Below are positions 1 to 64,000 of a DNA stretch of 64,000 bases, one piece after another. The stretch covers positions 1-64,000 of the forward strand of contig JAJZQO010000007.1 of the NCBI GenBank assembly GCA_021847575.1. The letters run 5' to 3'. The translations under genes and the position numbers were made by a program. Below the pieces are notes generated by a model. It had not been told where the DNA came from, searched no databases, and worked only from the letters and a program-made list of their open reading frames with translations. Every line of letters starts with the position of its first letter. Position 1 is the stretch's first letter. The DNA is from Bacillota bacterium (GTDB taxonomy: Bacteria > Bacillota > Sulfobacillia > JAJZYS01 > JAJYTV01).

Positions 1-45
1 AGAACTCTCGAAGTCGCAACTCCGACTCTGCGGAGAGGAATATTC

Positions 46-954
46 ATGGAACACGCTGCGACGTGCGAGAGAGCGAAAAATCAAGGAAAACTTGCGGACC
101 CAACAAACGCTAGGTTTTCTGGAGCGGGGCGCAATGTGATCGCGGACCAGCATCTCCACCTTGAAAGGGGACCCTACAGCCCCGACAACTATCCGGTCAG
201 CTGGCTCGAGCAATATCTCGAGAAGGCGAAAGAGGCCGGCGTCCAGCGCCTGGGCGTCGTCGAGCACGCCTACCGCTTCGTCGAGGCACGGGGCCTGCTG
301 CCCGGCGCCTGGTCGGCTGAGCGCTGCCTCTACCGCATCGACCCGTACGTCGCCTTCGCCGAACGCGTCAAGGCGCGCCACCTCCCCGTCTCCTTCGGGC
401 TCGAGATGGACTTCATTTCAGGCCAGGAGGAGTCGATCGGCCGCTTCCTGTCGATCTATCCCTGGGACTTCGTGCTCGGCTCGGTGCACTTCGTCGACGG
501 AGTCGGCGTCGATCTCGAGCTGGACAGGCCCAACGCCGTCAGCATGGGCCACGAACGGCTCTGGCGGCGCTACTTCGAGCTGAGCCGCGAGGCGGTGCGC
601 TCGGGGCTGTTCGACGTCCTCACGCATCCCGATCTGCCGAAGATCTTCGGCCAGCCGGCGCCGGACTTCGCGCAGGCCGAGTACGAACGCACCGCCACGG
701 CATTGGCCGAGGCGGACATGGCGCTCGAATGCAACACGGCGGGCCTGCGCAAGCCCGTCGGCGAGATCTATCCCGTCCCCGCCTACCTGGCCGCGGCACA
801 GGCCGCAGGCGTGCCGGTCAGCCTCGGCTCGGACGCGCACGAACCTGAGAACGTCGGCAGGAATTTCGCTGACGCAATCGCTCTCCTGCGGTCGGTCCAA
901 TATGGCTCCGCCGTCCACTTCGTCGGCAGATGCCGCATCTCGTCGCCGCTCTGA
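46..954 (+). CDS. PHP-domain phosphoesterase, histidinol-phosphatase (HisJ/HisK)-like
   Basis: N-terminal ADQHLHLERG motif, EHAYRF, and C-terminal SLGSDAHEPENVGRNF, typical of PHP-fold histidinol phosphatases; SD-like ggagagg upstream of ATG. Confidence 0.8.
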   Translation: MEHAATCERAKNQGKLADPTNARFSGAGRNVIADQHLHLERGPYSPDNYPVSWLEQYLEKAKEAGVQRLGVVEHAYRFVEARGLLPGAWSAERCLYRIDPYVAFAERVKARHLPVSFGLEMDFISGQEESIGRFLSIYPWDFVLGSVHFVDGVGVDLELDRPNAVSMGHERLWRRYFELSREAVRSGLFDVLTHPDLPKIFGQPAPDFAQAEYERTATALAEADMALECNTAGLRKPVGEIYPVPAYLAAAQAAGVPVSLGSDAHEPENVGRNFADAIALLRSVQYGSAVHFVGRCRISSPL

Positions 955-1010
955 AGGTCAAGGCCTGGCACTTTCCGCACCAGGTACGTCCACGCGAAAG
1001 GAGCGCCGGC

Positions 1011-1412
1011 ATGGCGCCACAAACACCACGGATCAAGCAGGCCCTCGATACGGCCCTCGGCTTCAGCGTGGTCAAGGAAGCCCCTGGCAGCGTGGAGGCG
1101 GATCTGCCGCTCGTGGGCCTCGTCGTCAACAGCCTCGGCCAGGCACACGGCGGCGCGCTCGTCTCCGTCGCAGACGCCTTGATGGCGAACCTCGCCGGAC
1201 CGCCGCGCGACCGCCCGGGCGTCCAGGAGGCCGTCACCGTGGACATTCACGCGCACTTCCTGCGCCCGGCGCGCGGCAGTCGCCTGCGCCTCGTCGCAGA
1301 TCTGCTCCAGACAGGGCGCAGCCTGGCCTTCGCACAGTGCCTCGTCTACGACGGCGAGGGGCGGCTCGCGGCGCAGATCACGGCGAGCTACGCCCTGCGC
1401 TCTCAGCCCTGA
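1011..1412 (+). CDS. PaaI-type hotdog-fold thioesterase
   Basis: VVNSLGQAHGGALVSVADALMANLAG and VDIHAHFLRPARG are PaaI/4HBT signatures; ATG at 1011 preceded by aaaggag. Confidence 0.8.
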   Translation: MAPQTPRIKQALDTALGFSVVKEAPGSVEADLPLVGLVVNSLGQAHGGALVSVADALMANLAGPPRDRPGVQEAVTVDIHAHFLRPARGSRLRLVADLLQTGRSLAFAQCLVYDGEGRLAAQITASYALRSQP

Positions 1413-1590
1413 CGCTCTGACGCGGGAGCGGCGGGCCTTCATCTCGGCGCAGGGTCGCCGGGCAGGGACGAACCGGCCTCTCCTCTCCGCGGGCTGCCCA
1501 CGGGCCGGCAGCCATGTTCCAGCCCCTTCACCTCGCAGTCCCCCTCCCGCCCGTGCCCACGCCACAACAGCCCAAGCGCCCGGACCCGCG

Positions 1591-3600
1591 TCAGCCGGCG
1601 GCCTCGATCCGCACCCGCACCGTGTAGAACGTCGCACCGCCGCCGTAGTCCGAGAGTGCCTGCGACGTGAGGCGGTTGACGTTGCGCCCATGATCCTCGT
1701 GGTTCCAGCGCACGGCGTAGCTCACGACGCTGCCGGGCTGCGGCACGTCGCTCGCCAGGGCCGTCAGCTCCACCTCTCCCCGCTCGTTCCAGACGCGCAC
1801 CCGCGTGCCGTGGGCGATGCCGAGCCTTGCCATGTCCTCCCCCGCCATGAGCAGTTCCGGCAGGGGGTGGCCCCTGCGCAGGCTGGGCAAGTTGCCGAAG
1901 CTCGACTTGATCGTCTCGCGCGTCGAGGGCGTCAGGAGATCGAACTCGCCCGGACGCCCTCGACGCGCCGCAACCGCCTGCGCGGTCATGGTGCCTGGCG
2001 GCGGTGCCAGCTGCAGGCGGCCGCCGGGCCGAGGCACAGGCAGGTCGACGAAGGGTCGCGTCTCGGCCGGCAGGCGCAACTTCTGCACAGGCTCGCGCAG
2101 GAGCGCCTCGAACGTGATGCCGTCGAGCCATGGGTGTCCGCTCGTCAGGGCCTCCTCGATCAGGCTGCGGTCGTCGCTCTGCAGTTCGGCGTCTGTGAGG
2201 CCGATCGCCCGCGCGAGGCGGCGGAAGAACTCGGGGTTCGAGACCGCTTCCCCCTGTGGCGGCACGGCGGGCAGGCTCAGCTGCACGTAGCGGTGCCAGT
2301 AGGAGGTATGCAGGTCCAGGACCTCCATCGACATGGCGGCCGGCAGCACGAAGTCCGCGTACTTCGCGGTGTCGGTCAGCATTTGCTCGTGCACGACGGT
2401 CAGCAGGTCCTCGCGCGCGAGCCCAGCGAGGACCCTCGACTGGTCCGGCGCCGTGGCGGCCGGATTCGCATTGTAGACGAACAGCGCCTGCACGGGCGGC
2501 TTTGTCAGATCGAGCAGGGCGTCGCCGAGCTGCACCATGTTCACGTTGCGCGCGGCACCTTGCACCGGCGCGAGATCGCGGAGCGGGAAGGCGTCGCCGT
2601 TGCCCATGAGCAGTCCGCCGCCGACGTCGCGCCATGCGCCCGAGATCACGGAAAGGGCCGCGATGGCCCAGACCGTGGCCGCACTGTCGCTCTGGCGCTG
2701 CACGCCGTAGCCGGGCCTCAGAAGGAGCGGGCGGGCCGCCGCAATGCGCTCCGCGAGCTCGGCGATCGCGGCCGGCTCGAGCCCTGTGACCTCGGCCGTG
2801 CGCGTGATGCTCCAGGGCTCGACGAGCCCGAGGTAGTCGCGGAAGCCCTCGGCGCGCTCTTCGGCGAACTCCCGATCGTAGCGGCCGGTCGCGACGAGTT
2901 CGCGGCCGAGTCCGAGCGCGAGCGCGAGGTCCGTGGCGGGGCGGGGCTGGATGTGGCGGTCGTAGCGCCTGGCGGTCTCGGTGCGCAGGGGATCGATCGT
3001 CCAGACCTCGCCGCCCGCCTTGCGGGCCTCATCGAGCAGCGGGATCTGATGGACGTTGGTGGCCATCGGGTTCGCGCCCCAGAGCAGCACGAAGGCCGCC
3101 GCGGGAATCGTCTCGGGATCCGGCCCCATGACCGTGCCGAAGACCCAGCGCAGGGCAGCGTGGCCAGCTGCGGTGCAGATCGTCCGCTCGAGGCGGCTCG
3201 CGCCGATGCGCCCCCAAAGGCGCGCGTCGAGCGCGCCGCCGGCGAGCAGCCCCATGTTGCCCGCGAAGCTGTAGGGCAGCACCGCCTCGCCGCCGTGCTC
3301 GCGCAAGACCCTTTGCACGCGCTCCCCGATCTCCGCCATCGCCTCGTCCCAGGTGACCCGCTCGAACTCCCCCGCCCCCTTGGCGCCCCGCCGGCGCAGG
3401 GGATGCAGCAAGCGTTGCGGGTGGTTGAGACGTTCGAGATAGTGGTTCACTTTGTAGCAGAGGAAGCCGCGCGTCAAGGGGTGCGACGGGTCGCCCTCGA
3501 TGCGGCGGATGACGCCGTCCTGGACGTGGACCCGCAGGGAACACGTGTCGTAGCAGTCGTGCGGGCAGGCGCCATGCACCGCAATCTCCCCGGCCGCCAA
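1591..3600 (-). CDS. molybdopterin-dependent oxidoreductase (DMSO reductase family, catalytic subunit)
   Basis: CPHDCYDTC...GFLCYKVN Fe-S motif, GANPMATNVHQIP, NANPAATAPDQSRV, C-terminal molybdopterin dinucleotide-binding domain. Confidence 0.85.
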   Translation of the reverse strand: MAAGEIAVHGACPHDCYDTCSLRVHVQDGVIRRIEGDPSHPLTRGFLCYKVNHYLERLNHPQRLLHPLRRRGAKGAGEFERVTWDEAMAEIGERVQRVLREHGGEAVLPYSFAGNMGLLAGGALDARLWGRIGASRLERTICTAAGHAALRWVFGTVMGPDPETIPAAAFVLLWGANPMATNVHQIPLLDEARKAGGEVWTIDPLRTETARRYDRHIQPRPATDLALALGLGRELVATGRYDREFAEERAEGFRDYLGLVEPWSITRTAEVTGLEPAAIAELAERIAAARPLLLRPGYGVQRQSDSAATVWAIAALSVISGAWRDVGGGLLMGNGDAFPLRDLAPVQGAARNVNMVQLGDALLDLTKPPVQALFVYNANPAATAPDQSRVLAGLAREDLLTVVHEQMLTDTAKYADFVLPAAMSMEVLDLHTSYWHRYVQLSLPAVPPQGEAVSNPEFFRRLARAIGLTDAELQSDDRSLIEEALTSGHPWLDGITFEALLREPVQKLRLPAETRPFVDLPVPRPGGRLQLAPPPGTMTAQAVAARRGRPGEFDLLTPSTRETIKSSFGNLPSLRRGHPLPELLMAGEDMARLGIAHGTRVRVWNERGEVELTALASDVPQPGSVVSYAVRWNHEDHGRNVNRLTSQALSDYGGGATFYTVRVRIEAAG

Positions 3601-3627
3601 GCCGCCACCTCCTTCGCAATCGCGGTG

Positions 3628-4932
3628 TCAGTCTCCGCTGGGAGCGGCGCCCGGCTGCGCCTCGTCCCGCTCGAGATAGAGCTGGCGGGACTCCTGGTCG
3701 TAGGCGAAGATCTCGGCGTAGCGGCCCCACTCGATCAGGGTGTCGACCTGCCGCTCCGCCTCCTCGACACCGTAGCTCTGCTCCATCGCGTCGACGAAGA
3801 ACTCGCGGTTCATCCGCCCGTTGGACTTCTGAACCAGAACGCGCTCGATCTGCGCCAGCGCGGGACAGCGCTCGAGCGCCTGCGTGCGGAAGATCTCCTT
3901 GCGCTCGAGCAGGTTCGCGCCAGCGTAGCGCCGCCCCTGCGGCGTCAGCTCGATGTCGCCCTCGTGCACCTTGGCGAGACCCAGGAGTTCGAGGCCCTCG
4001 ACAATCGGCAGGAGGTCGTCGACGTCGAACTGCAGCTCCTCGCCCAGACGGTAGATGTCCTCGCGCGGGGCGTCCTCCAAAAGCTCAACCAGGCCGTTGA
4101 GCGCTCCCGAGCGCACGGCCGGGATCGGCTCGGGGCGCCTGCGCCCCTGGGCCGTCTCCTTCTCGCCAGCGCGCTGCGTCAGCAGGGAATAGATCTGGTC
4201 GACGATCTGCGCGAAGCGCCTGTCCTCGCGGTCGCGCCAGTGCGGCAGGGTGATCGCCACCTCCGCGCGCACCTCGGCGGGGTCGCGCGACAGCACGATG
4301 GCCCGGACCGCGAGGTAGACGGCCTCCTCGATCGAGTGGGTCACGATCACGACCGCCCTGGTCGGGATGCGCCGCTCGAGCCAGAGCTCGAGCAGGTCGC
4401 GCCTCAGGTTCTCCGCGGTCAGGACGTCGAGCGCCGAGAACGGCTCGTCCATCAGCAGCACGTCCGGGTCGACGACGAGCGCCCGCGCGAACCCGACGCG
4501 CTGTCGCATGCCCCCCGACAGTTCCTTCGGGTAGGCGCCCTCGAAGCCGTCGAGGCCGATCATGTCGATCACGCGCAAGGCCCGCTCGTGTCGCTCGGCC
4601 TCGATCAGCCCCTGTGCCTTGAGGCCGAGTTCGACGTTCTCCTGCACCGTCAGCCAGGGGAAGAGCGCGAACGACTGGAAGACCATGGCCACCCCGTTGC
4701 CACCGCGCTGGGCCATGGCGCCGTGGTAGGTGATGCGGCCGCGCGTCGGCGCGACGAGTCCCGCGATGATGCGCAGCAGGGTGGACTTGCCGGAGCCGGA
4801 GGGGCCGAGCACAGCCAGCACCTCGCCCTCGCGCACCGCGAGGTCGATGCCGCGCAAAACCTGCTTGCCGCCGCCGCCAGGCATCTCGTAGATCTTGTCG
4901 ATGTGCTCGGCCACGATCAGCGGCTCCAGCAT
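3628..4932 (-). CDS. ABC transporter ATP-binding protein, NitT/TauT type, with C-terminal AAA-associated domain
   Basis: Walker A GPSGSGKST, LSGGMRQRVGFARAL, Walker B VLLMDEPF; about 160-aa C-terminal extension. Confidence 0.88.
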   Translation of the reverse strand: MLEPLIVAEHIDKIYEMPGGGGKQVLRGIDLAVREGEVLAVLGPSGSGKSTLLRIIAGLVAPTRGRITYHGAMAQRGGNGVAMVFQSFALFPWLTVQENVELGLKAQGLIEAERHERALRVIDMIGLDGFEGAYPKELSGGMRQRVGFARALVVDPDVLLMDEPFSALDVLTAENLRRDLLELWLERRIPTRAVVIVTHSIEEAVYLAVRAIVLSRDPAEVRAEVAITLPHWRDREDRRFAQIVDQIYSLLTQRAGEKETAQGRRRPEPIPAVRSGALNGLVELLEDAPREDIYRLGEELQFDVDDLLPIVEGLELLGLAKVHEGDIELTPQGRRYAGANLLERKEIFRTQALERCPALAQIERVLVQKSNGRMNREFFVDAMEQSYGVEEAERQVDTLIEWGRYAEIFAYDQESRQLYLERDEAQPGAAPSGD

Positions 4933-4944
4933 GGCGGTCGCCTC

Positions 4945-6654
4945 CTAGTCGAGATGATAGCGCGTCTCGGCGAGCCGGTAGAGCGGACGCCAGACGAGGC
5001 GGTTCATGGCGATGACGAAGAGCGACATCACAGCGATGCCGAGGAGCACCTGCGAGCCGTCGCCACGGGCCGTGGCGAGCGTGATGTAGGCCCCGAGGCC
5101 CTGCGCCACCAGCGTGTGGTGCTGCCAGCTCGCGACCTCCGCGACGATCGAGGCGTTCCAGGCCCCCCCCGCCGCCGTCACGCCACCCGTGACGAGCGAC
5201 GGGAAGATGGCCGGCAGCACGAGTTCCCGCCAGCGCAGCAGCCCCTTGAGGCCGAAGATGCGTCCCGCCTCCTTGAGGTCCTGCGGGATCGCGAGGCTGC
5301 CCGCGATGACGTTGAACAGGATGTACCACTGCGTGCCGAGCATCATCAGCGGGATCGCGCCGATGTCGAGGCCGGCCCGCACGCGCAAGAGCCACGCGAC
5401 CACGATCGGGAAGAGCATGTTGGCGGGGAACGATGCCGCGATCTGCGCGAGCGGCTGCGCCCAGCGCGAGACGCGCGGGCTGAGGCCGATCGCCACGCCG
5501 ACCGGCACCGTCCAGATGGCGCCGAGCAGCACGGCCGCCATCACCCGCAGCCAGGTCAGGATGCCGAGCCAGCCGACGTGCACGATCTCGTGCGGCGCGA
5601 TGCCCGACAGCAGGCGCCAGCCGGTGCGCAGGGCCAGAGCGAGCACAAGGACGCCGAGCAGGCCGAACAGCACGCGCCAGACCACGCTGGACTGCGCGCC
5701 CGCAGGCCTTCGCGCAGGCGGCCGGCTGAACCATCGCCAGAGCGTCTCCCAGGCGGGATGCAGGAGACGCCAGAGCCCCTCGACCAGCGCGGAGCGGCGC
5801 AGGAGCGTGAGCACGAACGACGTCGGCCCCTCCGCGGCTGGGGTCTGCTCGAGCTTGAAGCGCTGCGACCAGGCGACGATGGGACGCCAGAAGAGCTGGT
5901 CGACCAGCACGATCAGCACGATCATGACCGCGACGGCGGCGAGCATGGCGGGCGTATCGCCGCGCTGCTCGGCGAGCGCCATGTAGGAGCCGATGCCCGG
6001 CAGCATGACCCGCCGTCCGGAGAACGTCACCGTCTCAGATGCCGCAAGGAAGAACCAGGAGCCGCCGAACGACATCATGCTGTTCATCACGAGCGTGATG
6101 GCGGAACTCGGCAATTCGAGGTACCATAGCCGCGACCAGCGGCCCAGGCGGTAGACGTGGGATGCTTCCTCGAGATCGGCCGGCAGGGTGACGAGCGTGT
6201 GGTAGAAGGCGAAGGTCATGTTCCAGGCCTGCGCCGTGAAGATGGCGAAGACGGCGGCGATCTCCAGTCCGAGCGAACTGCCTGGGAAGAGGCCCGCGAA
6301 GAAGGCCAGGGTCGCCGAGAGGAAACCAAGCACAGGCACCGACTGCAGGATGTCGAGCAAGGGCACGAGAACGCGCCCGGCCCAGGGGCTTTTGGCGGCG
6401 AGGTAGCCGTAGACGACGGCGAAGACGAGCGAGGCGAGGAAGGCGATGAAGATGCGCAAAAGGCTCTCGCCCGCGTACAGCGGCAGTGCGGCCGGGCTCA
6501 GCGATATCGTGCCCACGTCGTGCAGCGGCAGGGCCATGCGGCCGCCAAGGCGCAGCACCGCCAGAAGCATGAGGAGCACCGCCGCGAATACGAGCAGGTC
6601 CACCCAGCCCAGGCGGACGCGGCGGGCGATGCCAGGTGCGGGAAACCAGCTCAC
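4945..6654 (-). CDS. ABC transporter permease, fused double BPD_transp_1 domains (NitT/TauT type)
   Basis: Two permease modules with EASHVYRLGRWSRLWYLELPSS and EAGRIFGLKGLLRWRELVLPAIFPS; GTG start inferred at 6654, the ORF track extends further upstream. Confidence 0.82.
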   Translation of the reverse strand: MSWFPAPGIARRVRLGWVDLLVFAAVLLMLLAVLRLGGRMALPLHDVGTISLSPAALPLYAGESLLRIFIAFLASLVFAVVYGYLAAKSPWAGRVLVPLLDILQSVPVLGFLSATLAFFAGLFPGSSLGLEIAAVFAIFTAQAWNMTFAFYHTLVTLPADLEEASHVYRLGRWSRLWYLELPSSAITLVMNSMMSFGGSWFFLAASETVTFSGRRVMLPGIGSYMALAEQRGDTPAMLAAVAVMIVLIVLVDQLFWRPIVAWSQRFKLEQTPAAEGPTSFVLTLLRRSALVEGLWRLLHPAWETLWRWFSRPPARRPAGAQSSVVWRVLFGLLGVLVLALALRTGWRLLSGIAPHEIVHVGWLGILTWLRVMAAVLLGAIWTVPVGVAIGLSPRVSRWAQPLAQIAASFPANMLFPIVVAWLLRVRAGLDIGAIPLMMLGTQWYILFNVIAGSLAIPQDLKEAGRIFGLKGLLRWRELVLPAIFPSLVTGGVTAAGGAWNASIVAEVASWQHHTLVAQGLGAYITLATARGDGSQVLLGIAVMSLFVIAMNRLVWRPLYRLAETRYHLD

Positions 6655-6753
6655 GCTGCACCTCCCCGGCCTGCCGCGCAGGCGTTCGCGGCAGAAAGCT
6701 TGGCCATTATACCTTGGCCCTGAGGCGGCCGAAACGTCCGGGCGGCGCCACGC

Positions 6754-8271
6754 ATGACCTTCGACTGGGTCACGCTGCAGGCGGTCGCCCGGGAACTTGC
6801 AGACCTGAGGGGCGCTCGCGTCGACCGGGTGGACGTCGAGGAGCGGCGCATCGTGCTGGTGCTCAGGCACGGGCAGGCATCCGCTCTCGCCTTCGACACC
6901 CGCGCGGAGATCGCGCCCGTCTACCTCCCGCCCGTGCCGGGCCGCCGGACGACCGCAGCCTCTGCGGCGGAACTCCTGCTCCGCCGCCACCTCGAGGGAG
7001 CGCGGATCAAAGGGGCGCGCAGTCCCTTCGGCGAGCGGCTCGTGCAACTCTGCCTCGAGGGGCGGGACCGTTTCGGCGATCTGCGCGACCTCTACCTTGT
7101 GGCCGAGTTCTTCGGCACGCACCCCGATCTCCTGCTGGTCGCCGACGCCCAGGTGGTCTGGACGCTCTACGGGCGGCGCAAGGGCCTGGGCGCTCCCTAC
7201 GCTGTGCCAGGCCCGAGACTCCTGCCGCCCTCCGTCAAGCCGCCCCTCTACGGACCCTCAGCCGCCGAGATCGCGCTGCGGGTCCAGGAGGGCAGGTACG
7301 AGCCGGTCCTCCTAGCAGCTGAGGGTCAGCCTCTGCGCGCCCTGCCATTCCCCCCCGCCTCCGGCCACGCGTCGCCACTGCCCGGCCTGCTCACGGGACT
7401 CTCGCAGGTCGCGGCGGCCGAACTGCGCCGGCGCCAGGAGCACGATCTGCGCCAGAGCCTGCTGAAGTCCCTCGCGCAGCGCACGCGAGCCCGCGGCACG
7501 GCGCTCGCCCGCAAGGAGGAGGAGCACCGCGAGACGCTGGGGGCGGAAGGTCTGCGCCACGACGGCGAGAGCCTCAAGGCAGGCCTGCATCTGGTCCGAC
7601 CAGGACAGGCGAGCGCCGTGCTGCCGGACGCCCTCGAGCCCGACCGGACCCGCACGATCGTTCTCGACCCGCAGCTTGCGCCGAGCGAAAACATGGCCGC
7701 CATCTTCCGTCGCTACCGCAAGCTGAGAAGCCGCGAGCAGCATCTCGCGGGCGACCTCGAAAGCCTGCGCGAAGAGCTCGCCGAGCTCGAGCGGCTCCGC
7801 CAGGAGGTGCAGTCTGCGGCGGACCTCGCCCAGCTCGAGGCCCTGCGCGAGACGGTGCTCGGCACGCGCCGGGAGAGCCGGCAGGGTCGCGACCAAGGCC
7901 CCATGCGCTTCCGCACGGCCGGCGGCCATGAAGTGCTCGTGGGCCGCAGCGCCAAGGAGAACGACGTCCTGACGCGCGCTGCGCGGCCGAGCGACCTCTG
8001 GTTCCACACGAAGGACAGGCAGGGAGCGCACTGCATCCTGCGCCCCCTGCCCGGCCGCGCCGTCGGCGCCCCGGACCGCCTGGAGGCGGCGCTCCTCGCC
8101 GCCTACTATTCGAAGCAGCGCCACTCAAGCCAGGTTCCCGTCGACTACACGTTCGTGCGCCATGTGCGGCGGCCGCGTGGCGCGGCCCCCGGATTCGTGC
8201 TCTACGACCACCACGAGACGCTCTTCGTCACGCCGAGCGAAGAGGCGATCGCCCCTATCAGGGCCCGTTGA
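6754..8271 (+). CDS. rqcH: NFACT-family protein, RqcH-like (Rqc2 homologue / fibronectin-binding domain)
   Basis: N-terminal MTFDWVTLQAVARELADLRGARVDRV and C-terminal NFACT-R domain DLWFHTKDRQGAHCILR...YYSKQRHSSQVPVDYTFVRHVRRPRGAAPGFVLY. Confidence 0.88.
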   Translation: MTFDWVTLQAVARELADLRGARVDRVDVEERRIVLVLRHGQASALAFDTRAEIAPVYLPPVPGRRTTAASAAELLLRRHLEGARIKGARSPFGERLVQLCLEGRDRFGDLRDLYLVAEFFGTHPDLLLVADAQVVWTLYGRRKGLGAPYAVPGPRLLPPSVKPPLYGPSAAEIALRVQEGRYEPVLLAAEGQPLRALPFPPASGHASPLPGLLTGLSQVAAAELRRRQEHDLRQSLLKSLAQRTRARGTALARKEEEHRETLGAEGLRHDGESLKAGLHLVRPGQASAVLPDALEPDRTRTIVLDPQLAPSENMAAIFRRYRKLRSREQHLAGDLESLREELAELERLRQEVQSAADLAQLEALRETVLGTRRESRQGRDQGPMRFRTAGGHEVLVGRSAKENDVLTRAARPSDLWFHTKDRQGAHCILRPLPGRAVGAPDRLEAALLAAYYSKQRHSSQVPVDYTFVRHVRRPRGAAPGFVLYDHHETLFVTPSEEAIAPIRAR

Positions 8272-9418
8272 GGTAGCTCCAGATGCTCGGATCCTCGAGG
8301 CCGAGGCGCCAGAGCACGATGCCGCGCAGCCCGTAGCTCGAGGCCAGGCGCACCTTGCTCTCGAAGTCGCTGAGGCCTTCGTAGTAGGCGATGTGGCGCA
8401 CGCCGTCCTGCCAGTAGACCAGGTCCTGGGATGTGGGCGACGCGCCGTGCTGCAGGGCGAGTTCCCGGAAAGCGCCGAACGAGAGGCCCTGTGCCGTGCC
8501 GCCGCCACCCCAGTCGTAGCCGTACAGGGGAATGCCCAGGACCACACGCCGCGGCGGGATCGTCCGCGCGGCGTAGTTGGACACCTGCCGCACCCAGGCG
8601 GTGCTCGCGATCGGCCCGGCGCTGCCGCCGGCGTAGTGCTGGTCGTAGGCCATGACCATGACGAGGTCGGCCTCCTTGCCGAGCGTCTTGTAGTCGTAGG
8701 CTCCTGTCCAGGAGTCGTGCGGCTCGTCGTTCGTCTCGGCCGGCACCGAGAGGGTGAGGTAGTAGCCGTAGCGGTGCAAGAGGTCTGCGAGCTGGCCCAC
8801 GAAATTCGAGTAGGCTTGCCGATCGCTGGGCGGCACACCCTCGAAGTCCAGGTTGATGCCGTCGAAGCCATCCTGCTCGCAGAGTGCGAGCAGGCTCTCC
8901 ATGGCCCGGCGCGAGGCGACAGCGCTCTCGAGCAGCGGTCCCAGGATCTGCCCGCCGTATTGGTTCTGCTGCACCATCGCGAAGACCCAGAGCTTGTGGC
9001 TGCGGGCATAGTCGAGCACCCTCTGGTCGGGCTGGCCGGTGACGGCGCCGTCCGCCCAGATGGTGTACCAGTCGGGCACGATGCCCGAGAGCAGGTGCGC
9101 GTCTTCCTGCAGGCTTTGGTAGCCGCCCCCGTTCGCGCCGCCCGCGTAGTAGCCCAGCACGATCGGCGTCGGCAGGCCGTCGCCGTGCGGTGCGCCGAGC
9201 ATCGCCACCTCCTGGGCTTGGCCCCTGCCGTGCAGCGGCGTCAGGAGCGCATCCACGCCGCGTGCGACGCGCGCGAGGAAGGCATGGTCGAAAAGCGCCC
9301 CCGCAGCGGCGATCCCGAGGATCAGCACGGCAAGGGCGACGAGATCCGTAAAGATGCCGCGCCGCACAGGCTCCCTCCACCTTCCGGGTTCGCCCATGCC
9401 TATGCGGCGCAGAGCCAC
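8258..9418 (-). CDS. glycoside hydrolase family 18 (chitinase-like/spore peptidoglycan hydrolase type) with N-terminal membrane anchor
   Basis: DGINLDFEGVPPSD catalytic motif (DxxDxE), VMVMAYDQHY, GIPLYGYDWG. Confidence 0.85.
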   Translation of the reverse strand: MALRRIGMGEPGRWREPVRRGIFTDLVALAVLILGIAAAGALFDHAFLARVARGVDALLTPLHGRGQAQEVAMLGAPHGDGLPTPIVLGYYAGGANGGGYQSLQEDAHLLSGIVPDWYTIWADGAVTGQPDQRVLDYARSHKLWVFAMVQQNQYGGQILGPLLESAVASRRAMESLLALCEQDGFDGINLDFEGVPPSDRQAYSNFVGQLADLLHRYGYYLTLSVPAETNDEPHDSWTGAYDYKTLGKEADLVMVMAYDQHYAGGSAGPIASTAWVRQVSNYAARTIPPRRVVLGIPLYGYDWGGGGTAQGLSFGAFRELALQHGASPTSQDLVYWQDGVRHIAYYEGLSDFESKVRLASSYGLRGIVLWRLGLEDPSIWSYLNGP

Positions 9419-9430
9419 CGCATGCGCCCC

Positions 9431-9826
9431 TCAGGGCCGCTGCGCCACCGCCTCGATCTCGACGAGCTGGCCCTGATAGCCGAGGAAGGTCACGCCGAGC
9501 AAGGTGCTTGGCGCCGGATGCTCCTTGAAGAACTCCTCCACCACCCGCCATGCCTCGATCAGGCCGTTGCGCTCCGGCGCCGCGACGAAGACCGTGGTCT
9601 TGAGAACATCGCGGATCGTGCAGCCGGCCGCGGCGAGGCCGATCTCGAGGTTGCGGCAGGCCCTCTGCATCTGCGCGGAGATGTCGCCTGGCGCGACGAC
9701 CGCCCCCTCTTCGTCCAGCGGACAGGCACCCGCGGTGAACACGAGTCCCGTCCCTGCCGCGAGGGCGGCGTAGGAGTAGGGAGCGTCCGGGTAGAGCTCT
9801 TTGGATCCGAGCAGCGTGACGGCCAT
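9431..9826 (-). CDS. RidA family protein (YjgF/YER057c/UK114)
   Basis: GTGLVFTAGACPLDEEGAVV, VAPERNGLIEAWRVVEEFFKEHPAPSTLLGV, LVEIEAVA. Confidence 0.85.
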   Translation of the reverse strand: MAVTLLGSKELYPDAPYSYAALAAGTGLVFTAGACPLDEEGAVVAPGDISAQMQRACRNLEIGLAAAGCTIRDVLKTTVFVAAPERNGLIEAWRVVEEFFKEHPAPSTLLGVTFLGYQGQLVEIEAVAQRP

Positions 9827-9894
9827 CAGCTTTAGCCTCCTCGTACCGAACCGAACCGAGTTTGCCGCCCGAAGCGGTCAGTTCCGCAGGCGCG

Positions 9895-10221
9895 TCAGGT
9901 CAGCCTCTGCCAGGGCCACCCACGCACCCCGGCGGGCCAGGGCGCGAAGGCACGCCAAGCCCAGGTGCCCTTCCCCGTCTGCGCAGCGGCCGCAGGCGCG
10001 AGAGCCTGGGCGTACAGATCTGCATGGAACCCGACGAGCACCTCGTCCCCAATCTTCGTCACCGGTACGCTCCTGGCATCGGTCAACTGGCGCATCTCGC
10101 GCATGTACCTGGCGCTCGTGAAAACGTTGCGCTCCTCCCACCTGACTCCTCTCGCCGAGAGGAAGCGCCTCGCCTGGGCGCAATGCGGTCAGAGCGGAAC
10201 GACATACACGACGACTTGCAT
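9895..10221 (-). CDS. candidate selenocysteine-containing glutaredoxin-like protein (in-frame UGA at 10189..10191 read as Sec)
   Basis: Reading through the TGA gives MQVVVYVVPL-U-PHCAQARRFLSARGVRWEERNVFTSARYMREMRQLTDARSVPVTKIGDEVLVGFHADLYAQAL..., a full glutaredoxin fold pattern (CPxC, SVPV cis-Pro, IGDEVLVGF). SD-like aaggggga lies upstream of ATG 10221. The ORF track splits it into the tail of 10189..10515 and 9895..10104. Confidence 0.68.
10147..10163 (-). promoter_or_regulatory. candidate bacterial SECIS-like hairpin downstream of in-frame UGA
   Basis: On the minus strand TCCTCTC-GGC-GAGAGGA: perfect 7-bp stem, GGC loop, with 32 nt between the UGA and the loop. Confidence 0.5.
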
Positions 10222-10225
10222 CGTG

Positions 10226-10825
10226 CTATCCCCCTTCGGCTTCTGCGGGCGGGACCGACTTCCTCCGCCGTACATCGACGTGGAGCTCGAGATGGATGAT
10301 GTGGCCGCCCGCGACGATGACGACCGGCCAGTAGCCCGGGGTCGTCCTCGTGCCCACCTCCCATGTCCAGGTGACGTAGCCTTGCGCGTCGGACGTCCGC
10401 GGCCCAAGGCCCGAGGCATGGCTCGGCCCGCTACGGTAGTCGACCGTGATCGTCGCGGCGGCATGCGGCGCCGTGCGGATCTCGACGCTGGCGTCCTGCC
10501 CGGGTGGCACATCAAGGCTCCGCGAGACGACGGTCAGGCCCTGAACAGAGTCGGCTCCAGCGGAAACGCCGCCCAAATGGGACCCTTGCAACGGGCAGTC
10601 CCTGTCTTTGTTGCCACAGACGCCTGTCGTAACCGATGCGGCGGCCGCAGCCGGAGAGTATTCCGCCGTGGCGTGCCCCTTGACGATCCATGCCGGATGG
10701 ATCTCGTTCCAGCCATGGTCCTTGTCGTCGACCCACGCCCCTGTGACGGTGATGCGCTGGCCGACCCGGGGAACAGGAATGTGGGGTCTTGCGCGACATT
10801 GGCCAAGGACGCTGTGGGCCTCTCA
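10226..10825 (-). pseudogene. remnant or frameshifted gene with OB-like (VGQRITVTGAWVDDKDHGWNEIHPAWIVKGHA) and Ig-like C-terminal (TAPHAAATITVDYRSGPSHASGLGPRTSDAQGYVTWTWEVG) domains
   Basis: Manual translation of the frame of ORF 10226..10591 stays open up to a TGA at 10823..10825 but has no ATG/GTG start before the first domain; the 5' part may lie in another frame (ORF 10534..10941). Confidence 0.5.
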
Positions 10826-11172
10826 AGGTCGTCTTGAGGCGATCTGATGCGATACCCTGTCTCGGTCGTAACGTAGGTCGTCCCTGCGGGGAGTAGCGCC
10901 ACCTCCCCGAGGGGAGGTGGCCGATTTTGGTCAAACTGCAATATGGATCTAGGCGCTAGACGTTCAGTTGCCCGGTTTCTTCTTTACGTCATACAAAGCC
11001 TGATGGTCGATGGTAGTCAAGTGAGGCGGTCTGCCGCGAGCAGCCAACTCCTTCCTGTTGCTCGCCGCCAGTCGCGACGCTCACATTTGGACATGGTGGA
11101 TGGATTGCTCTGTCATCGGGTCGAAAGCTGGATGCTACAATCAGTGCAACTTGAGGCAAAGGGGGCCTCGCC

Positions 11173-12660
11173 ATCAAAAGCCGACCTAAAGCAATATTCT
11201 GTTTGCTCATCTCGTTGACTTTGGGCGGGTGCGGCACCGCCTCAAACGGAGGCACCTCTGCCATGCCTTCCCCGCATGGCGTACAGTCTGCCAAGGCCGT
11301 GCCTATAAACCTTGTGCTCCACGTGCAGGATACGCCGCTAACCACTAGTCTAAATGCTGTCTGGCAGAATCGGGATAGTGGCAGCGTAGGAGGTTCCCCC
11401 CTCTCGTGGGCGACCAACACGAAGCAGCATCCCGACACATACACCTATCGAACGAGGCTTGTCCCTGGCGACTACAGGCTTGGCGTCTATGAGTCTGGAC
11501 TGGAGTCGGGCGCGTCGATCGGGGCAGTGGCGAGCCTTCACGTCCCGCCCACGGGCGGGCAGGTAAACCTGCGGCTCCAGGCTCGCCCCTTCAAGGCCGG
11601 CACGAATCACGAGACTGCTGTCGTAGGCACCGTGGTCGGCCCGGACGGCAAGCCGACGCGCGACGGACTCGTCCTCGCCATGCCTGTCGGGGCCGGGAAC
11701 CTCTTTCAGGCGGCCGCCCACACTGCGGCGGATGGGAGCTTTCGGCTCACACTCCCTAGTCAGGGCGTCTACGACCTCTTCGCCGTGCAGCCCGGCAACG
11801 GCGGCGTGGGCGCTGCCGCCGTGGGGACGCTGACCCAGGGCACAGCGCACGTGAAAATCCATCTGCCCTCGTGGCAGGGCCGGCGCTATGTGGTGGTCCT
11901 GCAACAGGGGCTCGCGTACACCGGCAAGCCCGTCTGGGTGTGGGGGAATCTCCCCGGCAAAGCGCCGGATCTCGCTCTCAAACCCATGCCAGGAGTGCAG
12001 ACACTCCTCACCGTGCATCTTCCTACGAAGAACGGCCTCTTCACGTGGTCGGGAGTGCTCCGCACTCAGCAGCAGTATGAAAACCTGACAGCCACCTACG
12101 CCATCCAGCAGGGGACGGATCTCGCCGCCGCCTTCGCACTTCCTGGAGTTCCCACAGGGTCGAACGGCAACGATTACTGGCCGGAGAACGTTGCCCCCTA
12201 CCACCTGGCGTGGGGTAGTGCGAGCGAAGCCGGAGGCAAGGTGTCCTTCGACATCGGAGGCTCTGCCGTCGTAAGCCCTTGGGGACTCTTCCCCCGACCG
12301 GACGGGCAAGTGCCTCTCCCGGTTGGGATCGGCTCCCCGTGGGCCCAGACAGTCGCTTACATGCCTGTAGCGATCCCATCCCAGCCCCTGCTCTCCGTGT
12401 ACGACGTACAGGGCGGACCGCTCGTGCCGCCCAAGGACTCCTGGCTTGGAGGCTTTCGTCTGTCCTCGGGGCGGGACTTCCCACTGGGGCTGCAGGGCGC
12501 GCAGTTCTGGAGCGTCAACATGCTGACCACGTCGGCCGGATGGGCAAACACACGGGACAACCAGGTCCTGACCACGAATGACGGCGGAGCGACGTGGTTG
12601 GACGTGACGCCGGAGGGCATGCCCAACGTCGAACCTGCCATGGTCAGCTTGGCGTCGTAG
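11173..12660 (+). CDS. putative lipoprotein with Ig/CarboxypepD_reg-like region and partial YCF48/BNR-type C-terminus
   Basis: IKSRPKAIFCLLISLTLGGCGTAS lipoprotein signal; C-terminal SAGWANTRDNQVLTTNDGGATWLDVTPEGMP. Start uncertain: ATC 11173 with aaaggggg upstream, or TTG 11203. Confidence 0.55.
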   Translation: MKSRPKAIFCLLISLTLGGCGTASNGGTSAMPSPHGVQSAKAVPINLVLHVQDTPLTTSLNAVWQNRDSGSVGGSPLSWATNTKQHPDTYTYRTRLVPGDYRLGVYESGLESGASIGAVASLHVPPTGGQVNLRLQARPFKAGTNHETAVVGTVVGPDGKPTRDGLVLAMPVGAGNLFQAAAHTAADGSFRLTLPSQGVYDLFAVQPGNGGVGAAAVGTLTQGTAHVKIHLPSWQGRRYVVVLQQGLAYTGKPVWVWGNLPGKAPDLALKPMPGVQTLLTVHLPTKNGLFTWSGVLRTQQQYENLTATYAIQQGTDLAAAFALPGVPTGSNGNDYWPENVAPYHLAWGSASEAGGKVSFDIGGSAVVSPWGLFPRPDGQVPLPVGIGSPWAQTVAYMPVAIPSQPLLSVYDVQGGPLVPPKDSWLGGFRLSSGRDFPLGLQGAQFWSVNMLTTSAGWANTRDNQVLTTNDGGATWLDVTPEGMPNVEPAMVSLAS

Positions 12661-12799
12661 GCCTGCCCCCGGTTCGGCGGATAGTCTAAGAGATTGAGGT
12701 GCAACATGAACCGTGCCGCACAGAGTCAACTGTAGGCAAGTTCGGCGAGAGGTACACGAGGACGAATAGTACCCGCCGGGGGCACGGCACCCTAGGACC

Positions 12800-14269
12800 A
12801 TGGACGAAATCTCCGACCTCGCCACCCACTGCCGCGGAGTCCTCAACACGATCGATGCCGCCGCATGGACGGGTATGTCCATGGTCGAGAGCCATGAACA
12901 GCGCTTGGCGCGGTTGAGGCGCATGTTGGGCAATCCAGCCGACCTATGTGTCCGCCCGGTGGGATCGCTCGTGACCGTGATGTACCTATCGACGATTGTC
13001 GACGAGGCGCAGGTCCAGGACACTCTGGTTGGGCCGCTCTCGCAACAGTTTGACAGCCCTCCCGCCCTGGCCAACCGTCTTGCGCCCATCGACACATACG
13101 GGGACGCTCTGAATGCGCTGTTGTCGGGCAAGGCGATTGCCCTTATGCGCCAGGTGCCCGGGGCTTTGGCCGCCAACACAGGAAAGTGGCCCAAGCGCGA
13201 CCCTACCGAACCGCCAGCTGAGGTCATCAGCCGTGGACCGCACACCGGCTTCATCGAGAGACTGGATACCAACGTTGCTCTGATTCGCATGGGCGTGCCG
13301 GACCCGCGCTTGCGCTACGAGAATTTCGTCATGGCAAGTCGTAGTGGCACCAAGGCCGGCCTCTTCTATATCGAGGGTCTTGTATCACCCAAGGTTCTAC
13401 AGCGGGTGCGCGGCACACTCAATAGCGTGCGGCCGTCTATGGTCACGGATGCGAGGATGTTGGCCCAGCATCTCACTCCAAGCGCTCACCTGTTCCCGAC
13501 CGTGGGTTCTACCGAACGCCCAGATGTGGCCTACGGCGCGCTTCTGGATGGTCGCGTCGTGGTGCTCACCGATGGTTCGCCAACGGCCCTGCTCATTCCC
13601 CAAGTGTTTGCGAACCTGCTGTCCGTGCCCGACGATTACTACAACCGCGGGATCGTTGCGTCGTTCGAGCGGGCCTTTCGCTTTCTAGGGCTGCTTGGCA
13701 CGCTGACCATCTCCGCGCTATACGTATCGCTGGCTTCCATCAATCAAGAGCTTGTTCCCACGCCACTCTTTCTGTCGATCGCTCAAGCGCGACTCGGCAT
13801 CCCGATGCCCTTGGTGCTTGAGATCCTCACGTTGGAGGCCACCATCGAACTCATCCGACAGGCAGGCCTTAGGCTACCCAGTTCGTTCGGCCAATCGATT
13901 GCTATCGTAGGCGCGGTTGTGATCGGTCAGAGCGCGGTGTTGGCGGGTCTGCTCAGTGCTCCCGCAGTGGTGGTGGTGTCCGTGGGGTTCATTATGTCCT
14001 TCATCCTTCCGTCGCAGGCGACGGCGATGAGCCTACGCATCCTGCGGTTTCCTCTTATCTTACTCGCAAGCGCGTTCGGCCTATTCGGCTTAGTTTGGGG
14101 CTTGCTGTTGCTCTTCATTTACTTGAGCTCACTCGAGTCGTTTGGGGTTCCCTATCTTTCGCCCGTGACACCGCTTCGCCTCCGTGGCCTTCAGGACACG
14201 ATCGTGCGGCGCTCGCTTCGTAAGCTTCGACGCTCCTTTGTGGCCCGTCCCAGCCCGACCACGGAATGA
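12800..14269 (+). CDS. spore germination protein, GerA family
   Basis: GTLTISALYVSLASINQELVPTPLFLSIAQARLGIPMPLVLEILTLEATIELIRQAGLRLPSSFGQSIAIVGAVVIGQSAV is characteristic of GerAA/GerKA. Confidence 0.92.
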   Translation: MDEISDLATHCRGVLNTIDAAAWTGMSMVESHEQRLARLRRMLGNPADLCVRPVGSLVTVMYLSTIVDEAQVQDTLVGPLSQQFDSPPALANRLAPIDTYGDALNALLSGKAIALMRQVPGALAANTGKWPKRDPTEPPAEVISRGPHTGFIERLDTNVALIRMGVPDPRLRYENFVMASRSGTKAGLFYIEGLVSPKVLQRVRGTLNSVRPSMVTDARMLAQHLTPSAHLFPTVGSTERPDVAYGALLDGRVVVLTDGSPTALLIPQVFANLLSVPDDYYNRGIVASFERAFRFLGLLGTLTISALYVSLASINQELVPTPLFLSIAQARLGIPMPLVLEILTLEATIELIRQAGLRLPSSFGQSIAIVGAVVIGQSAVLAGLLSAPAVVVVSVGFIMSFILPSQATAMSLRILRFPLILLASAFGLFGLVWGLLLLFIYLSSLESFGVPYLSPVTPLRLRGLQDTIVRRSLRKLRRSFVARPSPTTE

Positions 14270-15366
14270 CCATGAAACAGGGGCGAGTCAACGCCAGCCA
14301 GCTCTTTGGGTTAGGGATCATAAGCATGCTCGCTACCTTACTTCTCACAGTACCTGGCGAATTGCTGCGTTTAGCCGGTCGCGGCGCCTGGTGGACACCT
14401 CTGGTGGCCGCCGTCCCGGCAGTGCCCTTTGCGTATGCTGTTGGGAAACGGGCAGGCAAGCAAGGCGACGCGGTCGCCCTGCTTCGCCGCCTCCTTGGGC
14501 CTTTCGTCAGCAGGGTCCTCCTTCTGCTGGTATGGCTCGCAGTCGCGATAGACATGGCCATAATCACACGCGAAGTCGCCGAAGGCGCGAGCGCCAGCTT
14601 CTCCAGCGCCATCGTCCCTATGCCGGTGCTCGTGGCGCTCGTTCTGGTGCCTGGCATGTGGCTGGCCTGGCTTGGGCCGGTGGCAATCGGCCGTGTGGCG
14701 ACGGTGATAAGCGCGGGTATCATCGTCACGTATGTTGTTGGCTTTCTCGCCATCGTGCCTCTCATGCATGTGCTCTGGACCCGTCCGGTGATACCGACAG
14801 ACGCGCGCTTTCTGGGCGGTGCCCCCATCGAGTTGTCATGGCTGTGGCTCATCGAACCGGCCTTAATCGGGGTACTGATCATGCACGAGGTGCAGCCTTC
14901 GGCTCGCCGCGTGGCCGGGGGCATTTTGGCAGGGGCGACGGCGTCGGGTGCGATCTTGCTGTCGGGGGCTATCTGGCTTGTGATTGCGGATTTCGGGCCG
15001 ACCCGCGCGGCGGAGTTTGCGGTGCCGATCCTGCACACCGCGAAAGAACTTCCATACAGCATCCACCTGGAGCGCATTGATTCGCTGGTGATAACTGTAG
15101 AACTCCTCGGTGCCCTGGTGAAGGTGGGGTTGTTCCTGTGGATTTGGGCGCGCGTATCCGAGGGCATCGTCCGTGTCCGCACTGCGTATCTATTGCCCAG
15201 CTTAGCTGTGGCGAGCGGCATCTCCAGCATCGTAATGTTCGCCAACCCACTGGCGCTGGATCGCTCGATATACAGCTACGGGCTATACATCCTTCCGACG
15301 TTCTTTGTGCTCATGGCTGTCTCGTATTTGCCCAGTAGAACCTGGGCCTCCCGTAGTCCGGTATGA
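14266..15366 (+). CDS. endospore germination permease, GerB family
   Basis: Multi-TM protein of 366 aa, translationally coupled (ATGA overlap) between gerA- and gerC-type genes. Confidence 0.88.
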   Translation: MTMKQGRVNASQLFGLGIISMLATLLLTVPGELLRLAGRGAWWTPLVAAVPAVPFAYAVGKRAGKQGDAVALLRRLLGPFVSRVLLLLVWLAVAIDMAIITREVAEGASASFSSAIVPMPVLVALVLVPGMWLAWLGPVAIGRVATVISAGIIVTYVVGFLAIVPLMHVLWTRPVIPTDARFLGGAPIELSWLWLIEPALIGVLIMHEVQPSARRVAGGILAGATASGAILLSGAIWLVIADFGPTRAAEFAVPILHTAKELPYSIHLERIDSLVITVELLGALVKVGLFLWIWARVSEGIVRVRTAYLLPSLAVASGISSIVMFANPLALDRSIYSYGLYILPTFFVLMAVSYLPSRTWASRSPV

Positions 15367-16538
15367 CAATCGGAGTACGACGGGTAGTGCTCACTACTGC
15401 ACTTCTTGCGCTATCGCTCGCGTTCGCCGGGTGTTGGGACGCGCCACCGATCGAGGAGGTCGGCCTTGTCACTATGATGGCCATCGACCAGTCACCCAAG
15501 GGCGAATTGAAGGTTACCGTGAGCATCAACATGCCTTCCACGTCGTCGGCAACGCCAGGTCTTGGTCAGACCGCCACGGCCTTGCTGCGCCAGGCTAGTG
15601 GACGCACCTTGGTCGAAGCCATCGGACATCTGCGCACTATGACGTATTTGAGTTTGGAGTTTGCCCACCTGGAAGAGCTATTCGTCTCCGAACCAATAGC
15701 TCAGGCCGGTCTCGCGAGACCACTAGGCTACATAGCGACCTCCCCGAGCTTTGTGTCAACGCCGTATCTCCTCGTGGTGCGTCACGGCAGCGCCGAGAAC
15801 GTGATTGAACAGATGCAAGCCGCCAAACCGCGACCGGAGGTCGTGGTGACCGATACAATAGAACAGGCACGCAAGCGAACTCCCTATCACCCCAAACGCG
15901 TCTACGAGTTTCAAGAACGGGTTCAGATCCCAGGAGACCAATTCACAACCGCTGGGGTCGTCGTCAACCCTGCAGAGGGAAGCGCCGCCACAGTCGCCCT
16001 TGAGATCCAAGGAGAGGCGCTATTCGACCGCGACCGGTTGGTCGGCTGGTTGGACGAGGACTCCACCGTTGGATGGGATGTGGCGACTGGCCAACCCGGT
16101 CATCTGGTGTTGCAGCTCCCATCCGGCAAGGGCGGACTTGGATTGGAACTGCTTCGTACGCATCGTGATGTGCACATCCGACATGGTTACACCGGACCTA
16201 CAGCCGACATGGACATTTCGGTCAAGACGCGCCTCGTTGCTGCGGAAGGCGTACCCGCCGCTTGGTGGGCCGACCCAGTGGCCGTGCAACGCATGGCGAC
16301 CGATGCTGCTGTCAAACTGACCCACGATGTCATTGCCAGTCTTCAAGCCGCACAGCAGGCGAGGGCCGACGTTTTCAGCCTCGGTGAGTTCGTGCGGGTA
16401 CTGGATCCGTCGGATTGGTCACGGCTTGAGACACGCTGGGATACTGAAGGATTCCCCAATGTGCCGGTCCGAGTACACGTTCATGTATCTGTAGATAACC
16501 TAGGCAGCCTTGTGTGTCCCGCCTTTCAGGCATGCTGA
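15363..16538 (+). CDS. Ger(x)C family spore germination lipoprotein
   Basis: Lipobox LAFAGCWD, CWDAPPIEEVGLVTMMAIDQS; ATGA overlap with upstream gene. Confidence 0.88.
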   Translation: MTIGVRRVVLTTALLALSLAFAGCWDAPPIEEVGLVTMMAIDQSPKGELKVTVSINMPSTSSATPGLGQTATALLRQASGRTLVEAIGHLRTMTYLSLEFAHLEELFVSEPIAQAGLARPLGYIATSPSFVSTPYLLVVRHGSAENVIEQMQAAKPRPEVVVTDTIEQARKRTPYHPKRVYEFQERVQIPGDQFTTAGVVVNPAEGSAATVALEIQGEALFDRDRLVGWLDEDSTVGWDVATGQPGHLVLQLPSGKGGLGLELLRTHRDVHIRHGYTGPTADMDISVKTRLVAAEGVPAAWWADPVAVQRMATDAAVKLTHDVIASLQAAQQARADVFSLGEFVRVLDPSDWSRLETRWDTEGFPNVPVRVHVHVSVDNLGSLVCPAFQAC

Positions 16539-16810
16539 CGCGCGTCGCCATTTGCGTTTCGTGCCTAGCGGTACTTGCGCAGATATCGGTGTCCGCTGCG
16601 AGAAAGAGGCTCTACGGGCTTGCGCCCGTCGATTTCGGCCTTAAGAACTAGCCTCTTTCTTGGTCTGTTCCTTCGACAGACACCCAGCCAACGCCGGGCA
16701 TCCAGTGATGATCCAGCCATCTTTGCCGAACTCAGAGCGTGGAGGACTGCGACCTGCACGCCTCGCACAGGCCTGACCCAAACCCGCGGCAAGTCGCCGA
16801 AAAAGAGTTG

Positions 16811-16828
16811 CAGACGCAAAGGCGTCTG
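16811..16828. terminator. inverted repeat CAGACGC-AAAG-GCGTCTG, possible terminator between convergent units
   Basis: Perfect 7-bp stem; on the minus strand followed by caactcttttt. Confidence 0.35.
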
Positions 16829-17015
16829 ACTAGGCCTTGGCTGACAGTGGGCGCCGACTTGCGCTGGTTGTTCTAGGCACCCGACGTGGAGCCAAGGGAC
16901 AACGGTCCCGCTGTTTTCAGCGGCAGACCGTTCGCACCGTCATGGGGACGATCTGCACCTTGCTCAGTCGAGAGCCCTTGTCCGCAGTTCAAGCCTGCAG
17001 CTTGGCGTCTCAGCC

Positions 17016-17852
17016 TCAGGTATCGTTCGCGACAGGTGCAACTCTCAAGATCTTCGCCGCGTTGCCGAAAAGGATGCCTTCGATGGCAGCCGGGGGCAGC
17101 GGCAGGCGCCGAACCGCCTCGATGTTCCGCTCGATCGTGCGATCGCCCGGCCAGTCCGAGCCGAAGATCAGCTTATGGCCCAAGCGATCGGCGTTCGGCA
17201 GGTAGGTGAGGAGATTCTTCGGCGGCAGCCCAGCGATGTCGAGATAGACGTTCTCGTGGTAGCGGGCCATGAACTCCGCCTCCGCGTACCAGATCGGCCG
17301 CCCGGCATGCGAGAGCACCAGCGTGAGGCCGGGGAAGTCGACGGCGACGTCGTCGAGGAAGAGCGGGTTCCCGTACTTGATGCGCGAGCCGGGAAAGACC
17401 GAGCTGCCGGTGTGCAGCATCACTGGCACCCCGAGCTCCTGCGCCTTCGCATAGAAAGGGTAGAGCATGGGGTCGTTCGGATAGAAGTACTCGTACGTCG
17501 GGTAGAGCTTGATGCCGCGCACACCGTCGGAGACGAGACCTGCGAGCACGGCGGGCATGTCCATATCGCGCCTGAAGTTGAGGGTGCCGAACGGGATCAG
17601 CATGTCCTGGCCGCGGCAGAGCTCGAGCAGGCTCTGGTTGTCCATCCTGCCGGTGAGCGCGTTGACCTCCGCCAGGACCACCGCGCGGTCGACTCCGCAG
17701 CTGCGCAGGTAGGCGGCGAGGCCAGGCCCCGTGCCGCACTCCGCCTGCACCGCGACGAGCTCGTCCCGGTCCCAGGCCTGTGCGAGAAACCGCTCGAAGT
17801 CCGGCGTGACCTCAGGCCAGCGCACGGGATGCACGTGAAAGTCGATGACCAT
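17016..17852 (-). CDS. amidohydrolase family 2 (metal-dependent TIM-barrel hydrolase/decarboxylase-like)
   Basis: MVIDFHVHPVRW, MLHTGSSVFPGSRIKYGNPLFLDDVAVDFPGLTLVLSHAGRPIWY, IFGSDWPG. Confidence 0.85.
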   Translation of the reverse strand: MVIDFHVHPVRWPEVTPDFERFLAQAWDRDELVAVQAECGTGPGLAAYLRSCGVDRAVVLAEVNALTGRMDNQSLLELCRGQDMLIPFGTLNFRRDMDMPAVLAGLVSDGVRGIKLYPTYEYFYPNDPMLYPFYAKAQELGVPVMLHTGSSVFPGSRIKYGNPLFLDDVAVDFPGLTLVLSHAGRPIWYAEAEFMARYHENVYLDIAGLPPKNLLTYLPNADRLGHKLIFGSDWPGDRTIERNIEAVRRLPLPPAAIEGILFGNAAKILRVAPVANDT

Positions 17853-18234
17853 CCCTGTCTCCCCCTCAGTGCCCCCACTCGGAGTCCGCCTCCCGTTGCC
17901 CTCGGCTCCATGCGGCCCAGAGGTGCCGCCCCGGGACAGGCCAGGACCGGTCGTCCCGCGCCGAAGGCTGCCGCCGTGCACCCCCACCTGGCCGCACAGC
18001 CCGCGAGCGACTTCTTGCCGCGGCGCCGGTCTGCCTGCCGTTCCGGGGGTAACGTGATTTGCCCCCAACGGAGGCACTGTGCGGCCGACCCGACCAAAGC
18101 GAGCACGAGGCGGACGCATCGGGCCCGATCTCGACGTCACAGCTCGGCGCGGCCCGCGAGCGGGGGCAGCGCCACATCTCCTGTCATCCTCCGCATCGCC
18201 CACGGGGCCGCTTGGACCCCGCGGGAGCGACCCG

Positions 18235-19833
18235 CTAGCGCTGCGCGGCGAGTCCCGTCCTCAGCTTGTAGCGCTGGATCTTCCCCGTCGCGGTCTTCGG
18301 CAGCTCGTCGACGAAGTAGAAGGCGCGCGGCACCTTGAAGTGCGCCAGCTGGTCCCGCGCGAAGGATCTCAGGGAATCCTCCAGCTCCTTGCTGGGTACG
18401 TGGCCCACGTTGAGGATGACGTGCGCGACCGGCTTGTCGAGTCCCGCCGCGTCCGGCACAGCCACGACCGCCGCCTCCGCCACGGCGTCGTGGCGCAGAA
18501 GCGCGTTCTCGACCTCGCTGGGCGACACCCACATGCCGCCCACCTTCATCATGTCGTCCGAGCGTCCCGCGTAGCAATAGTAGCCATCGGGGTCCATGTA
18601 GTACTTGTCGCCTGTGCGGTACCACTCCCCCACCATCGCGGACTGGGTCTTCGCAGTCTGGTTCCAGTAGAAGGCCGCAACGCTGCCACCCTTCACGTAG
18701 AGGTCGCCAATCTCGCCCTGCGGCACGGGCACGCCGCCCTCATCGACGATCTTCACCTCGTAGCCCGGCACGACGAGCCCGCTCGCGCCTGGCCGACAGG
18801 AGCCCAGCCGGTTGCTGATGTAGATGTGGAGAACCTCTGTGGAGCCGATGCCGTCCACGATCTCGACACCATAGCGCTCCTGCCAGCGCAGGAAGATCTC
18901 CGCCGGCAGGGGTTCGCCCGCCGAGACGCACGCGCGCAGCGACGGGAAGCTGTACTCGCGCGTCTGCACCCGAAGCATCGCATTGTAGAGGGTCGGCACG
19001 CCGAAGAAGAGCGTGGGCGAAGTCCGCTCGATGGTGTCGAGGACGAGGACCGGCTCGACCTTCTCGGGCATGAGGACAACCGACGCGCCGTTCGCGAAGG
19101 CGAAGTACGAGCCGTTGCCCAGCCCGTAGGCAAAGTAGAGCTTGGAGGCGCTGAACAGCACGTCGTCGCGCGCGATGGCGAGCACCTCTCGGCCGTAGGT
19201 GTCGTTGCAGAAGATCATGTCCTTGTGGCAGTGCACCGCCCCTTTGGGCTTGCCGGTGCTGCCGGAGCTGTACAGCCAAAAGGCCGCCTCGTCGGGCGAC
19301 GTCGCAGCCGCCTCGAGCTCGGGCGCCATGCGCGGCACGAAGTCCTCGTAGAACACGAAAGGGCCGGGGTGTCCGGACGGCGCGAGCTGCGCCGTCGAGA
19401 GCCCGGGCAGGATCATCACCAGCGAGACGTCGGGCGCGCGGCCCGCGAGGCGCGGCGCGAGGTCGTGCCAGATCTCCGGTTCCACCGCCAGCAGCTTCGC
19501 GCGGCTGTCCTCGAGGAAGTAGGCGTAGTCGTCGAGCGGCAGGTACGGGTTGACCGGGATCGGCACCGCGCCGATCTTCATCGCCCCGTACATCAGCGCG
19601 ACGAAGTGCGGCGAGTCGTAGGCAATCAGCAGGATGCGCTCCTCGCGTCGCACGCCGAGCGCCTTGAGGGCGTTGCCCGCCCGGTTGATCTCCGATATCA
19701 ACCGGCGGTACGACCAGACCGTGCCCCTATAGTGGATCGCGGGTTGCTGTTCCGCATCCGGGGTATCCCAGGGATCGAAGATGGCGCTCGTCACGTTCAG
19801 CGTCCTCTGCTCGGCGCCGGTTGCCTCTGGCAT
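18235..19833 (-). CDS. benzoate-CoA ligase family protein (benzoate/4-hydroxybenzoate-CoA ligase)
   Basis: AFWLYSSGSTGKPKGAVHCHKDM, DGIGSTEVLHIYISNRLGSCRPGASGLVVPGYEVKIVDEGG, TGDKYYMDPDGYYCYAGRSDDMMKVGGMWVSPSEVE. Confidence 0.88.
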   Translation of the reverse strand: MPEATGAEQRTLNVTSAIFDPWDTPDAEQQPAIHYRGTVWSYRRLISEINRAGNALKALGVRREERILLIAYDSPHFVALMYGAMKIGAVPIPVNPYLPLDDYAYFLEDSRAKLLAVEPEIWHDLAPRLAGRAPDVSLVMILPGLSTAQLAPSGHPGPFVFYEDFVPRMAPELEAAATSPDEAAFWLYSSGSTGKPKGAVHCHKDMIFCNDTYGREVLAIARDDVLFSASKLYFAYGLGNGSYFAFANGASVVLMPEKVEPVLVLDTIERTSPTLFFGVPTLYNAMLRVQTREYSFPSLRACVSAGEPLPAEIFLRWQERYGVEIVDGIGSTEVLHIYISNRLGSCRPGASGLVVPGYEVKIVDEGGVPVPQGEIGDLYVKGGSVAAFYWNQTAKTQSAMVGEWYRTGDKYYMDPDGYYCYAGRSDDMMKVGGMWVSPSEVENALLRHDAVAEAAVVAVPDAAGLDKPVAHVILNVGHVPSKELEDSLRSFARDQLAHFKVPRAFYFVDELPKTATGKIQRYKLRTGLAAQR

Positions 19834-19892
19834 CGTCTGCTCACCTCCCGGTTCCTTGGCTCCTCCGCCCTGCTTTTCGGGACCGTGCGGCT

Positions 19893-20894
19893 TCACTCAA
19901 CCACCCTTGCGTGCTCGATGTTCGAGCTGTGCGGCAGGTGGGGACTCGCCTCCGGGTGCAGGATGTGGCGCATGCGGGCGACGGCGATGGCGATCTCGCC
20001 GAATCCTGTGGCGATCAGCACGACCTTCCCCGGATAGGTGGCGATGTCGCCCGCCGCGAAGACGTGCCGGCGGCCCGTTTCCATGCTCTCCGGCCGCACC
20101 ACGATGCGCGGTCCCTCCCAACTGAAACCCCAGTCCTTCATCGGCCCCAGATTCGGCACGAAGCCGAGCCCGCTCACGACATCGTCGAGCGCGATCTCCT
20201 CAAGGCGCTTCTCCGCCGTCCATTCGACGCGGATCGCCTCGACCCGCTCCGTCCCCAACACCGCGCGCAGCTCGGCTGGCGCCAGGAGCCGCACGTGCGG
20301 CAGCCCGAGGAGCTGGCGCAGGCTCGCCTCCTGGGCGCGGAAGCCGGTGCGCCGGTGGATCAGGACAACCTTGTCGGCGTAGTCCGAGATGGCGAGCGCC
20401 CAGTCGACCGCGGTGTCGCCCCCGCCGACCACGGCCACCCCCTTGCCCGCGAAGTCGGCGAAGGACGGCACGAAGTAGTGCACGCCTCTGCCCTCGAAGG
20501 CGTCCGCCCCTTCGGCAGGCATCCGTCTGGGCGCGAAGGCGCCGATGCCCGCCGTCACCAGGGCAAGGCGCGTCGGGTGGTCGCCGCCCGCTGTGATGAC
20601 ATGCAGCAGCCCATCCAGGTCCTCCTCGATCCTTTCGACCCGCTCGCCCAGGCACACGTCGGGCTCCTGCGCCATCGCCTGCTCGACGAGCGCCGCGGCG
20701 AGGTCCCTCGCCCGCACGGCCTTGAATCCGCCGACGTCGTACACCAGCTTTTCGGGATAGACCGCGGCGAGCTGCCCACCGAGCTCAGGCAAGCTCTCGA
20801 GGATCTTCACGCGCATCCCGTGCAGACCCGCGAGCGCCGCTCCGAACAGTCCGACCGGTCCGCCTCCGATGATCACCAGATCTACCGGTTCCAC
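19893..20894 (-). CDS. ferredoxin-NADP reductase, thioredoxin-reductase-like (type 2 FNR)
   Basis: DLVIIGGGPVGLFGAALAG, LESLPELGGQLAAVYPEKLVYDVGGF, GVAVVGGGDTAVDWAL, VFAAGDIATYPGKVVLIATGFGEIAIAVA. Confidence 0.87.
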   Translation of the reverse strand: MEPVDLVIIGGGPVGLFGAALAGLHGMRVKILESLPELGGQLAAVYPEKLVYDVGGFKAVRARDLAAALVEQAMAQEPDVCLGERVERIEEDLDGLLHVITAGGDHPTRLALVTAGIGAFAPRRMPAEGADAFEGRGVHYFVPSFADFAGKGVAVVGGGDTAVDWALAISDYADKVVLIHRRTGFRAQEASLRQLLGLPHVRLLAPAELRAVLGTERVEAIRVEWTAEKRLEEIALDDVVSGLGFVPNLGPMKDWGFSWEGPRIVVRPESMETGRRHVFAAGDIATYPGKVVLIATGFGEIAIAVARMRHILHPEASPHLPHSSNIEHARVVE

Positions 20895-20980
20895 GTTGTG
20901 CCCCCCACCTTCACCGTTCCTTAGCCCCGGATGCCCCCGGCTTTGGCCGTGGGGTGGTTGACGCACCTTCCGGTTGGCTC

Positions 20981-22297
20981 TCAGGCGGAGGACGCCGGCG
21001 TGTCGACCGCCTGCGCTGTCGGCCTTTGCATGTGTCCCGGGTATACGGCGGTCAGCAGCACGATGCCGCCGATCAGCGGCAGGATGCCCGCGACCAGGAA
21101 GGCCGGCAGGAAGTCCGCGCCGTGGATCAGGAAGGCGCCCGTGATCACAGGCGATAGCGTGACGAAGAGGTTGGCGATCAGGAAGATCCAGCCGGTCGCG
21201 GAGCCCGCCCGGTCGGCGAGCGTGTCGACGGGGATCACCTGGAATATCGAGGCGGAGAGCTCGTTGCAGCCTTCGGCGATGAAGAGCAGCACAGCGACCG
21301 CCGCGATGCTCTGCGCGAAGAGGGTTGCCAGGATGGCGAGACCGAAGATGAACTGGCCCGCCGCCGCAAGGTAGCTGCGCGCCTTGCGCAGGTCCCGGGT
21401 ACGGTGGTAGACCGCGTCGGTGATGAAGCCGGCCAGGAGGCCCATCAGCGCGCCGCCGATCCACGGTCCGACCGTCGCGGCGGCGGCCTGCTCCAGGTTC
21501 AGGTGCTTGGCCACGACGAAATACGCCGGCAGCCAGGCCACGAGAAAGATGAACGACCAGCCCGAGAGACCCCAGGCGAGGCCTGTGCCGGTGATGGTCG
21601 ACGACCGGATGATCGTGCGCAGCGGGATGCGCTCGGCCTGCGTCGGCTTCGGCATGTAGGAAGCCTGCTGCGCGGGGACGAAGCGGCTCTCCTGGGGTCG
21701 GTTGTGCACGAAGGCGAGCCAGAGGACCAGCACCACGACGCCCAGGCCGCCCAGCAGGTAGAGCGGCGTCTGCCAGCCATGGGCGAACTCGAGCGGCAGG
21801 CCAATGCCAATCAGCACGAGCGTGCCCAACGGGAAGGTGAAGTTGAAGATCGCCGCCGCCCGGCCACGCTCAGGTGGAGGGGTCCACAGGCCAATCACCC
21901 GGTTGCCTACGGGTGTCGCCCCTCCGTTGCCCCCGATCCCGTAGATGACGCGGGCCAGGATCATCGAGCCCATCGAACCGGAGGCGCCCCAGAGGAAGTC
22001 GCCGACCGTCGCGAGAGCCAGCAGAACGCCGCCGACCAGCTTGGGGCCGTAGCGGTCCGCGAGATAGCCGCCGACCATCGCCATCGCGATCGCGATCCAG
22101 CTGCTCACCGAGGAAAGCGCCCCGACCTGGGCCGAGCTGAAGTGGAAGACCTTGAGGAGCACGGGGTTTACGATGCTTGTCGCGAGCAGGGACATGTTCT
22201 CGAAGAGGCCGAACAGGAAGATGATGGCGATGATGGCCCAGCGGTACCCCGGGTAGCTGGCGGTCGCCGGACCGCCCCTTGGCAGTCTCTCGTCCAT
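20981..22297 (-). CDS. MFS transporter (organic/aromatic acid type)
   Basis: About 12 hydrophobic segments, GGYLADRYGPKLVGG, GIGGNGGATPVGNRVIGLWTPPPERGRA. Confidence 0.85.
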   Translation of the reverse strand: MDERLPRGGPATASYPGYRWAIIAIIFLFGLFENMSLLATSIVNPVLLKVFHFSSAQVGALSSVSSWIAIAMAMVGGYLADRYGPKLVGGVLLALATVGDFLWGASGSMGSMILARVIYGIGGNGGATPVGNRVIGLWTPPPERGRAAAIFNFTFPLGTLVLIGIGLPLEFAHGWQTPLYLLGGLGVVVLVLWLAFVHNRPQESRFVPAQQASYMPKPTQAERIPLRTIIRSSTITGTGLAWGLSGWSFIFLVAWLPAYFVVAKHLNLEQAAAATVGPWIGGALMGLLAGFITDAVYHRTRDLRKARSYLAAAGQFIFGLAILATLFAQSIAAVAVLLFIAEGCNELSASIFQVIPVDTLADRAGSATGWIFLIANLFVTLSPVITGAFLIHGADFLPAFLVAGILPLIGGIVLLTAVYPGHMQRPTAQAVDTPASSA

Positions 22298-22313
22298 CTC
22301 GTCCGCTCCTTTT

Positions 22314-23483
22314 CTAGGACACCCTCGCGCCCACCCCGGGCGTGAGCCGCGCCGCCCGCAGGTAGGTCGTACCGTCGAGCAGCAGGCGGGCGGTGCGCAG
22401 ATAGCCGGCCCGCACGATCTCGATCTCCCGGCCCGCGACCCTGACCTCCACCTCCACCTCCATTCGCCCGCTGGGATGGCCGATGCGCAGGAGGGCGTCC
22501 TGCGCGGGGCGCGCCACCTCGTAGGCCACCGTACCCGGGATGCGGGCACCCACGGCGAGCGTGACGCTCGCCGCGCCGGGGAAGGCCTTGTGCAGCGTCA
22601 GCGGCTGACCGCCGTTGACCTGCGCCGCGATGTCCATCGCGTCCGCCGACACCTCGCCCGTGCCGACCACGAGCGGGTACTGGTGCGGCGCGGCCACCAG
22701 GATCGGGATCGGCGTGAGCCGGCCCTCGGGCACGCCGACGTGCCGCGCGACCGCGCGCTGCAGGAGATCCGTGCGCCGCAGGGCCTCCTCGTCCGGTGCC
22801 GAAGGCAGGCGCGCCGGGTCCAGGCCGAGTTCTTCGGCCCGCACCATGAAGCAGAGGTTCGCGATGTCGACGATCGACACCGTGACGGTGCCGAGCCCAT
22901 CCACCTGCAGGCGGTCCTGCACGTTGCCGGTGGGCAGGAGGCGACCGGTGGTGCTGCCCGCCGTCAGGCGGTAGTCCATGCGGACCCTGGCGCCTGTGCC
23001 GGGCACGCCGTCGATCGCGAGGTCTCCCTCGACGGCCGCGTGCCCGGCCACGACCGGCACATCCGAGAGCAGGACGGTCCTTGTGTTGTGGTTGTAGATG
23101 CGCACCTGCGTCCAAGGTTCGACCGCTGCCACGAGCCCCTTCTCGATCGCGTACACGCCCACGGCCGCCGAGATGTTGCCGCACAGCATGTCGAAGTGCA
23201 CCTGCGCGGTATGGGTCCCGACCTGCGCGAAGGTGTAGTCGATGTCGGCTCCAGGCACGGAAGGGGCGCCGACGATCGCCACCTTGCTCGTCAGAAGGTC
23301 TGCGCCGCCGAGACCGTCGATCTGCCTGGGATCGGGGCTGCCCATCAGCGCCAGGAGGAACTGTGCGCGCTCCGCCTCCCCGGCCGGCACCGCGGACTCC
23401 GGCAGGAACACGGCCTTGCTCGTACCGCCGCGCATGATGGTGCAGGGCACCGCGGTCATCTCCGTACCGTACGCGCTGCTCAT
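22314..23483 (-). CDS. PrpF-domain isomerase (2-methylaconitate/methylitaconate/oxalomesaconate isomerase-type)
   Basis: VPCTIMRGGTSKAVFLPESAVP, DPRQIDGLGGADLLTSKVAIV, DMLCGNISAAVGVYAIEKGLV. Confidence 0.87.
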   Translation of the reverse strand: MSSAYGTEMTAVPCTIMRGGTSKAVFLPESAVPAGEAERAQFLLALMGSPDPRQIDGLGGADLLTSKVAIVGAPSVPGADIDYTFAQVGTHTAQVHFDMLCGNISAAVGVYAIEKGLVAAVEPWTQVRIYNHNTRTVLLSDVPVVAGHAAVEGDLAIDGVPGTGARVRMDYRLTAGSTTGRLLPTGNVQDRLQVDGLGTVTVSIVDIANLCFMVRAEELGLDPARLPSAPDEEALRRTDLLQRAVARHVGVPEGRLTPIPILVAAPHQYPLVVGTGEVSADAMDIAAQVNGGQPLTLHKAFPGAASVTLAVGARIPGTVAYEVARPAQDALLRIGHPSGRMEVEVEVRVAGREIEIVRAGYLRTARLLLDGTTYLRAARLTPGVGARVS

Positions 23484-23502
23484 GACAGCCCCTCCCTATC
23501 GC

Positions 23503-24645
23503 CTACAGCGTCAGGATGTTGACGGTGCAGGCCGTGCCCTCGACACCGCGCGCCTTGCCGCCGCGGCAGTGCGCCAGCCCGACCTTCAGCCCCTGCACCT
23601 GGCGGTCGCCCGCCTCGCCGCGCAGCTGCTTGACGATCTCGATGACCTGCGCGACGCCTGTGGCGCCCAAGGGGTGCCCCTTGCCGAGCAGGCCGCCGCT
23701 CGTGTTCACCGGCAAACGGCCGCCGAGACTGGCCTCGCCGCGCTCCACGGCCTTCGGGTACTCGCCGAACGGGAAGAGGTGCAGCCCTTCGATGCGCGTC
23801 GTCTCCGCGATCGAGAAGCAGTCGTGCACCTCGGCCATCTGGATGTCCTCGGGCCCCAGCCCCGCCTGCTCGTACGCCGCGAGCGCCGTCCGCCAGGTCA
23901 GGTCCTCCCTGGTCATGTCGACGAGCCCAACCTCCATCCGCCCGCTGCGCAAGGCGGACGCCACAAGCCGCACGGTCCGCGCCTGGCCGAGCTGCCGGCG
24001 CTTCTTCTCGCTCACGAGCACGACGGCGGCCGCCCCGTCGGAGACGGGCGCGCACTCGTCGCGGTGCAGGGGTTCGGCGATCAACGGGCCCGCAAGGACC
24101 TCGTCCACGCTGATCGGCTTCTTGAACTGGGCGAGCGGGTTGAGCGAGGCGTTGAACTTGTTCTTGGCGGCGATCGCGGCGAGCTGGCGCGGCGTCGTGC
24201 CGTACTGCTCGAAGTGCCTGCGGGCCCGCATCGCGTAGACCGACGGCATGGTCAGCCCGATCTGCGCCTCGATATCGCTCTCGTCGGGCTGCAGCGCACC
24301 GCGGAACTTGGTCGAGAGGTGCTCGACGCCAACCGCCAGCACCATGTCGTAGGCGCCCGCCCGCAGCGCGGTCGCGGCCTCGAAGATCGCGGTCGAGCCG
24401 CTCGAGCAGGCGTTCTCCACGTTGGTGATCGGCAGGCCCGAGAGACCGGCCGCGCCGAGTGCGCGCTGGCCCATCGCCATGCCCTGGTAGACGTGTCCGA
24501 CCCATGCCGCCTCGATATCCATCGTGCCGACCCCGGCATCGTCCAGCGCGCCCAGGATCGCCTCCGCGGCGAGATCCGCCGCGGAGCGGTCCGGGTGCTT
24601 GCCGAACGCGGTCATGCCGACGCCGGCGATGTAGACGCCTTCCAT
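23503..24645 (-). CDS. thiolase family protein (acetyl-CoA acetyltransferase/lipid-transfer type)
   Basis: ITNVENACSSGSTAIFEAATALRAGAYDMVLAVGVEHLS, EVHDCFSIAE, VNTSGGLLGKGHPLGATGVAQV. Confidence 0.9.
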   Translation of the reverse strand: MEGVYIAGVGMTAFGKHPDRSAADLAAEAILGALDDAGVGTMDIEAAWVGHVYQGMAMGQRALGAAGLSGLPITNVENACSSGSTAIFEAATALRAGAYDMVLAVGVEHLSTKFRGALQPDESDIEAQIGLTMPSVYAMRARRHFEQYGTTPRQLAAIAAKNKFNASLNPLAQFKKPISVDEVLAGPLIAEPLHRDECAPVSDGAAAVVLVSEKKRRQLGQARTVRLVASALRSGRMEVGLVDMTREDLTWRTALAAYEQAGLGPEDIQMAEVHDCFSIAETTRIEGLHLFPFGEYPKAVERGEASLGGRLPVNTSGGLLGKGHPLGATGVAQVIEIVKQLRGEAGDRQVQGLKVGLAHCRGGKARGVEGTACTVNILTL

Positions 24646-24657
24646 CGCGCCGCCTCC

Positions 24658-25065
24658 TTACTTCTGGACGGGCCTGGCGTGGACGAGCGGCACGAGATTG
24701 CCTGCCTCGACGCGCGGGCCGTCTTCCATCGCGAGTTCGACCTTGTCCCCGATCTGCGGCTCCGCCGTGTCGGACAAGGGCATCAGTACCCGCACGTCCT
24801 GCGGGAAGTCGACATAGACGAGCACGTACGGCGGCTTGAACTCCGGCGTCGAGCGGTGCACGCGGCTCCAGGTGTAGACGGTGCCCTCGGGCCCGAGCAG
24901 GAGCTTATCCCCGCCCCGGTGGCCACAGCGCGCGCAGACGGCCTGCGGCGGGTAGAACGCGGCACCGCACTGCGGGCAGCTGCTGCCGACGAGGCACAGC
25001 CGCCCTCCCTCGTACTCGAAGACATCCGGGCCGTGGACCTCGGGTGCGCTCTTCATCTCCGACAC
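24658..25065 (-). CDS. Zn-ribbon / OB-fold (DUF35-type) acyl-CoA-associated protein
   Basis: LVGSSCPQCGAAFYPPQAVCARCGHRG zinc ribbon followed by GPEGTVYTWSRVH OB fold; partner of adjacent thiolase. Confidence 0.87.
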   Translation of the reverse strand: MSEMKSAPEVHGPDVFEYEGGRLCLVGSSCPQCGAAFYPPQAVCARCGHRGGDKLLLGPEGTVYTWSRVHRSTPEFKPPYVLVYVDFPQDVRVLMPLSDTAEPQIGDKVELAMEDGPRVEAGNLVPLVHARPVQK

Positions 25066-25097
25066 TCTGTCCCCTTCCTTCTCTGTGGCTGCAGCCG

Positions 25098-25847
25098 CTA
25101 GTAGGCTCCTACGCTGCGACCGCCGCAGACGTAGATGACCTGCCCGTTGATGTAGCCGGAGTCGTCGTCGGCGAAGAAGGCGACGGCATCGGCCACCTCC
25201 TCCGGTCTGCCGACGCGCTGCACCGGTACGGTCTTCGCCATGCGCTCCTGGTGTTCGGGCTTTAGGGCCCTGTAGAGCGGCGTGTCGATGAGGCCCGGCG
25301 CGACTGCGTTCGTCGTGATCTGGTAGCGCCCGCTCTCCAGCGCGAGCGTGCGCGTCAGGCTGACGATGCCGCCCTTCGACGCGCTGTAGTTGACCTGGCC
25401 GGCGCCGCCGAGCCAGGCGCGCGACGCGATGTTGACGATGCGGCCGTACTGCTTCTCGATCATCACGCGCGTCGCGGCACGCGCGAGCAGGAAGGCGGAC
25501 TTGAGGTTGACGCGGATGACGTCGTCGAACATCTCGTCGGTCATCTTCGTGAGATAGGCGTCCCTGGCGATGCCGGCGTTGTTCACGAGGATGTCGAGCG
25601 TGCCGAACGTCTTGACCGCGTGCTCGACCGCCGCGTCGGCCACCTCCGCCTGGGAGATGTCGCCGACGAACGCGGAAACCGTGAAGCCCTCCTGGCGCAG
25701 GGTCTGCTCGATCTCCTGCGCCCGCTCCGCGGCGACGTCGTTCAGCACGACCTTGGCCCCCGCCTGGCAGAGGCGCCTCGCGATCGCCGCCCCGATGCCC
25801 TGGCCGCTGCCGGTGACCAGTGCGACCCTCTGCTGCATGCCCTTCAT
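25098..25847 (-). CDS. SDR family oxidoreductase (FabG-like 3-hydroxyacyl-CoA dehydrogenase)
   Basis: VTGSGQGIGAAIARRL, NNAGIA, YSASKGGIVSLTRTLALE. Confidence 0.9.
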   Translation of the reverse strand: MKGMQQRVALVTGSGQGIGAAIARRLCQAGAKVVLNDVAAERAQEIEQTLRQEGFTVSAFVGDISQAEVADAAVEHAVKTFGTLDILVNNAGIARDAYLTKMTDEMFDDVIRVNLKSAFLLARAATRVMIEKQYGRIVNIASRAWLGGAGQVNYSASKGGIVSLTRTLALESGRYQITTNAVAPGLIDTPLYRALKPEHQERMAKTVPVQRVGRPEEVADAVAFFADDDSGYINGQVIYVCGGRSVGAY

Positions 25848-25866
25848 GCCGACCGCCCCTTTCCTG

Positions 25867-26649
25867 TCACTGTCCGGTGAACTGCGGCTCGCGCTTCTCG
25901 ACGAAGGCGCGCATGCCTTCCTCGCGATCGCGCGACTTGCGCAGGATCGCGTGGCTCTGCGCCTCGAACGCGAGCCCTGACGCGAGGTCGGTACTCTCCG
26001 CCACGTAAACGCACTGCTTGATCGCCGCGATGGAGAGCGGAGCCCGCTTCGCCATCGCCGCCGCCCACGCCAGGCTGGCCTCGTCGAGCTCGCCCTGCTC
26101 CACGACCTTCTCGACGAGTCCCCACTGCAGCGCCTGGTCGGCGCCGATGCGTTCCCCGGAGAACATCAGACTCATCGCCCTGCCTGGTCCGACCAGCCGC
26201 GGCAGGCGCTGCGTGCCGCCGGCGCCGGGCAGGCTGCCGACGTTCGCCTCAGGGAAGCCGAACTTCGCCGTGCGGTCTGCGATGCGCAGATCGCAGGCCA
26301 GGGCGAGCTCGAGGCCGCCGCCCAGCACGTAGCCGGCGAGCGCGGCGATCACGGGCTTCGACATGCTCTCGATGTAGGCAAAGAGCTCCCGGATGATCAC
26401 GCCCAGGGGATCCCGCAGGGCGCCCGCCTCGTACTCGGCGACCCGACCCTTGATGTCCGCCCCGACCGAGAACGCCTTCGGCTGCCCTGCCAGCACCACC
26501 GCCCGCACGTCGCCGTCGAGGTCTAGCTCGCCCAGCATGCGCCTGAGGTCCGCGAGCATCTCCGGCGTGAGCGCGTTCAGGGCCGACTCGCGGTTGATCC
26601 TGATGCGCGCCACCTTGTCGTGCCGCTCCAGCTGCAGGAGTTCGTCCAT
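25867..26649 (-). CDS. enoyl-CoA hydratase/isomerase family protein
   Basis: [58 protein letters not shown]. Confidence 0.9.
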
Positions 26650-26694
26650 CGCATTGGCCTCCTCAAGAGATTGCCTGCCTAAAGCGCAGGCGGA

Positions 26695-27933
26695 TCAGGA
26701 CCTGCCTTGCGCCTGCGCGGCCTCGTCCAGGTCCTGCGCCGCCCGCACGGCCCCGCGCTCGAGGAGGTCCCTGATCTCCTCCGGCGCGCAGCCGATCTCC
26801 ACCAGGATCTGCCGGCTGTGCTCCCCGACGAGCGGCGCCGGCCCGGCCGGCTGCGCGGGCGACTCGGCCAACAGCGCGGGCACCGCGACGCCTGGCACCG
26901 CGCCGAGCACAGGGTGCGTCAGCTGCGGGAAGCGCCCAGGGTTCATCACGTGCGGCAGGGCCGCGAGAGCGTCGAAGTCCAGCACCTGCGCGCAGAGGAT
27001 GTCCTCCCGCTCGAGGATCTCGACCCACTCGCCCGTGCTGCGCACGCGAAAGTACCCACTCAATGCCTCGTACAGCGCGGGGCGGTTCTCCACCCTGCTG
27101 GCGACGTCCTTGAAGCGGGGATCCGTCGCCAGGTCCGCTGCGCCCAGCAGGCGCGTGAGGCGAGCCCAGCGGTCAGGCCAGTAGGCGGCCACCATCAGGA
27201 AGCCGTCCTGCGTGGGGTAGACCTCGTTCGGCGCCGAGTAGGGGGCGGCGCTCCCCATGCGCCCTGGCGACTTGCCGCTCGCGAGGTACATCGACCAGGG
27301 CACGGTCTGGAAAAAAAGGAGGCTCTGCAGGAGCGAGACGTCCACGCGTTGCCCGCGGCCGGTCTGTGTCCTGTGCAACAGCGCCAGCAGGATGCCCTGC
27401 ACCGCGTTCATCGCGGCCACCATGTCCGCGGCCGGCACCCCGACCTTCACCGGCTGGCCGGCAGGCTCGCCGGTAATGCTCATCAGCCCGCTCATCGCCT
27501 GCACGATGCCGTCGACCCCTGGCTTGTCGCGCCAGGGCCCGTCCTGCCCGAAGGCGGTGATGGCGCAGTAGACGAGCTCCGGGTGCTCGCGCGAGAGTTC
27601 CTCGTAGCCGAGGCCGAGCCTGGCCATGACCCCTGGCCTGAAGCTCTCCAGGACGACATCGGCGCCCCGCGCCAGGCGGCGCACGATCTCGGGGCCCTCC
27701 GGCGACTTGAGGTTGACCGCGATCGAGCGCTTGTTGCGGTTCATGCCGAGGTATGCGGCGGCGTCCTCGCCGAGGAAGGGTGGGCCAAGCCTGCGGCCCC
27801 ACTCCCCCTCCGGCGGGTCCACCTTGGTCACCTTGGCACCGTAGTCGCCCAGGATCATCGCGGCCGTCGGGCCGGCCGCGCCCTGCGAGAGGTCGAGGAC
27901 GGTGATCCCCTCAAGGACCGACGGACTCGGCAT
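26695..27933 (-). CDS. class III CoA-transferase (CaiB/BaiF family)
   Basis: ITVLDLSQGAAGPTAAMILGDYGAKVTKVDPPEGEWGRR, NRNKRSIAVNLKSPEG, DVVLESFRPGVM. Confidence 0.92.
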   Translation of the reverse strand: MPSPSVLEGITVLDLSQGAAGPTAAMILGDYGAKVTKVDPPEGEWGRRLGPPFLGEDAAAYLGMNRNKRSIAVNLKSPEGPEIVRRLARGADVVLESFRPGVMARLGLGYEELSREHPELVYCAITAFGQDGPWRDKPGVDGIVQAMSGLMSITGEPAGQPVKVGVPAADMVAAMNAVQGILLALLHRTQTGRGQRVDVSLLQSLLFFQTVPWSMYLASGKSPGRMGSAAPYSAPNEVYPTQDGFLMVAAYWPDRWARLTRLLGAADLATDPRFKDVASRVENRPALYEALSGYFRVRSTGEWVEILEREDILCAQVLDFDALAALPHVMNPGRFPQLTHPVLGAVPGVAVPALLAESPAQPAGPAPLVGEHSRQILVEIGCAPEEIRDLLERGAVRAAQDLDEAAQAQGRS

Positions 27934-28477
27934 GCAGCGTCCCTCCCTGCGCCATGGCCATCAGCTCCCAGCCCCTGGCCACCGCGATCCGGTTCACGCC
28001 GCTGAACCCCTTGGGCGCCCGGCGCTGCGCCGCCTCCTGCAGAACCGCGCAGGGGATCCGCTCCAGCACGACGCCGACCGCGCCGAGCGCGAGCATGTTG
28101 GCGACGATCTTCTCCCTCAGCTCCAGGCGCGCCGTCCGCTCAAAGGGCAGCACCCAGGCGCTCTGGGGGGCGGCGACCCGCACGCGGTCCCTGTCCACGA
28201 TCGCGACGGCCTGCGCCTCCAGCTTGGGGCTGAAGCGGTCCCACGCCTTCTGGCTGAGCGCCAGCAGGACCTGCGGCGCAGCGAACCAGGGGTTGGCGAC
28301 CGGCTGGTCCGAGAGGGTGACGTCGGCGCGGCTGGCGCCGCCACGCGCCTCGGGTCCGTAGGACTGCATGATCGTGGCGTAGAGCCCGGCCTGCAGCGCG
28401 GCGTCGGCGAGCACCATCGCCGCCAGCCCCAAACCCTGTCCACCCGAGCCGGCGAGACGGATCTCCTTGCGCCACAT
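27911..28477 (-). CDS. 2-oxoacid:ferredoxin oxidoreductase, gamma subunit
   Basis: MWRKEIRLAGSGGQGLGLAAMVLADAALQAGLYATIMQSYGPEARGGASRADVTLSDQPV. Confidence 0.88.
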   Translation of the reverse strand: MWRKEIRLAGSGGQGLGLAAMVLADAALQAGLYATIMQSYGPEARGGASRADVTLSDQPVANPWFAAPQVLLALSQKAWDRFSPKLEAQAVAIVDRDRVRVAAPQSAWVLPFERTARLELREKIVANMLALGAVGVVLERIPCAVLQEAAQRRAPKGFSGVNRIAVARGWELMAMAQGGTLHAESVGP

Positions 28478-28479
28478 GG

Positions 28480-29316
28480 CTAGGTCTCCTTCCTCTTGTA
28501 GCCCGGTAGCCCGAGGGACTCCTCGAACGCCGGACGGCTGTCCTCGGACAGCACCCCGATCGGCTGCGTCTCCCGCACCTGCCAGCCCTCCCCGGGTCGC
28601 AGCGAAGGCCACTCGGAGAGGTCCCGCGAGACCTCCTCGTCGGAGCGGGATTGCGTGAACAGGAGGTCCGAGCCGCCGCCGAGGGAGTTCTTGCGCCCGA
28701 AGTACTCGGTGCAGTCGGTCATCACCTCGACGAACGAGAAGCCGCGGTGGTCGAGCGCCCTCTCGAGCACCTCCTCGAGCGCGTCCGGGCGGAAGGCCTG
28801 GCCGCGCCCGACGAAGGAGGCGCCGGCCGCAGTGGCCAAGGCGGCGGCGTCGAAGTGCGGTTCGGTGTTGCCGGCTGGGCTCGTCGTGGTGAAGGCCTCT
28901 CGCACGGTGGTCGGGGCGAGCTGGCCGCCCGTCATTCCGTACGTCTCGTTGTTGAAGAGAATGCAGGTGAGATCGATGTTGCGGCGCGCCGCGTGGATCA
29001 GGTGGTTGCCGCCGATGCCGAGGCCGTCCCCGTCGCCCGTGACCACGATCACCTTGAGCTCCGGGCGGGCCAGCTTGAGGCCGGACGCGAACGTCAGCGC
29101 GCGCCCGTGCGTGGTGTGCAGGGTATTGGCGTCGATGTAGCCGACAATGCGGCTCGAGCAGCCGATGCCCGCCACGAGCGCAACGTTGTTCAGGTTGTCG
29201 TAGCGCCTCGCGAGGACGCGCAGCATGGTGTTCATCACGATGCCGTGCCCGCAGCCCGGGCAAAGGATGTGCGGCATCATCTCCCGCCGCAGGAGTGCCT
29301 TCGCGGTCGTCGTCAT
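28480..29316 (-). CDS. 2-oxoacid:ferredoxin oxidoreductase, beta (TPP) subunit
   Basis: CPGCGHGIVMNTMLRVL, GIGCSSRIVGYIDANTLHTTHGRAL, VVTGDGDGLGIGGNHLIHAARRN. Confidence 0.9.
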   Translation of the reverse strand: MTTTAKALLRREMMPHILCPGCGHGIVMNTMLRVLARRYDNLNNVALVAGIGCSSRIVGYIDANTLHTTHGRALTFASGLKLARPELKVIVVTGDGDGLGIGGNHLIHAARRNIDLTCILFNNETYGMTGGQLAPTTVREAFTTTSPAGNTEPHFDAAALATAAGASFVGRGQAFRPDALEEVLERALDHRGFSFVEVMTDCTEYFGRKNSLGGGSDLLFTQSRSDEEVSRDLSEWPSLRPGEGWQVRETQPIGVLSEDSRPAFEESLGLPGYKRKET

Positions 29317-30455
29317 GAGGACTTCACGCTCCTCGGCTGGAGATCGGCGGCCGCCGCCAAGAGCTCGTCGGTCGTCACCGGCTCGCCGCCGCTCTTGCCG
29401 TGGCTCACGATGCGGATCGACCTGGGCAGGGCCCTGGCCACCACGTCGACCCACTGGCCACGGTTCAGCTCGGCCACCACAACCGTCTCCGCCCCGGCGA
29501 GATCCTCACGCAGCTGCGCGTCCGCCACGGGCCAGAGCACGCGCGGCCGGTAGAGCCCTGCCGCGACGCCCTCCTCGCGCAGGCGGTCCACCGCCTCGCG
29601 CGCGACGCGCGAGACGGCGCCGTACGCGACGAAGACGAAGCTCGCGTCTCCCAGGCGGTACTTCTCCGGCGGCAGCCAGAACGGCACCGGCGCCAGCTTG
29701 CGCTCGAGCCGCTCGAGGGTCTGCCGCACCAGCTCGGCGTTCGTCGAGGGGTAGCCCCGCTCGTCGTGGAAGAGGCCCGTCACATGGAAGCGGTAGCCGT
29801 CGCCGAAGCGGGGCATCTGCGCGACCCCCTCCTCGTTCGGGGCGTAGGCGCGATGGCCGGAGCCCGGCGGGCCCACGGGATCGGGGCGCCGCCAGATGTC
29901 CTCGGGCCTGGGTGGCACGAGCTCGACGCCCTCGCGCATGTGGCCGATGACCTCGTCGAACATCACGACGACGGGGGCGCGCAAGCGGTCCGCGATGTTG
30001 AAGGCCTGCACGGTGAGGTCGTAGACCTCCGCGACGGAGGCCGGGGCGAGCGCCAGGGCCGCCCTGTCGCCGTGCGAGCCCCAGCGCGCCTGCATCACGT
30101 CGCCCTGCGAGGGTGCCGTCGGCACGCCCGTGCTGGGGCCGACACGCATCACGTCGATCACGACGCAGGGGATCTCCGCGAGGCTCGCGTAGCCGAGGTG
30201 CTCCTGCATCAGGGTGAAGCCCGGGCCGGACGTCGCTGTCATCGCGCGCAGGCCACCGAGCGAGGCACCGATCACCGAGCCGAGCGAGGCCATCTCGTCC
30301 TCCATCTGGACGAAGACGCCGCCGGCGCGCGGCAAGCGCGACGACAGGATCTCGGCGATCTCGGACGACGGCGAGATCGGGTAGCCGCCGAAGAACTTGA
30401 GACCCGCCGCCAGGGCCCCGCGCGCGCACGCCTCGTTCCCTTGGATCAGTTCCAT
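29313..30455 (-). CDS. 2-oxoacid:ferredoxin oxidoreductase, alpha subunit
   Basis: MELIQGNEACARGALAAGLKFFGGYPISPSSEIAE, GPGFTLMQEHLGYASLAEIPCVVIDVMRVGPSTGVPTAPSQGDVMQARWG. Confidence 0.9.
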   Translation of the reverse strand: MELIQGNEACARGALAAGLKFFGGYPISPSSEIAEILSSRLPRAGGVFVQMEDEMASLGSVIGASLGGLRAMTATSGPGFTLMQEHLGYASLAEIPCVVIDVMRVGPSTGVPTAPSQGDVMQARWGSHGDRAALALAPASVAEVYDLTVQAFNIADRLRAPVVVMFDEVIGHMREGVELVPPRPEDIWRRPDPVGPPGSGHRAYAPNEEGVAQMPRFGDGYRFHVTGLFHDERGYPSTNAELVRQTLERLERKLAPVPFWLPPEKYRLGDASFVFVAYGAVSRVAREAVDRLREEGVAAGLYRPRVLWPVADAQLREDLAGAETVVVAELNRGQWVDVVARALPRSIRIVSHGKSGGEPVTTDELLAAAADLQPRSVKSS

Positions 30456-30456
30456 G

Positions 30457-31314
30457 TCACGCACCTCCCGCCAGGTGCAGGAGGTCGCTCTCCTGCTCAC
30501 GTACGACGTCGATGGCGAAGTCGGGGCACAGCTTCTCGCAAATCCGGCAGCCGGTGCAGCGCTCGGGCGCCGTCGGCCGCGCGATCTCCAGCGCGTCGAG
30601 CTGCCAGATCCGCTCCGGGCAGACGTCGACGCAGATGCTGCAGCCCTTGCACCACGCCTCCTCGAGCTGCAGCCTGAAGCGCGCCTGCTGCGTCGGGGAG
30701 CTGTGCAGGGGCTTCGGCGGTGCGGTGTCCTGCCAGGCGCGGCCGAGCTCGAAGGCCCGCAGGTTGGCCTCGAGCGCCTTCTTGGGCACCCAGCGCCCGA
30801 GCGCGTCGCGCCAGGCCGCGACGGGAAAGCCGAGCTCGGTCGAGAGCGCGCCGAGCAGCACGACGCCGGCCGTCTTGACGTTGCCTGCCTCTTTCGCCAG
30901 CGACTCCGCGTCGACCGCGCGCACTCTGGGATGCTCGAACGCGGCGAGCGGGTAGTTCACGCCGCCCGCGACGCGGTCCCGCTGCGCGGCCGGCGGCAGG
31001 ATGCGCTCAGAGCTTGCGAAGACGAGTCCGTCCGGTGCGAGCAGGGGCAGCCAGCGCAGGGCCTCCGCCCACTCGAAGCCGAGCACGTACTGCAGGCTGC
31101 CCTGCTCGATCACCACGTTGTGGACCTCCGGGCCGAAGCGCACCTGCGCCGAGACGGAGCCGCCGCGCTGCGACATGCCGTGGACCTCGGCCTTCTTGAC
31201 GTCCAGGCCGTGGCTGAGGCAGAGGTCTGCGATGATGTTGCCGGCCAGCACCACTCCCTGGCCGCCGACGCCGGCGATGACGACGTTCCCCTGCTGCGGC
31301 ACCTTGGCTTGCAT
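30457..31314 (-). CDS. indolepyruvate ferredoxin oxidoreductase beta-type subunit fused to a C-terminal KorD-like di-cluster ferredoxin domain
   Basis: GNVVIAGVGGQGVVLAGNIIADLCLSHGLDVKKAEVHGMSQRGGSVSAQVRFG, then CKGCSICVDVCPERIWQL...CTGCRICEKLCPDFAIDV; second ATG chosen because GGAGG spacing fits. Confidence 0.87.
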   Translation of the reverse strand: MQAKVPQQGNVVIAGVGGQGVVLAGNIIADLCLSHGLDVKKAEVHGMSQRGGSVSAQVRFGPEVHNVVIEQGSLQYVLGFEWAEALRWLPLLAPDGLVFASSERILPPAAQRDRVAGGVNYPLAAFEHPRVRAVDAESLAKEAGNVKTAGVVLLGALSTELGFPVAAWRDALGRWVPKKALEANLRAFELGRAWQDTAPPKPLHSSPTQQARFRLQLEEAWCKGCSICVDVCPERIWQLDALEIARPTAPERCTGCRICEKLCPDFAIDVVREQESDLLHLAGGA

Positions 31315-31336
31315 GGCCATCCTCCTTCCCACTGCC

Positions 31337-33133
31337 CTATCCCCGCGACGCCGGAGCGATGGCGAGGTGCGGGCAGATCTGGGCGCAGACCGTGCAGCCC
31401 GTGCACTGGTCGGGGTCGATGCGGACCCTGTGGCGGTTCTCGTAGGGCTCCGCCTCAAGGTCCCAGCCGAGGGCCGGGCAGCCCGTGTTCATGCACAGCT
31501 GGCAGCCGACGCAGCGCCCCGGGTCGATCTCGTAGCGCCGCCCGACGAGCTTGTCGGGCGCCTGCACGCAGGGCCGGCTCGTGATCACGACCGACACGCC
31601 GCGGCTGCGGGTGGCCGCGAGCAGGGTGCGGTGCACCGCGCCCACGTCGTAGGGGTCCACCGCCACGACCGGGTCCGCGCCGAGCGCCCGGCAGACCCCC
31701 GCCAGGTCGATGCGCGCGGTCTCCGTGCCGCGGACGTTCGCGCCGAACTCCACCGTCGGCTGGCCCCCGGTCATGGCGGCGACGCCGTTGTCGAGGATCA
31801 CGACGGTGAGGTCGGCCTGGTTCCAGACCGCGTCCGCCAGGGCGGGAACGCCGCCGTGCAGGAAGGTCGAGTCGCCGATCGCGGCGACGATCGGGTGCTG
31901 CTTGAGGCCTGCCTTCCACATGCCGACCGCCATGCCGATGCTCGATCCCATCGAGACGCAGGTGTCCATCGCGCGCAGCGGCTCCGAGGCGCCGAGCGTG
32001 TAGCAGCCGATGTCGCCGCTGACGTAGGCCTCGAGCTCCCGCAGGACCATGAACGGCGTCACGTGCGGGCAACCCGGGCAGAGCACGGGCGGGCGCGCGA
32101 CGGCCGCCGGCCAGTCCTGCGCGGCAGGAGCCTGCTGCGGCGCGAGGACGCCTGCGGCGATGAAGCCCTTGCGCACCAGCTCAGGGGTAAGCTCGCCGGC
32201 CTGCGGGAAGAAGGTCTTGCCCTCGACCGCCAGGCCGAGCGCCTTGACGGCGTCCTCGAGATAGGGGTCCGTCTCCTCCACGACGAACAGCCGGTCCACT
32301 TTGCCGGCGAAGGCGCGGATCCGCTCCTTGGGCAGGGGATGCGTGATGCCGAGCTTGAGCACGCTCGCATCGGGCAGCACCTCGCGCACGTGCTGGTAGG
32401 AGATGCTCGAGGTGATGACGCCGACTGCGGTGTCGCGCATCTCCTCGCGCGTGAAGGGGTGCTGCTCGCACCAGGCGGCGAGACGCCCAAGCCGCTCGAG
32501 CAGCCGCTCCCGGCCCATGCGGGCGTAGACCGGCAGCATGACGTACTTCGCGGGGTTGCGCTCGAAGCTGCGCTCACCCGGCGCCTCGGCGGCCGAGGGC
32601 AGAACGCGCGAGCGCGAATGCGAGACGCGCGTCGTCGTGCGCACGAGGCACGGCGTGTCGAACTGCTCGCTGACGCGGTATGCCTCGCGCATGAAGTCGT
32701 AGATCTCCTGGCTGTCGGACGGCTCGAACATCGGCACACCGGCAAACTTGCCGAGGTAGCGGCTGTCCTGCTCGTTCTGCGAGCTGTGCATGCCGGGGTC
32801 GTCCGCGCAGAGCAGGACGAGCCCGCCGTTGACGCCGACGAGCGGCGATGTCATCCAGGCGTCCATCGCCACGTTGAGGCCGACGTGCTTCATCGTCACC
32901 AGCACCCGCGCACCCGCCAGGGAGGCGCCGATGCCTTCGTCCAGGGCCACCTTCTCGTTGGTGGCCCACTGCACCTGAACCGACTCGGGCGCGATGCGGG
33001 CCATGTGCTCGATGATCTCCGTGGACGGGGTTCCGGGATAGCCTGTGGCCACCCGCACCCCTGCATGAAGCGCTCCCAACGCCACCGCCTCGTTGCCGAG
33101 CAGGAGCTGCTGGGTCGAGACCTCTGTCGCCAC
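31337..33133 (-). CDS. indolepyruvate ferredoxin oxidoreductase, alpha-type subunit
   Basis: LLLGNEAVALGALHAGVRVATGYPGTPSTEI, LCPGCPHVTPFMVLREL, GDSTFLHGGVPALADAVWNQ, C-terminal CVGCQLCMNTGCP and CTGCTVCAQICP. Confidence 0.92.
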   Translation of the reverse strand: MATEVSTQQLLLGNEAVALGALHAGVRVATGYPGTPSTEIIEHMARIAPESVQVQWATNEKVALDEGIGASLAGARVLVTMKHVGLNVAMDAWMTSPLVGVNGGLVLLCADDPGMHSSQNEQDSRYLGKFAGVPMFEPSDSQEIYDFMREAYRVSEQFDTPCLVRTTTRVSHSRSRVLPSAAEAPGERSFERNPAKYVMLPVYARMGRERLLERLGRLAAWCEQHPFTREEMRDTAVGVITSSISYQHVREVLPDASVLKLGITHPLPKERIRAFAGKVDRLFVVEETDPYLEDAVKALGLAVEGKTFFPQAGELTPELVRKGFIAAGVLAPQQAPAAQDWPAAVARPPVLCPGCPHVTPFMVLRELEAYVSGDIGCYTLGASEPLRAMDTCVSMGSSIGMAVGMWKAGLKQHPIVAAIGDSTFLHGGVPALADAVWNQADLTVVILDNGVAAMTGGQPTVEFGANVRGTETARIDLAGVCRALGADPVVAVDPYDVGAVHRTLLAATRSRGVSVVITSRPCVQAPDKLVGRRYEIDPGRCVGCQLCMNTGCPALGWDLEAEPYENRHRVRIDPDQCTGCTVCAQICPHLAIAPASRG

Positions 33134-33159
33134 GTTCTTCCCTCCCCGGTCCGCTCCGC

Positions 33160-34404
33160 CTAGACCGACGCGCTGTGCTGCAGCTGGCCGATCGTCGCCA
33201 GAATCTCCGCGTCCGTGAGGACGTGGTCGGTCGCCTTGGCCAGGCCCAGCACGGCCGCGAGCCGCTCCGGCGTGGCCTCGACGCCATGGTCCTTGAGCCA
33301 GAACTCGGCGTTCGAGCGACCGCTCATCGGGCCGATCTTGATCGCCTGCCGCCGGCCGACGAGCGCCGCCGGCACGGAGCTGTAGACCCGGTCCGCCAGC
33401 CACTGGTCGCCCTTCTGGTACGCCTTCGCGACGGCCGCCGCGTGTACGCCGGTGCTCGTGGCGAACGCGTCCTCGCCCATCACGGGGTAGTTGCGCGGCA
33501 GCTCGGAGCGCGTCATCTCGACGGCCAGGCGACAGTATTCGGCGAGCGTGCTGAGGTCCTGGTCGAGCCAGCCCAGCATCACGAGGTTGACGAGCACCGT
33601 GTCCATGGCCGCGTTGCCGACCCGCTCGCCGATGCCCGCCGCGCAGGCGTGCACGCGCGTGGCGCCCGCCGCCAGGGCGGCCAGGCTGTTGATCACGTCG
33701 AGGCCGCGGTCGCGGTGGCCGTGCCAGTCGATCTCCGGAGTGACGCCGCGGCGCTCCAGGCTCGCCTTGACGAACTGCACGAGCCGCTGCGTGCCGGACG
33801 GCGTCGCGTGGCCCACCGTGTCGGCGACGCAGAAGCGCTTCGCCCCCGCGTCCGCCGCCGCGCCATACATCGCCTCGATATCGGCCGGGCGGGCGCGGGT
33901 GGTGTCCTCCGTCACGAACATCACTTCGAGACCCTCGCGTGTCGCGAGGCCGACGGCCTCGTCGATGGTGTGCAGGAGCCGCTCCAGCGTCCAGCCCTCG
34001 ACCCACTGCCGGATCGGGCTGGAACCGATGAACAGGGCCGCCTGGATTGGCACGCCGGTTTCCTGCTGCGCGCGCACCATCGGCATGATGTCCGCCTGGT
34101 GCGTGCGCCCGGCGCAGTTGGGGCTGACCGGCAAGTGCTCGTCGCGGATCAGGCGGGCGAGGCGCACCACGTCGCCGTAGGCCTGCTCGCTCGCGCCGGG
34201 GTAGCCGATGTTGGCCGAACCGATGCCCAGGGCAGGCAAGAGGCGCACGAACGCCTCCTTCTCGGCGATCGTCGGCTGGCGCACGGACGGGCTCTGCAAC
34301 CCGTCGCGCAGCGTCTCGTCGTTCAGCTCGACGCGGCTCGGCCGCGTGAGGTCGGCGGTGAGCGGCTGGACCTCGTTCCAGTCGTGCAGCAGCGGCGATT
34401 CCAT
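33160..34404 (-). CDS. DRE-TIM metallolyase family protein (2-isopropylmalate/homocitrate synthase or HMG-CoA lyase-like)
   Basis: RVELNDETLRDGLQSPSV, CVADTVGHATPSGTQRLVQFV, DWHGHRDRGLDVINSLAALAAGATRVHACAAGIGERVGNA. Confidence 0.87.
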   Translation of the reverse strand: MESPLLHDWNEVQPLTADLTRPSRVELNDETLRDGLQSPSVRQPTIAEKEAFVRLLPALGIGSANIGYPGASEQAYGDVVRLARLIRDEHLPVSPNCAGRTHQADIMPMVRAQQETGVPIQAALFIGSSPIRQWVEGWTLERLLHTIDEAVGLATREGLEVMFVTEDTTRARPADIEAMYGAAADAGAKRFCVADTVGHATPSGTQRLVQFVKASLERRGVTPEIDWHGHRDRGLDVINSLAALAAGATRVHACAAGIGERVGNAAMDTVLVNLVMLGWLDQDLSTLAEYCRLAVEMTRSELPRNYPVMGEDAFATSTGVHAAAVAKAYQKGDQWLADRVYSSVPAALVGRRQAIKIGPMSGRSNAEFWLKDHGVEATPERLAAVLGLAKATDHVLTDAEILATIGQLQHSASV

Positions 34405-34426
34405 GGCCTAACCTCCTCGCATCCCG

Positions 34427-35713
34427 TCAGCGGGCGTAGGTGAGCTTGCGGCGGTCGACCACACGGACTGCCTTGCCCTCGCTGCGGGGAATGCTGAGCG
34501 GATCCATGACGGCAACCATGACGCTCACGCCGAGCACCTCGTTGAGCCTGCGCTGCACCGCCGCCGCCAGCACCCCGCGCTCGGCCTCGGTCTCGCGCGG
34601 CTCCACGTGGACCTCGAGCACGTCGAGCGCCTGGTGGCGGTCGAGCACGAGCTGGTAGACGGGCGCCAGGGCATCCATGTCGAGCAGCGCGGACTCCACG
34701 TCGCGCGGGAAGAGGTTCACGCCGCGCAGCGTGAACATGTCGTCGACGCGCCCGAGGATGTGGTCCATGCGCCGCGTCGTCCGGCCGCACTCGCAGCTGC
34801 CAGGGATGACGCGCGTGATGTCGCCTGTGCGGTAGCGCACGACGGGCGAGGCCTCGCGCCGCAAGGCGGTCAGCACGAGCTCGCCGAGCGTGCCGTCCGG
34901 GACCGGCTTGCCAGTCTGCGGATCGATGACTTCGAAGTAGAAGAGGTCTTCCGAGACGTGCAGGCCCTTGTGCCCCTCGGCGCATTCGCTCGCGACGCCC
35001 GGACCGATGATCTCCGCCAGGCCGTAGACGTCGAGCGCCGTGATGCCCATCTCGCTCTCGATCTCGTCGCACATCTGCTGCGACCAGGCCTCGGCGCCGA
35101 AGACGCCGACGCGCAGGCTCATCTCGTCCTTGGCCACGCCCATCTGCCGCATGACCTCTGCGATGTGCTGGCCGTAGGACGGTGTGCAGGTGAGGACCGT
35201 CGCCTTGAGGTCGCGCAGCATCGTCACCTGGCGCTGCGTCTGGCCGCCGGAGATGGGCAGGACCGTCACACCAGTCTCGAGTGCCGCGTAGTGGAAGCCG
35301 AGGCCGCCGGTGAAGAGGCCGTAGCCGTAGGCGTTGTGCACGATGTCGCCACGGTGCACGCCGGCCCGCTGCAGGACGCGCTTCATGGCCGTGCGCCAAA
35401 GCTGCAGGTCACTGGCGGTGTAGCCCGTGACTACGGCGGAGCCCGTCGTGCCGGAGGAGGCATGCAACTCCATGACATCCGTGAGCGGCACGCCGATCGC
35501 GCTGGGGTAGGGCTGTGCGCGCAGGTCCGCCTTGTTCGTCGTCGGCACCAGCGCGATGTCCTCCGGCGTCCGGATGGCGTCCGGGTCGACATCCCTCAGC
35601 CGTTCCGCGTAGAACGGCATGGTGCGCTTCACCCGCCGCACGGTCTCGCGGAACAGCTCGATCTCCTTGGCGGCCAGTTCGCTCTGCGGAACCCTCTCGT
35701 CGTCCCAGTCCAT
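34427..35713 (-). CDS. phenylacetate-CoA ligase family protein (PaaK-like)
   Basis: LHASSGTTGSAVVTGYTASDLQLW, NAYGYGLFTGGLGFHYAALETGVTVLPISGGQTQRQ, YRTGDITRVIPGSCECGRTTRRMDHILGRVDDMFTLRGVNLFP. Confidence 0.92.
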   Translation of the reverse strand: MDWDDERVPQSELAAKEIELFRETVRRVKRTMPFYAERLRDVDPDAIRTPEDIALVPTTNKADLRAQPYPSAIGVPLTDVMELHASSGTTGSAVVTGYTASDLQLWRTAMKRVLQRAGVHRGDIVHNAYGYGLFTGGLGFHYAALETGVTVLPISGGQTQRQVTMLRDLKATVLTCTPSYGQHIAEVMRQMGVAKDEMSLRVGVFGAEAWSQQMCDEIESEMGITALDVYGLAEIIGPGVASECAEGHKGLHVSEDLFYFEVIDPQTGKPVPDGTLGELVLTALRREASPVVRYRTGDITRVIPGSCECGRTTRRMDHILGRVDDMFTLRGVNLFPRDVESALLDMDALAPVYQLVLDRHQALDVLEVHVEPRETEAERGVLAAAVQRRLNEVLGVSVMVAVMDPLSIPRSEGKAVRVVDRRKLTYAR

Positions 35714-35733
35714 GCCCGACACCCCTCTCTCCG

Positions 35734-36255
35734 TCACTCGGCCGTCGACCCTTGGTCCGCGGCGATCGCGCGCAGCATCGGCACGATGCCTCCGCGCGCG
35801 AGGACCGCAAGCATCTCCGGCGGAATCCTTTCGGCCTGAAGGGCCGTCCCGTCGGAGCGAACCACCTCCCCCGCGACCACATCGACCGCGACTATCTCCC
35901 CGTCCTGGACAAGCCCGCCGACGCCCTGGCAGGTCAGAACGGGCAGTCCGATGGCGATGGCGTTGCGCGCGAAGATGCGCGCGAACGACTCCGCCACCAC
36001 GACCGCCACGCCGAGGTCCTTGAGGTGCTGCGGTGCGGATTCGCGACTCGACCCGACGCCGAAGTTGCGCCCGCCGACGACGATATCCCCGTGCCGCACC
36101 CCAGACGCGAAGTCCGGACGGACCGCCTCGAGCACGTGGCGCAGGCGCTCGGCCATGGGCGCGTGCACGTACGGGCCCGGCGAGAGGACGTCCGTCGAGA
36201 TGTTGTCGCCGAGCAGCCAGGCCCTGCCGCGCAGCACCGGGAACAGATCGCTCAT
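35734..36255 (-). CDS. 3-isopropylmalate dehydratase small subunit-like (LeuD/aconitase swivel domain)
   Basis: RAWLLGDNISTDVLSPGPYV, DIVVGGRNFGVGSSRESAPQHLKDLGVAVVVAESFARIFARNAIAIGLPVL. Confidence 0.9.
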   Translation of the reverse strand: MSDLFPVLRGRAWLLGDNISTDVLSPGPYVHAPMAERLRHVLEAVRPDFASGVRHGDIVVGGRNFGVGSSRESAPQHLKDLGVAVVVAESFARIFARNAIAIGLPVLTCQGVGGLVQDGEIVAVDVVAGEVVRSDGTALQAERIPPEMLAVLARGGIVPMLRAIAADQGSTAE

Positions 36256-37484
36256 GACGGCACCCCCTCGGCCGCAAGCCCTGCGAGCAAGGATCTGGGG
36301 TCCGCGATCTCGCCCGCGATCGCCGTCGCGGCAGCCGTGAGGGGCGACGCGAGGTAGATCTCGGCGTCCGGGCTGCCCATGCGCCCCTGGAAGTTGCGGT
36401 TGTGCGTGCCGAGACAGCGCTCTCCCGGCGCCAGGAGTCCGAGGTGGCCACCGAAGCAGGGGCCGCAGCTGGCCCCCTCCACGATCGCGCCTGCCGCGAC
36501 CAGGGCGTCCAGGATCCCTTCCTGCATCGCCTGCCGGTAGATCTCGCGCGAGGCCGGCGTGACGACGAGGCGCACTCCTGGTGCGATCTGCCTGCCCTGC
36601 AGCAGCGAGGCCGCGTCCCGCAGATCCTGCAGGCGCCCGTTGGTGCACGAGCCGATGAACACCTGGTCGATCCGCGTGCCGACCATCTCCTGGACCGGTC
36701 GCACGTTCTCGACGTGGTGCGGGCACGCAACCATCGGTTGCAGGCTGGAAAGGTCGACGCTGTAGCTGGCCGCGTAGGCCGCACCCTGCGGCAGGTCCTC
36801 GCCCGGCGGGAAGACGGCGAACTTCGAGCCCATCTCGACCCCCATGTTGCAGACCGTGAGCCTGTCGGCGAGGGTAAGGGACGAGGTGCCGGGACCGCGG
36901 AACTCGAGCGAGCGCGCCTGCGCGATGTCGGAACCGACGATGCGCATCAGGGCGAGGATCAGATCCTTGCCGGAGGTGGCGGGTGCAAGCCGCCCGCTCA
37001 GGCGGATCAGCACGCTCTCCGGCACCTTGAACCAGAGCGTGCCGGTCGCGAGCGCGTACGCCATCTCGGTCGAGCCGATGCCAGTGCTCAGCGCGCCTAC
37101 GCCGCCGTAGGTGGTGGTGTGGGAGTCGGTGGCGACGACGAGGTCGCCCTCGCGCACGCGCTTTTCCTCCACCATCACCTGGTGCGAGACGCCGCGCCCC
37201 ATCTCGTGGAAGTTCGCGATACCGTACCGCCGCGCGAGCTCGCGCGCCGTCCTCTGGTGGGCGGCTGCGGCCACCGAGGGCGGCGGCACCATGTGGTCGA
37301 AGACGACCGTCACCCGCGACGGGTCGTGCAGTTCCCTGATGCCCACCTCTGCCAACAGGCCGAGCACGTCCGCCGCGAAGATGTCGTGCATCATGAAGCC
37401 GTCCGGCCGCGCGACAACGTACTCGCCGGCCACTGCCTTCTCAAGTCCGGACTTCTTGGCCAGAATCTCCTCTGCCCAGGTCAC
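36252..37484 (-). CDS. 3-isopropylmalate dehydratase large subunit-like (LeuC/aconitase family)
   Basis: VATDSHTTTYGGVGALSTGIGSTEMAYALATG, FIGSCTNGRLQDLRDAASLLQG, GASCGPCFGGHLGLLAPGERCLGTHNRNFQGRMG. Confidence 0.92.
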   Translation of the reverse strand: MTWAEEILAKKSGLEKAVAGEYVVARPDGFMMHDIFAADVLGLLAEVGIRELHDPSRVTVVFDHMVPPPSVAAAAHQRTARELARRYGIANFHEMGRGVSHQVMVEEKRVREGDLVVATDSHTTTYGGVGALSTGIGSTEMAYALATGTLWFKVPESVLIRLSGRLAPATSGKDLILALMRIVGSDIAQARSLEFRGPGTSSLTLADRLTVCNMGVEMGSKFAVFPPGEDLPQGAAYAASYSVDLSSLQPMVACPHHVENVRPVQEMVGTRIDQVFIGSCTNGRLQDLRDAASLLQGRQIAPGVRLVVTPASREIYRQAMQEGILDALVAAGAIVEGASCGPCFGGHLGLLAPGERCLGTHNRNFQGRMGSPDAEIYLASPLTAAATAIAGEIADPRSLLAGLAAEGVPS

Positions 37485-38470
37485 AGCACTGGCTCCCTTC
37501 GCTCCATCTCCATGTCGCCGAGCGCCCGCACGACGAGACCGCGCACTGCGATCTGCCGCCCCGCGACGTTCAGCTGGCCGTTGTCGTAGGGGTGGACGGC
37601 CCGGCGGGCCAGGTCGCCCGCCGCGAGGATGCGCTCCTCGGACCACGCGCTGCCGTCGAGCAGGCTCTCCGCGGCCTGCACCCGGATCGGCGCGGGACCG
37701 ACGGCACTCACGACGACGACCGGCTCGCGCCAGGCGCCGTCGCGCCAGACGGCCGACACGGCCGCATTGGCCTCCGGAAAGTCGATGCTGGCCCTCGTCC
37801 GCCACTTGCGGAAGGCGGCCCGCGGCGGCGCGGCAGGTAGCCGCAGTGCGGCCAGGAACTCGCCCGGGGCAATGTGCAGATGATGCGTGCCATCGCCGGT
37901 GTAGATCTCCTCGATCGGCAGGCGGCGGGGCCTGCGGCCCCAGATCTCGGCCTCCGCCCGCAGCGCCACGAGCGCGGGCACCGTGTCTCCGGAGAGGATC
38001 GCGACGCAGGTCTCCTTGGCGGGCGCGGCGTGGCAGACCTCGCCGCCGCTCTGCCAGCAGGGCGCGAGCGCCTCCCGCCAGAGCGGCGGCTGGTTGCGGA
38101 AGCGGCAGCGCGTACCGAGGCAGACGTTGCCGCCGAGCGTCCCCTGCGCCCGGAGCTCCGGCGACCCGACCGCCTGGGCGGCATCCGCCAAGGCCGGATA
38201 ACCTACGCGGATGAGGGGGTGGCGCACGATGTCCGCGAGGGTCGCCATCGCGCCGATGCGCAGGCGGCCATCCTCCTCCGTCTCGATGCGCCGCAGCGCG
38301 TCGAGGCCGGCCAGGCTGACGAGCGTATCGCACGTGGGGATCTCCCAGGCGAGCCCCGGGATCAGGTCGCTGCCACCGGCCAGGACTGCCGCCCCCTCGG
38401 CGGCGAGCGCCGCCACGGTCTCCTCCGGCCGGGACGGCGTAGTGAGGCTGAGCGGACGCAAGGGCATCAT
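37481..38470 (-). CDS. hcrB: 4-hydroxybenzoyl-CoA reductase beta (FAD) subunit, with [4Fe-4S] insert
   Basis: FAD-binding GGSDLIPG, GTLGGNVCLGTRC; Cys-rich insert NVCLGTRCRFRNQPPLWREALAPCWQSGGEVCHAAPAKETC...GDTVPAL characteristic of 4-HBCR beta subunits. Confidence 0.85.
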   Translation of the reverse strand: MMPLRPLSLTTPSRPEETVAALAAEGAAVLAGGSDLIPGLAWEIPTCDTLVSLAGLDALRRIETEEDGRLRIGAMATLADIVRHPLIRVGYPALADAAQAVGSPELRAQGTLGGNVCLGTRCRFRNQPPLWREALAPCWQSGGEVCHAAPAKETCVAILSGDTVPALVALRAEAEIWGRRPRRLPIEEIYTGDGTHHLHIAPGEFLAALRLPAAPPRAAFRKWRTRASIDFPEANAAVSAVWRDGAWREPVVVVSAVGPAPIRVQAAESLLDGSAWSEERILAAGDLARRAVHPYDNGQLNVAGRQIAVRGLVVRALGDMEMERREPVL

Positions 38471-40770
38471 CGGGCGTTCCCCCTTCGCCGCTTGGCGTCG
38501 AGCGCGCGGAGGATCCGGTCCGGCGTGACGGGCGTCTCGTGCAGCTCGATGCCGACGGCGTCCTGCACGGCGTTGAGCACGGCGGGGATCACCGGGTTCA
38601 AAGGGCCCTGACCGACCTCTTTGGCGCCCAAAGGCCCGTTCGGGTCGGGCTGGCCGACCACGGCGATCTCGATCTCCGGCACGTCGAGCATGGTCGGGAT
38701 GCGGTAGCCGAGCAGGTGCGGACCGCGGTGCCGACCGTCGGGGTTGAAGGCCTGCGCCTCCATCAGCACCTCGCCCAGGCCCATCACGACGCCGCCGCGG
38801 ATCTGCCCTTCGACCGACTGGGGGTTGAGCGGCGTGCCGGGGTCGTGGGCCACATAGAGGCGCTGCACCTGAAGGCGCCCGTCGAGTTCGTCGACCTCCA
38901 CCTCCGCGATGCAGGCCGAAAAGGAGTAGGCCGGCGATGGCCCGACGCCGGATCCCTTGTGGCGCCCTCGCGGTGGCGCTGGCGTGTAGCCGCCGGCCGT
39001 CACGAGGGGCCCGAAGTCCGCTTCCGCCCAGCGCGCGACCTCGGTCCAGGCCGCCCGCTCGTCCCTGCCCAGGACGGCGAAATCCTCACCATCCCGCGCG
39101 ATCTCCTGCGCCGGTACCTGCCAGTGCCTGGCCGCGGCCTGTCGCAACAGGTCGAGCATGCGCTCCGCGGCCGTGAGCAGGGCGTTGCCCGCCATCAAGG
39201 TGACACGGCTCGAGTACGAGCCGAGATCGACAGGCGTCGTGCCCGTATCGGCGCTCGTCACCCGCACGCGGCCGAGGGCGACCCCGAGCGAGCGCGCCGC
39301 CAGGATGGCGAGCACCGTGTTGGCGCCCTGGCCGATGTCGGTGATGCCGCACGCCACCTGCACGCCGCCGTCGCGGCCTATGGCGATGCGCGCGCCGCTG
39401 TGCGGCAGGGGGTTCCAATAGATCGGCAGCCCCGCACCGCTCAGGTAGCTCGAGCAGGCGAAGCCCAGTCCGCGGCCCTTGCCGAGGCGGCCGCGGCGCT
39501 CCTTCCAGCCGCTCATCCGCTCGACCGCGTCAAGGCACTCGGCGAGGCCGGACGTCGTGATGTCGAGCTGGTTCACAGTCACGGAGAACGGCGGCTGCAG
39601 GATCTCGCGCCGCAGCTCGATCGGGTCGAGGCCGAGGTCGCGCGCCACGCGGTCCATGTGCACCTCGAGCAGGGCCCGCGGCTGCGTCGTGCCGTGGCCC
39701 CGCTTGGGGCCGCAGGGCGGCTTCGTCGTGAACCAGCGCTCGCCGTGGAACCTGTACGCGCCGATCTGGTAGGTCGTCGGCTGCAGGGCCCCGGTGTAGT
39801 AGGTGCTGGCAATGCCGTAGGAGCTGTATGCCCCGCCGTCCAGCCGGCTCTCGAACGACATCGCCTGGAGCCGGTGCTGCCGATCGAAGCCGGTCGCCAC
39901 CTTCATCTCGACGGGATGGCGGCCACGGTGCGTGTAGAAGACGTCCTCCCGGCTCAAGGTGATGCGCACGGGACGCCCGCAGCTGCGCGAGAGCAGCGCG
40001 GCGGCGACCTCGTGCGGGAACAGCTCGCTCTTGCCGCCGAAGCCGCCGCCAAGCGTCGGCACCATGACCCTGATCTGGTGCTCCGGCAGGCCGAGCGCCC
40101 GCGCCAGGGAGCGCTGGACGTAGTGCGGCACCTGTGTCGAGCTCTCAAGCACGAGTTGGCCGTCCGGCTGCCAGAACGCGGTGACCGCGTGCGGTTCGAG
40201 CGCCAAATGGTTGTTTCCCTGAAAGAAGAACTCGTCCGTGCGCGTGAACTGCGCCTCGCGCAGGCCCGCGGCGACGTCCCCGAACTCGAGGTCGACCGCC
40301 TTGTGCAGATTGCCGTCGCCGGCGTCCTCGCGGACCTGCGGCGCCGCCTTCTGCTGCGAGCCCGTCTTCAGCACCGGCGCCAGGGGCTCGTACGCCACGC
40401 GCACGGCCCGCGCCGCCGCACGGGCCGTGCGGAGCGTCTCGGCGGCAATCGCCAGCAGCGGCTCGCCGAAGTACGTGACCTTGCCCGTCGCCAGCGCGTG
40501 CTCGTCCTGGTTCGACGGCATGATGCCATAGGGCGCCGTGCTGCCGGGGCCCGCCAGCACGGCGAGCACGCCTGGCATCGAACGGGCGGCCTCCAGATCG
40601 ACGGAAACGATCCTCGCGTGGGCGTGGGGGCTGCGCACAAGGTAGCCGTACGCCATGTTCGGCCAGGCGACGTCGTCCGCGTAGAGCGCCTGTCCGGTCA
40701 CCTTGGCCCAGCCCTCGATACGGTTCGGGACCGCCACCGCGCTGGGCGAGGAGGGCGCCTCAAGCTTCAT
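38467..40770 (-). CDS. hcrA: xanthine dehydrogenase family molybdopterin-binding subunit (4-hydroxybenzoyl-CoA reductase alpha-like)
   Basis: GWAKVTGQALYADDVAWPNMAYGYLVRSPHAHARI, PTLGGGFGGKSELFPHEVAAALLS, GVVMGLGEVLMEAQ; operon with HcrB/HcrC-type subunits. Confidence 0.85.
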   Translation of the reverse strand: MKLEAPSSPSAVAVPNRIEGWAKVTGQALYADDVAWPNMAYGYLVRSPHAHARIVSVDLEAARSMPGVLAVLAGPGSTAPYGIMPSNQDEHALATGKVTYFGEPLLAIAAETLRTARAAARAVRVAYEPLAPVLKTGSQQKAAPQVREDAGDGNLHKAVDLEFGDVAAGLREAQFTRTDEFFFQGNNHLALEPHAVTAFWQPDGQLVLESSTQVPHYVQRSLARALGLPEHQIRVMVPTLGGGFGGKSELFPHEVAAALLSRSCGRPVRITLSREDVFYTHRGRHPVEMKVATGFDRQHRLQAMSFESRLDGGAYSSYGIASTYYTGALQPTTYQIGAYRFHGERWFTTKPPCGPKRGHGTTQPRALLEVHMDRVARDLGLDPIELRREILQPPFSVTVNQLDITTSGLAECLDAVERMSGWKERRGRLGKGRGLGFACSSYLSGAGLPIYWNPLPHSGARIAIGRDGGVQVACGITDIGQGANTVLAILAARSLGVALGRVRVTSADTGTTPVDLGSYSSRVTLMAGNALLTAAERMLDLLRQAAARHWQVPAQEIARDGEDFAVLGRDERAAWTEVARWAEADFGPLVTAGGYTPAPPRGRHKGSGVGPSPAYSFSACIAEVEVDELDGRLQVQRLYVAHDPGTPLNPQSVEGQIRGGVVMGLGEVLMEAQAFNPDGRHRGPHLLGYRIPTMLDVPEIEIAVVGQPDPNGPLGAKEVGQGPLNPVIPAVLNAVQDAVGIELHETPVTPDRILRALDAKRRRGNAR

Positions 40771-41281
40771 CGGGCGTCGCCTCCCCCATGCGGCCCGCCG
40801 CGAGCTCGACCGCATGGATGATCTGTTCGTAGCCGGTGCAGCGGCACAGATGACCGGAGAGCGCTTCCCGGATCTCCTCGCGCCCCGGCGCCGGCGTGTC
40901 GCGCAGCAGAGCCGCGCCCGCCATGAGCATGCCTGGCGTGCAGAAGCCGCATTGCACCGCGCCCGCCTCCACGGCAGCGGTCTGCAGCGGATGGAACGCC
41001 GCGGCTCCCTCTCCCGGGCGCTCCCTGCCCCACCAGCCGGCCAGCCCCTCGATCGTGACGACGTCGCGCCCCTCGACCGTCTTCGCCAGGGTGACGCACG
41101 ACAGCCGCGGCACCCCGTCGAGCCAAACGGTGCAGGTGCCGCAGCTGCCAACGGCACAGCCGTCCTTGGTGCCGTGCAGGTGGAGCTGCTCGCGCAGCAC
41201 CTCGAGCAGAGTCGCCTCGTCGCTCACCACAAGGTGGTGTTCACGTCCATTGACCCGTAGCCGCATGACCGATTCCGCCAT
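40760..41281 (-). CDS. hcrC: 2Fe-2S subunit of xanthine dehydrogenase family (4-hydroxybenzoyl-CoA reductase gamma-like)
   Basis: LHGTKDGCAVGSCGTCTVWLDG...QCGFCTPGMLMAGAALL...LSGHLCRCTGYEQI. Confidence 0.9.
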   Translation of the reverse strand: MAESVMRLRVNGREHHLVVSDEATLLEVLREQLHLHGTKDGCAVGSCGTCTVWLDGVPRLSCVTLAKTVEGRDVVTIEGLAGWWGRERPGEGAAAFHPLQTAAVEAGAVQCGFCTPGMLMAGAALLRDTPAPGREEIREALSGHLCRCTGYEQIIHAVELAAGRMGEATPDEA

Positions 41282-41317
41282 GGCGCAAACCTCCGCACCT
41301 TCAGGCTAGCTATGACA

Positions 41318-41357
41318 TGTGACAGCAACTTGATCTGTTCAACTGATTCTTGTCACA
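41318..41357. promoter_or_regulatory. dyad TGTGACA ... TGTCACA in divergent hcrC / hemerythrin intergenic region
   Basis: ATGTGACA (41317-41324) and TGTCACAT (41351-41358) are perfect inverted arms. Confidence 0.4.
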
Positions 41358-41585
41358 TACCGGCCAATCGGCCAGAATCACTTGCGTCATCTGGATTGGT
41401 CCGTTTGCTTCACGACTGTTGGCCGAGTCATGGCGCCGCGCCGTGCCGTCCACGGGCCGCAGGTGGGTCGCCAAGCGCCCGGGGTGGCACAATCTGCCCA
41501 CCTCGACGATGCAAATGCATCATGGCGCCGACCACGTGGCCCTTGTTACATTGGCTTCGAACGGACATTCGATTGAACCCGGGGA

Positions 41586-41990
41586 GTGATGCATCGCATG
41601 GCTGCGCTGACCACCCTGCTCGACGAGCACCAGACCCTGCGCCCGTTCCTCGGGCGTCTGCGCACCGCCGCGGAGACCGGCACCGACGACGAGATCGGCC
41701 AGGCGGTCGCCGCCGCCGAGCGGGCGCTCTGCCAGGACCTTGACAGGCACATCGACCTCGAGGACCACGAGTTCTTTCCAGAGATCGCCGATCTCTTGCA
41801 CGCTTCGATCGTGGAGCCGTTCGTCGAGGACCACCGCGCGATCGAGCAGGCGCGCGACGCCCTCTACCTGCAGACGGCCCAAGGCGACGATCTGCGCCGC
41901 AAGTGCATCACGCTGTGCAGCCTGCTCGAAAGCCATCTCCTGCGCGAGGAGGAGATGCTCTTCCCGATGTACCGCAGCGCGCAGGCCTAG
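41586..41990 (+). CDS. hemerythrin/HHE-domain protein
   Basis: LDEHQTLRPFL, DRHIDLEDHEFFPEI, VEDHRAIEQARDAL, LESHLLREEEMLFPMYR. Confidence 0.88.
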   Translation: MMHRMAALTTLLDEHQTLRPFLGRLRTAAETGTDDEIGQAVAAAERALCQDLDRHIDLEDHEFFPEIADLLHASIVEPFVEDHRAIEQARDALYLQTAQGDDLRRKCITLCSLLESHLLREEEMLFPMYRSAQA

Positions 41991-42551
41991 GCGCACGGAG
42001 TGCCGTCATCCGTCGGCGGGCGAGGCCCCTTCTGCTCGGCGCGAAGCCCCCACCTGGACGGCATGATCCGGCAGAGCCGCCGGAGCGACATGTTGCGAGG
42101 GCAGCCTGCGTCCTGGCAGGGCCGGGTTTGCGGAGCCGCTGCGGAAACCCGCGTGCCAAGGGTACGTGCCGGCCTGTTGCGTGCGGGTACCACGGGTACG
42201 GGCCGCAACGCCGTGAGCCATCCCGTCGCCGTAGGCTCCGCGGCAGCATCGCTTCCGCGAGGAACGCGCGGTCGCCATTCAGTTCTGGTTTGTGGGCCGG
42301 TTGGCGCCTCCCTGGACCTTTGGGCTGGTCCGACCGGGGTACCCCGTCGACACGTGCGACCTGCCGCTCCCGGCCCTGCGCTGACGGCACCGCGGCTCGC
42401 TGCCATCCGCCCGCAAACCCCTGCAGCAGCTCCATCCGGCCCTGCGCCGCGATCTCTCAGGTCGCCGGGCAGACCGCAACCTCAGCGCAGGCCGTTCAGG
42501 CCTCCACACCGCACCGTCAGGCGTCGCTGCGGCCCGTGCAAAAACACCACT

Positions 42552-42590
42552 TGTGAGACATGCGAGACATGTGCTAACTTTCTTGTCACA
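42552..42590. promoter_or_regulatory. second TGTGA ... TTCTTGTCACA element upstream of the PAS-LuxR gene
   Basis: TTGTGAGACA (42551-42560) and TTCTTGTCACA (42580-42590); shares AACT(ga)TTCTTGTCACA with the 41.3-kb site. Confidence 0.35.
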
Positions 42591-42616
42591 GGACTCAATG
42601 TACCACATCGTGCCGA

Positions 42617-43456
42617 ATGATCGGCCACCTTGCTTTTGCGCTCGCAAGTCCCGAGTCGAACTGGTCGATGCGTGTCCCCCCTTCACCATTGAGGCTCTCT
42701 CGCAGAGACAGGAAGGCGGTGTACGCGGTGTATCCACGCCAGAGTCCCGACGAGGGCGAACTTGTCCCCCTGGACACGCTGGCCAGGATATTCGAGCATA
42801 CGGCGGTCGGGGTGATGGGATTCGACCCCTCGGGCAGGGTACTGCTCTGGAACAAGACCGCCAGCGACCTCTTCGGCTATTCGACGCAGCAGGTCATGAC
42901 CCACCGCTGCTTCGAGCTCGTCAACGGCTGCGACGCGCGCGGCAATCTGCTGTGCCATGCCGGCTGTTCGATCATGCTGATGTTCCGGCACGGACGGCCG
43001 CCCAACGACTATCTGCTGCGCGCCCAGTCCGCAGACGAGCGCAGCCTCCTGCTCAATGTGAGCACGGTCTTCGTCGACACCGAGACCTCCCCCGTATGCC
43101 TGCACCTCTTCCATGACGTGCACTGGATGGGCGAAGCGCCTGCCGGGGAGCCCAGGCGCCAGCCGGAGGCGGCGACGTCGCCGCTGATCACCTTGACGGC
43201 CCGCGAGCGGGAGATCCTGCAGCTCATGGTCGAGGGACGCGACTCCCACGAGATGCAGAAGCTCCTGCACATCAGCTACGCGACTGTGCGCAACCACATC
43301 CAAAACATTTTGGACAAGCTGGAGGTGCACACGCGCGTCGCGGCCGTTGTGGTCGCCATGCGCGAGAACCTGGTGGAGGATCCGACGCGCCTCGAGCACA
43401 AGGTCCGGCAGGCTGAGGCCGTGGTCCCGCCTGCAGGCTACCCGACGCCCAAGTAG
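42617..43456 (+). CDS. PAS domain - LuxR-type HTH transcriptional regulator with Cys-rich PAS
   Basis: PAS core FEHTAVGVMGFDPSGRVLLWNKTASDLFGYS, CFELVNGCDARGNLLCHAGC, HTH LTAREREILQLMVEGRDSHEMQKLLHISYATVRNHIQNILDKLEVHTR; exact start uncertain (42617, 42668 or GTG 42719). Confidence 0.88.
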   Translation: MIGHLAFALASPESNWSMRVPPSPLRLSRRDRKAVYAVYPRQSPDEGELVPLDTLARIFEHTAVGVMGFDPSGRVLLWNKTASDLFGYSTQQVMTHRCFELVNGCDARGNLLCHAGCSIMLMFRHGRPPNDYLLRAQSADERSLLLNVSTVFVDTETSPVCLHLFHDVHWMGEAPAGEPRRQPEAATSPLITLTAREREILQLMVEGRDSHEMQKLLHISYATVRNHIQNILDKLEVHTRVAAVVVAMRENLVEDPTRLEHKVRQAEAVVPPAGYPTPK

Positions 43457-44139
43457 CCCTCGGCCAGCAGGTGCCCCGCCTCCCCCGGCGTGCCCTCGAA
43501 CGTCATCTTGCCGCTCTGCAGCACATATACGCGGTCGGCGAGTTCGAGCGCCCCTGGCGTGTTCTGCTCGGCCAGCAGGATCGTCATCCCCTCGCCCTTC
43601 AGGCGGTGCAGCGTCTCGAAGACGTCCTGCACAGCGCGCGGCGCGAGGCCGAGACTCGGCTCGTCGAGCAGCAGGACCTGCGGCTTGGCCATCAGAGCCC
43701 GCCCGATCGCCAGCATCTGCTGCTCGCCGCCGGACAGCCACCGGGCCGCCCGGCGGCGGTGCTTCTTCAGACCGGGAAAGATCTCGAACATGCCCTCGAT
43801 CTCCTGCTGCAGGCCCTTGCGGTCGTGGCGGTGGTAGGCGCCGAGCGCGAGGTTCTCCTCCGCCGTGAGCGATCCGAAGATCTGGCGCCGCTCCGGCACC
43901 AGCGCGACCCCGCGGCTGACGCGCCGGTACGCCGGCAGCCTGGCGATGTCGCTGCCATCGAGACACACCTGTCCCGTCGGCGACCCGAACAGGCCCATGA
44001 TCGTACCGAGCATGGTCGACTTGCCGGCCCCGTTCGGTCCGAGCAGCGCGACCACCTCGCTGCCCTGCAGGTGAAGACCACAGCCGTGCAGCACCTGCAA
44101 GCGGCCCCGCCTCGTCGTCAGTCCCGCCACCTCGAGCAT
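43438..44139 (-). CDS. branched-chain amino acid-type ABC transporter ATP-binding protein (LivF-like)
   Basis: ALLGPNGAGKSTMLGTIMGLF, LSGGEQQMLAIGRALMAKPQVLLLDEPSLGLAPR. Confidence 0.9.
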   Translation of the reverse strand: MLEVAGLTTRRGRLQVLHGCGLHLQGSEVVALLGPNGAGKSTMLGTIMGLFGSPTGQVCLDGSDIARLPAYRRVSRGVALVPERRQIFGSLTAEENLALGAYHRHDRKGLQQEIEGMFEIFPGLKKHRRRAARWLSGGEQQMLAIGRALMAKPQVLLLDEPSLGLAPRAVQDVFETLHRLKGEGMTILLAEQNTPGALELADRVYVLQSGKMTFEGTPGEAGHLLAEGYLGVG

Positions 44140-44948
44140 CACTGCGCCATCCCTCCCTGGCCTGCCGCCCGCTCCTGCCCGGCCTCCCGACCGAGGTAGA
44201 CGCGGCGGACGTTCTCGTCCCGCTGCACCTCTGCCGGGGTGCCCTCCGCGATCAGGCGTCCTTCCGCCAGGACGACGATGCGGTCCGCGACGGCGAGGAC
44301 GCTCGGCAGGTCGTGCTCCACGAGCAGCACGGCGCGTCCCGCGCCGCGGATCTGGCGGATGAGGCCCAGGACGACGCCCGCCTCTTCGCGCGTCAAGCCC
44401 GAGAGAGGCTCGTCGAGCAGCAGGACCCGCGGGTCGAGCGCGAGGGCCCGGTAGATCTCGAGCAGGCGCTGGTGACCGAACGGCAGGTCTCCGGCCAGCC
44501 GTCCGCCCTCGTCGCGCAGCAGGCTGTCCCGCAGGAGCCGGTCGGCCTCCTCGCCCGCCCGCGCCTCGCATCGCCGGGCGCTTGGCAGGCCGAGGCCCAC
44601 CGCGATGAGCCACGGGGTCTGGCGCGAGAGGATGGCCGCCAGCATGTTCTCGCGCACGGTGATCTGCGGAAAGATCTCCGGCGTCTGCAGCGTGCGGGCT
44701 ATTCCCGCGCGCGCGATGCGATGCGTCGTCCAGCCGCTGACCGACGCCCCCGACAGCTTCACGTCGCCGTGCGAGAGCGGCACGAGCGCCGTGAGGGCAT
44801 TGAAGAGCGTCGTCTTGCCTGCGCCGTTCGGGCCGATGACGCCGAGCACCTCGCCGGCCCTGACGCGGAAGCTCACGTCGTCCACGGCGACGATGCCACC
44901 GAAGGCGACCGTCACACCCTCCACTTCGAGCAGCCACTCGGTCTGCAT
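44139..44948 (-). CDS. branched-chain amino acid-type ABC transporter ATP-binding protein (LivG-like)
   Basis: VIGPNGAGKTTLFNALTAL, FGHQRLLEIYRALALDPRVLLLDEPLSGLTREE. Confidence 0.9.
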   Translation of the reverse strand: MQTEWLLEVEGVTVAFGGIVAVDDVSFRVRAGEVLGVIGPNGAGKTTLFNALTALVPLSHGDVKLSGASVSGWTTHRIARAGIARTLQTPEIFPQITVRENMLAAILSRQTPWLIAVGLGLPSARRCEARAGEEADRLLRDSLLRDEGGRLAGDLPFGHQRLLEIYRALALDPRVLLLDEPLSGLTREEAGVVLGLIRQIRGAGRAVLLVEHDLPSVLAVADRIVVLAEGRLIAEGTPAEVQRDENVRRVYLGREAGQERAAGQGGMAQ

Positions 44949-44966
44949 GGGGCCACCTCCGCGCTG

Positions 44967-45845
44967 TCAGACCCGGCGGTTCAAGGACGTGCCCAGGATG
45001 CCCTGGGGACGCACCAGCAGCATGATGAGCAGCACTGCGAACGCGACCCCGTCGGCCCAGTCGCTCGAGATGTAGCCGGCCGAGAGGCTGGTCACGATGC
45101 CGAGCGCGATGCCGCCCACGGCGGCGCCCGGCAGGCTGTCGAGGCCGCCGAGAATGGCGCCCACGAACCCGTAGAGTCCCAGTTCCAGCCCCATGTTCGT
45201 GTTGGCCATCGTCATCGGCGCAAAGACGACCCCGCCGAAAGCCCCGATCGCCGCCGCGAGCACCCACGCGTAAAGTCCGAAGCGCAGCGGGTTCATGCCG
45301 TAGAGGCGGGCCGCGGTGGGATTGTCCATCGCCGCCGTCATGCCCTGGCCGAAATAGGTGCGCTCCAGCAGGAAGTAGAGCAGCGCCGCCACGATCACCA
45401 CCGCGCCGAAGATCCACAGGTTCTGGGTCGGCACGACCGCGCCCAGCACATGCAGCACGCCGTTGCCCGAGAACGCCTGCACCGCGACGGGGTTGACGCC
45501 CCATACCAAGGTGCCGAGGCCGCGCAGGGCGGTGTCGAGGCCGAGCGTGATGAAGATGAGCGTGAGCACCGAAGCCTGGGCGGCGGGGTACATCACGAAC
45601 CGCCCGATCGCCGCGCCCACCGCCGCCGCGATCGCCACCGCGACCACAAGGGCCGGCACGAGCGGGATACCGTGGCTCTGCAACAGCCAGAACGACATGG
45701 ATCCGATCATGGCGAACTCGCCCTGGGCGAAGTTGATCACGCCGGTCACCTTGTAGATGAGGGAGAAGCCGATCGCGACGAGCGCATAGACGCTGCCCAT
45801 CCCGATCCCCGCCAAGACCAGTTGCAAAAGCGTCGCCATGCCCAT
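44967..45845 (-). CDS. branched-chain amino acid-type ABC transporter permease (LivH-like)
   Basis: GMGSVYALVAIGFSLIYKVTGVINFAQGEFAMIG, GMTAAMDNPTAARLYGMN, GFVGAILGGLDSLPGAAVGGIALGI. Confidence 0.92.
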   Translation of the reverse strand: MGMATLLQLVLAGIGMGSVYALVAIGFSLIYKVTGVINFAQGEFAMIGSMSFWLLQSHGIPLVPALVVAVAIAAAVGAAIGRFVMYPAAQASVLTLIFITLGLDTALRGLGTLVWGVNPVAVQAFSGNGVLHVLGAVVPTQNLWIFGAVVIVAALLYFLLERTYFGQGMTAAMDNPTAARLYGMNPLRFGLYAWVLAAAIGAFGGVVFAPMTMANTNMGLELGLYGFVGAILGGLDSLPGAAVGGIALGIVTSLSAGYISSDWADGVAFAVLLIMLLVRPQGILGTSLNRRV

Positions 45846-45851
45846 CCCCCC

Positions 45852-46895
45852 CTAGGACCGCTGCGCGCCATCAACCACTTGGCCCCCATCGCGCTCGTGC
45901 CCGTCCACGCTTTGCAAGGGCAGTTGCGGGCCGGCGGTTCGCCGCGCGCGCGAGCGCGCCCCGAGGCCCGTCACGAGCCCTTCCGGCCAGTAGATCATGA
46001 TGACCACCAGCGCCAGGCCGTAAATGGTGAGCTGCAAGGCCCCGCTCGTGGCCGGAGCGAGACTGGCGCCCGCAAACTTCAGGATCTGGTTGATCGCCTC
46101 GACGCCGGCGGCACCCAGCACGGCCCCGACTACGCTGCGCAGTCCGCCCACGACCGCCATCAGCACCAGATTGATGGACAGCGCGAACGTGAAGACGGTC
46201 GGGTCGATGTAGCCCTCCCAGCTCGCGTAGATGCCGCCCGCGGCGGCTGCGAGCACGGCGGAGACGATGAAGGCCTGCCGCTTGACGGTGGCCGGGTCGG
46301 CACCCATCAGGGCTGTGGCCACTTCGCTCGAGCGCACCGCCTCGAGCAGGCTGCCCGTGCCGGAACGCACGAGCCGGTTGGTGAACCAGCTGCCGAGCGC
46401 CACTGCGCCCCAGGTGAGGGCGAGAAAGCCGATCGCGTTCAGGGTGAAGGCCGGGATGCCGTAGAGACCGGAGTTGCCGCCCGTGAGCGGCAGCTGCTGG
46501 AACGCGACGTCGGCGATGATGCCGAAGGCGAGCGTCGCCAACGCAAGGTAGTGCTGCATCAGATGAAGCGCGAGCACGCCGAGCAGCCAGGCGGCGGCGG
46601 CGGCCAGCACCATGCCGAGGACGAGACCGATCCAGGGCGCAAGGCCGAAGTGCGTGCTGGCTATGCCGACGGCATATGCGCCGATACCGAAAAATCCCGC
46701 CTGCCCGAGCGACACCTGGCCGGCGTAGCCCATGAACAGGTTCAGGCCGATGACCACGAGCGTGTACATGCCGACCAGTGTCAACTCGCTGACCCAGTAC
46801 GGGCCGACGACGAGGCCCAGCGCGAGGGGTATGGCGAGCACCAGGAGGGCTTGCACGGCCGGATTGCGGGCAGTTCCCAACAGCTGTCGCGACAC
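45852..46895 (-). CDS. branched-chain amino acid-type ABC transporter permease (LivM-like)
   Basis: VIGLNLFMGYAGQVSLGQAGFFGIGAYAVGI, EAVRSSEVATALMGADPATVKRQAFIVSAVLAAAAGGIYASW. Confidence 0.92.
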   Translation of the reverse strand: MSRQLLGTARNPAVQALLVLAIPLALGLVVGPYWVSELTLVGMYTLVVIGLNLFMGYAGQVSLGQAGFFGIGAYAVGIASTHFGLAPWIGLVLGMVLAAAAAWLLGVLALHLMQHYLALATLAFGIIADVAFQQLPLTGGNSGLYGIPAFTLNAIGFLALTWGAVALGSWFTNRLVRSGTGSLLEAVRSSEVATALMGADPATVKRQAFIVSAVLAAAAGGIYASWEGYIDPTVFTFALSINLVLMAVVGGLRSVVGAVLGAAGVEAINQILKFAGASLAPATSGALQLTIYGLALVVIMIYWPEGLVTGLGARSRARRTAGPQLPLQSVDGHERDGGQVVDGAQRS

Positions 46896-47035
46896 GGTTT
46901 GACCACCTGCCCATCACCCGGACAAAAACGGCGCGGGGTAGATTCGGCGGAGCCTGCGAGCCGCGCCTTTCCATCCCCGCCGTCATCAGGGCGCTATTGC
47001 GTCGGAGGGAAGCAGCGTCCGGCGGCAGGGGTTTA

Positions 47036-47062
47036 GGGGGACCTGGCCATGCCCGGTCCCCC
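47036..47062 (-). terminator. hairpin GGGGGACC...GGTCCCCC just after the livK-like stop (attenuator/partial terminator or processing site)
   Basis: Perfect 8-bp arms immediately 3' of stop codon at 47068 on the minus strand. Confidence 0.4.
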
Positions 47063-47067
47063 TCCCC

Positions 47068-48312
47068 TCACTCGTTCGCGCCAGTGAAGCCCGGCACCAG
47101 GGTCCACTTCTGGTTCTGCACCTGCAGCAGCACCTCGGAGGTCGGGTCGAGACCGCTGTGGTCTTGCGGCGTCAGGTGCATCACGCCCGTGACACCGTCG
47201 TAGTTGAGGTGCTCGAGCGCGCCCCGCACGCTGGCCGGGGTTGCGCCTTTGCCAGCCGCGGCGATGGCGTCCTTGAACATGTAGACCGCGTCGTAGCCGA
47301 AAGCGCCGAACATGTTGGCAGGTCCTGCGGACGTGCTGGCGTACGCCTGGTCATAGCTCTTGACGTACTTCTCGATGATCGACTTCTGCGGGTCGCTGTT
47401 CGGCAGGCTACTGGCGACGAAGATCTTGGTGCTCGCCACGAAGTCGCCGTTCACGGCGTTGCCCGCGAGCGTCAGGAAGACGTCGTTGCTCGCCCCGTCG
47501 GAGAAGAATATCGGCCACTTGAAGCCCAGAGAGGCGTAGCCCTTGGCGATCGTGTCGGCCGAGGGCGGGACATCCCAGACGACGACGGCCTGCGGCGCCG
47601 GCGAGAAGTTCTTCAGCGCGGTGAGCGCCGGCGTGGCGTCCGTCGCCGTCATGTCGACGGGCACGCTGCCCACGACCTGGATACCCTGCGGCACGGCGTA
47701 CTTCTGGAAGTCCGCGAGGCCGCCGGTGCCGTACGGGAAGTTGCCGTAGGCGAACGCGACGCGGCTGATGCCGTGCGCCTTGAAGTAGTTGATCATGACC
47801 TGCATGACGGTCGTGTCGACCGCCGGCACCTTGAAGATCCACTGGCGCTGCGCCACAGGCTGCACGATCTCGGCGTCGGATGCCAGCGAGATGAGCGGGA
47901 TCTTGGCCTGCGTCGCGATCGGGATGGCGACCATCGTCGAGCCGGTGGAGGCGTCACCGATCAGTCCGATCGGGTGGTCCTGCACGAGCTGCTTGAACTG
48001 CTGGCCCGCCGTGGTCGGGTTCGTGCCGTTGTCGAGGGAGATGACCTTGAGCTTGCGACCGTTGACGCCGCCCGCGGCGTTGATCTGCTGTACGGCCAAG
48101 TTGATGCTGTTCAGCTCGGGAACACCGAGCGAGTCGTACGGCCCTGTCAGGGGCAAGTCGACGCCGAGCACGTAGGGACCCGTGGCAGTACTCTTCGCTG
48201 AAGTCGGAGCGGAGGAGCCGCAGCCTGCAAGGCTGATCGCGAGCCCTCCCGCAAGGGCTAGGCCCAATGCGGTACGCATCTTCTGGCTGGATCTGCTGGC
48301 CAACGTCGTCAC
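47068..48312 (-). CDS. ABC transporter substrate-binding lipoprotein (LivK-like, Peripla_BP_6)
   Basis: LAISLAGCGSSAP lipobox, GPYVLGVDLPLTGPYDSLGVPELNSINLAVQQINAAGGVNGRKLKVISLDNGTNPTTAGQQFKQL. Confidence 0.92.
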   Translation of the reverse strand: MTTLASRSSQKMRTALGLALAGGLAISLAGCGSSAPTSAKSTATGPYVLGVDLPLTGPYDSLGVPELNSINLAVQQINAAGGVNGRKLKVISLDNGTNPTTAGQQFKQLVQDHPIGLIGDASTGSTMVAIPIATQAKIPLISLASDAEIVQPVAQRQWIFKVPAVDTTVMQVMINYFKAHGISRVAFAYGNFPYGTGGLADFQKYAVPQGIQVVGSVPVDMTATDATPALTALKNFSPAPQAVVVWDVPPSADTIAKGYASLGFKWPIFFSDGASNDVFLTLAGNAVNGDFVASTKIFVASSLPNSDPQKSIIEKYVKSYDQAYASTSAGPANMFGAFGYDAVYMFKDAIAAAGKGATPASVRGALEHLNYDGVTGVMHLTPQDHSGLDPTSEVLLQVQNQKWTLVPGFTGANE

Positions 48313-48834
48313 CTCGTGATTTCCGCCGCGGTCTCTCTTTTTCAGGGGACAGACCGCGCCGAGTCTGACATCGGATCGTGGGTGAGTCGCCGAGCCTCGC
48401 CATTCGAGGGGGGCTGGATGCGCTACGCCGCAATTCCGATGTGCCTTGGGAAATTGCGCGGCGCTTGGGAGCAGGAATCTCGGCCCATAAAGTGCTGCTC
48501 GCGTTTCCATTGTGAAATGGCTCTCGCCTCCGCGTTTTAGCACTTTCAACGTGGAGGCTTTTCGACCCAGACCCTCGACAAAAGCTTCCGGCTATCACCT
48601 CGCTCGCCGGGACATACAGCTTTCGCTCAGTATACGAAGACGCGAAAGTGAGGTGGACCAACCGATGATCCTATCTCTTCTGAGGCGCTTGCCTCATCTT
48701 CCAAGTAGAGCTGATACCGGCCGGGCGGCGCCGGCCAGCTCCGGCGCGCGGGCCCGGCAAAGGGCCGACTCATGCAAACGGCCTAGGTGATTTGAGGTTT
48801 CTGCATCATTTCCGGCCCTCGGGGCGGCTCTACG

Positions 48835-49503
48835 ATGAATTTGTCGATCGAACGTCCGATTGCCTCGGGGTCCAAGCAAGGGGGCGATGCGATGGCGGGC
48901 TTCGACCAGAGGCGTGAGCAGGTTCTCGACGGCTGTGCCCGCGCCTTTGCGCTCAAAGGCTACCAGGGGGCCTCCATCCGAGACATCGCGCGCGCGGTGC
49001 CGATGAGTGCGGGCGGCCTCTACCACTATTGCTCCAACAAACAGGAGTTCCTCTACCAGGTATGCGACAGGGCCTTCCACAGCCTGATCGAGCGCCTCAC
49101 GACGGGCCTCGACGGGATCGACGACCCGAGCGAGCGCGTGCACACCGTGTTCAAGTCGCATCTCGCCTACTTCCTCGAGCGTCCCGACGAGCTGATCACG
49201 CTCACGGAGGACCTGTCGTCGCTCGAGGCGCCGTGGGCTTCCCGCGTGCGCGTCCTGCAGCGCCAGTACTACGGCATCGTGTCCGACGTGCTCGCGCCGT
49301 TCGCAGTGCCAGGCGGGATCTCGCTGCGCGTCGCGACGATGAGCCTTTTCGGCATGATCAACTGGGTCCACACCTGGTACCGCCGCGGTGCCGACCCTGG
49401 CGCGGACGCTCTGGCGCGCCAGATGTCCGATCTCTTCCTGAGCGGCTTCGCTGCCGCGGCGCCGGAGACGGCGAGAAGTGTGCAAGGAGGTAGCGAACGG
49501 TGA
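48835..49503 (+). CDS. TetR/AcrR family transcriptional regulator
   Basis: RREQVLDGCARAFALKGYQGASIRDIARAVPMSAGGLYHYCSNKQEFLYQV; true start may be ATG 48892. Confidence 0.9.
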   Translation: MNLSIERPIASGSKQGGDAMAGFDQRREQVLDGCARAFALKGYQGASIRDIARAVPMSAGGLYHYCSNKQEFLYQVCDRAFHSLIERLTTGLDGIDDPSERVHTVFKSHLAYFLERPDELITLTEDLSSLEAPWASRVRVLQRQYYGIVSDVLAPFAVPGGISLRVATMSLFGMINWVHTWYRRGADPGADALARQMSDLFLSGFAAAAPETARSVQGGSER

Positions 49504-50264
49504 TGGACGGCATCCGGACCGAGCGGTCGGCCCGCCTGATGACGGTGACGCTCTGCGAGCAGCCGCTCAACATCCTCGGGCGGCGCCACATCCTCGCCCT
49601 GAACGAACTGCTCGGCGAGCTCGCGGCGGACCGGGACACGGACGTCCTGTGGCTCCGGGCCGAGGACACGCGGGCCTTCTGCGCGGGCGTCGCCATCGAG
49701 GATCACCTGCCGGACGTGGCCGCGGACATGCTCGACGCGTTCCGCCGCCTCGGCGAGGCCTTCCTGCGCCTGCCGCAGGTGGTGGTCGCGGAGGTGTACG
49801 GGGCGGCACTCGGCGGCGGCTTCGAACTCGTGCTGCTCTCCGACCTCGTCGTGGCGGCGGACGATGTGAAGTTCGGCCTGCCGGAAGTCACGCTGGCCGC
49901 GACGCCGCCGATCGGCGCGGCGCTACTGCCCTTGCGCATCGGTTGGCAGGAGGCCGCGCGGGTCTGCCTGCTCGGCCAGACGGTCGACGGCGCCTGGGCG
50001 GAGCGCAGGGGCCTGGTTGCCGAGCTCGTGCCCCGCGCGCAGCTGCACGACGCGGCCCAAGCGGTCGTGACACGGCTGCTGGGCATGAGCGGCGCCGCGC
50101 TGCGCACGACCAAGCAGATCCTCGGCAGCGGCGCCCCGGCCACTGAGGCGGCGATGCAGAGCGGCTTTGCGATCTACGTGCGGGATCTCCTGCCCAGCCA
50201 CGACAGCCGCGAGGGCATCGAGGCGTTTGTGGCCAGGCGGCCGCCCATCTGGACCCACCGCTGA
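49500..50264 (+). CDS. dch: enoyl-CoA hydratase family, cyclohexa-1,5-dienecarbonyl-CoA hydratase-like
   Basis: LTVTLCEQPLNILGRRHI, FCAGVAIEDHLPDV, ALGGGFELVLLSDLVVAADDVKFGLPEVTLAATPPIGAALLPLRIG; position in benzoyl-CoA operon. Confidence 0.75.
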   Translation: MMDGIRTERSARLMTVTLCEQPLNILGRRHILALNELLGELAADRDTDVLWLRAEDTRAFCAGVAIEDHLPDVAADMLDAFRRLGEAFLRLPQVVVAEVYGAALGGGFELVLLSDLVVAADDVKFGLPEVTLAATPPIGAALLPLRIGWQEAARVCLLGQTVDGAWAERRGLVAELVPRAQLHDAAQAVVTRLLGMSGAALRTTKQILGSGAPATEAAMQSGFAIYVRDLLPSHDSREGIEAFVARRPPIWTHR

Positions 50265-50307
50265 ACGAACGCGGCACGCACATCCGTCTGCTTGAGGAGG
50301 CATCACG

Positions 50308-51252
50308 ATGGCTGAAGAATTCAAGGATATCGTCTACGAGGTTTCCGACAAGGGCGTAGCGCGTCTGACGATCAACCGGGAGTACGCCTACAACGCCTAC
50401 ACGACCGAGACGCTGAAGGAGATCCACACCGCTGCCCGCATGGCCTCCTTCGACCCCAGCGTCTATGTCTTCGTGCTCACCGGCGCCGGCAGCCGGGCGT
50501 TCTGCACGGGCGGCGACGTCAAGGAGTACGCGGCGAAGTTCGTCGACAAGCCGAGCGGCTTCCTCGAGTACATGGTCCACTTCCAGGACTGCCTCGACGC
50601 CATCCGGCACATGGGCAAGCCGACGATCGCCCGCCTCAACGGCATGACGGTCGGCGGCGGCAACGAGTTCAACATGGCGTGCGACCTCGCGGTGATGTCC
50701 GACACCGCCTTCATCCGTCAGGTGGGAACCCGGGTCGGCAGCGTCGCCGCCGGCGGCGGCACGCAGTGGCTGCCGATCATCGTGGGCGACCGGCGCGCGC
50801 GCGAGCTCCTGTTCTTTTCCGAGCCGATCACAGCGCAGACCGCCCTCGACTGGGGCCTCGTCAACAAGGTGGTGCCGTACGACAAGCTCGACGAGGCGAT
50901 CGACGAATGGGTCGAGAAGCTGACCGACAAGTTCGCCGAATCCCTGCGCTACACCCAGGAGGCGACGAACTTCTGGAAGGACCTCGCCTGGTACAACACG
51001 ATCGGCCACGCCCGCGAGTGGCTGAGCCTGCACTTCGCCCACCCCGGGGCGCAGGAAGGCATGCTCTCGTTCGTCGAGAAGCGCCAGCCGGACTACCGCG
51101 GCCTGCGCGAGATGACGAGCGACGGCCACGGCGACTTCTGGCACGGCGCCCCCACCAGGTCCTGCCCGTCCTGCAACGCCAAGGGCATCCCCTCCGGCTT
51201 CCAGTTCTGCGGTGTGTGCGGCAAGCCCCTCGACGCGGGGGTGGCGGAGTGA
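50308..51252 (+). CDS. oah: 6-oxocyclohex-1-ene-1-carbonyl-CoA hydrolase-like crotonase with C-terminal zinc ribbon
   Basis: YNAYTTETLKEIHTAARMASFDPSVYVFVLTGAGSRAFCTGGDVKEYA, KPTIARLNGMTVGGGNEFNMACDLAV; C-terminal CPSCNAKGIPSGFQFCGVCGKPL. Confidence 0.75.
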   Translation: MAEEFKDIVYEVSDKGVARLTINREYAYNAYTTETLKEIHTAARMASFDPSVYVFVLTGAGSRAFCTGGDVKEYAAKFVDKPSGFLEYMVHFQDCLDAIRHMGKPTIARLNGMTVGGGNEFNMACDLAVMSDTAFIRQVGTRVGSVAAGGGTQWLPIIVGDRRARELLFFSEPITAQTALDWGLVNKVVPYDKLDEAIDEWVEKLTDKFAESLRYTQEATNFWKDLAWYNTIGHAREWLSLHFAHPGAQEGMLSFVEKRQPDYRGLREMTSDGHGDFWHGAPTRSCPSCNAKGIPSGFQFCGVCGKPLDAGVAE

Positions 51253-52274
51253 AAGCCGCCGTCTTCTACGGGCCCCACCAGCCCCTCAAGATCGAGACCG
51301 TGGCCGACCCGACGCCGGCTGCGGGCGAACTGCTGGTCAAGGTGGCCGCCTGCGGGCTCTGCCACACCGACCTGCACTACATCGACCACGACGTGCCGAC
51401 AGCCAAGCGGCCGCCCCTGATCCTTGGCCACGAGGCCTCGGGCACGGTGACGGCGGTCGGTCAGGACGTCAAGGGCTTCGCGGTCGGCGACCGCGTGCTC
51501 GTGCCCGCGGTGTTCAGTTGCGGCGAGTGCCGGCAGTGCCGCCGCGGCCGCGAGAACATCTGCGAGCGGATGGTGATGCCCGGCAACCACGTCGACGGTG
51601 CCTACGCGGAGTACATGGTGGCCCCCGCGAAGGACGTGCTGCACCTGCCGGACGAGATCCCGCTGGTCGACGCCTGCATCATCGCCGACGCGGTCTCGAC
51701 GCCCTACAACGCGGTGAAGAACCGCGGGCAGGTGAGGCCGGGCGACACGGTCGCGGTCTTCGGTTGCGGCGGCGTCGGCCTGAACGTCGTACAGATCGCG
51801 GCAGCCTCAGGCGCCAACGTCATCGCCGTCGACATCTCGGACGAGAAGCTCGAGCACGCCAGGCGGTTCGGCGCGCACGCGACCGTCAAGGGCGGCGAGG
51901 GCAAAGAGGTGTCCAAGGAGATCAAGAGGCTCAGCGGCGGCGGCGTCGACATCGCCTTCGAGGCGATCGGCTACCCGCCGACGATCGTGCAGGCCTTCGA
52001 CAGCCTGGCGCGGGGCGGACGCCTCGTGCAGGTGGGCTACTGCCAGCACCCTGTGCAGCTCAACGTCTCGCGCCTGATGTTCTTCGAGATGGAGGTCATC
52101 GGGTCGCTCGGCTGCAGTCCGCTCGACTACCTGCCGTTGATCGACCTCGTGGCGCGCGGGCGCCTCAAGCTCTCGGAGCTGATCTCGCACCGCGTCCCGC
52201 TGGACCGGATCAACGAGGGCCTCGACTATCTGCGCCAGGGCCAAGGCATCCGCAACATCGTGGTCATGGACTGA
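51249..52274 (+). CDS. had: zinc-dependent alcohol dehydrogenase, 6-hydroxycyclohex-1-ene-1-carbonyl-CoA dehydrogenase-like
   Basis: ACGLCHTDLHYIDHDVPTAKRPPLILGHEASGTV, CGECRQCRRGRENIC, VAVFGCGGVGLNVVQIAAASGANVIAVDI; in operon with oah/bcr; GTG start overlaps oah stop. Confidence 0.8.
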   Translation: MKAAVFYGPHQPLKIETVADPTPAAGELLVKVAACGLCHTDLHYIDHDVPTAKRPPLILGHEASGTVTAVGQDVKGFAVGDRVLVPAVFSCGECRQCRRGRENICERMVMPGNHVDGAYAEYMVAPAKDVLHLPDEIPLVDACIIADAVSTPYNAVKNRGQVRPGDTVAVFGCGGVGLNVVQIAAASGANVIAVDISDEKLEHARRFGAHATVKGGEGKEVSKEIKRLSGGGVDIAFEAIGYPPTIVQAFDSLARGGRLVQVGYCQHPVQLNVSRLMFFEMEVIGSLGCSPLDYLPLIDLVARGRLKLSELISHRVPLDRINEGLDYLRQGQGIRNIVVMD

Positions 52275-52299
52275 GGTCCGAGCCAGAGGAGGGTTACCC

Positions 52300-53487
52300 A
52301 TGGCGACGGCAGCGATGTCCGAGATAGAGCAGGTGCAGGACCTGACGGCGCTTGTCGATGGGCTGCGGGTCCTGTTCGAGGATCCGGAGTTCAAGGTCGT
52401 CTCCGAGATCAAGCGCCTGACCGGCAAGCCGATCATCGGCAACTTCCCGGTCTACAGCCCGGTGGAGCTGTTCCACGCGGCAGGTGCGCACCCGGTCGGG
52501 CTCGTTGGGGCAGGCAACCAGATCGAGATCGCGCACGCCGACTCCCGTTTCCAGTCGTTCGTCTGCTCGGTGATCAAGAGCACGCTCGAACTCGGTCTGA
52601 CGGACCGCTTGCAAGACTTCGAGGGCATCGTGTTCCACTCCATCTGCGACCCCGCGCGCAACCTCGCCTCGGTCTTCAAGCGCAACTTCCCGGACAAGTG
52701 GGTCGAGTACATCCACTTCCCGCAGAACCTCGTCACCGAGAGCAGCGTCGACTACCTCGAGAACGAGTACCGCCGCCTGCTGGATCGCCTGCAGGAGCTC
52801 ACGGGCAAGACCGTCACGAACGCGGACGTGAACAACTCGATCGCCCTCTACAACACGGCCCGCAGCCTGATGGGCACGCTCTACGCCTTCCGCCGCGACC
52901 ACCCCCACATCCTCACCACCCGCGAGCTCTACAGCCTGGTGCGTGCCGGGCACATCCTCACGGTCGAGGAGCACATCCGCCTGCTCGAGCACGCGCTGCG
53001 CCTCGTCCGGACGAAGCCGGGCCACGAGCGCGACCACATCCGCGTCATTCTCGTCGGCTCGTTCTGCGAGCAACCGTCGCTGGACCTGATCAGCGCCATG
53101 GAGGAGGCCGGCCTCGACATCCTGGACGACGACTTCCTGCTCGGGCGCCGCTGGTTCACGGAAGACCTGCCGACGGACGGCAACGGCGTGCGCACCCTGG
53201 CGAGTGCCTACCGCGACCGCTCCGTGATCTCGTCGGTCAAGCACGACTCCCGCCGCCACAAGGGCGACGAGCTGGTCGCGCAGGTGAAGAGCTCCGGGGC
53301 CGACGCCGTGATCGTGAGCGTGCCCAAGTTCTGCGAGCCGGGCCTCTTCGACTACGCCATCTACCGCCGGGCGCTGCTCGATGCCGGCATCCCGCACCTG
53401 TTCGTGGAGTACGAGGAGAAGATGTGGCTGTTCGACAAGGTCCAGACGGAGGTCGAAACCTTCGTCGAGTCGCTGCTGCTCGACTAG
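52300..53487 (+). CDS. bcrC: benzoyl-CoA reductase subunit C-like (2-hydroxyacyl-CoA dehydratase D-type component)
   Basis: GKPIIGNFPVYSPVELFHAAGAHPVGLVGAGNQIEIAHADSRFQSFVCSVIKSTLELGL, HSICDPARNLASVFKRNFP; followed by bcrB/A/D-like genes. Confidence 0.85.
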   Translation: MATAAMSEIEQVQDLTALVDGLRVLFEDPEFKVVSEIKRLTGKPIIGNFPVYSPVELFHAAGAHPVGLVGAGNQIEIAHADSRFQSFVCSVIKSTLELGLTDRLQDFEGIVFHSICDPARNLASVFKRNFPDKWVEYIHFPQNLVTESSVDYLENEYRRLLDRLQELTGKTVTNADVNNSIALYNTARSLMGTLYAFRRDHPHILTTRELYSLVRAGHILTVEEHIRLLEHALRLVRTKPGHERDHIRVILVGSFCEQPSLDLISAMEEAGLDILDDDFLLGRRWFTEDLPTDGNGVRTLASAYRDRSVISSVKHDSRRHKGDELVAQVKSSGADAVIVSVPKFCEPGLFDYAIYRRALLDAGIPHLFVEYEEKMWLFDKVQTEVETFVESLLLD

Positions 53488-53500
53488 GGAGGGGAGCACC

Positions 53501-54769
53501 GTGGCCGAGAAGATCGAGTACCGGGGACACCTGCACGATCTCCAGAAGGACCTGATGAACGACTACTTCGACCAGATGACGCGCTCCGCGCAGGGCGAAG
53601 GGAGCCCCGCCGTCTACCTCCTGATCAGCGGCAACCCCGTCGAGCTGTTGCGCGCGTTCGACCTCCTGCCGGTCTACCCGGAGATCAACGCCCTGCAGAC
53701 CGCGGTCAAGAAGCAGGCCCTGCCCTTCATCCAGAAGGCCGAGGAGCTTGGCTACTCCACCGACAACTGCGCCTACGTGAAGGCGGACATCGGCCTCTTC
53801 TACTCCGGCAACAAGGCGCCCATGGCCACCGTTCCGCCGCCCGGCCTCCTGCTGACGAACTACGTCGGCTGCAACGTCTACCTGCACTGGTGGGAGCACC
53901 TTGCGGAGCTGACGGGCGCACCGATCTTCGACATCGACATCCCCTTCCTGCGCTCGCTCGACGGCGAGCCGAGCCGGGAGGACCTCCAGTACGTCGTGCG
54001 CCAGCTCGAGGAGCTGATCCCGGTCCTCGAGAAGATCTCGGGCAAGAAGTACGACCCTGACCGGCTGCGCGAGGTCGTACAGTACTCGCTCGAGACCGGC
54101 GAGTACTGGGCCAAGATCAAGATGATGCCACAGCTCAAGCCGGCGCCCTACGACGCCTACTTCGACGCCGTGACCATGATGGGCCCGCTCTACGCACTGC
54201 GCGGCACGAAGGAAGGGCGGGACTACTTCCGCGCCGCCTACGAGGAGCTGCAGAAGAGGGTGGCCCTGCAAGAGGGACCCCTGCCCGAGGAGAAGTACCG
54301 GCTCGTGATCGAGGGACCGCCGCCCTGGCCCTACCTGCGCACCTTCCGGGACATGTTCGCGCGCTGGGGCGCCGTGTTTGTGGCCTCGAGCTACTCCACG
54401 GTCGGCGGTCTCTGGGAGTTCGGCTTCCGCCACGACCCCAGCAATCCCATCGAGAGCATCGCGATGCACATGCTCAAGTGGAACTTGACGAACCGCAACT
54501 TCCTGCAGCGCTACGCGCAGCTGAAGAGCTACGTCGAGGACTGGAACGCCGACGGACTCGTGATCCACTCGGTGAAGAGCTGCCGGCTGTTCTCCGCGGG
54601 GCAGGGCGACATGCGCGAGTACTTCGCGCGCGAGCTCAACGTACCGACGCTGCTCGTCGAGTCCGACCTCGAGGACCAGCGGTACTTCTCACCCGCCCAG
54701 ATGCGCACGCGCATCGACGCCTTCATGGAGTCGCTGGAACACCACAAGCTGGTCGGGCACCAGCGCTAG
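53501..54769 (+). CDS. bcrB: benzoyl-CoA reductase subunit B-like
   Basis: SGNPVELLRAFDLLPVYPEINALQTAVKK, LLTNYVGCNVYLHWWEHLAELTGAPIFDIDIPF, DGLVIHSVKSCRLFSAGQGDMREYFARELNVPTLLVESDLEDQRYFSPAQMRTRIDAFMESL. Confidence 0.87.
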   Translation: MAEKIEYRGHLHDLQKDLMNDYFDQMTRSAQGEGSPAVYLLISGNPVELLRAFDLLPVYPEINALQTAVKKQALPFIQKAEELGYSTDNCAYVKADIGLFYSGNKAPMATVPPPGLLLTNYVGCNVYLHWWEHLAELTGAPIFDIDIPFLRSLDGEPSREDLQYVVRQLEELIPVLEKISGKKYDPDRLREVVQYSLETGEYWAKIKMMPQLKPAPYDAYFDAVTMMGPLYALRGTKEGRDYFRAAYEELQKRVALQEGPLPEEKYRLVIEGPPPWPYLRTFRDMFARWGAVFVASSYSTVGGLWEFGFRHDPSNPIESIAMHMLKWNLTNRNFLQRYAQLKSYVEDWNADGLVIHSVKSCRLFSAGQGDMREYFARELNVPTLLVESDLEDQRYFSPAQMRTRIDAFMESLEHHKLVGHQR

Positions 54770-54792
54770 GTCCGAGAGAGGGAGGGGATCGC

Positions 54793-55584
54793 ATGCGCTA
54801 CTTTGCGGGTGTGGACGTCGGGTCCACGCAAACCAAGGCGGTCTTGGTGGACGAGGCGGGCGACATGGTCGCGAAGGTCCTCGTCGACACCGGCAGCAAC
54901 GTCGTCAAGGCTGCGGAGCGGGCCTTCCTGGAGGCGGTCGCGCAGGCCGGCACGCGGCGCGAGGACGTCGACTACATCGTCGGCACAGGCTATGGTCGCT
55001 TCAACGTGACGTTCGGCAACGACCAGGTCACGGAGATCAGCTGCCACGCCAAGGGGATCGCGCACGTCAACCCGAACGTGCGGACCGTCATCGACATCGG
55101 CGGCCAGGACGCCAAGGCCATCAAGATCGACGCGACCGGCGACGTCAAGGACTTCGTCATGAACGACAAGTGCGCGGCGGGCACCGGGCGCTTCCTCGGC
55201 AACTCGGCGGAGGTTCTCAACCTCTCCCTGGACGAGATCGGCCCGCGCTCCCTGGAGGCGAAGGTCCCGGTGCGCCTCAGCACGGTGTGCACGGTCTTCG
55301 TCGAGACCGACATCCTCTCCCACCTGGCGCTCGGCCGGAGCGTCGAAAACATCCTGGGCGGCGTGCACAGCGCCGTCGCGGCGCGCGTGGTCGCGCTCGC
55401 GCGGCGCGTCGGCATCGAGCGCGACGTTGCGCTGACCGGCGGAGTCTCCCGCAACGTCGGCATGGTGCGTGCGCTCGAGCACCACCTGGATGTCCCGATC
55501 TACGTCAGCCCCGATGCGCACTTCATGGGCGCGCTGGGCGCTGCCCTCTTCGCCCGCGAGCGGGCGATGGCGGTCGCGGGCTAA
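54793..55584 (+). CDS. bcrA: benzoyl-CoA reductase ATPase (BcrA/BadF/BzdP-type ASKHA) subunit
   Basis: FAGVDVGSTQTKAVLVDEAG, VIDIGGQDAKAIKID, NDKCAAGTGRFLG, STVCTVFVETDILSHLALG. Confidence 0.85.
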   Translation: MRYFAGVDVGSTQTKAVLVDEAGDMVAKVLVDTGSNVVKAAERAFLEAVAQAGTRREDVDYIVGTGYGRFNVTFGNDQVTEISCHAKGIAHVNPNVRTVIDIGGQDAKAIKIDATGDVKDFVMNDKCAAGTGRFLGNSAEVLNLSLDEIGPRSLEAKVPVRLSTVCTVFVETDILSHLALGRSVENILGGVHSAVAARVVALARRVGIERDVALTGGVSRNVGMVRALEHHLDVPIYVSPDAHFMGALGAALFARERAMAVAG

Positions 55585-55608
55585 ATGCGCAGCGAGGAGG
55601 ATGTCGAC

Positions 55609-56400
55609 ATGATCTGTCTCGGCCTCGACATGGGATCGCGCTACACCAAGGCGGTCCTGATGGATGAAAGCAGCACGATTCTCGGATCGGCCGTGATGCG
55701 CACCCAGCCGCCGTTCGTCGACACGGCCGCCAAGGCCAGGGCGATGGTGCTCGACCAGGCCGGATTGCGCGAGGCTGACATCGACTACACGGTCACGACG
55801 GGCTTCGCCCGTTTCGCCGTTCCGTTCCGCCAGCTTCAGATCACCGACATGACCTGTGCCGCACGCGGTGCGATCATGCTCTTCCCCGAGACCCGCACGG
55901 TGCTCGACATCGGTTTCCAGAGCACCCGCACCATCCGCGTCCTGCCGAACGGCCACGTCAAGGAGTTCAAGACGAACGACAAGTGCGCGGCCGGCGCGGG
56001 CGGCTTCGTCGAGCGCAGCGCGAAGTACCTCGAGGTGACGCTCGACCAGGTCGGGGAGCTCTCGCAAAACGCCAAGGCGCCCGTCACGATCTCGAGCGTG
56101 TGCGCAGTCCTCGCGGAGTCCGAGATCATCAACCACGTCTCCGACAACCGCCAGGTGGAGGACATCCTGCGCGGCGTCCACAACTCCCTCGCGACCCGTG
56201 CCCTGGGGCTGATGCGCCGCATCGGCGTCGAGGCGGAACTGACGATGGTCGGCGGCATGGCGCTGCAGGCCGGGATGATCGAGGAAGTGGCGAAGGTCTT
56301 CCAGATGAAGGTCAACGTACCCGAGAACCCGCCACTCGCCACAGCCATGGGCGCGGCGCGCCTCGGGCTCAACCGCGCACTGGCCAAGCGGGCGGTCTGA
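55609..56400 (+). CDS. bcrD: benzoyl-CoA reductase second ATPase (BcrD/BzdQ-type ASKHA) subunit
   Basis: LGLDMGSRYTKAVLMDESS, VLDIGFQSTRTIRV, NDKCAAGAGGFVERSAKYLEVTLDQVG, SSVCAVLAESEIINHVSDN; SD gaggagg upstream of ATG 55609. Confidence 0.85.
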   Translation: MICLGLDMGSRYTKAVLMDESSTILGSAVMRTQPPFVDTAAKARAMVLDQAGLREADIDYTVTTGFARFAVPFRQLQITDMTCAARGAIMLFPETRTVLDIGFQSTRTIRVLPNGHVKEFKTNDKCAAGAGGFVERSAKYLEVTLDQVGELSQNAKAPVTISSVCAVLAESEIINHVSDNRQVEDILRGVHNSLATRALGLMRRIGVEAELTMVGGMALQAGMIEEVAKVFQMKVNVPENPPLATAMGAARLGLNRALAKRAV

Positions 56401-56450
56401 GCATTGCACGTCGGCACCGATACGGGCCCGAGAGCGAGGTGGCAACGGAA

Positions 56451-56696
56451 ATGGCATACGTGATCGCGGAACCTTGCATCGACGTGAAGGACCTCTCGTG
56501 CATCGACACCTGTCCGGTCGACTGCATCGCGTCGCCCGACGATGCGAACATGTGCTACATCGACCCCGTGGCTTGCATCGACTGCGGCGCCTGCGAGTCG
56601 GTCTGCCCTGTGAACGCGATCTTCGAGGTGGGTGCGCTCCCGGCGGAGTGGTCGCACTTCGCCCAGATCAACGCCGACTACTTCGCCAGCCTCTAG
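56451..56696 (+). CDS. 2[4Fe-4S] ferredoxin
   Basis: CIDTCPVDCIASPDDANMCYIDPVACIDCGACESVCPVNAIF; last gene of bcr operon. Confidence 0.9.
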   Translation: MAYVIAEPCIDVKDLSCIDTCPVDCIASPDDANMCYIDPVACIDCGACESVCPVNAIFEVGALPAEWSHFAQINADYFASL

Positions 56697-56944
56697 AACG
56701 GGCGACCGCAAGCGCAGCGGCCGGCGGCCCAGTCCGCCGGCCGCTGCGCCGCTCGCGCCGGGCACCGGCACCTCGCGCCAGGCTCTTTGGCGCCGATTCC
56801 GCACCGCTCCCCCCCATTCGGCAAGCCTGTCGTCGGGTGGCCCGGCAATCTCGACAGCCGGGCAGCGACATGCTACCGTGTGGGTACTCGGCGTGCCGCA
56901 GGCCTGTTGAGGCCGCGCGGCGCGGCCTCGGTGGAGGGGTTGTC

Positions 56945-57739
56945 GTGAGCGCCCGGTCGATCCTGTTCACCCTGTGGGGCGACGTCTTTCTGGATCGTGA
57001 GGATGCCGTTCCACTCGCCACCGCCACGTCCTTCATGCAGGCGCTCGGCTTCAGGCCCGACGCCGTGCGCGCAGCCCTTGCGCGCATGGCCCGCGAGGGC
57101 TGGTATGTCAGCGCTCGCCACGGCCGGCAGAGCTCGTACAGCCTCACCCCGATCGGCAACGAGCGCCTGCGCGACGCCCGCAGGCGCATCTATCAGGTCG
57201 ACGAGGAACCATGGCAGGGAACCTTCCGCACGCTCGGCCTCCCGTCCCCCGCCCCGCCTCCCGCCAGGCGGCGCCCCCTTTTGCGCGAGCTGCAGTGGGT
57301 GGGCTGGGCGCAGGTGGGCCCATACCAGTGGCTGAGCCCGATCGCGCGCCTGGAGGAGACGTTCGTGGTGCTGTCGCGGTACGGCATCCACGGCGCCTGG
57401 GTGCTCAGCGGCAGCCTCAGCGGCAAGGATCCGATCCGCTGGATCGAGGAGCTCTACCCTATCGCCGAGATCGACGCGCGCTACCAGAGCTTCCTGCAGG
57501 ACTGGGCCTCCGTCGCAACGGTGCGCAGCGAGGCCGAGGCGTTCGTCGGGCGCATTGAGCTGGTGCACGCCTGGCGCAAGCTTCTCTTCGTCGATCCCGG
57601 CCTGCCGCGTACCCTCCTGCCACCGCACTTCGCCCGCAGCGAGGCGCGGGCACTTTTCCGCGAGCTGTACGCGGCGTGGCTCGAGCCCTCGGCCGCCTTC
57701 GTCGCACGCCAGATGGGCAGTCCGGTGCTCGTTTCCTGA
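56945..57739 (+). CDS. PaaX family transcriptional regulator
   Basis: SARSILFTLWGDVFLDREDAVPLATATSFMQALGFRPDAVRAALARMAREGWYVSARHGRQSSYSLTPIGNERL, TFRTLGLPS, LHPEAS-type C-terminal domain. Confidence 0.85.
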   Translation: MSARSILFTLWGDVFLDREDAVPLATATSFMQALGFRPDAVRAALARMAREGWYVSARHGRQSSYSLTPIGNERLRDARRRIYQVDEEPWQGTFRTLGLPSPAPPPARRRPLLRELQWVGWAQVGPYQWLSPIARLEETFVVLSRYGIHGAWVLSGSLSGKDPIRWIEELYPIAEIDARYQSFLQDWASVATVRSEAEAFVGRIELVHAWRKLLFVDPGLPRTLLPPHFARSEARALFRELYAAWLEPSAAFVARQMGSPVLVS

Positions 57740-57744
57740 AAGAT

Positions 57745-57783
57745 GCGAGAGGGGCCGGTGCGGCGAGCACCGGCCCCTCTCGC
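57745..57783. terminator. bidirectional hairpin between convergent PaaX-like and amidohydrolase genes
   Basis: GCGAGAGGGGCCGGTGC-GGCGA-GCACCGGCCCCTCTCGC: perfect 17-bp stem, 5-nt loop. Confidence 0.75.
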
Positions 57784-57812
57784 GTGCGGCGCAGGTGGCC
57801 GCCGGAAGTCCC

Positions 57813-58646
57813 TCAGTCGCTGCCCGGCTGGGCCACGCCCAGGATCCGCGCCGCGTTCGCCCCGAGAATGCGCTCCAGGGCCTCGGCAGGCAGCGGCAGG
57901 TCGCGCATCGCCTGGAGGTTCGAGGCGATGCTTGGCGCACCGGGCCAGTCCGAGCCGAAGACCACCTTCGACGTCAGGCGGTGCAGGTTCGGCAGGTAGG
58001 AGAGCAGGTTTTTCGGCGGCAGCCCCGCCAGGTCCAGGTACACGTTTTCATGGTAGCGGGCAAGGAACTCGGCGTGGTCGAACCAGAACGGCCGACCCGC
58101 GTGCGAGACGACGATCTTGAGGCGCGGGAAGTCGACCGCGACGTCGTCGAGCGTCAAGGGATCGCCGTACTTCATGCGCGAGCCGGTGAAGACCGACGAG
58201 CCCGTGTGCACCATGATCGGGACGCCGAGTTCCTGCGCCTTGGCGTAGAGCGGATACAGCACCCGGTCGTTGGTGTAGAAGAGGTTGTACGTCGGATAGA
58301 GCTTGAAGCCCCGCATCCCCCGCGCGACGAGATCCTCGGCGTAGCGGGCGAGATCTGGGCTCAAGCCCGGAAAGACGGTACCGAACGGGATCAGCCCGTC
58401 CACGCCGCGGCAGAGCGCGAGGACGTCCTCGTTGTTGAAAATGCCGGTCGTAGGCGTGTTCTCGGCCAGAATGACCGCGTGATCGACTCCCTGCGCCCGC
58501 AGGAACTGCGCGAAGCTCTCCCCCGTCGCGCAGTTCTCGACCATGGTCTGGAGCTCTGCCGCGGTCCAAAACTCCGAGAGCAGTCCATTGAGGCTCGCGG
58601 ATCCCCCCTGCCAGCGCAAGGGGTGGACATGAAAGTCGATGACCAT
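57813..58646 (-). CDS. amidohydrolase family 2 (paralogue of 17016..17852)
   Basis: MVIDFHVHPLRW, GLIPFGTVFPGLSPDLARYAEDLVARGMRGFKLYPTYNLFYTNDRVLYPLYAKAQELGVPIMVHTGSSVFTGSRMKYG, VVFGSDWPGA. Confidence 0.87.
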   Translation of the reverse strand: MVIDFHVHPLRWQGGSASLNGLLSEFWTAAELQTMVENCATGESFAQFLRAQGVDHAVILAENTPTTGIFNNEDVLALCRGVDGLIPFGTVFPGLSPDLARYAEDLVARGMRGFKLYPTYNLFYTNDRVLYPLYAKAQELGVPIMVHTGSSVFTGSRMKYGDPLTLDDVAVDFPRLKIVVSHAGRPFWFDHAEFLARYHENVYLDLAGLPPKNLLSYLPNLHRLTSKVVFGSDWPGAPSIASNLQAMRDLPLPAEALERILGANAARILGVAQPGSD

Positions 58647-58772
58647 GATCGTGCGCCCGGCTCGCCAGACGCTCGCGAGCCTGCGGCTCGCAGGCGTCCG
58701 GCAGGCCAGGCCTTCGCTCCTTTCGTTTCCGGTTGCGCCGCTCGGCCAGCCCTGGGCAGCCGCGGGGCCAAT

Positions 58773-59618
58773 CTAGCCCGCGAGTTCCCTTGCGATCGCG
58801 ATCTCGCCGGCGTACTCGCGGTAGTCGTCGACGGGCGTCTCCAGGATCAGCGGCAAGGAGCGCAGGAAGTCGTTGCGCAGGATCGCCTGCATGCCCTCCA
58901 CCCCGATCGCCCCCTGGCCGATCTTCTCGTGGCGGTCGCGGTGGGAGCCGAGCGGGCCCTTCGAGTCGTTGAGGTGCATCGCACGCACATGCTGGAGCCC
59001 GACGATGTCCCCAAGCTCCGCGACCATGTGGGCTACTCCCGTCGGGGTGCGCAGGTCGTAGCCGGCGGCGAAAAGGTGACAGCTGTCCAGACAGACCCCG
59101 AGCCGCGGGTCCTTGACGCGATCGAGCATCTCCCGGATCTGCGCGAAGGTGCAGCCCACTTCGCTCCCCTGCCCGGACATCGTCTCGATCAGCAGCATCG
59201 TCTCGCCGGTCGGCACGGCCAGCACGTCCTCGAGCGTGGCGACGAGGCGGTCGAGCCCTGCCGCGGGGCCGTCGCCCTGGTGGCTGCCGGGATGGAAGTT
59301 CAGGAATTCGCCGCCGAAGCTGTTGGCGCGCAGGAGATCGTCGCGCAGCACCATGCGGGCGAACTCGGCCACCTTTTGATCACGGCCCGCGGGGTTGACC
59401 GTGTAGGGCAGGTGCCCGACCGTCTGTCGCACGTCGGTTTCCCGGCTGAGCGCCAAAAAGCGCTCAGCCTCCTCTGCGGGAATCAGGCGGGCGGCCCCGC
59501 CGCGCGGGTTGCGCGTGAAGTAGGCGAACGTGTTGGCCCCGATCGCCTGGGCATCCTCTATGGCCTTGGCCAGGCCCCGGCTGATCGAAAGATGTGCGCC
59601 CAGTCTGAGCTCTGCCAT
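58773..59618 (-). CDS. nfo: endonuclease IV-like (AP endonuclease 2 family)
   Basis: LGAHLSISRGLAKAIEDAQAIGANTFAYFTRNPRG, HLPYTVNPAG, LIETMSGQGSEVG, GVCLDSCHLFAAGYDL, HLNDSKGPLGSHRDRHEKIGQGAIG. Confidence 0.92.
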   Translation of the reverse strand: MAELRLGAHLSISRGLAKAIEDAQAIGANTFAYFTRNPRGGAARLIPAEEAERFLALSRETDVRQTVGHLPYTVNPAGRDQKVAEFARMVLRDDLLRANSFGGEFLNFHPGSHQGDGPAAGLDRLVATLEDVLAVPTGETMLLIETMSGQGSEVGCTFAQIREMLDRVKDPRLGVCLDSCHLFAAGYDLRTPTGVAHMVAELGDIVGLQHVRAMHLNDSKGPLGSHRDRHEKIGQGAIGVEGMQAILRNDFLRSLPLILETPVDDYREYAGEIAIARELAG

Positions 59619-60475
59619 CAGGCGTAGTCGTAGAAGCCGGCGCCCGACTTGCGGCCCATGCGGCCCGCCCGCACCAGCTGGTGCAGCAGAAGCGGCGGCT
59701 TGTAGGCCGGGTCGCCGAATTCCCGGTAGAAGTAGTCCATCACGGCATAGCAGACGTCGACGCCAGTGAAGTCGAGCAGCGTGAACGGCCCCATCGGGTG
59801 GTTGAGCCCGAGCTTCACCGCCGTGTCGACATCCTCGACGCTCGCGACGCCCTCCTCGACCACCTTGCACGCCTCGGCCAGGAAGGGCATCAGCACGCGG
59901 TTGACGACGAACCCCGGCTGGTCCTTCTGCACGGCGATCGGCGTCTTGCCGAGCTCCCGCGCGAAGGCCTGCGCTTCGGCCATCGTCTCGTCGCTCGTGT
60001 TGTAGCCGCGCACCACCTCGACCAGTTTCATCACCTGCGCCGGGTTGAAGAAGTGCAGGCCGCAGGTGCGCTCGGGGCGCCCTGTCACACGGCCGATCTC
60101 GGTGATGGACATCGACGAGGTGTTGGTCGCGAGCACGACGCCTGGTCGGACCACCTCGTCCAGGCGGCGGAAGATCGCCTTCTTCGCCTCGAGATCCTCG
60201 TAGATCGCCTCGACGCAGAAGTCCGCCTGGGCGAGGGCGTCCAGGTCGGCCTCGAAGGACAGGCGCCGGAAGGTCTCTTCGGCCGCCTCTTCCGTCAGGC
60301 GGCCCTTGGCGATCGAGCGCCGGTCGATCTCGCGGATGTAGTCCTCGGCCCTTTGCCGCTGCCGTCCGTCCGTCTCGACGACCAGCACCCTGAGTCCCGA
60401 CTGCGCCGCGACATGCGCGATGCCCGATCCCATGGTGCCCGCACCGACAACGCCCAGCGTCCTCACGTCCGCCAT
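59618..60475 (-). CDS. 3-hydroxyacyl-CoA (3-hydroxybutyryl-CoA) dehydrogenase
   Basis: LGVVGAGTMGSGIAHVAAQSGLRVLVVE, LATNTSSMSITEIGRVTGRPERTCGLHFFNPAQVMKLVEVVRG, DQPGFVVNRVLMPFLAEA. Confidence 0.93.
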   Translation of the reverse strand: MADVRTLGVVGAGTMGSGIAHVAAQSGLRVLVVETDGRQRQRAEDYIREIDRRSIAKGRLTEEAAEETFRRLSFEADLDALAQADFCVEAIYEDLEAKKAIFRRLDEVVRPGVVLATNTSSMSITEIGRVTGRPERTCGLHFFNPAQVMKLVEVVRGYNTSDETMAEAQAFARELGKTPIAVQKDQPGFVVNRVLMPFLAEACKVVEEGVASVEDVDTAVKLGLNHPMGPFTLLDFTGVDVCYAVMDYFYREFGDPAYKPPLLLHQLVRAGRMGRKSGAGFYDYA

Positions 60476-60491
60476 ATCGCCGCCTCCCCGC

Positions 60492-61661
60492 TCACTCGCG
60501 TTCGATCGCCATGGCGATGCCCTGGCCGCCGCCGATGCAGAGCGCCGCAACGCCGCGCCTGAGACCCTGGCGCCGCAACTGGTAGCCGAGCGTCAGCAGC
60601 AGCCTGGCGCCGCTCGCCCCGACCGGGTGGCCGAGCGCGATCGCGCCGCCCTGCACGTTCGTGCGCTCGCGCGGCAGCGAAAGCGCCTGCTCCACCGCAA
60701 GGTACTGGGCCGCAAACGCCTCGTTGACCTCGAAGAGGTCGACATCGCCAAGCTTCCAGCCTGCCATGTCGAGGGCCTTCTCGATCGCCGCGACGGGCCC
60801 GATGCCCATATAGCGCGGGTCGACGCCGACCGAGGCGTAGCCCGCGATGCGCCCAAGGGGTGCCTGGCCGAGGCTGCGGAGCGTCACCGCCCCCGCCACC
60901 ACCACCGCGGCGGCGCCGTCGTTGATGCCCGACGCGTTCCCGGCCGTCACGGTGCCATTCTGGCGGAAGCGCGCCGGGAGCTTCGCGAGCTTCTCGAGGC
61001 TCGTCTCCCGCGGGTGCTCGTCCTGCACCACGTCGCCCTTCTTGGTCGGGACCGCGACGATCTCCTCGGCCATCAGGCCATCCGCCTGCGCCTTGCGGGC
61101 GCGTTCGTGGCTCAGCAGGCTGAAGGCGTCCTGCGCCTCGCGGGAGATCTCGTGGCGCTCGGCGAGGTTCTCCGCCGTATCGGCCATCGCACAGCCGCAG
61201 TAGTCGTCGGTCAGGGTGTCCCAGAGCGCGTCCAGCACCTGCGCGCCGCCAAGCCCCCAGCCGAAGCGCACACCCTGCAGTTGGTAGGGCGCGTTCGACA
61301 TCGACTCCGTGCCGCCCGCCAGCACCGCCTGGGCCTCGCCCAGCACGATCGCCTTGTAGGCCTGCACGGCCGCTTCGAGCCCGCTGCCGCAGAGCCTGTT
61401 CACGGTGAGCGCGGGCACGCGCTCGCCGAGGCCGCTTCTGAGGGCCACGTGGCGGGCGAGATAGGCGGCGCCGCGTCCGCCCTGGATCACATTGCCGAAG
61501 AAGCAGGCGTCGAGCGCGTCGGGGCCGATGCCGCTGCGCGCGATCGCGCCTTTGGCGGCGTATACGCCGAGCTCGAGCGCAGACACATCCTTCAGTCCAC
61601 CGCCGAAACCGCCGAAGGCCGTGCGGGCACCCTCGACCACGTAAACCTCAGGTCCGGACAT
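60492..61661 (-). CDS. acetyl-CoA C-acetyltransferase (thiolase)
   Basis: NRLCGSGLEAAVQAYKAIVLGEAQAVLAGGTESMSNAPY, NEAFAAQYLAVEQ, GGAIALGHPVGASGARLLLTL, CIGGGQGIAMAIE. Confidence 0.93.
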   Translation of the reverse strand: MSGPEVYVVEGARTAFGGFGGGLKDVSALELGVYAAKGAIARSGIGPDALDACFFGNVIQGGRGAAYLARHVALRSGLGERVPALTVNRLCGSGLEAAVQAYKAIVLGEAQAVLAGGTESMSNAPYQLQGVRFGWGLGGAQVLDALWDTLTDDYCGCAMADTAENLAERHEISREAQDAFSLLSHERARKAQADGLMAEEIVAVPTKKGDVVQDEHPRETSLEKLAKLPARFRQNGTVTAGNASGINDGAAAVVVAGAVTLRSLGQAPLGRIAGYASVGVDPRYMGIGPVAAIEKALDMAGWKLGDVDLFEVNEAFAAQYLAVEQALSLPRERTNVQGGAIALGHPVGASGARLLLTLGYQLRRQGLRRGVAALCIGGGQGIAMAIERE

Positions 61662-62146
61662 CAGTCCGCCTCCTCCATGCGATGCTTCTCGCGCAGCTTG
61701 AGGCGCTCCTCGCGGCGCTCTCCGGCCTGACGGAAGCGCAGGCGCTCCTCGTCGCTCTCGAGTTCGAGGCGCGATACCTCCTTCGGCCGACCCGCCTCGT
61801 CCACGGCCACCATGGTCAGGAAGGCCGTCGACGTGCGGCGCCGCTCCCCAGTCCGGAGGTTCTCCGCGAGGACCTCGACTTGCGCCTCCATCGAGCTGCG
61901 GCCGACCCAGTTGAGCCAGGAGCGCACGACGATGGCCTCACCCACGTGGACAGGGGCCCGGAACTCCAGGCTGTCCGCGGATGCTGTCACCACGTTGCAG
62001 CGCGCATGGCGCAAGCAGGTGATCGAAGCCGCGATATCCATGAGCTGCATGACGCGGCCGCCGAAGATCGTGCCGAGCGGATTCGCGTCGTTCGGCATCA
62101 CGATCTCGGTCATTTCCACGCGGGAATCCGCTACACGCCTCGCCAA
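61661..62146 (-). CDS. acyl-CoA thioesterase (hotdog, YkhA/BFIT type)
   Basis: SRVEMTEIVMPNDANPLGTIFGGRVMQLMDIAASITCLRHARCNVVTASADSLEFRAPVHVGE; start codon uncertain (TTG 62146 or ATG 62113). Confidence 0.88.
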   Translation of the reverse strand: MARRVADSRVEMTEIVMPNDANPLGTIFGGRVMQLMDIAASITCLRHARCNVVTASADSLEFRAPVHVGEAIVVRSWLNWVGRSSMEAQVEVLAENLRTGERRRTSTAFLTMVAVDEAGRPKEVSRLELESDEERLRFRQAGERREERLKLREKHRMEEAD

Positions 62147-62278
62147 TATACCACCACCACACAGAACCTACCGCGTCGCGTGGGTGAACACAAGCCGAGG
62201 TGCGGCATGCGGCAGTCCGCCCGGAATCGACGCGAAACGCCCGTGCCAAGTGGTAGGATCGGGTTGGAGGGATGCGTC

Positions 62279-62908
62279 ATGTCGGACGGGCGCCTGCCTG
62301 AGCGACTGGCAGAGGTGATCGCGCAGCGCTACTGCACCGCTGCCGACCTTCCCCTGCCCTCCGAGCGGCGGCTTGCGGCAGATCTCGGCGCCAGCCGCGC
62401 CATGGTGCGCGAGGCTTTGGCGATCCTGCGCGCGCAGGGCCTCATCCGCGGCGAGGGAGGCCATCCCGCCGTGACGGCCGCTGCCGAACCCAGGCCCAGG
62501 GCGCCGATCGTCGACCGCCTGAGCTTCCTCGAGGCCCGCAGCGTGCTCGAGGGCGAGATCGCCGCGCTGGCCGCCATGCGGGCCGGGCCCGATGGCCACG
62601 CGGAGCTGCGCGAGCATCTGCGCCGCCTGTTCGCGGCGGATACGCCCGAGGCGGCCTGGCAGGCCGAGGCCGACCTGCACAGGGCCTTGCTCAGGGCGGC
62701 GGGCAACCCCCTGCTCGAAAGCCTCTGCCTGCCCCTGATCGAGTCCACCTACCAGCAGTCGCCGCAGGCGTCGGGCCCCGAGCGGTTGCGCGCCCACCAG
62801 CGCCTGATCGCCGCGATCGGCCGTCAGCAGCCCCAGCTCGCCCGCGACCTCCTGCTCGAGCTTTTCAGCCTGCGCGAGCTGTCGCCCAGCGCTACAAGTA
62901 GCGATTGA
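62279..62908 (+). CDS. GntR family (FadR-type) transcriptional regulator
   Basis: LPSERRLAADLGASRAMVREALAILRAQGLIRGEGG; FCD-like C-terminal domain. Confidence 0.88.
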   Translation: MSDGRLPERLAEVIAQRYCTAADLPLPSERRLAADLGASRAMVREALAILRAQGLIRGEGGHPAVTAAAEPRPRAPIVDRLSFLEARSVLEGEIAALAAMRAGPDGHAELREHLRRLFAADTPEAAWQAEADLHRALLRAAGNPLLESLCLPLIESTYQQSPQASGPERLRAHQRLIAAIGRQQPQLARDLLLELFSLRELSPSATSSD

Positions 62909-64000
62909 ACCAGTCCAGGATGGCCCGGTAACGGTGCACCCTGTGCCACGGTTTGCCTGTGCGGCTCATGCCGTGGCTCTCGCCTGGGTAGCGCAGCATC
63001 TCCACCCTGCGGCCGAGCAGCCTGAGCGCCGTGAAAAGCTGCTCGCCCTGCTCGATCGGCAGGCGCATGTCCTGCTCCTGATGTTCGATCAGGAGCGGCG
63101 TGCGGATCTCCGAGGCATACGTCAACGGGGACTGCTGCAGGTATGGCGAGGGATCCTCCCACCAGAGCGGACCGTACTGCGGCACGCGCTCGAAGCCGAC
63201 GTCCGCCGAACCCATCGCGCTCATCCGGTTGACGACCGAGCGCATCGTCACCGCCGCCCGAAAGCGCCTCGAGTGGGATATCGCCCAATTCACCATGAAG
63301 CCGCCGTAGCTGCCGCCGGCGATGCCGAGGCGCAGGGGCGAAAGCTGCGGGAAACGGATCAAGGCCTCGTCGATGGCTGCCATGACGTCCTTGAAGTCCT
63401 TGTCGCCCCAGCGCCCGACGATGGCGTTGCAGAACGCCTCGCCGTAGCCCTGGCTGCCGCGCGGGTTGGTGAAAAGCACCGCGTAGCCCGCGGCGCGCAA
63501 CAGCTGGAACTCGAGATGCAGTCTCATGCCGTACATGCTCATCGGCCCGCCGTGCACCTCGACGACGAGGGGCAGCTGGCCGCTGGAGCCATCCGGCAGC
63601 AGGAGCCAGCAGTCGAGCTCGGGCCCGCCGTCCGCCCGCGCGGTGAAGTGCCGCGGCTCCCGCACCTGCCGCACGAGGCTCTCGGGCAGGCTGCCGGAGA
63701 TCAGCTCCCGCTCCCCCGCCGCGTCGACGATGGCGATGGCGGACGCGCGGCGGAAGTCCGCGTAGGCGATCGCGAAGCCTCGCGCGGGATGGTGGTCGAA
63801 GGCGAAGATGACGCGGTCGCCCTGGAGCACAGGCCGGCAATCGTCGTCGCTGATCTGCCAGATTCCGACGCGCCCCTCGTCGGAAACCTGCGCGTAGACG
63901 CCGCCGCCGCGGGCGACAAGGCTCAATTCCGAAGATGCGCCGATATCGCTGCCGCTCTGGTCGCCCAGAGAGCGGTCCAGACGGCGCGAGATGCAGCGCG
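62892..64000 (-). CDS. S9 family peptidase (prolyl oligopeptidase/acylaminoacyl-peptidase type), N-terminus beyond the window
   Basis: PLVVEVHGGPMSMYG, GIAGGSYGGFMVNWAISHS, LLIEHQEQDMRLPIEQGEQLFTAL, YPGESHGMSRTGKPWHR. Confidence 0.92.
   Translation of the reverse strand, partial: RCISRRLDRSLGDQSGSDIGASSELSLVARGGGVYAQVSDEGRVGIWQISDDDCRPVLQGDRVIFAFDHHPARGFAIAYADFRRASAIAIVDAAGERELISGSLPESLVRQVREPRHFTARADGGPELDCWLLLPDGSSGQLPLVVEVHGGPMSMYGMRLHLEFQLLRAAGYAVLFTNPRGSQGYGEAFCNAIVGRWGDKDFKDVMAAIDEALIRFPQLSPLRLGIAGGSYGGFMVNWAISHSRRFRAAVTMRSVVNRMSAMGSADVGFERVPQYGPLWWEDPSPYLQQSPLTYASEIRTPLLIEHQEQDMRLPIEQGEQLFTALRLLGRRVEMLRYPGESHGMSRTGKPWHRVHRYRAILDWFNRYL

Follow-up and report, generated by a model that had tools for sequence, protein, structure and literature searches.

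A conserved iorB-korD gene fusion at the junction of two 2-oxoacid:ferredoxin oxidoreductase gene sets in uncultured bacteria

Introduction

In the stretch of DNA analysed here (64,000 nucleotides, hereafter called the window), genes for a putative indolepyruvate:ferredoxin oxidoreductase (IorAB) and a putative 2-oxoglutarate:ferredoxin oxidoreductase (KorABC) adjoin each other on the minus strand, in the order iorA-[iorB-korD]-korA-korB-korC. The open reading frame at the junction was originally predicted to be a fusion of IorB with a ferredoxin subunit of the KorD type. The locus raises the question of whether a subunit of one TPP enzyme really carries the delta subunit of another, and what such a join could be for.

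The two gene sets resemble known systems. IorA of the indolepyruvate:ferredoxin oxidoreductases likewise has pyrimidine, TPP and C-terminal di-cluster domains and is accompanied by an adjoining gamma-type IorB, but known IorBs stop at approximately 190-200 residues, whereas here KorD comes next. The order delta-alpha-beta-gamma is that of the KorDABC/OorDABC enzymes (structure 8ys5), in which delta is a di-[4Fe-4S] ferredoxin encoded directly ahead of alpha; here, however, delta is the tail of a subunit of another enzyme and not a separate protein. Fusions of the same building blocks are found in the gamma-alpha fusions (TIGR03710) and in single-chain pyruvate:ferredoxin oxidoreductase, and gamma-delta fusions also exist, but these all join subunits of one enzyme. 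Two enzymes of the superfamily also share an operon in the Thermococcales, where a gamma subunit is common to POR and VOR (PMC4058850) and the two co-purify in vivo, POR-VOR assemblies having been observed by affinity purification (PMC12016516). That sharing is non-covalent and each enzyme has its own delta, unlike the present case, in which delta is fused to a subunit of the other enzyme. Subunit shuffling is typical of the 2-oxoacid:ferredoxin oxidoreductases, and a join across two of them is a new form of it; the literature yielded no report of an IorB with a KorD, or of any fusion that spans two enzymes of this kind.

Results

The fusion gene and its neighbours

The fusion gene is a single open frame of 285 codons and a stop codon (Table 1), and an ATG two codons upstream, at 31320, is a possible alternative start giving 287 amino acids. 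Pfam places the POR domain (PF01558) at residues 17-192 and two Fer4 repeats at approximately residues 218-268, and the cluster motif quoted in the original prediction is found exactly in the protein (CKGCSICVDVCP...CTGCRICEKLCP). The top NCBIfam match of the N-terminal part is indolepyruvate oxidoreductase subunit beta, with 184.4 bits against a cut-off of 237, and because this cut-off is not reached the part is called IorB-like; it has the gamma-type POR domain and lies beside iorA, which ends 22 bases upstream.

The spacings between iorA, iorB-korD, korA, korB and korC are 22, 1, -4 and 2 bases, the ATG of korA lying one base past the stop codon of the fusion gene, so a single transcript is likely. 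KorA passes the cut-off of the 2-oxoacid:acceptor oxidoreductase alpha subunit, KorB does not reach its own (265 bits, cut-off 364), and the scores of most Ior and Kor subunits, including those of the Ior subunits with TIGR03336 and TIGR03334, are below the curated equivalog cut-offs. PDB relatives are chains A, B and D of 8ys5. Identification of Kor as a phenylglyoxylate dehydrogenase was rejected, as the PadG and PadI models score far below the 2-oxoglutarate models. IorA has its own C-terminal di-cluster ferredoxin domain (approximately 31358-31522), with all cysteines present. The KorA motif GYPISP, present in 8/8 fusion genomes, is GYPITP in five other KorAs when read by eye, and the sequence difference may point to an altered substrate choice.

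Table 1 Features of the fusion locus and of the aromatic gene cluster in the window
Feature	Position	Strand	Remarks
iorB-korD fusion gene	30457..31314	-	285 aa; intact in 8 genomes
IorB (gamma-type, PF01558) part, residues 1-195	30730..31314	-	Pfam POR 127 bits
Linker, residues 196-214 (19 residues)	30673..30729	-	Unconserved; length similar among orthologues
KorD-type di-[4Fe-4S] domain, residues 215-271	30502..30672	-	KorD HMM; 8 cysteines
iorA	31337..33133	-	598 aa; TIGR03336 641.6 bits, cut-off 650.9
korA	29313..30455	-	NF006412 481.9 bits, cut-off 411 exceeded
korB	28480..29316	-	TPP-binding; CPGCG, GIGC and TDC, the cysteines expected for an own [4Fe-4S] cluster
korC (gamma)	27911..28477	-	PF01558 91.7 bits
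Isopropylmalate/homocitrate synthase-like (LeuA family)	33160..34404	-	Member of conserved cluster
PaaK-like arylacetate-CoA ligase	34427..35713	-	TIGR02155 472 bits, cut-off 646 not reached
LeuD-like and LeuC-like dehydratase/isomerase subunits	35734..37484	-	TIGR02087, NF001614 above cut-off
4-Hydroxybenzoyl-CoA reductase-like subunits	37481..41230	-	
PrpF family; BbsB-like thiolase; BbsA-like DUF35; SDR; enoyl-CoA hydratase; CaiB-type CoA-transferase	22314..27933	-	Collinear in relatives
Benzoyl-CoA-pathway-like genes: two crotonase-family, Had-like dehydrogenase, class I benzoyl-CoA-reductase-like subunits, ferredoxin	49503..56696	+	

Identity of the C-terminal domain

KorA loci were sampled from the class (30, consisting of that of the window and 29 others). 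As had been assumed, korD is normally a separate gene ahead of korA: 26 of the 29 other loci have a separate two-cluster ORF directly before korA, ending near the korA start, in most cases with an overlap of a few bases. An HMM was built on 27 separate KorDs, the 26 from these loci and the KorD of contig C58. The fused domains score 71-79 bits with this model, whereas the two controls, IorA's internal ferredoxin domain and the ferredoxin encoded alongside the benzoyl-CoA reductase genes, reach approximately 22 bits. This agrees with the predicted KorD type; these scores rule out that the fused domain is a copy of IorA's own ferredoxin. The best NCBIfam matches of the fused domain, OGOR_delta (43.1 bits, cut-off 125) and OorD (42.3 bits, cut-off 93), do not reach the equivalog cut-offs. 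The domain is encoded directly upstream of korA and, judged by its sequence, it is a KorD.

A second Kor operon in the window genome (L061, contig C58) has a normal, separate korD ahead of its korA, and a GltD-like oxidoreductase is encoded upstream of it. A search of the window genome (G000) gave no other clear KorD, so the check for a separate korD, proposed with the original prediction, found none that serves the fusion operon.

A rival reading gives the additional ferredoxin domain a role in IorAB alone, as one more relay or docking point, with KorABC working without a delta subunit. Two-subunit KorAB enzymes lacking delta do exist. KorAB types are listed in PMC11304471. Together with the cluster cysteines of KorB, the existence of such enzymes means that KorABC might do without the domain, which moreover belongs covalently to an Ior subunit; in addition, 3/29 KorA loci are without an adjacent KorD. 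The sequence of the domain is nevertheless that of a KorD, it stands at the korD position, and in the surveyed genomes it was found solely alongside korABC. The domain appears to be needed more by KorABC, since two clusters are already present in IorA and KorABC would otherwise be without a delta subunit. Service to IorAB only is for these reasons considered unlikely.

Distribution, origin and selection

The intact fusion frame is present in eight genomes of two orders, i.e. in the window genome and in seven others; the gene order in the window is as originally described. In the window's order it is found in 3/15 genomes: that of the window and two, at 82% identity, that belong to a sister genus. 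It is absent from five genomes of the genus to which the window belongs. In the second order, reached via locus L008, it is found in 5/42 genomes (60-67% identity), and all IorBs found there are fused.

A survey of 399 genomes of the phylum gave an IorB-like match in 246. Among the matches listed, all but the window's own stop before the KorD part, the few that run further doing so solely by reading through stop codons. In another phylum, IorB was found in 85/198 and 125/297 genomes (overlapping samples), with the KorD tail absent among the matches listed. In loci L097-L100, from another phylum, a PaaK-like gene directly follows iorA-iorB. Viral contigs gave no relative whatsoever. A stand-alone IorAB with the same tail, which the original prediction had named as the refuting case, was sought in four surveys and was absent among the matches listed, and a widespread IorB tail can be ruled out within these four genome surveys and the plasmids.

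The named carriers are metagenome assemblies, in which a frameshift, a misassembly or a chance ORF could imitate a fusion. The identical fused frame is intact in seven genomes besides that of the window, which argues that it is not an assembly artefact; conserved frames in eight separate assemblies, with both domains under purifying selection, refute a chance ORF as well and make any such artefact hardly credible.

The gene order iorA-[iorB-korD]-korA-korB-korC, with near-zero spacing, is the same in 8/8 fusion genomes. IorB-D could also be a gamma-delta subunit common to both enzymes, like the Por/VorG of the Thermococcales; subunit sharing is known (PMC4058850). A full separate korC is nonetheless retained in all eight genomes, and since Kor consequently needs no borrowed gamma, a common subunit appears improbable, even though a gamma domain with delta behind it is a natural arrangement in the superfamily.

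In the IorB and KorA trees alike, the fused proteins group into a single clade (SH-aLRT 100 each), showing that iorB and the korD directly ahead of korA fused once. A KorD is missing beside the KorA that is closest in the tree (L079), which counts against the tether proposed below. In another locus (L059), iorA-iorB is followed by unfused gamma, ferredoxin and alpha-like genes of another oxidoreductase, and adjacent operons of this kind are a possible forerunner of such fusions.

The IorB part and the KorD part both have a dN/dS of approximately 0.10-0.13 when the window is compared with its closest relatives (82% identity), whereas in the linker dN is about equal to dS or exceeds it in most pairs. 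All eight cluster cysteines are retained in 8/8 fusion genomes. The fusion product, with two conserved domains and a variable linker, is kept under selection.

A further explanation is that the fusion just secures co-synthesis or a 1:1 dosage, the domains acting apart or the linker being cut. The genes are translationally packed, and the linker, besides being variable, has a low-confidence prediction: the single-chain structure model of the fusion protein, derived from four sequences, is poor (pLDDT 58), with pLDDT below 50 at residues 202-224. The fusion has, however, been kept despite divergence to 60% identity, with fission in 0/8 genomes, and the window gene has no in-frame ATG, GTG or TTG from codon 176 to the first cluster cysteine (codon 222). 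A KorD-sized product thus cannot start within its linker, and a free KorD from an internal start was rejected for this gene. The linkers of the relatives in the second order do contain in-frame GTG, TTG and ATG codons, without a clear ribosome site, which would still allow an internal start there. Overall, a role in co-synthesis or dosage only is judged to be quite unlikely.

The surrounding aromatic gene cluster

The fusion gene is part of a cluster of approximately 20 kb (22314-41230, minus strand), which is collinear in the eight genomes of the two orders as far as the contigs reach (L101-L106, L007). It runs from the 4-hydroxybenzoyl-CoA reductase-like genes through LeuC/LeuD-like, PaaK-like and LeuA-like synthase genes to iorA, iorB-D, korABC and CaiB, and continues with genes for a hydratase, an SDR, a DUF35 protein, a thiolase, PrpF and a transporter (MFS). 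In one relative (L106, 10787-10799) the thiolase-like gene matches as two pieces, probably because of a small frameshift in that assembly. The family matches of the cluster are mostly under the curated cut-offs. Amidohydro_2 (PF04909) genes of near-equal length (17016-17852 and 57813-58646, both on the minus strand) flank the aromatic locus at both ends.

The LeuA-like protein is similar to synthases of homocitrate and isopropylmalate. In the phylum, outside the window genome, only proteins of approximately 40% identity were found, with LeuC-like neighbours and without ior or kor; a 43% identical protein of a Streptomyces plasmid has aconitase- and IPMDH-type genes as neighbours, apparently within a secondary-metabolite cluster. 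Neither BbsG, which catalyses the dehydrogenase step, nor a LeuB-type dehydrogenase was seen within the cluster, and this fits a pathway that is entered at the unsaturated acid. The gene content makes it possible that the cluster encodes the conversion of arylacetate or arylpyruvate into benzoyl-CoA via benzylmalate and benzylidenesuccinate.

The families and gene order expected for a class I reductase (BcrB/BcrC- and BcrA/BcrD-type, Had/Oah) are present on the plus strand, all with scores below the equivalog cut-offs. The four reductase-like subunits at 52300-56400 are under both the Bcr and the Bzd cut-offs, and the set includes two short BcrAD-type ATPases; it is possibly a distinct subtype.

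The suggested link to benzoyl-CoA reduction gained support from co-occurrence. A reductase-like subunit was found in 6/8 fusion genomes (that of the window itself and five more with 78-88% identity) and in 0/12 compared genomes without the fusion, giving a Fisher p of 0.0007, which overstates the evidence because the genomes are kin and not independent. In three relatives the gene is on the fusion contig, approximately 22-23 kb from the fusion as in the window, and the contigs of G472 and G490 end short of this position. The carriers form a small group of uncultured bacteria with genes for anaerobic aromatic breakdown.

Discussion

The most likely explanation of the fusion, favoured here with some reservation, is that it acts as a covalent tether which joins Kor and Ior so that electrons are shared locally. 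Two conserved domains connected by a free linker fit a tether. IorB would keep its place as gamma-type subunit in IorAB. The KorD domain would bind to KorAB in the way that delta docks in 2-oxoglutarate oxidoreductases. Each KorABC unit would then be bound covalently to one IorAB unit at a constant ratio of 1:1, and the KorD clusters would come to lie close to IorA's ferredoxin domain. The low-potential electrons shared locally by the two TPP enzymes could load the ferredoxin that supplies the benzoyl-CoA reductase, whose genes lie 23 kb away, or could pass from enzyme to enzyme. The original prediction took the first view, with both enzymes oxidising their substrates and pooling the electrons. 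Electron supply to benzoyl-CoA reductase by 2-oxoglutarate:ferredoxin oxidoreductase is established for Thauera aromatica (PMC6500515, citing Dorner and Boll 2002).

The gene content also allows the hypothesis that Ior runs in reverse, as a reductive carboxylation driven by Kor, in which case the tether would be an internal wire and not a common outlet. Kor would oxidise 2-oxoglutarate and pass two electrons via the KorD domain straight to IorAB, which would carboxylate arylacetyl-CoA, formed by the PaaK-like ligase, to arylpyruvate. Net, 2-oxoglutarate and arylacetyl-CoA would give succinyl-CoA and arylpyruvate without free ferredoxin. The LeuA-like synthase would add acetyl-CoA to form 2-benzylmalate, and the LeuCD- and PrpF-like enzymes would convert this to benzylidenesuccinate. 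In phenylalanine and tyrosine homologation, HphA is known to act as 2-benzylmalate synthase together with the isomerase HphCD (PMC12961565). CaiB, the hydratase, the SDR and the BbsAB-like thiolase would then yield benzoyl-CoA and succinyl-CoA, an acyl-CoA dehydrogenase being unnecessary, and Hcr and benzoyl-CoA reductase would act next. This internal circuit from arylacetyl-CoA through arylpyruvate to benzoyl-CoA, drawn from gene content, is a speculative and rather doubtful reading.

Electrons are usually pictured as passing from 2-oxoacid:ferredoxin oxidoreductases to each other, or to acceptors that strictly require a low potential, such as benzoyl-CoA reductase, by free diffusion of ferredoxin, and a conserved covalent join of two of these oxidoreductases would give direct genetic evidence of channelling. 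From the conserved cluster one would predict that arylacetates or aromatic amino acids are converted to benzoyl-CoA, by a route of which no description was found in the literature. If the internal circuit were true, these bacteria would have a new anaerobic arylacetate pathway together with a new kind of coupled TPP-enzyme complex.
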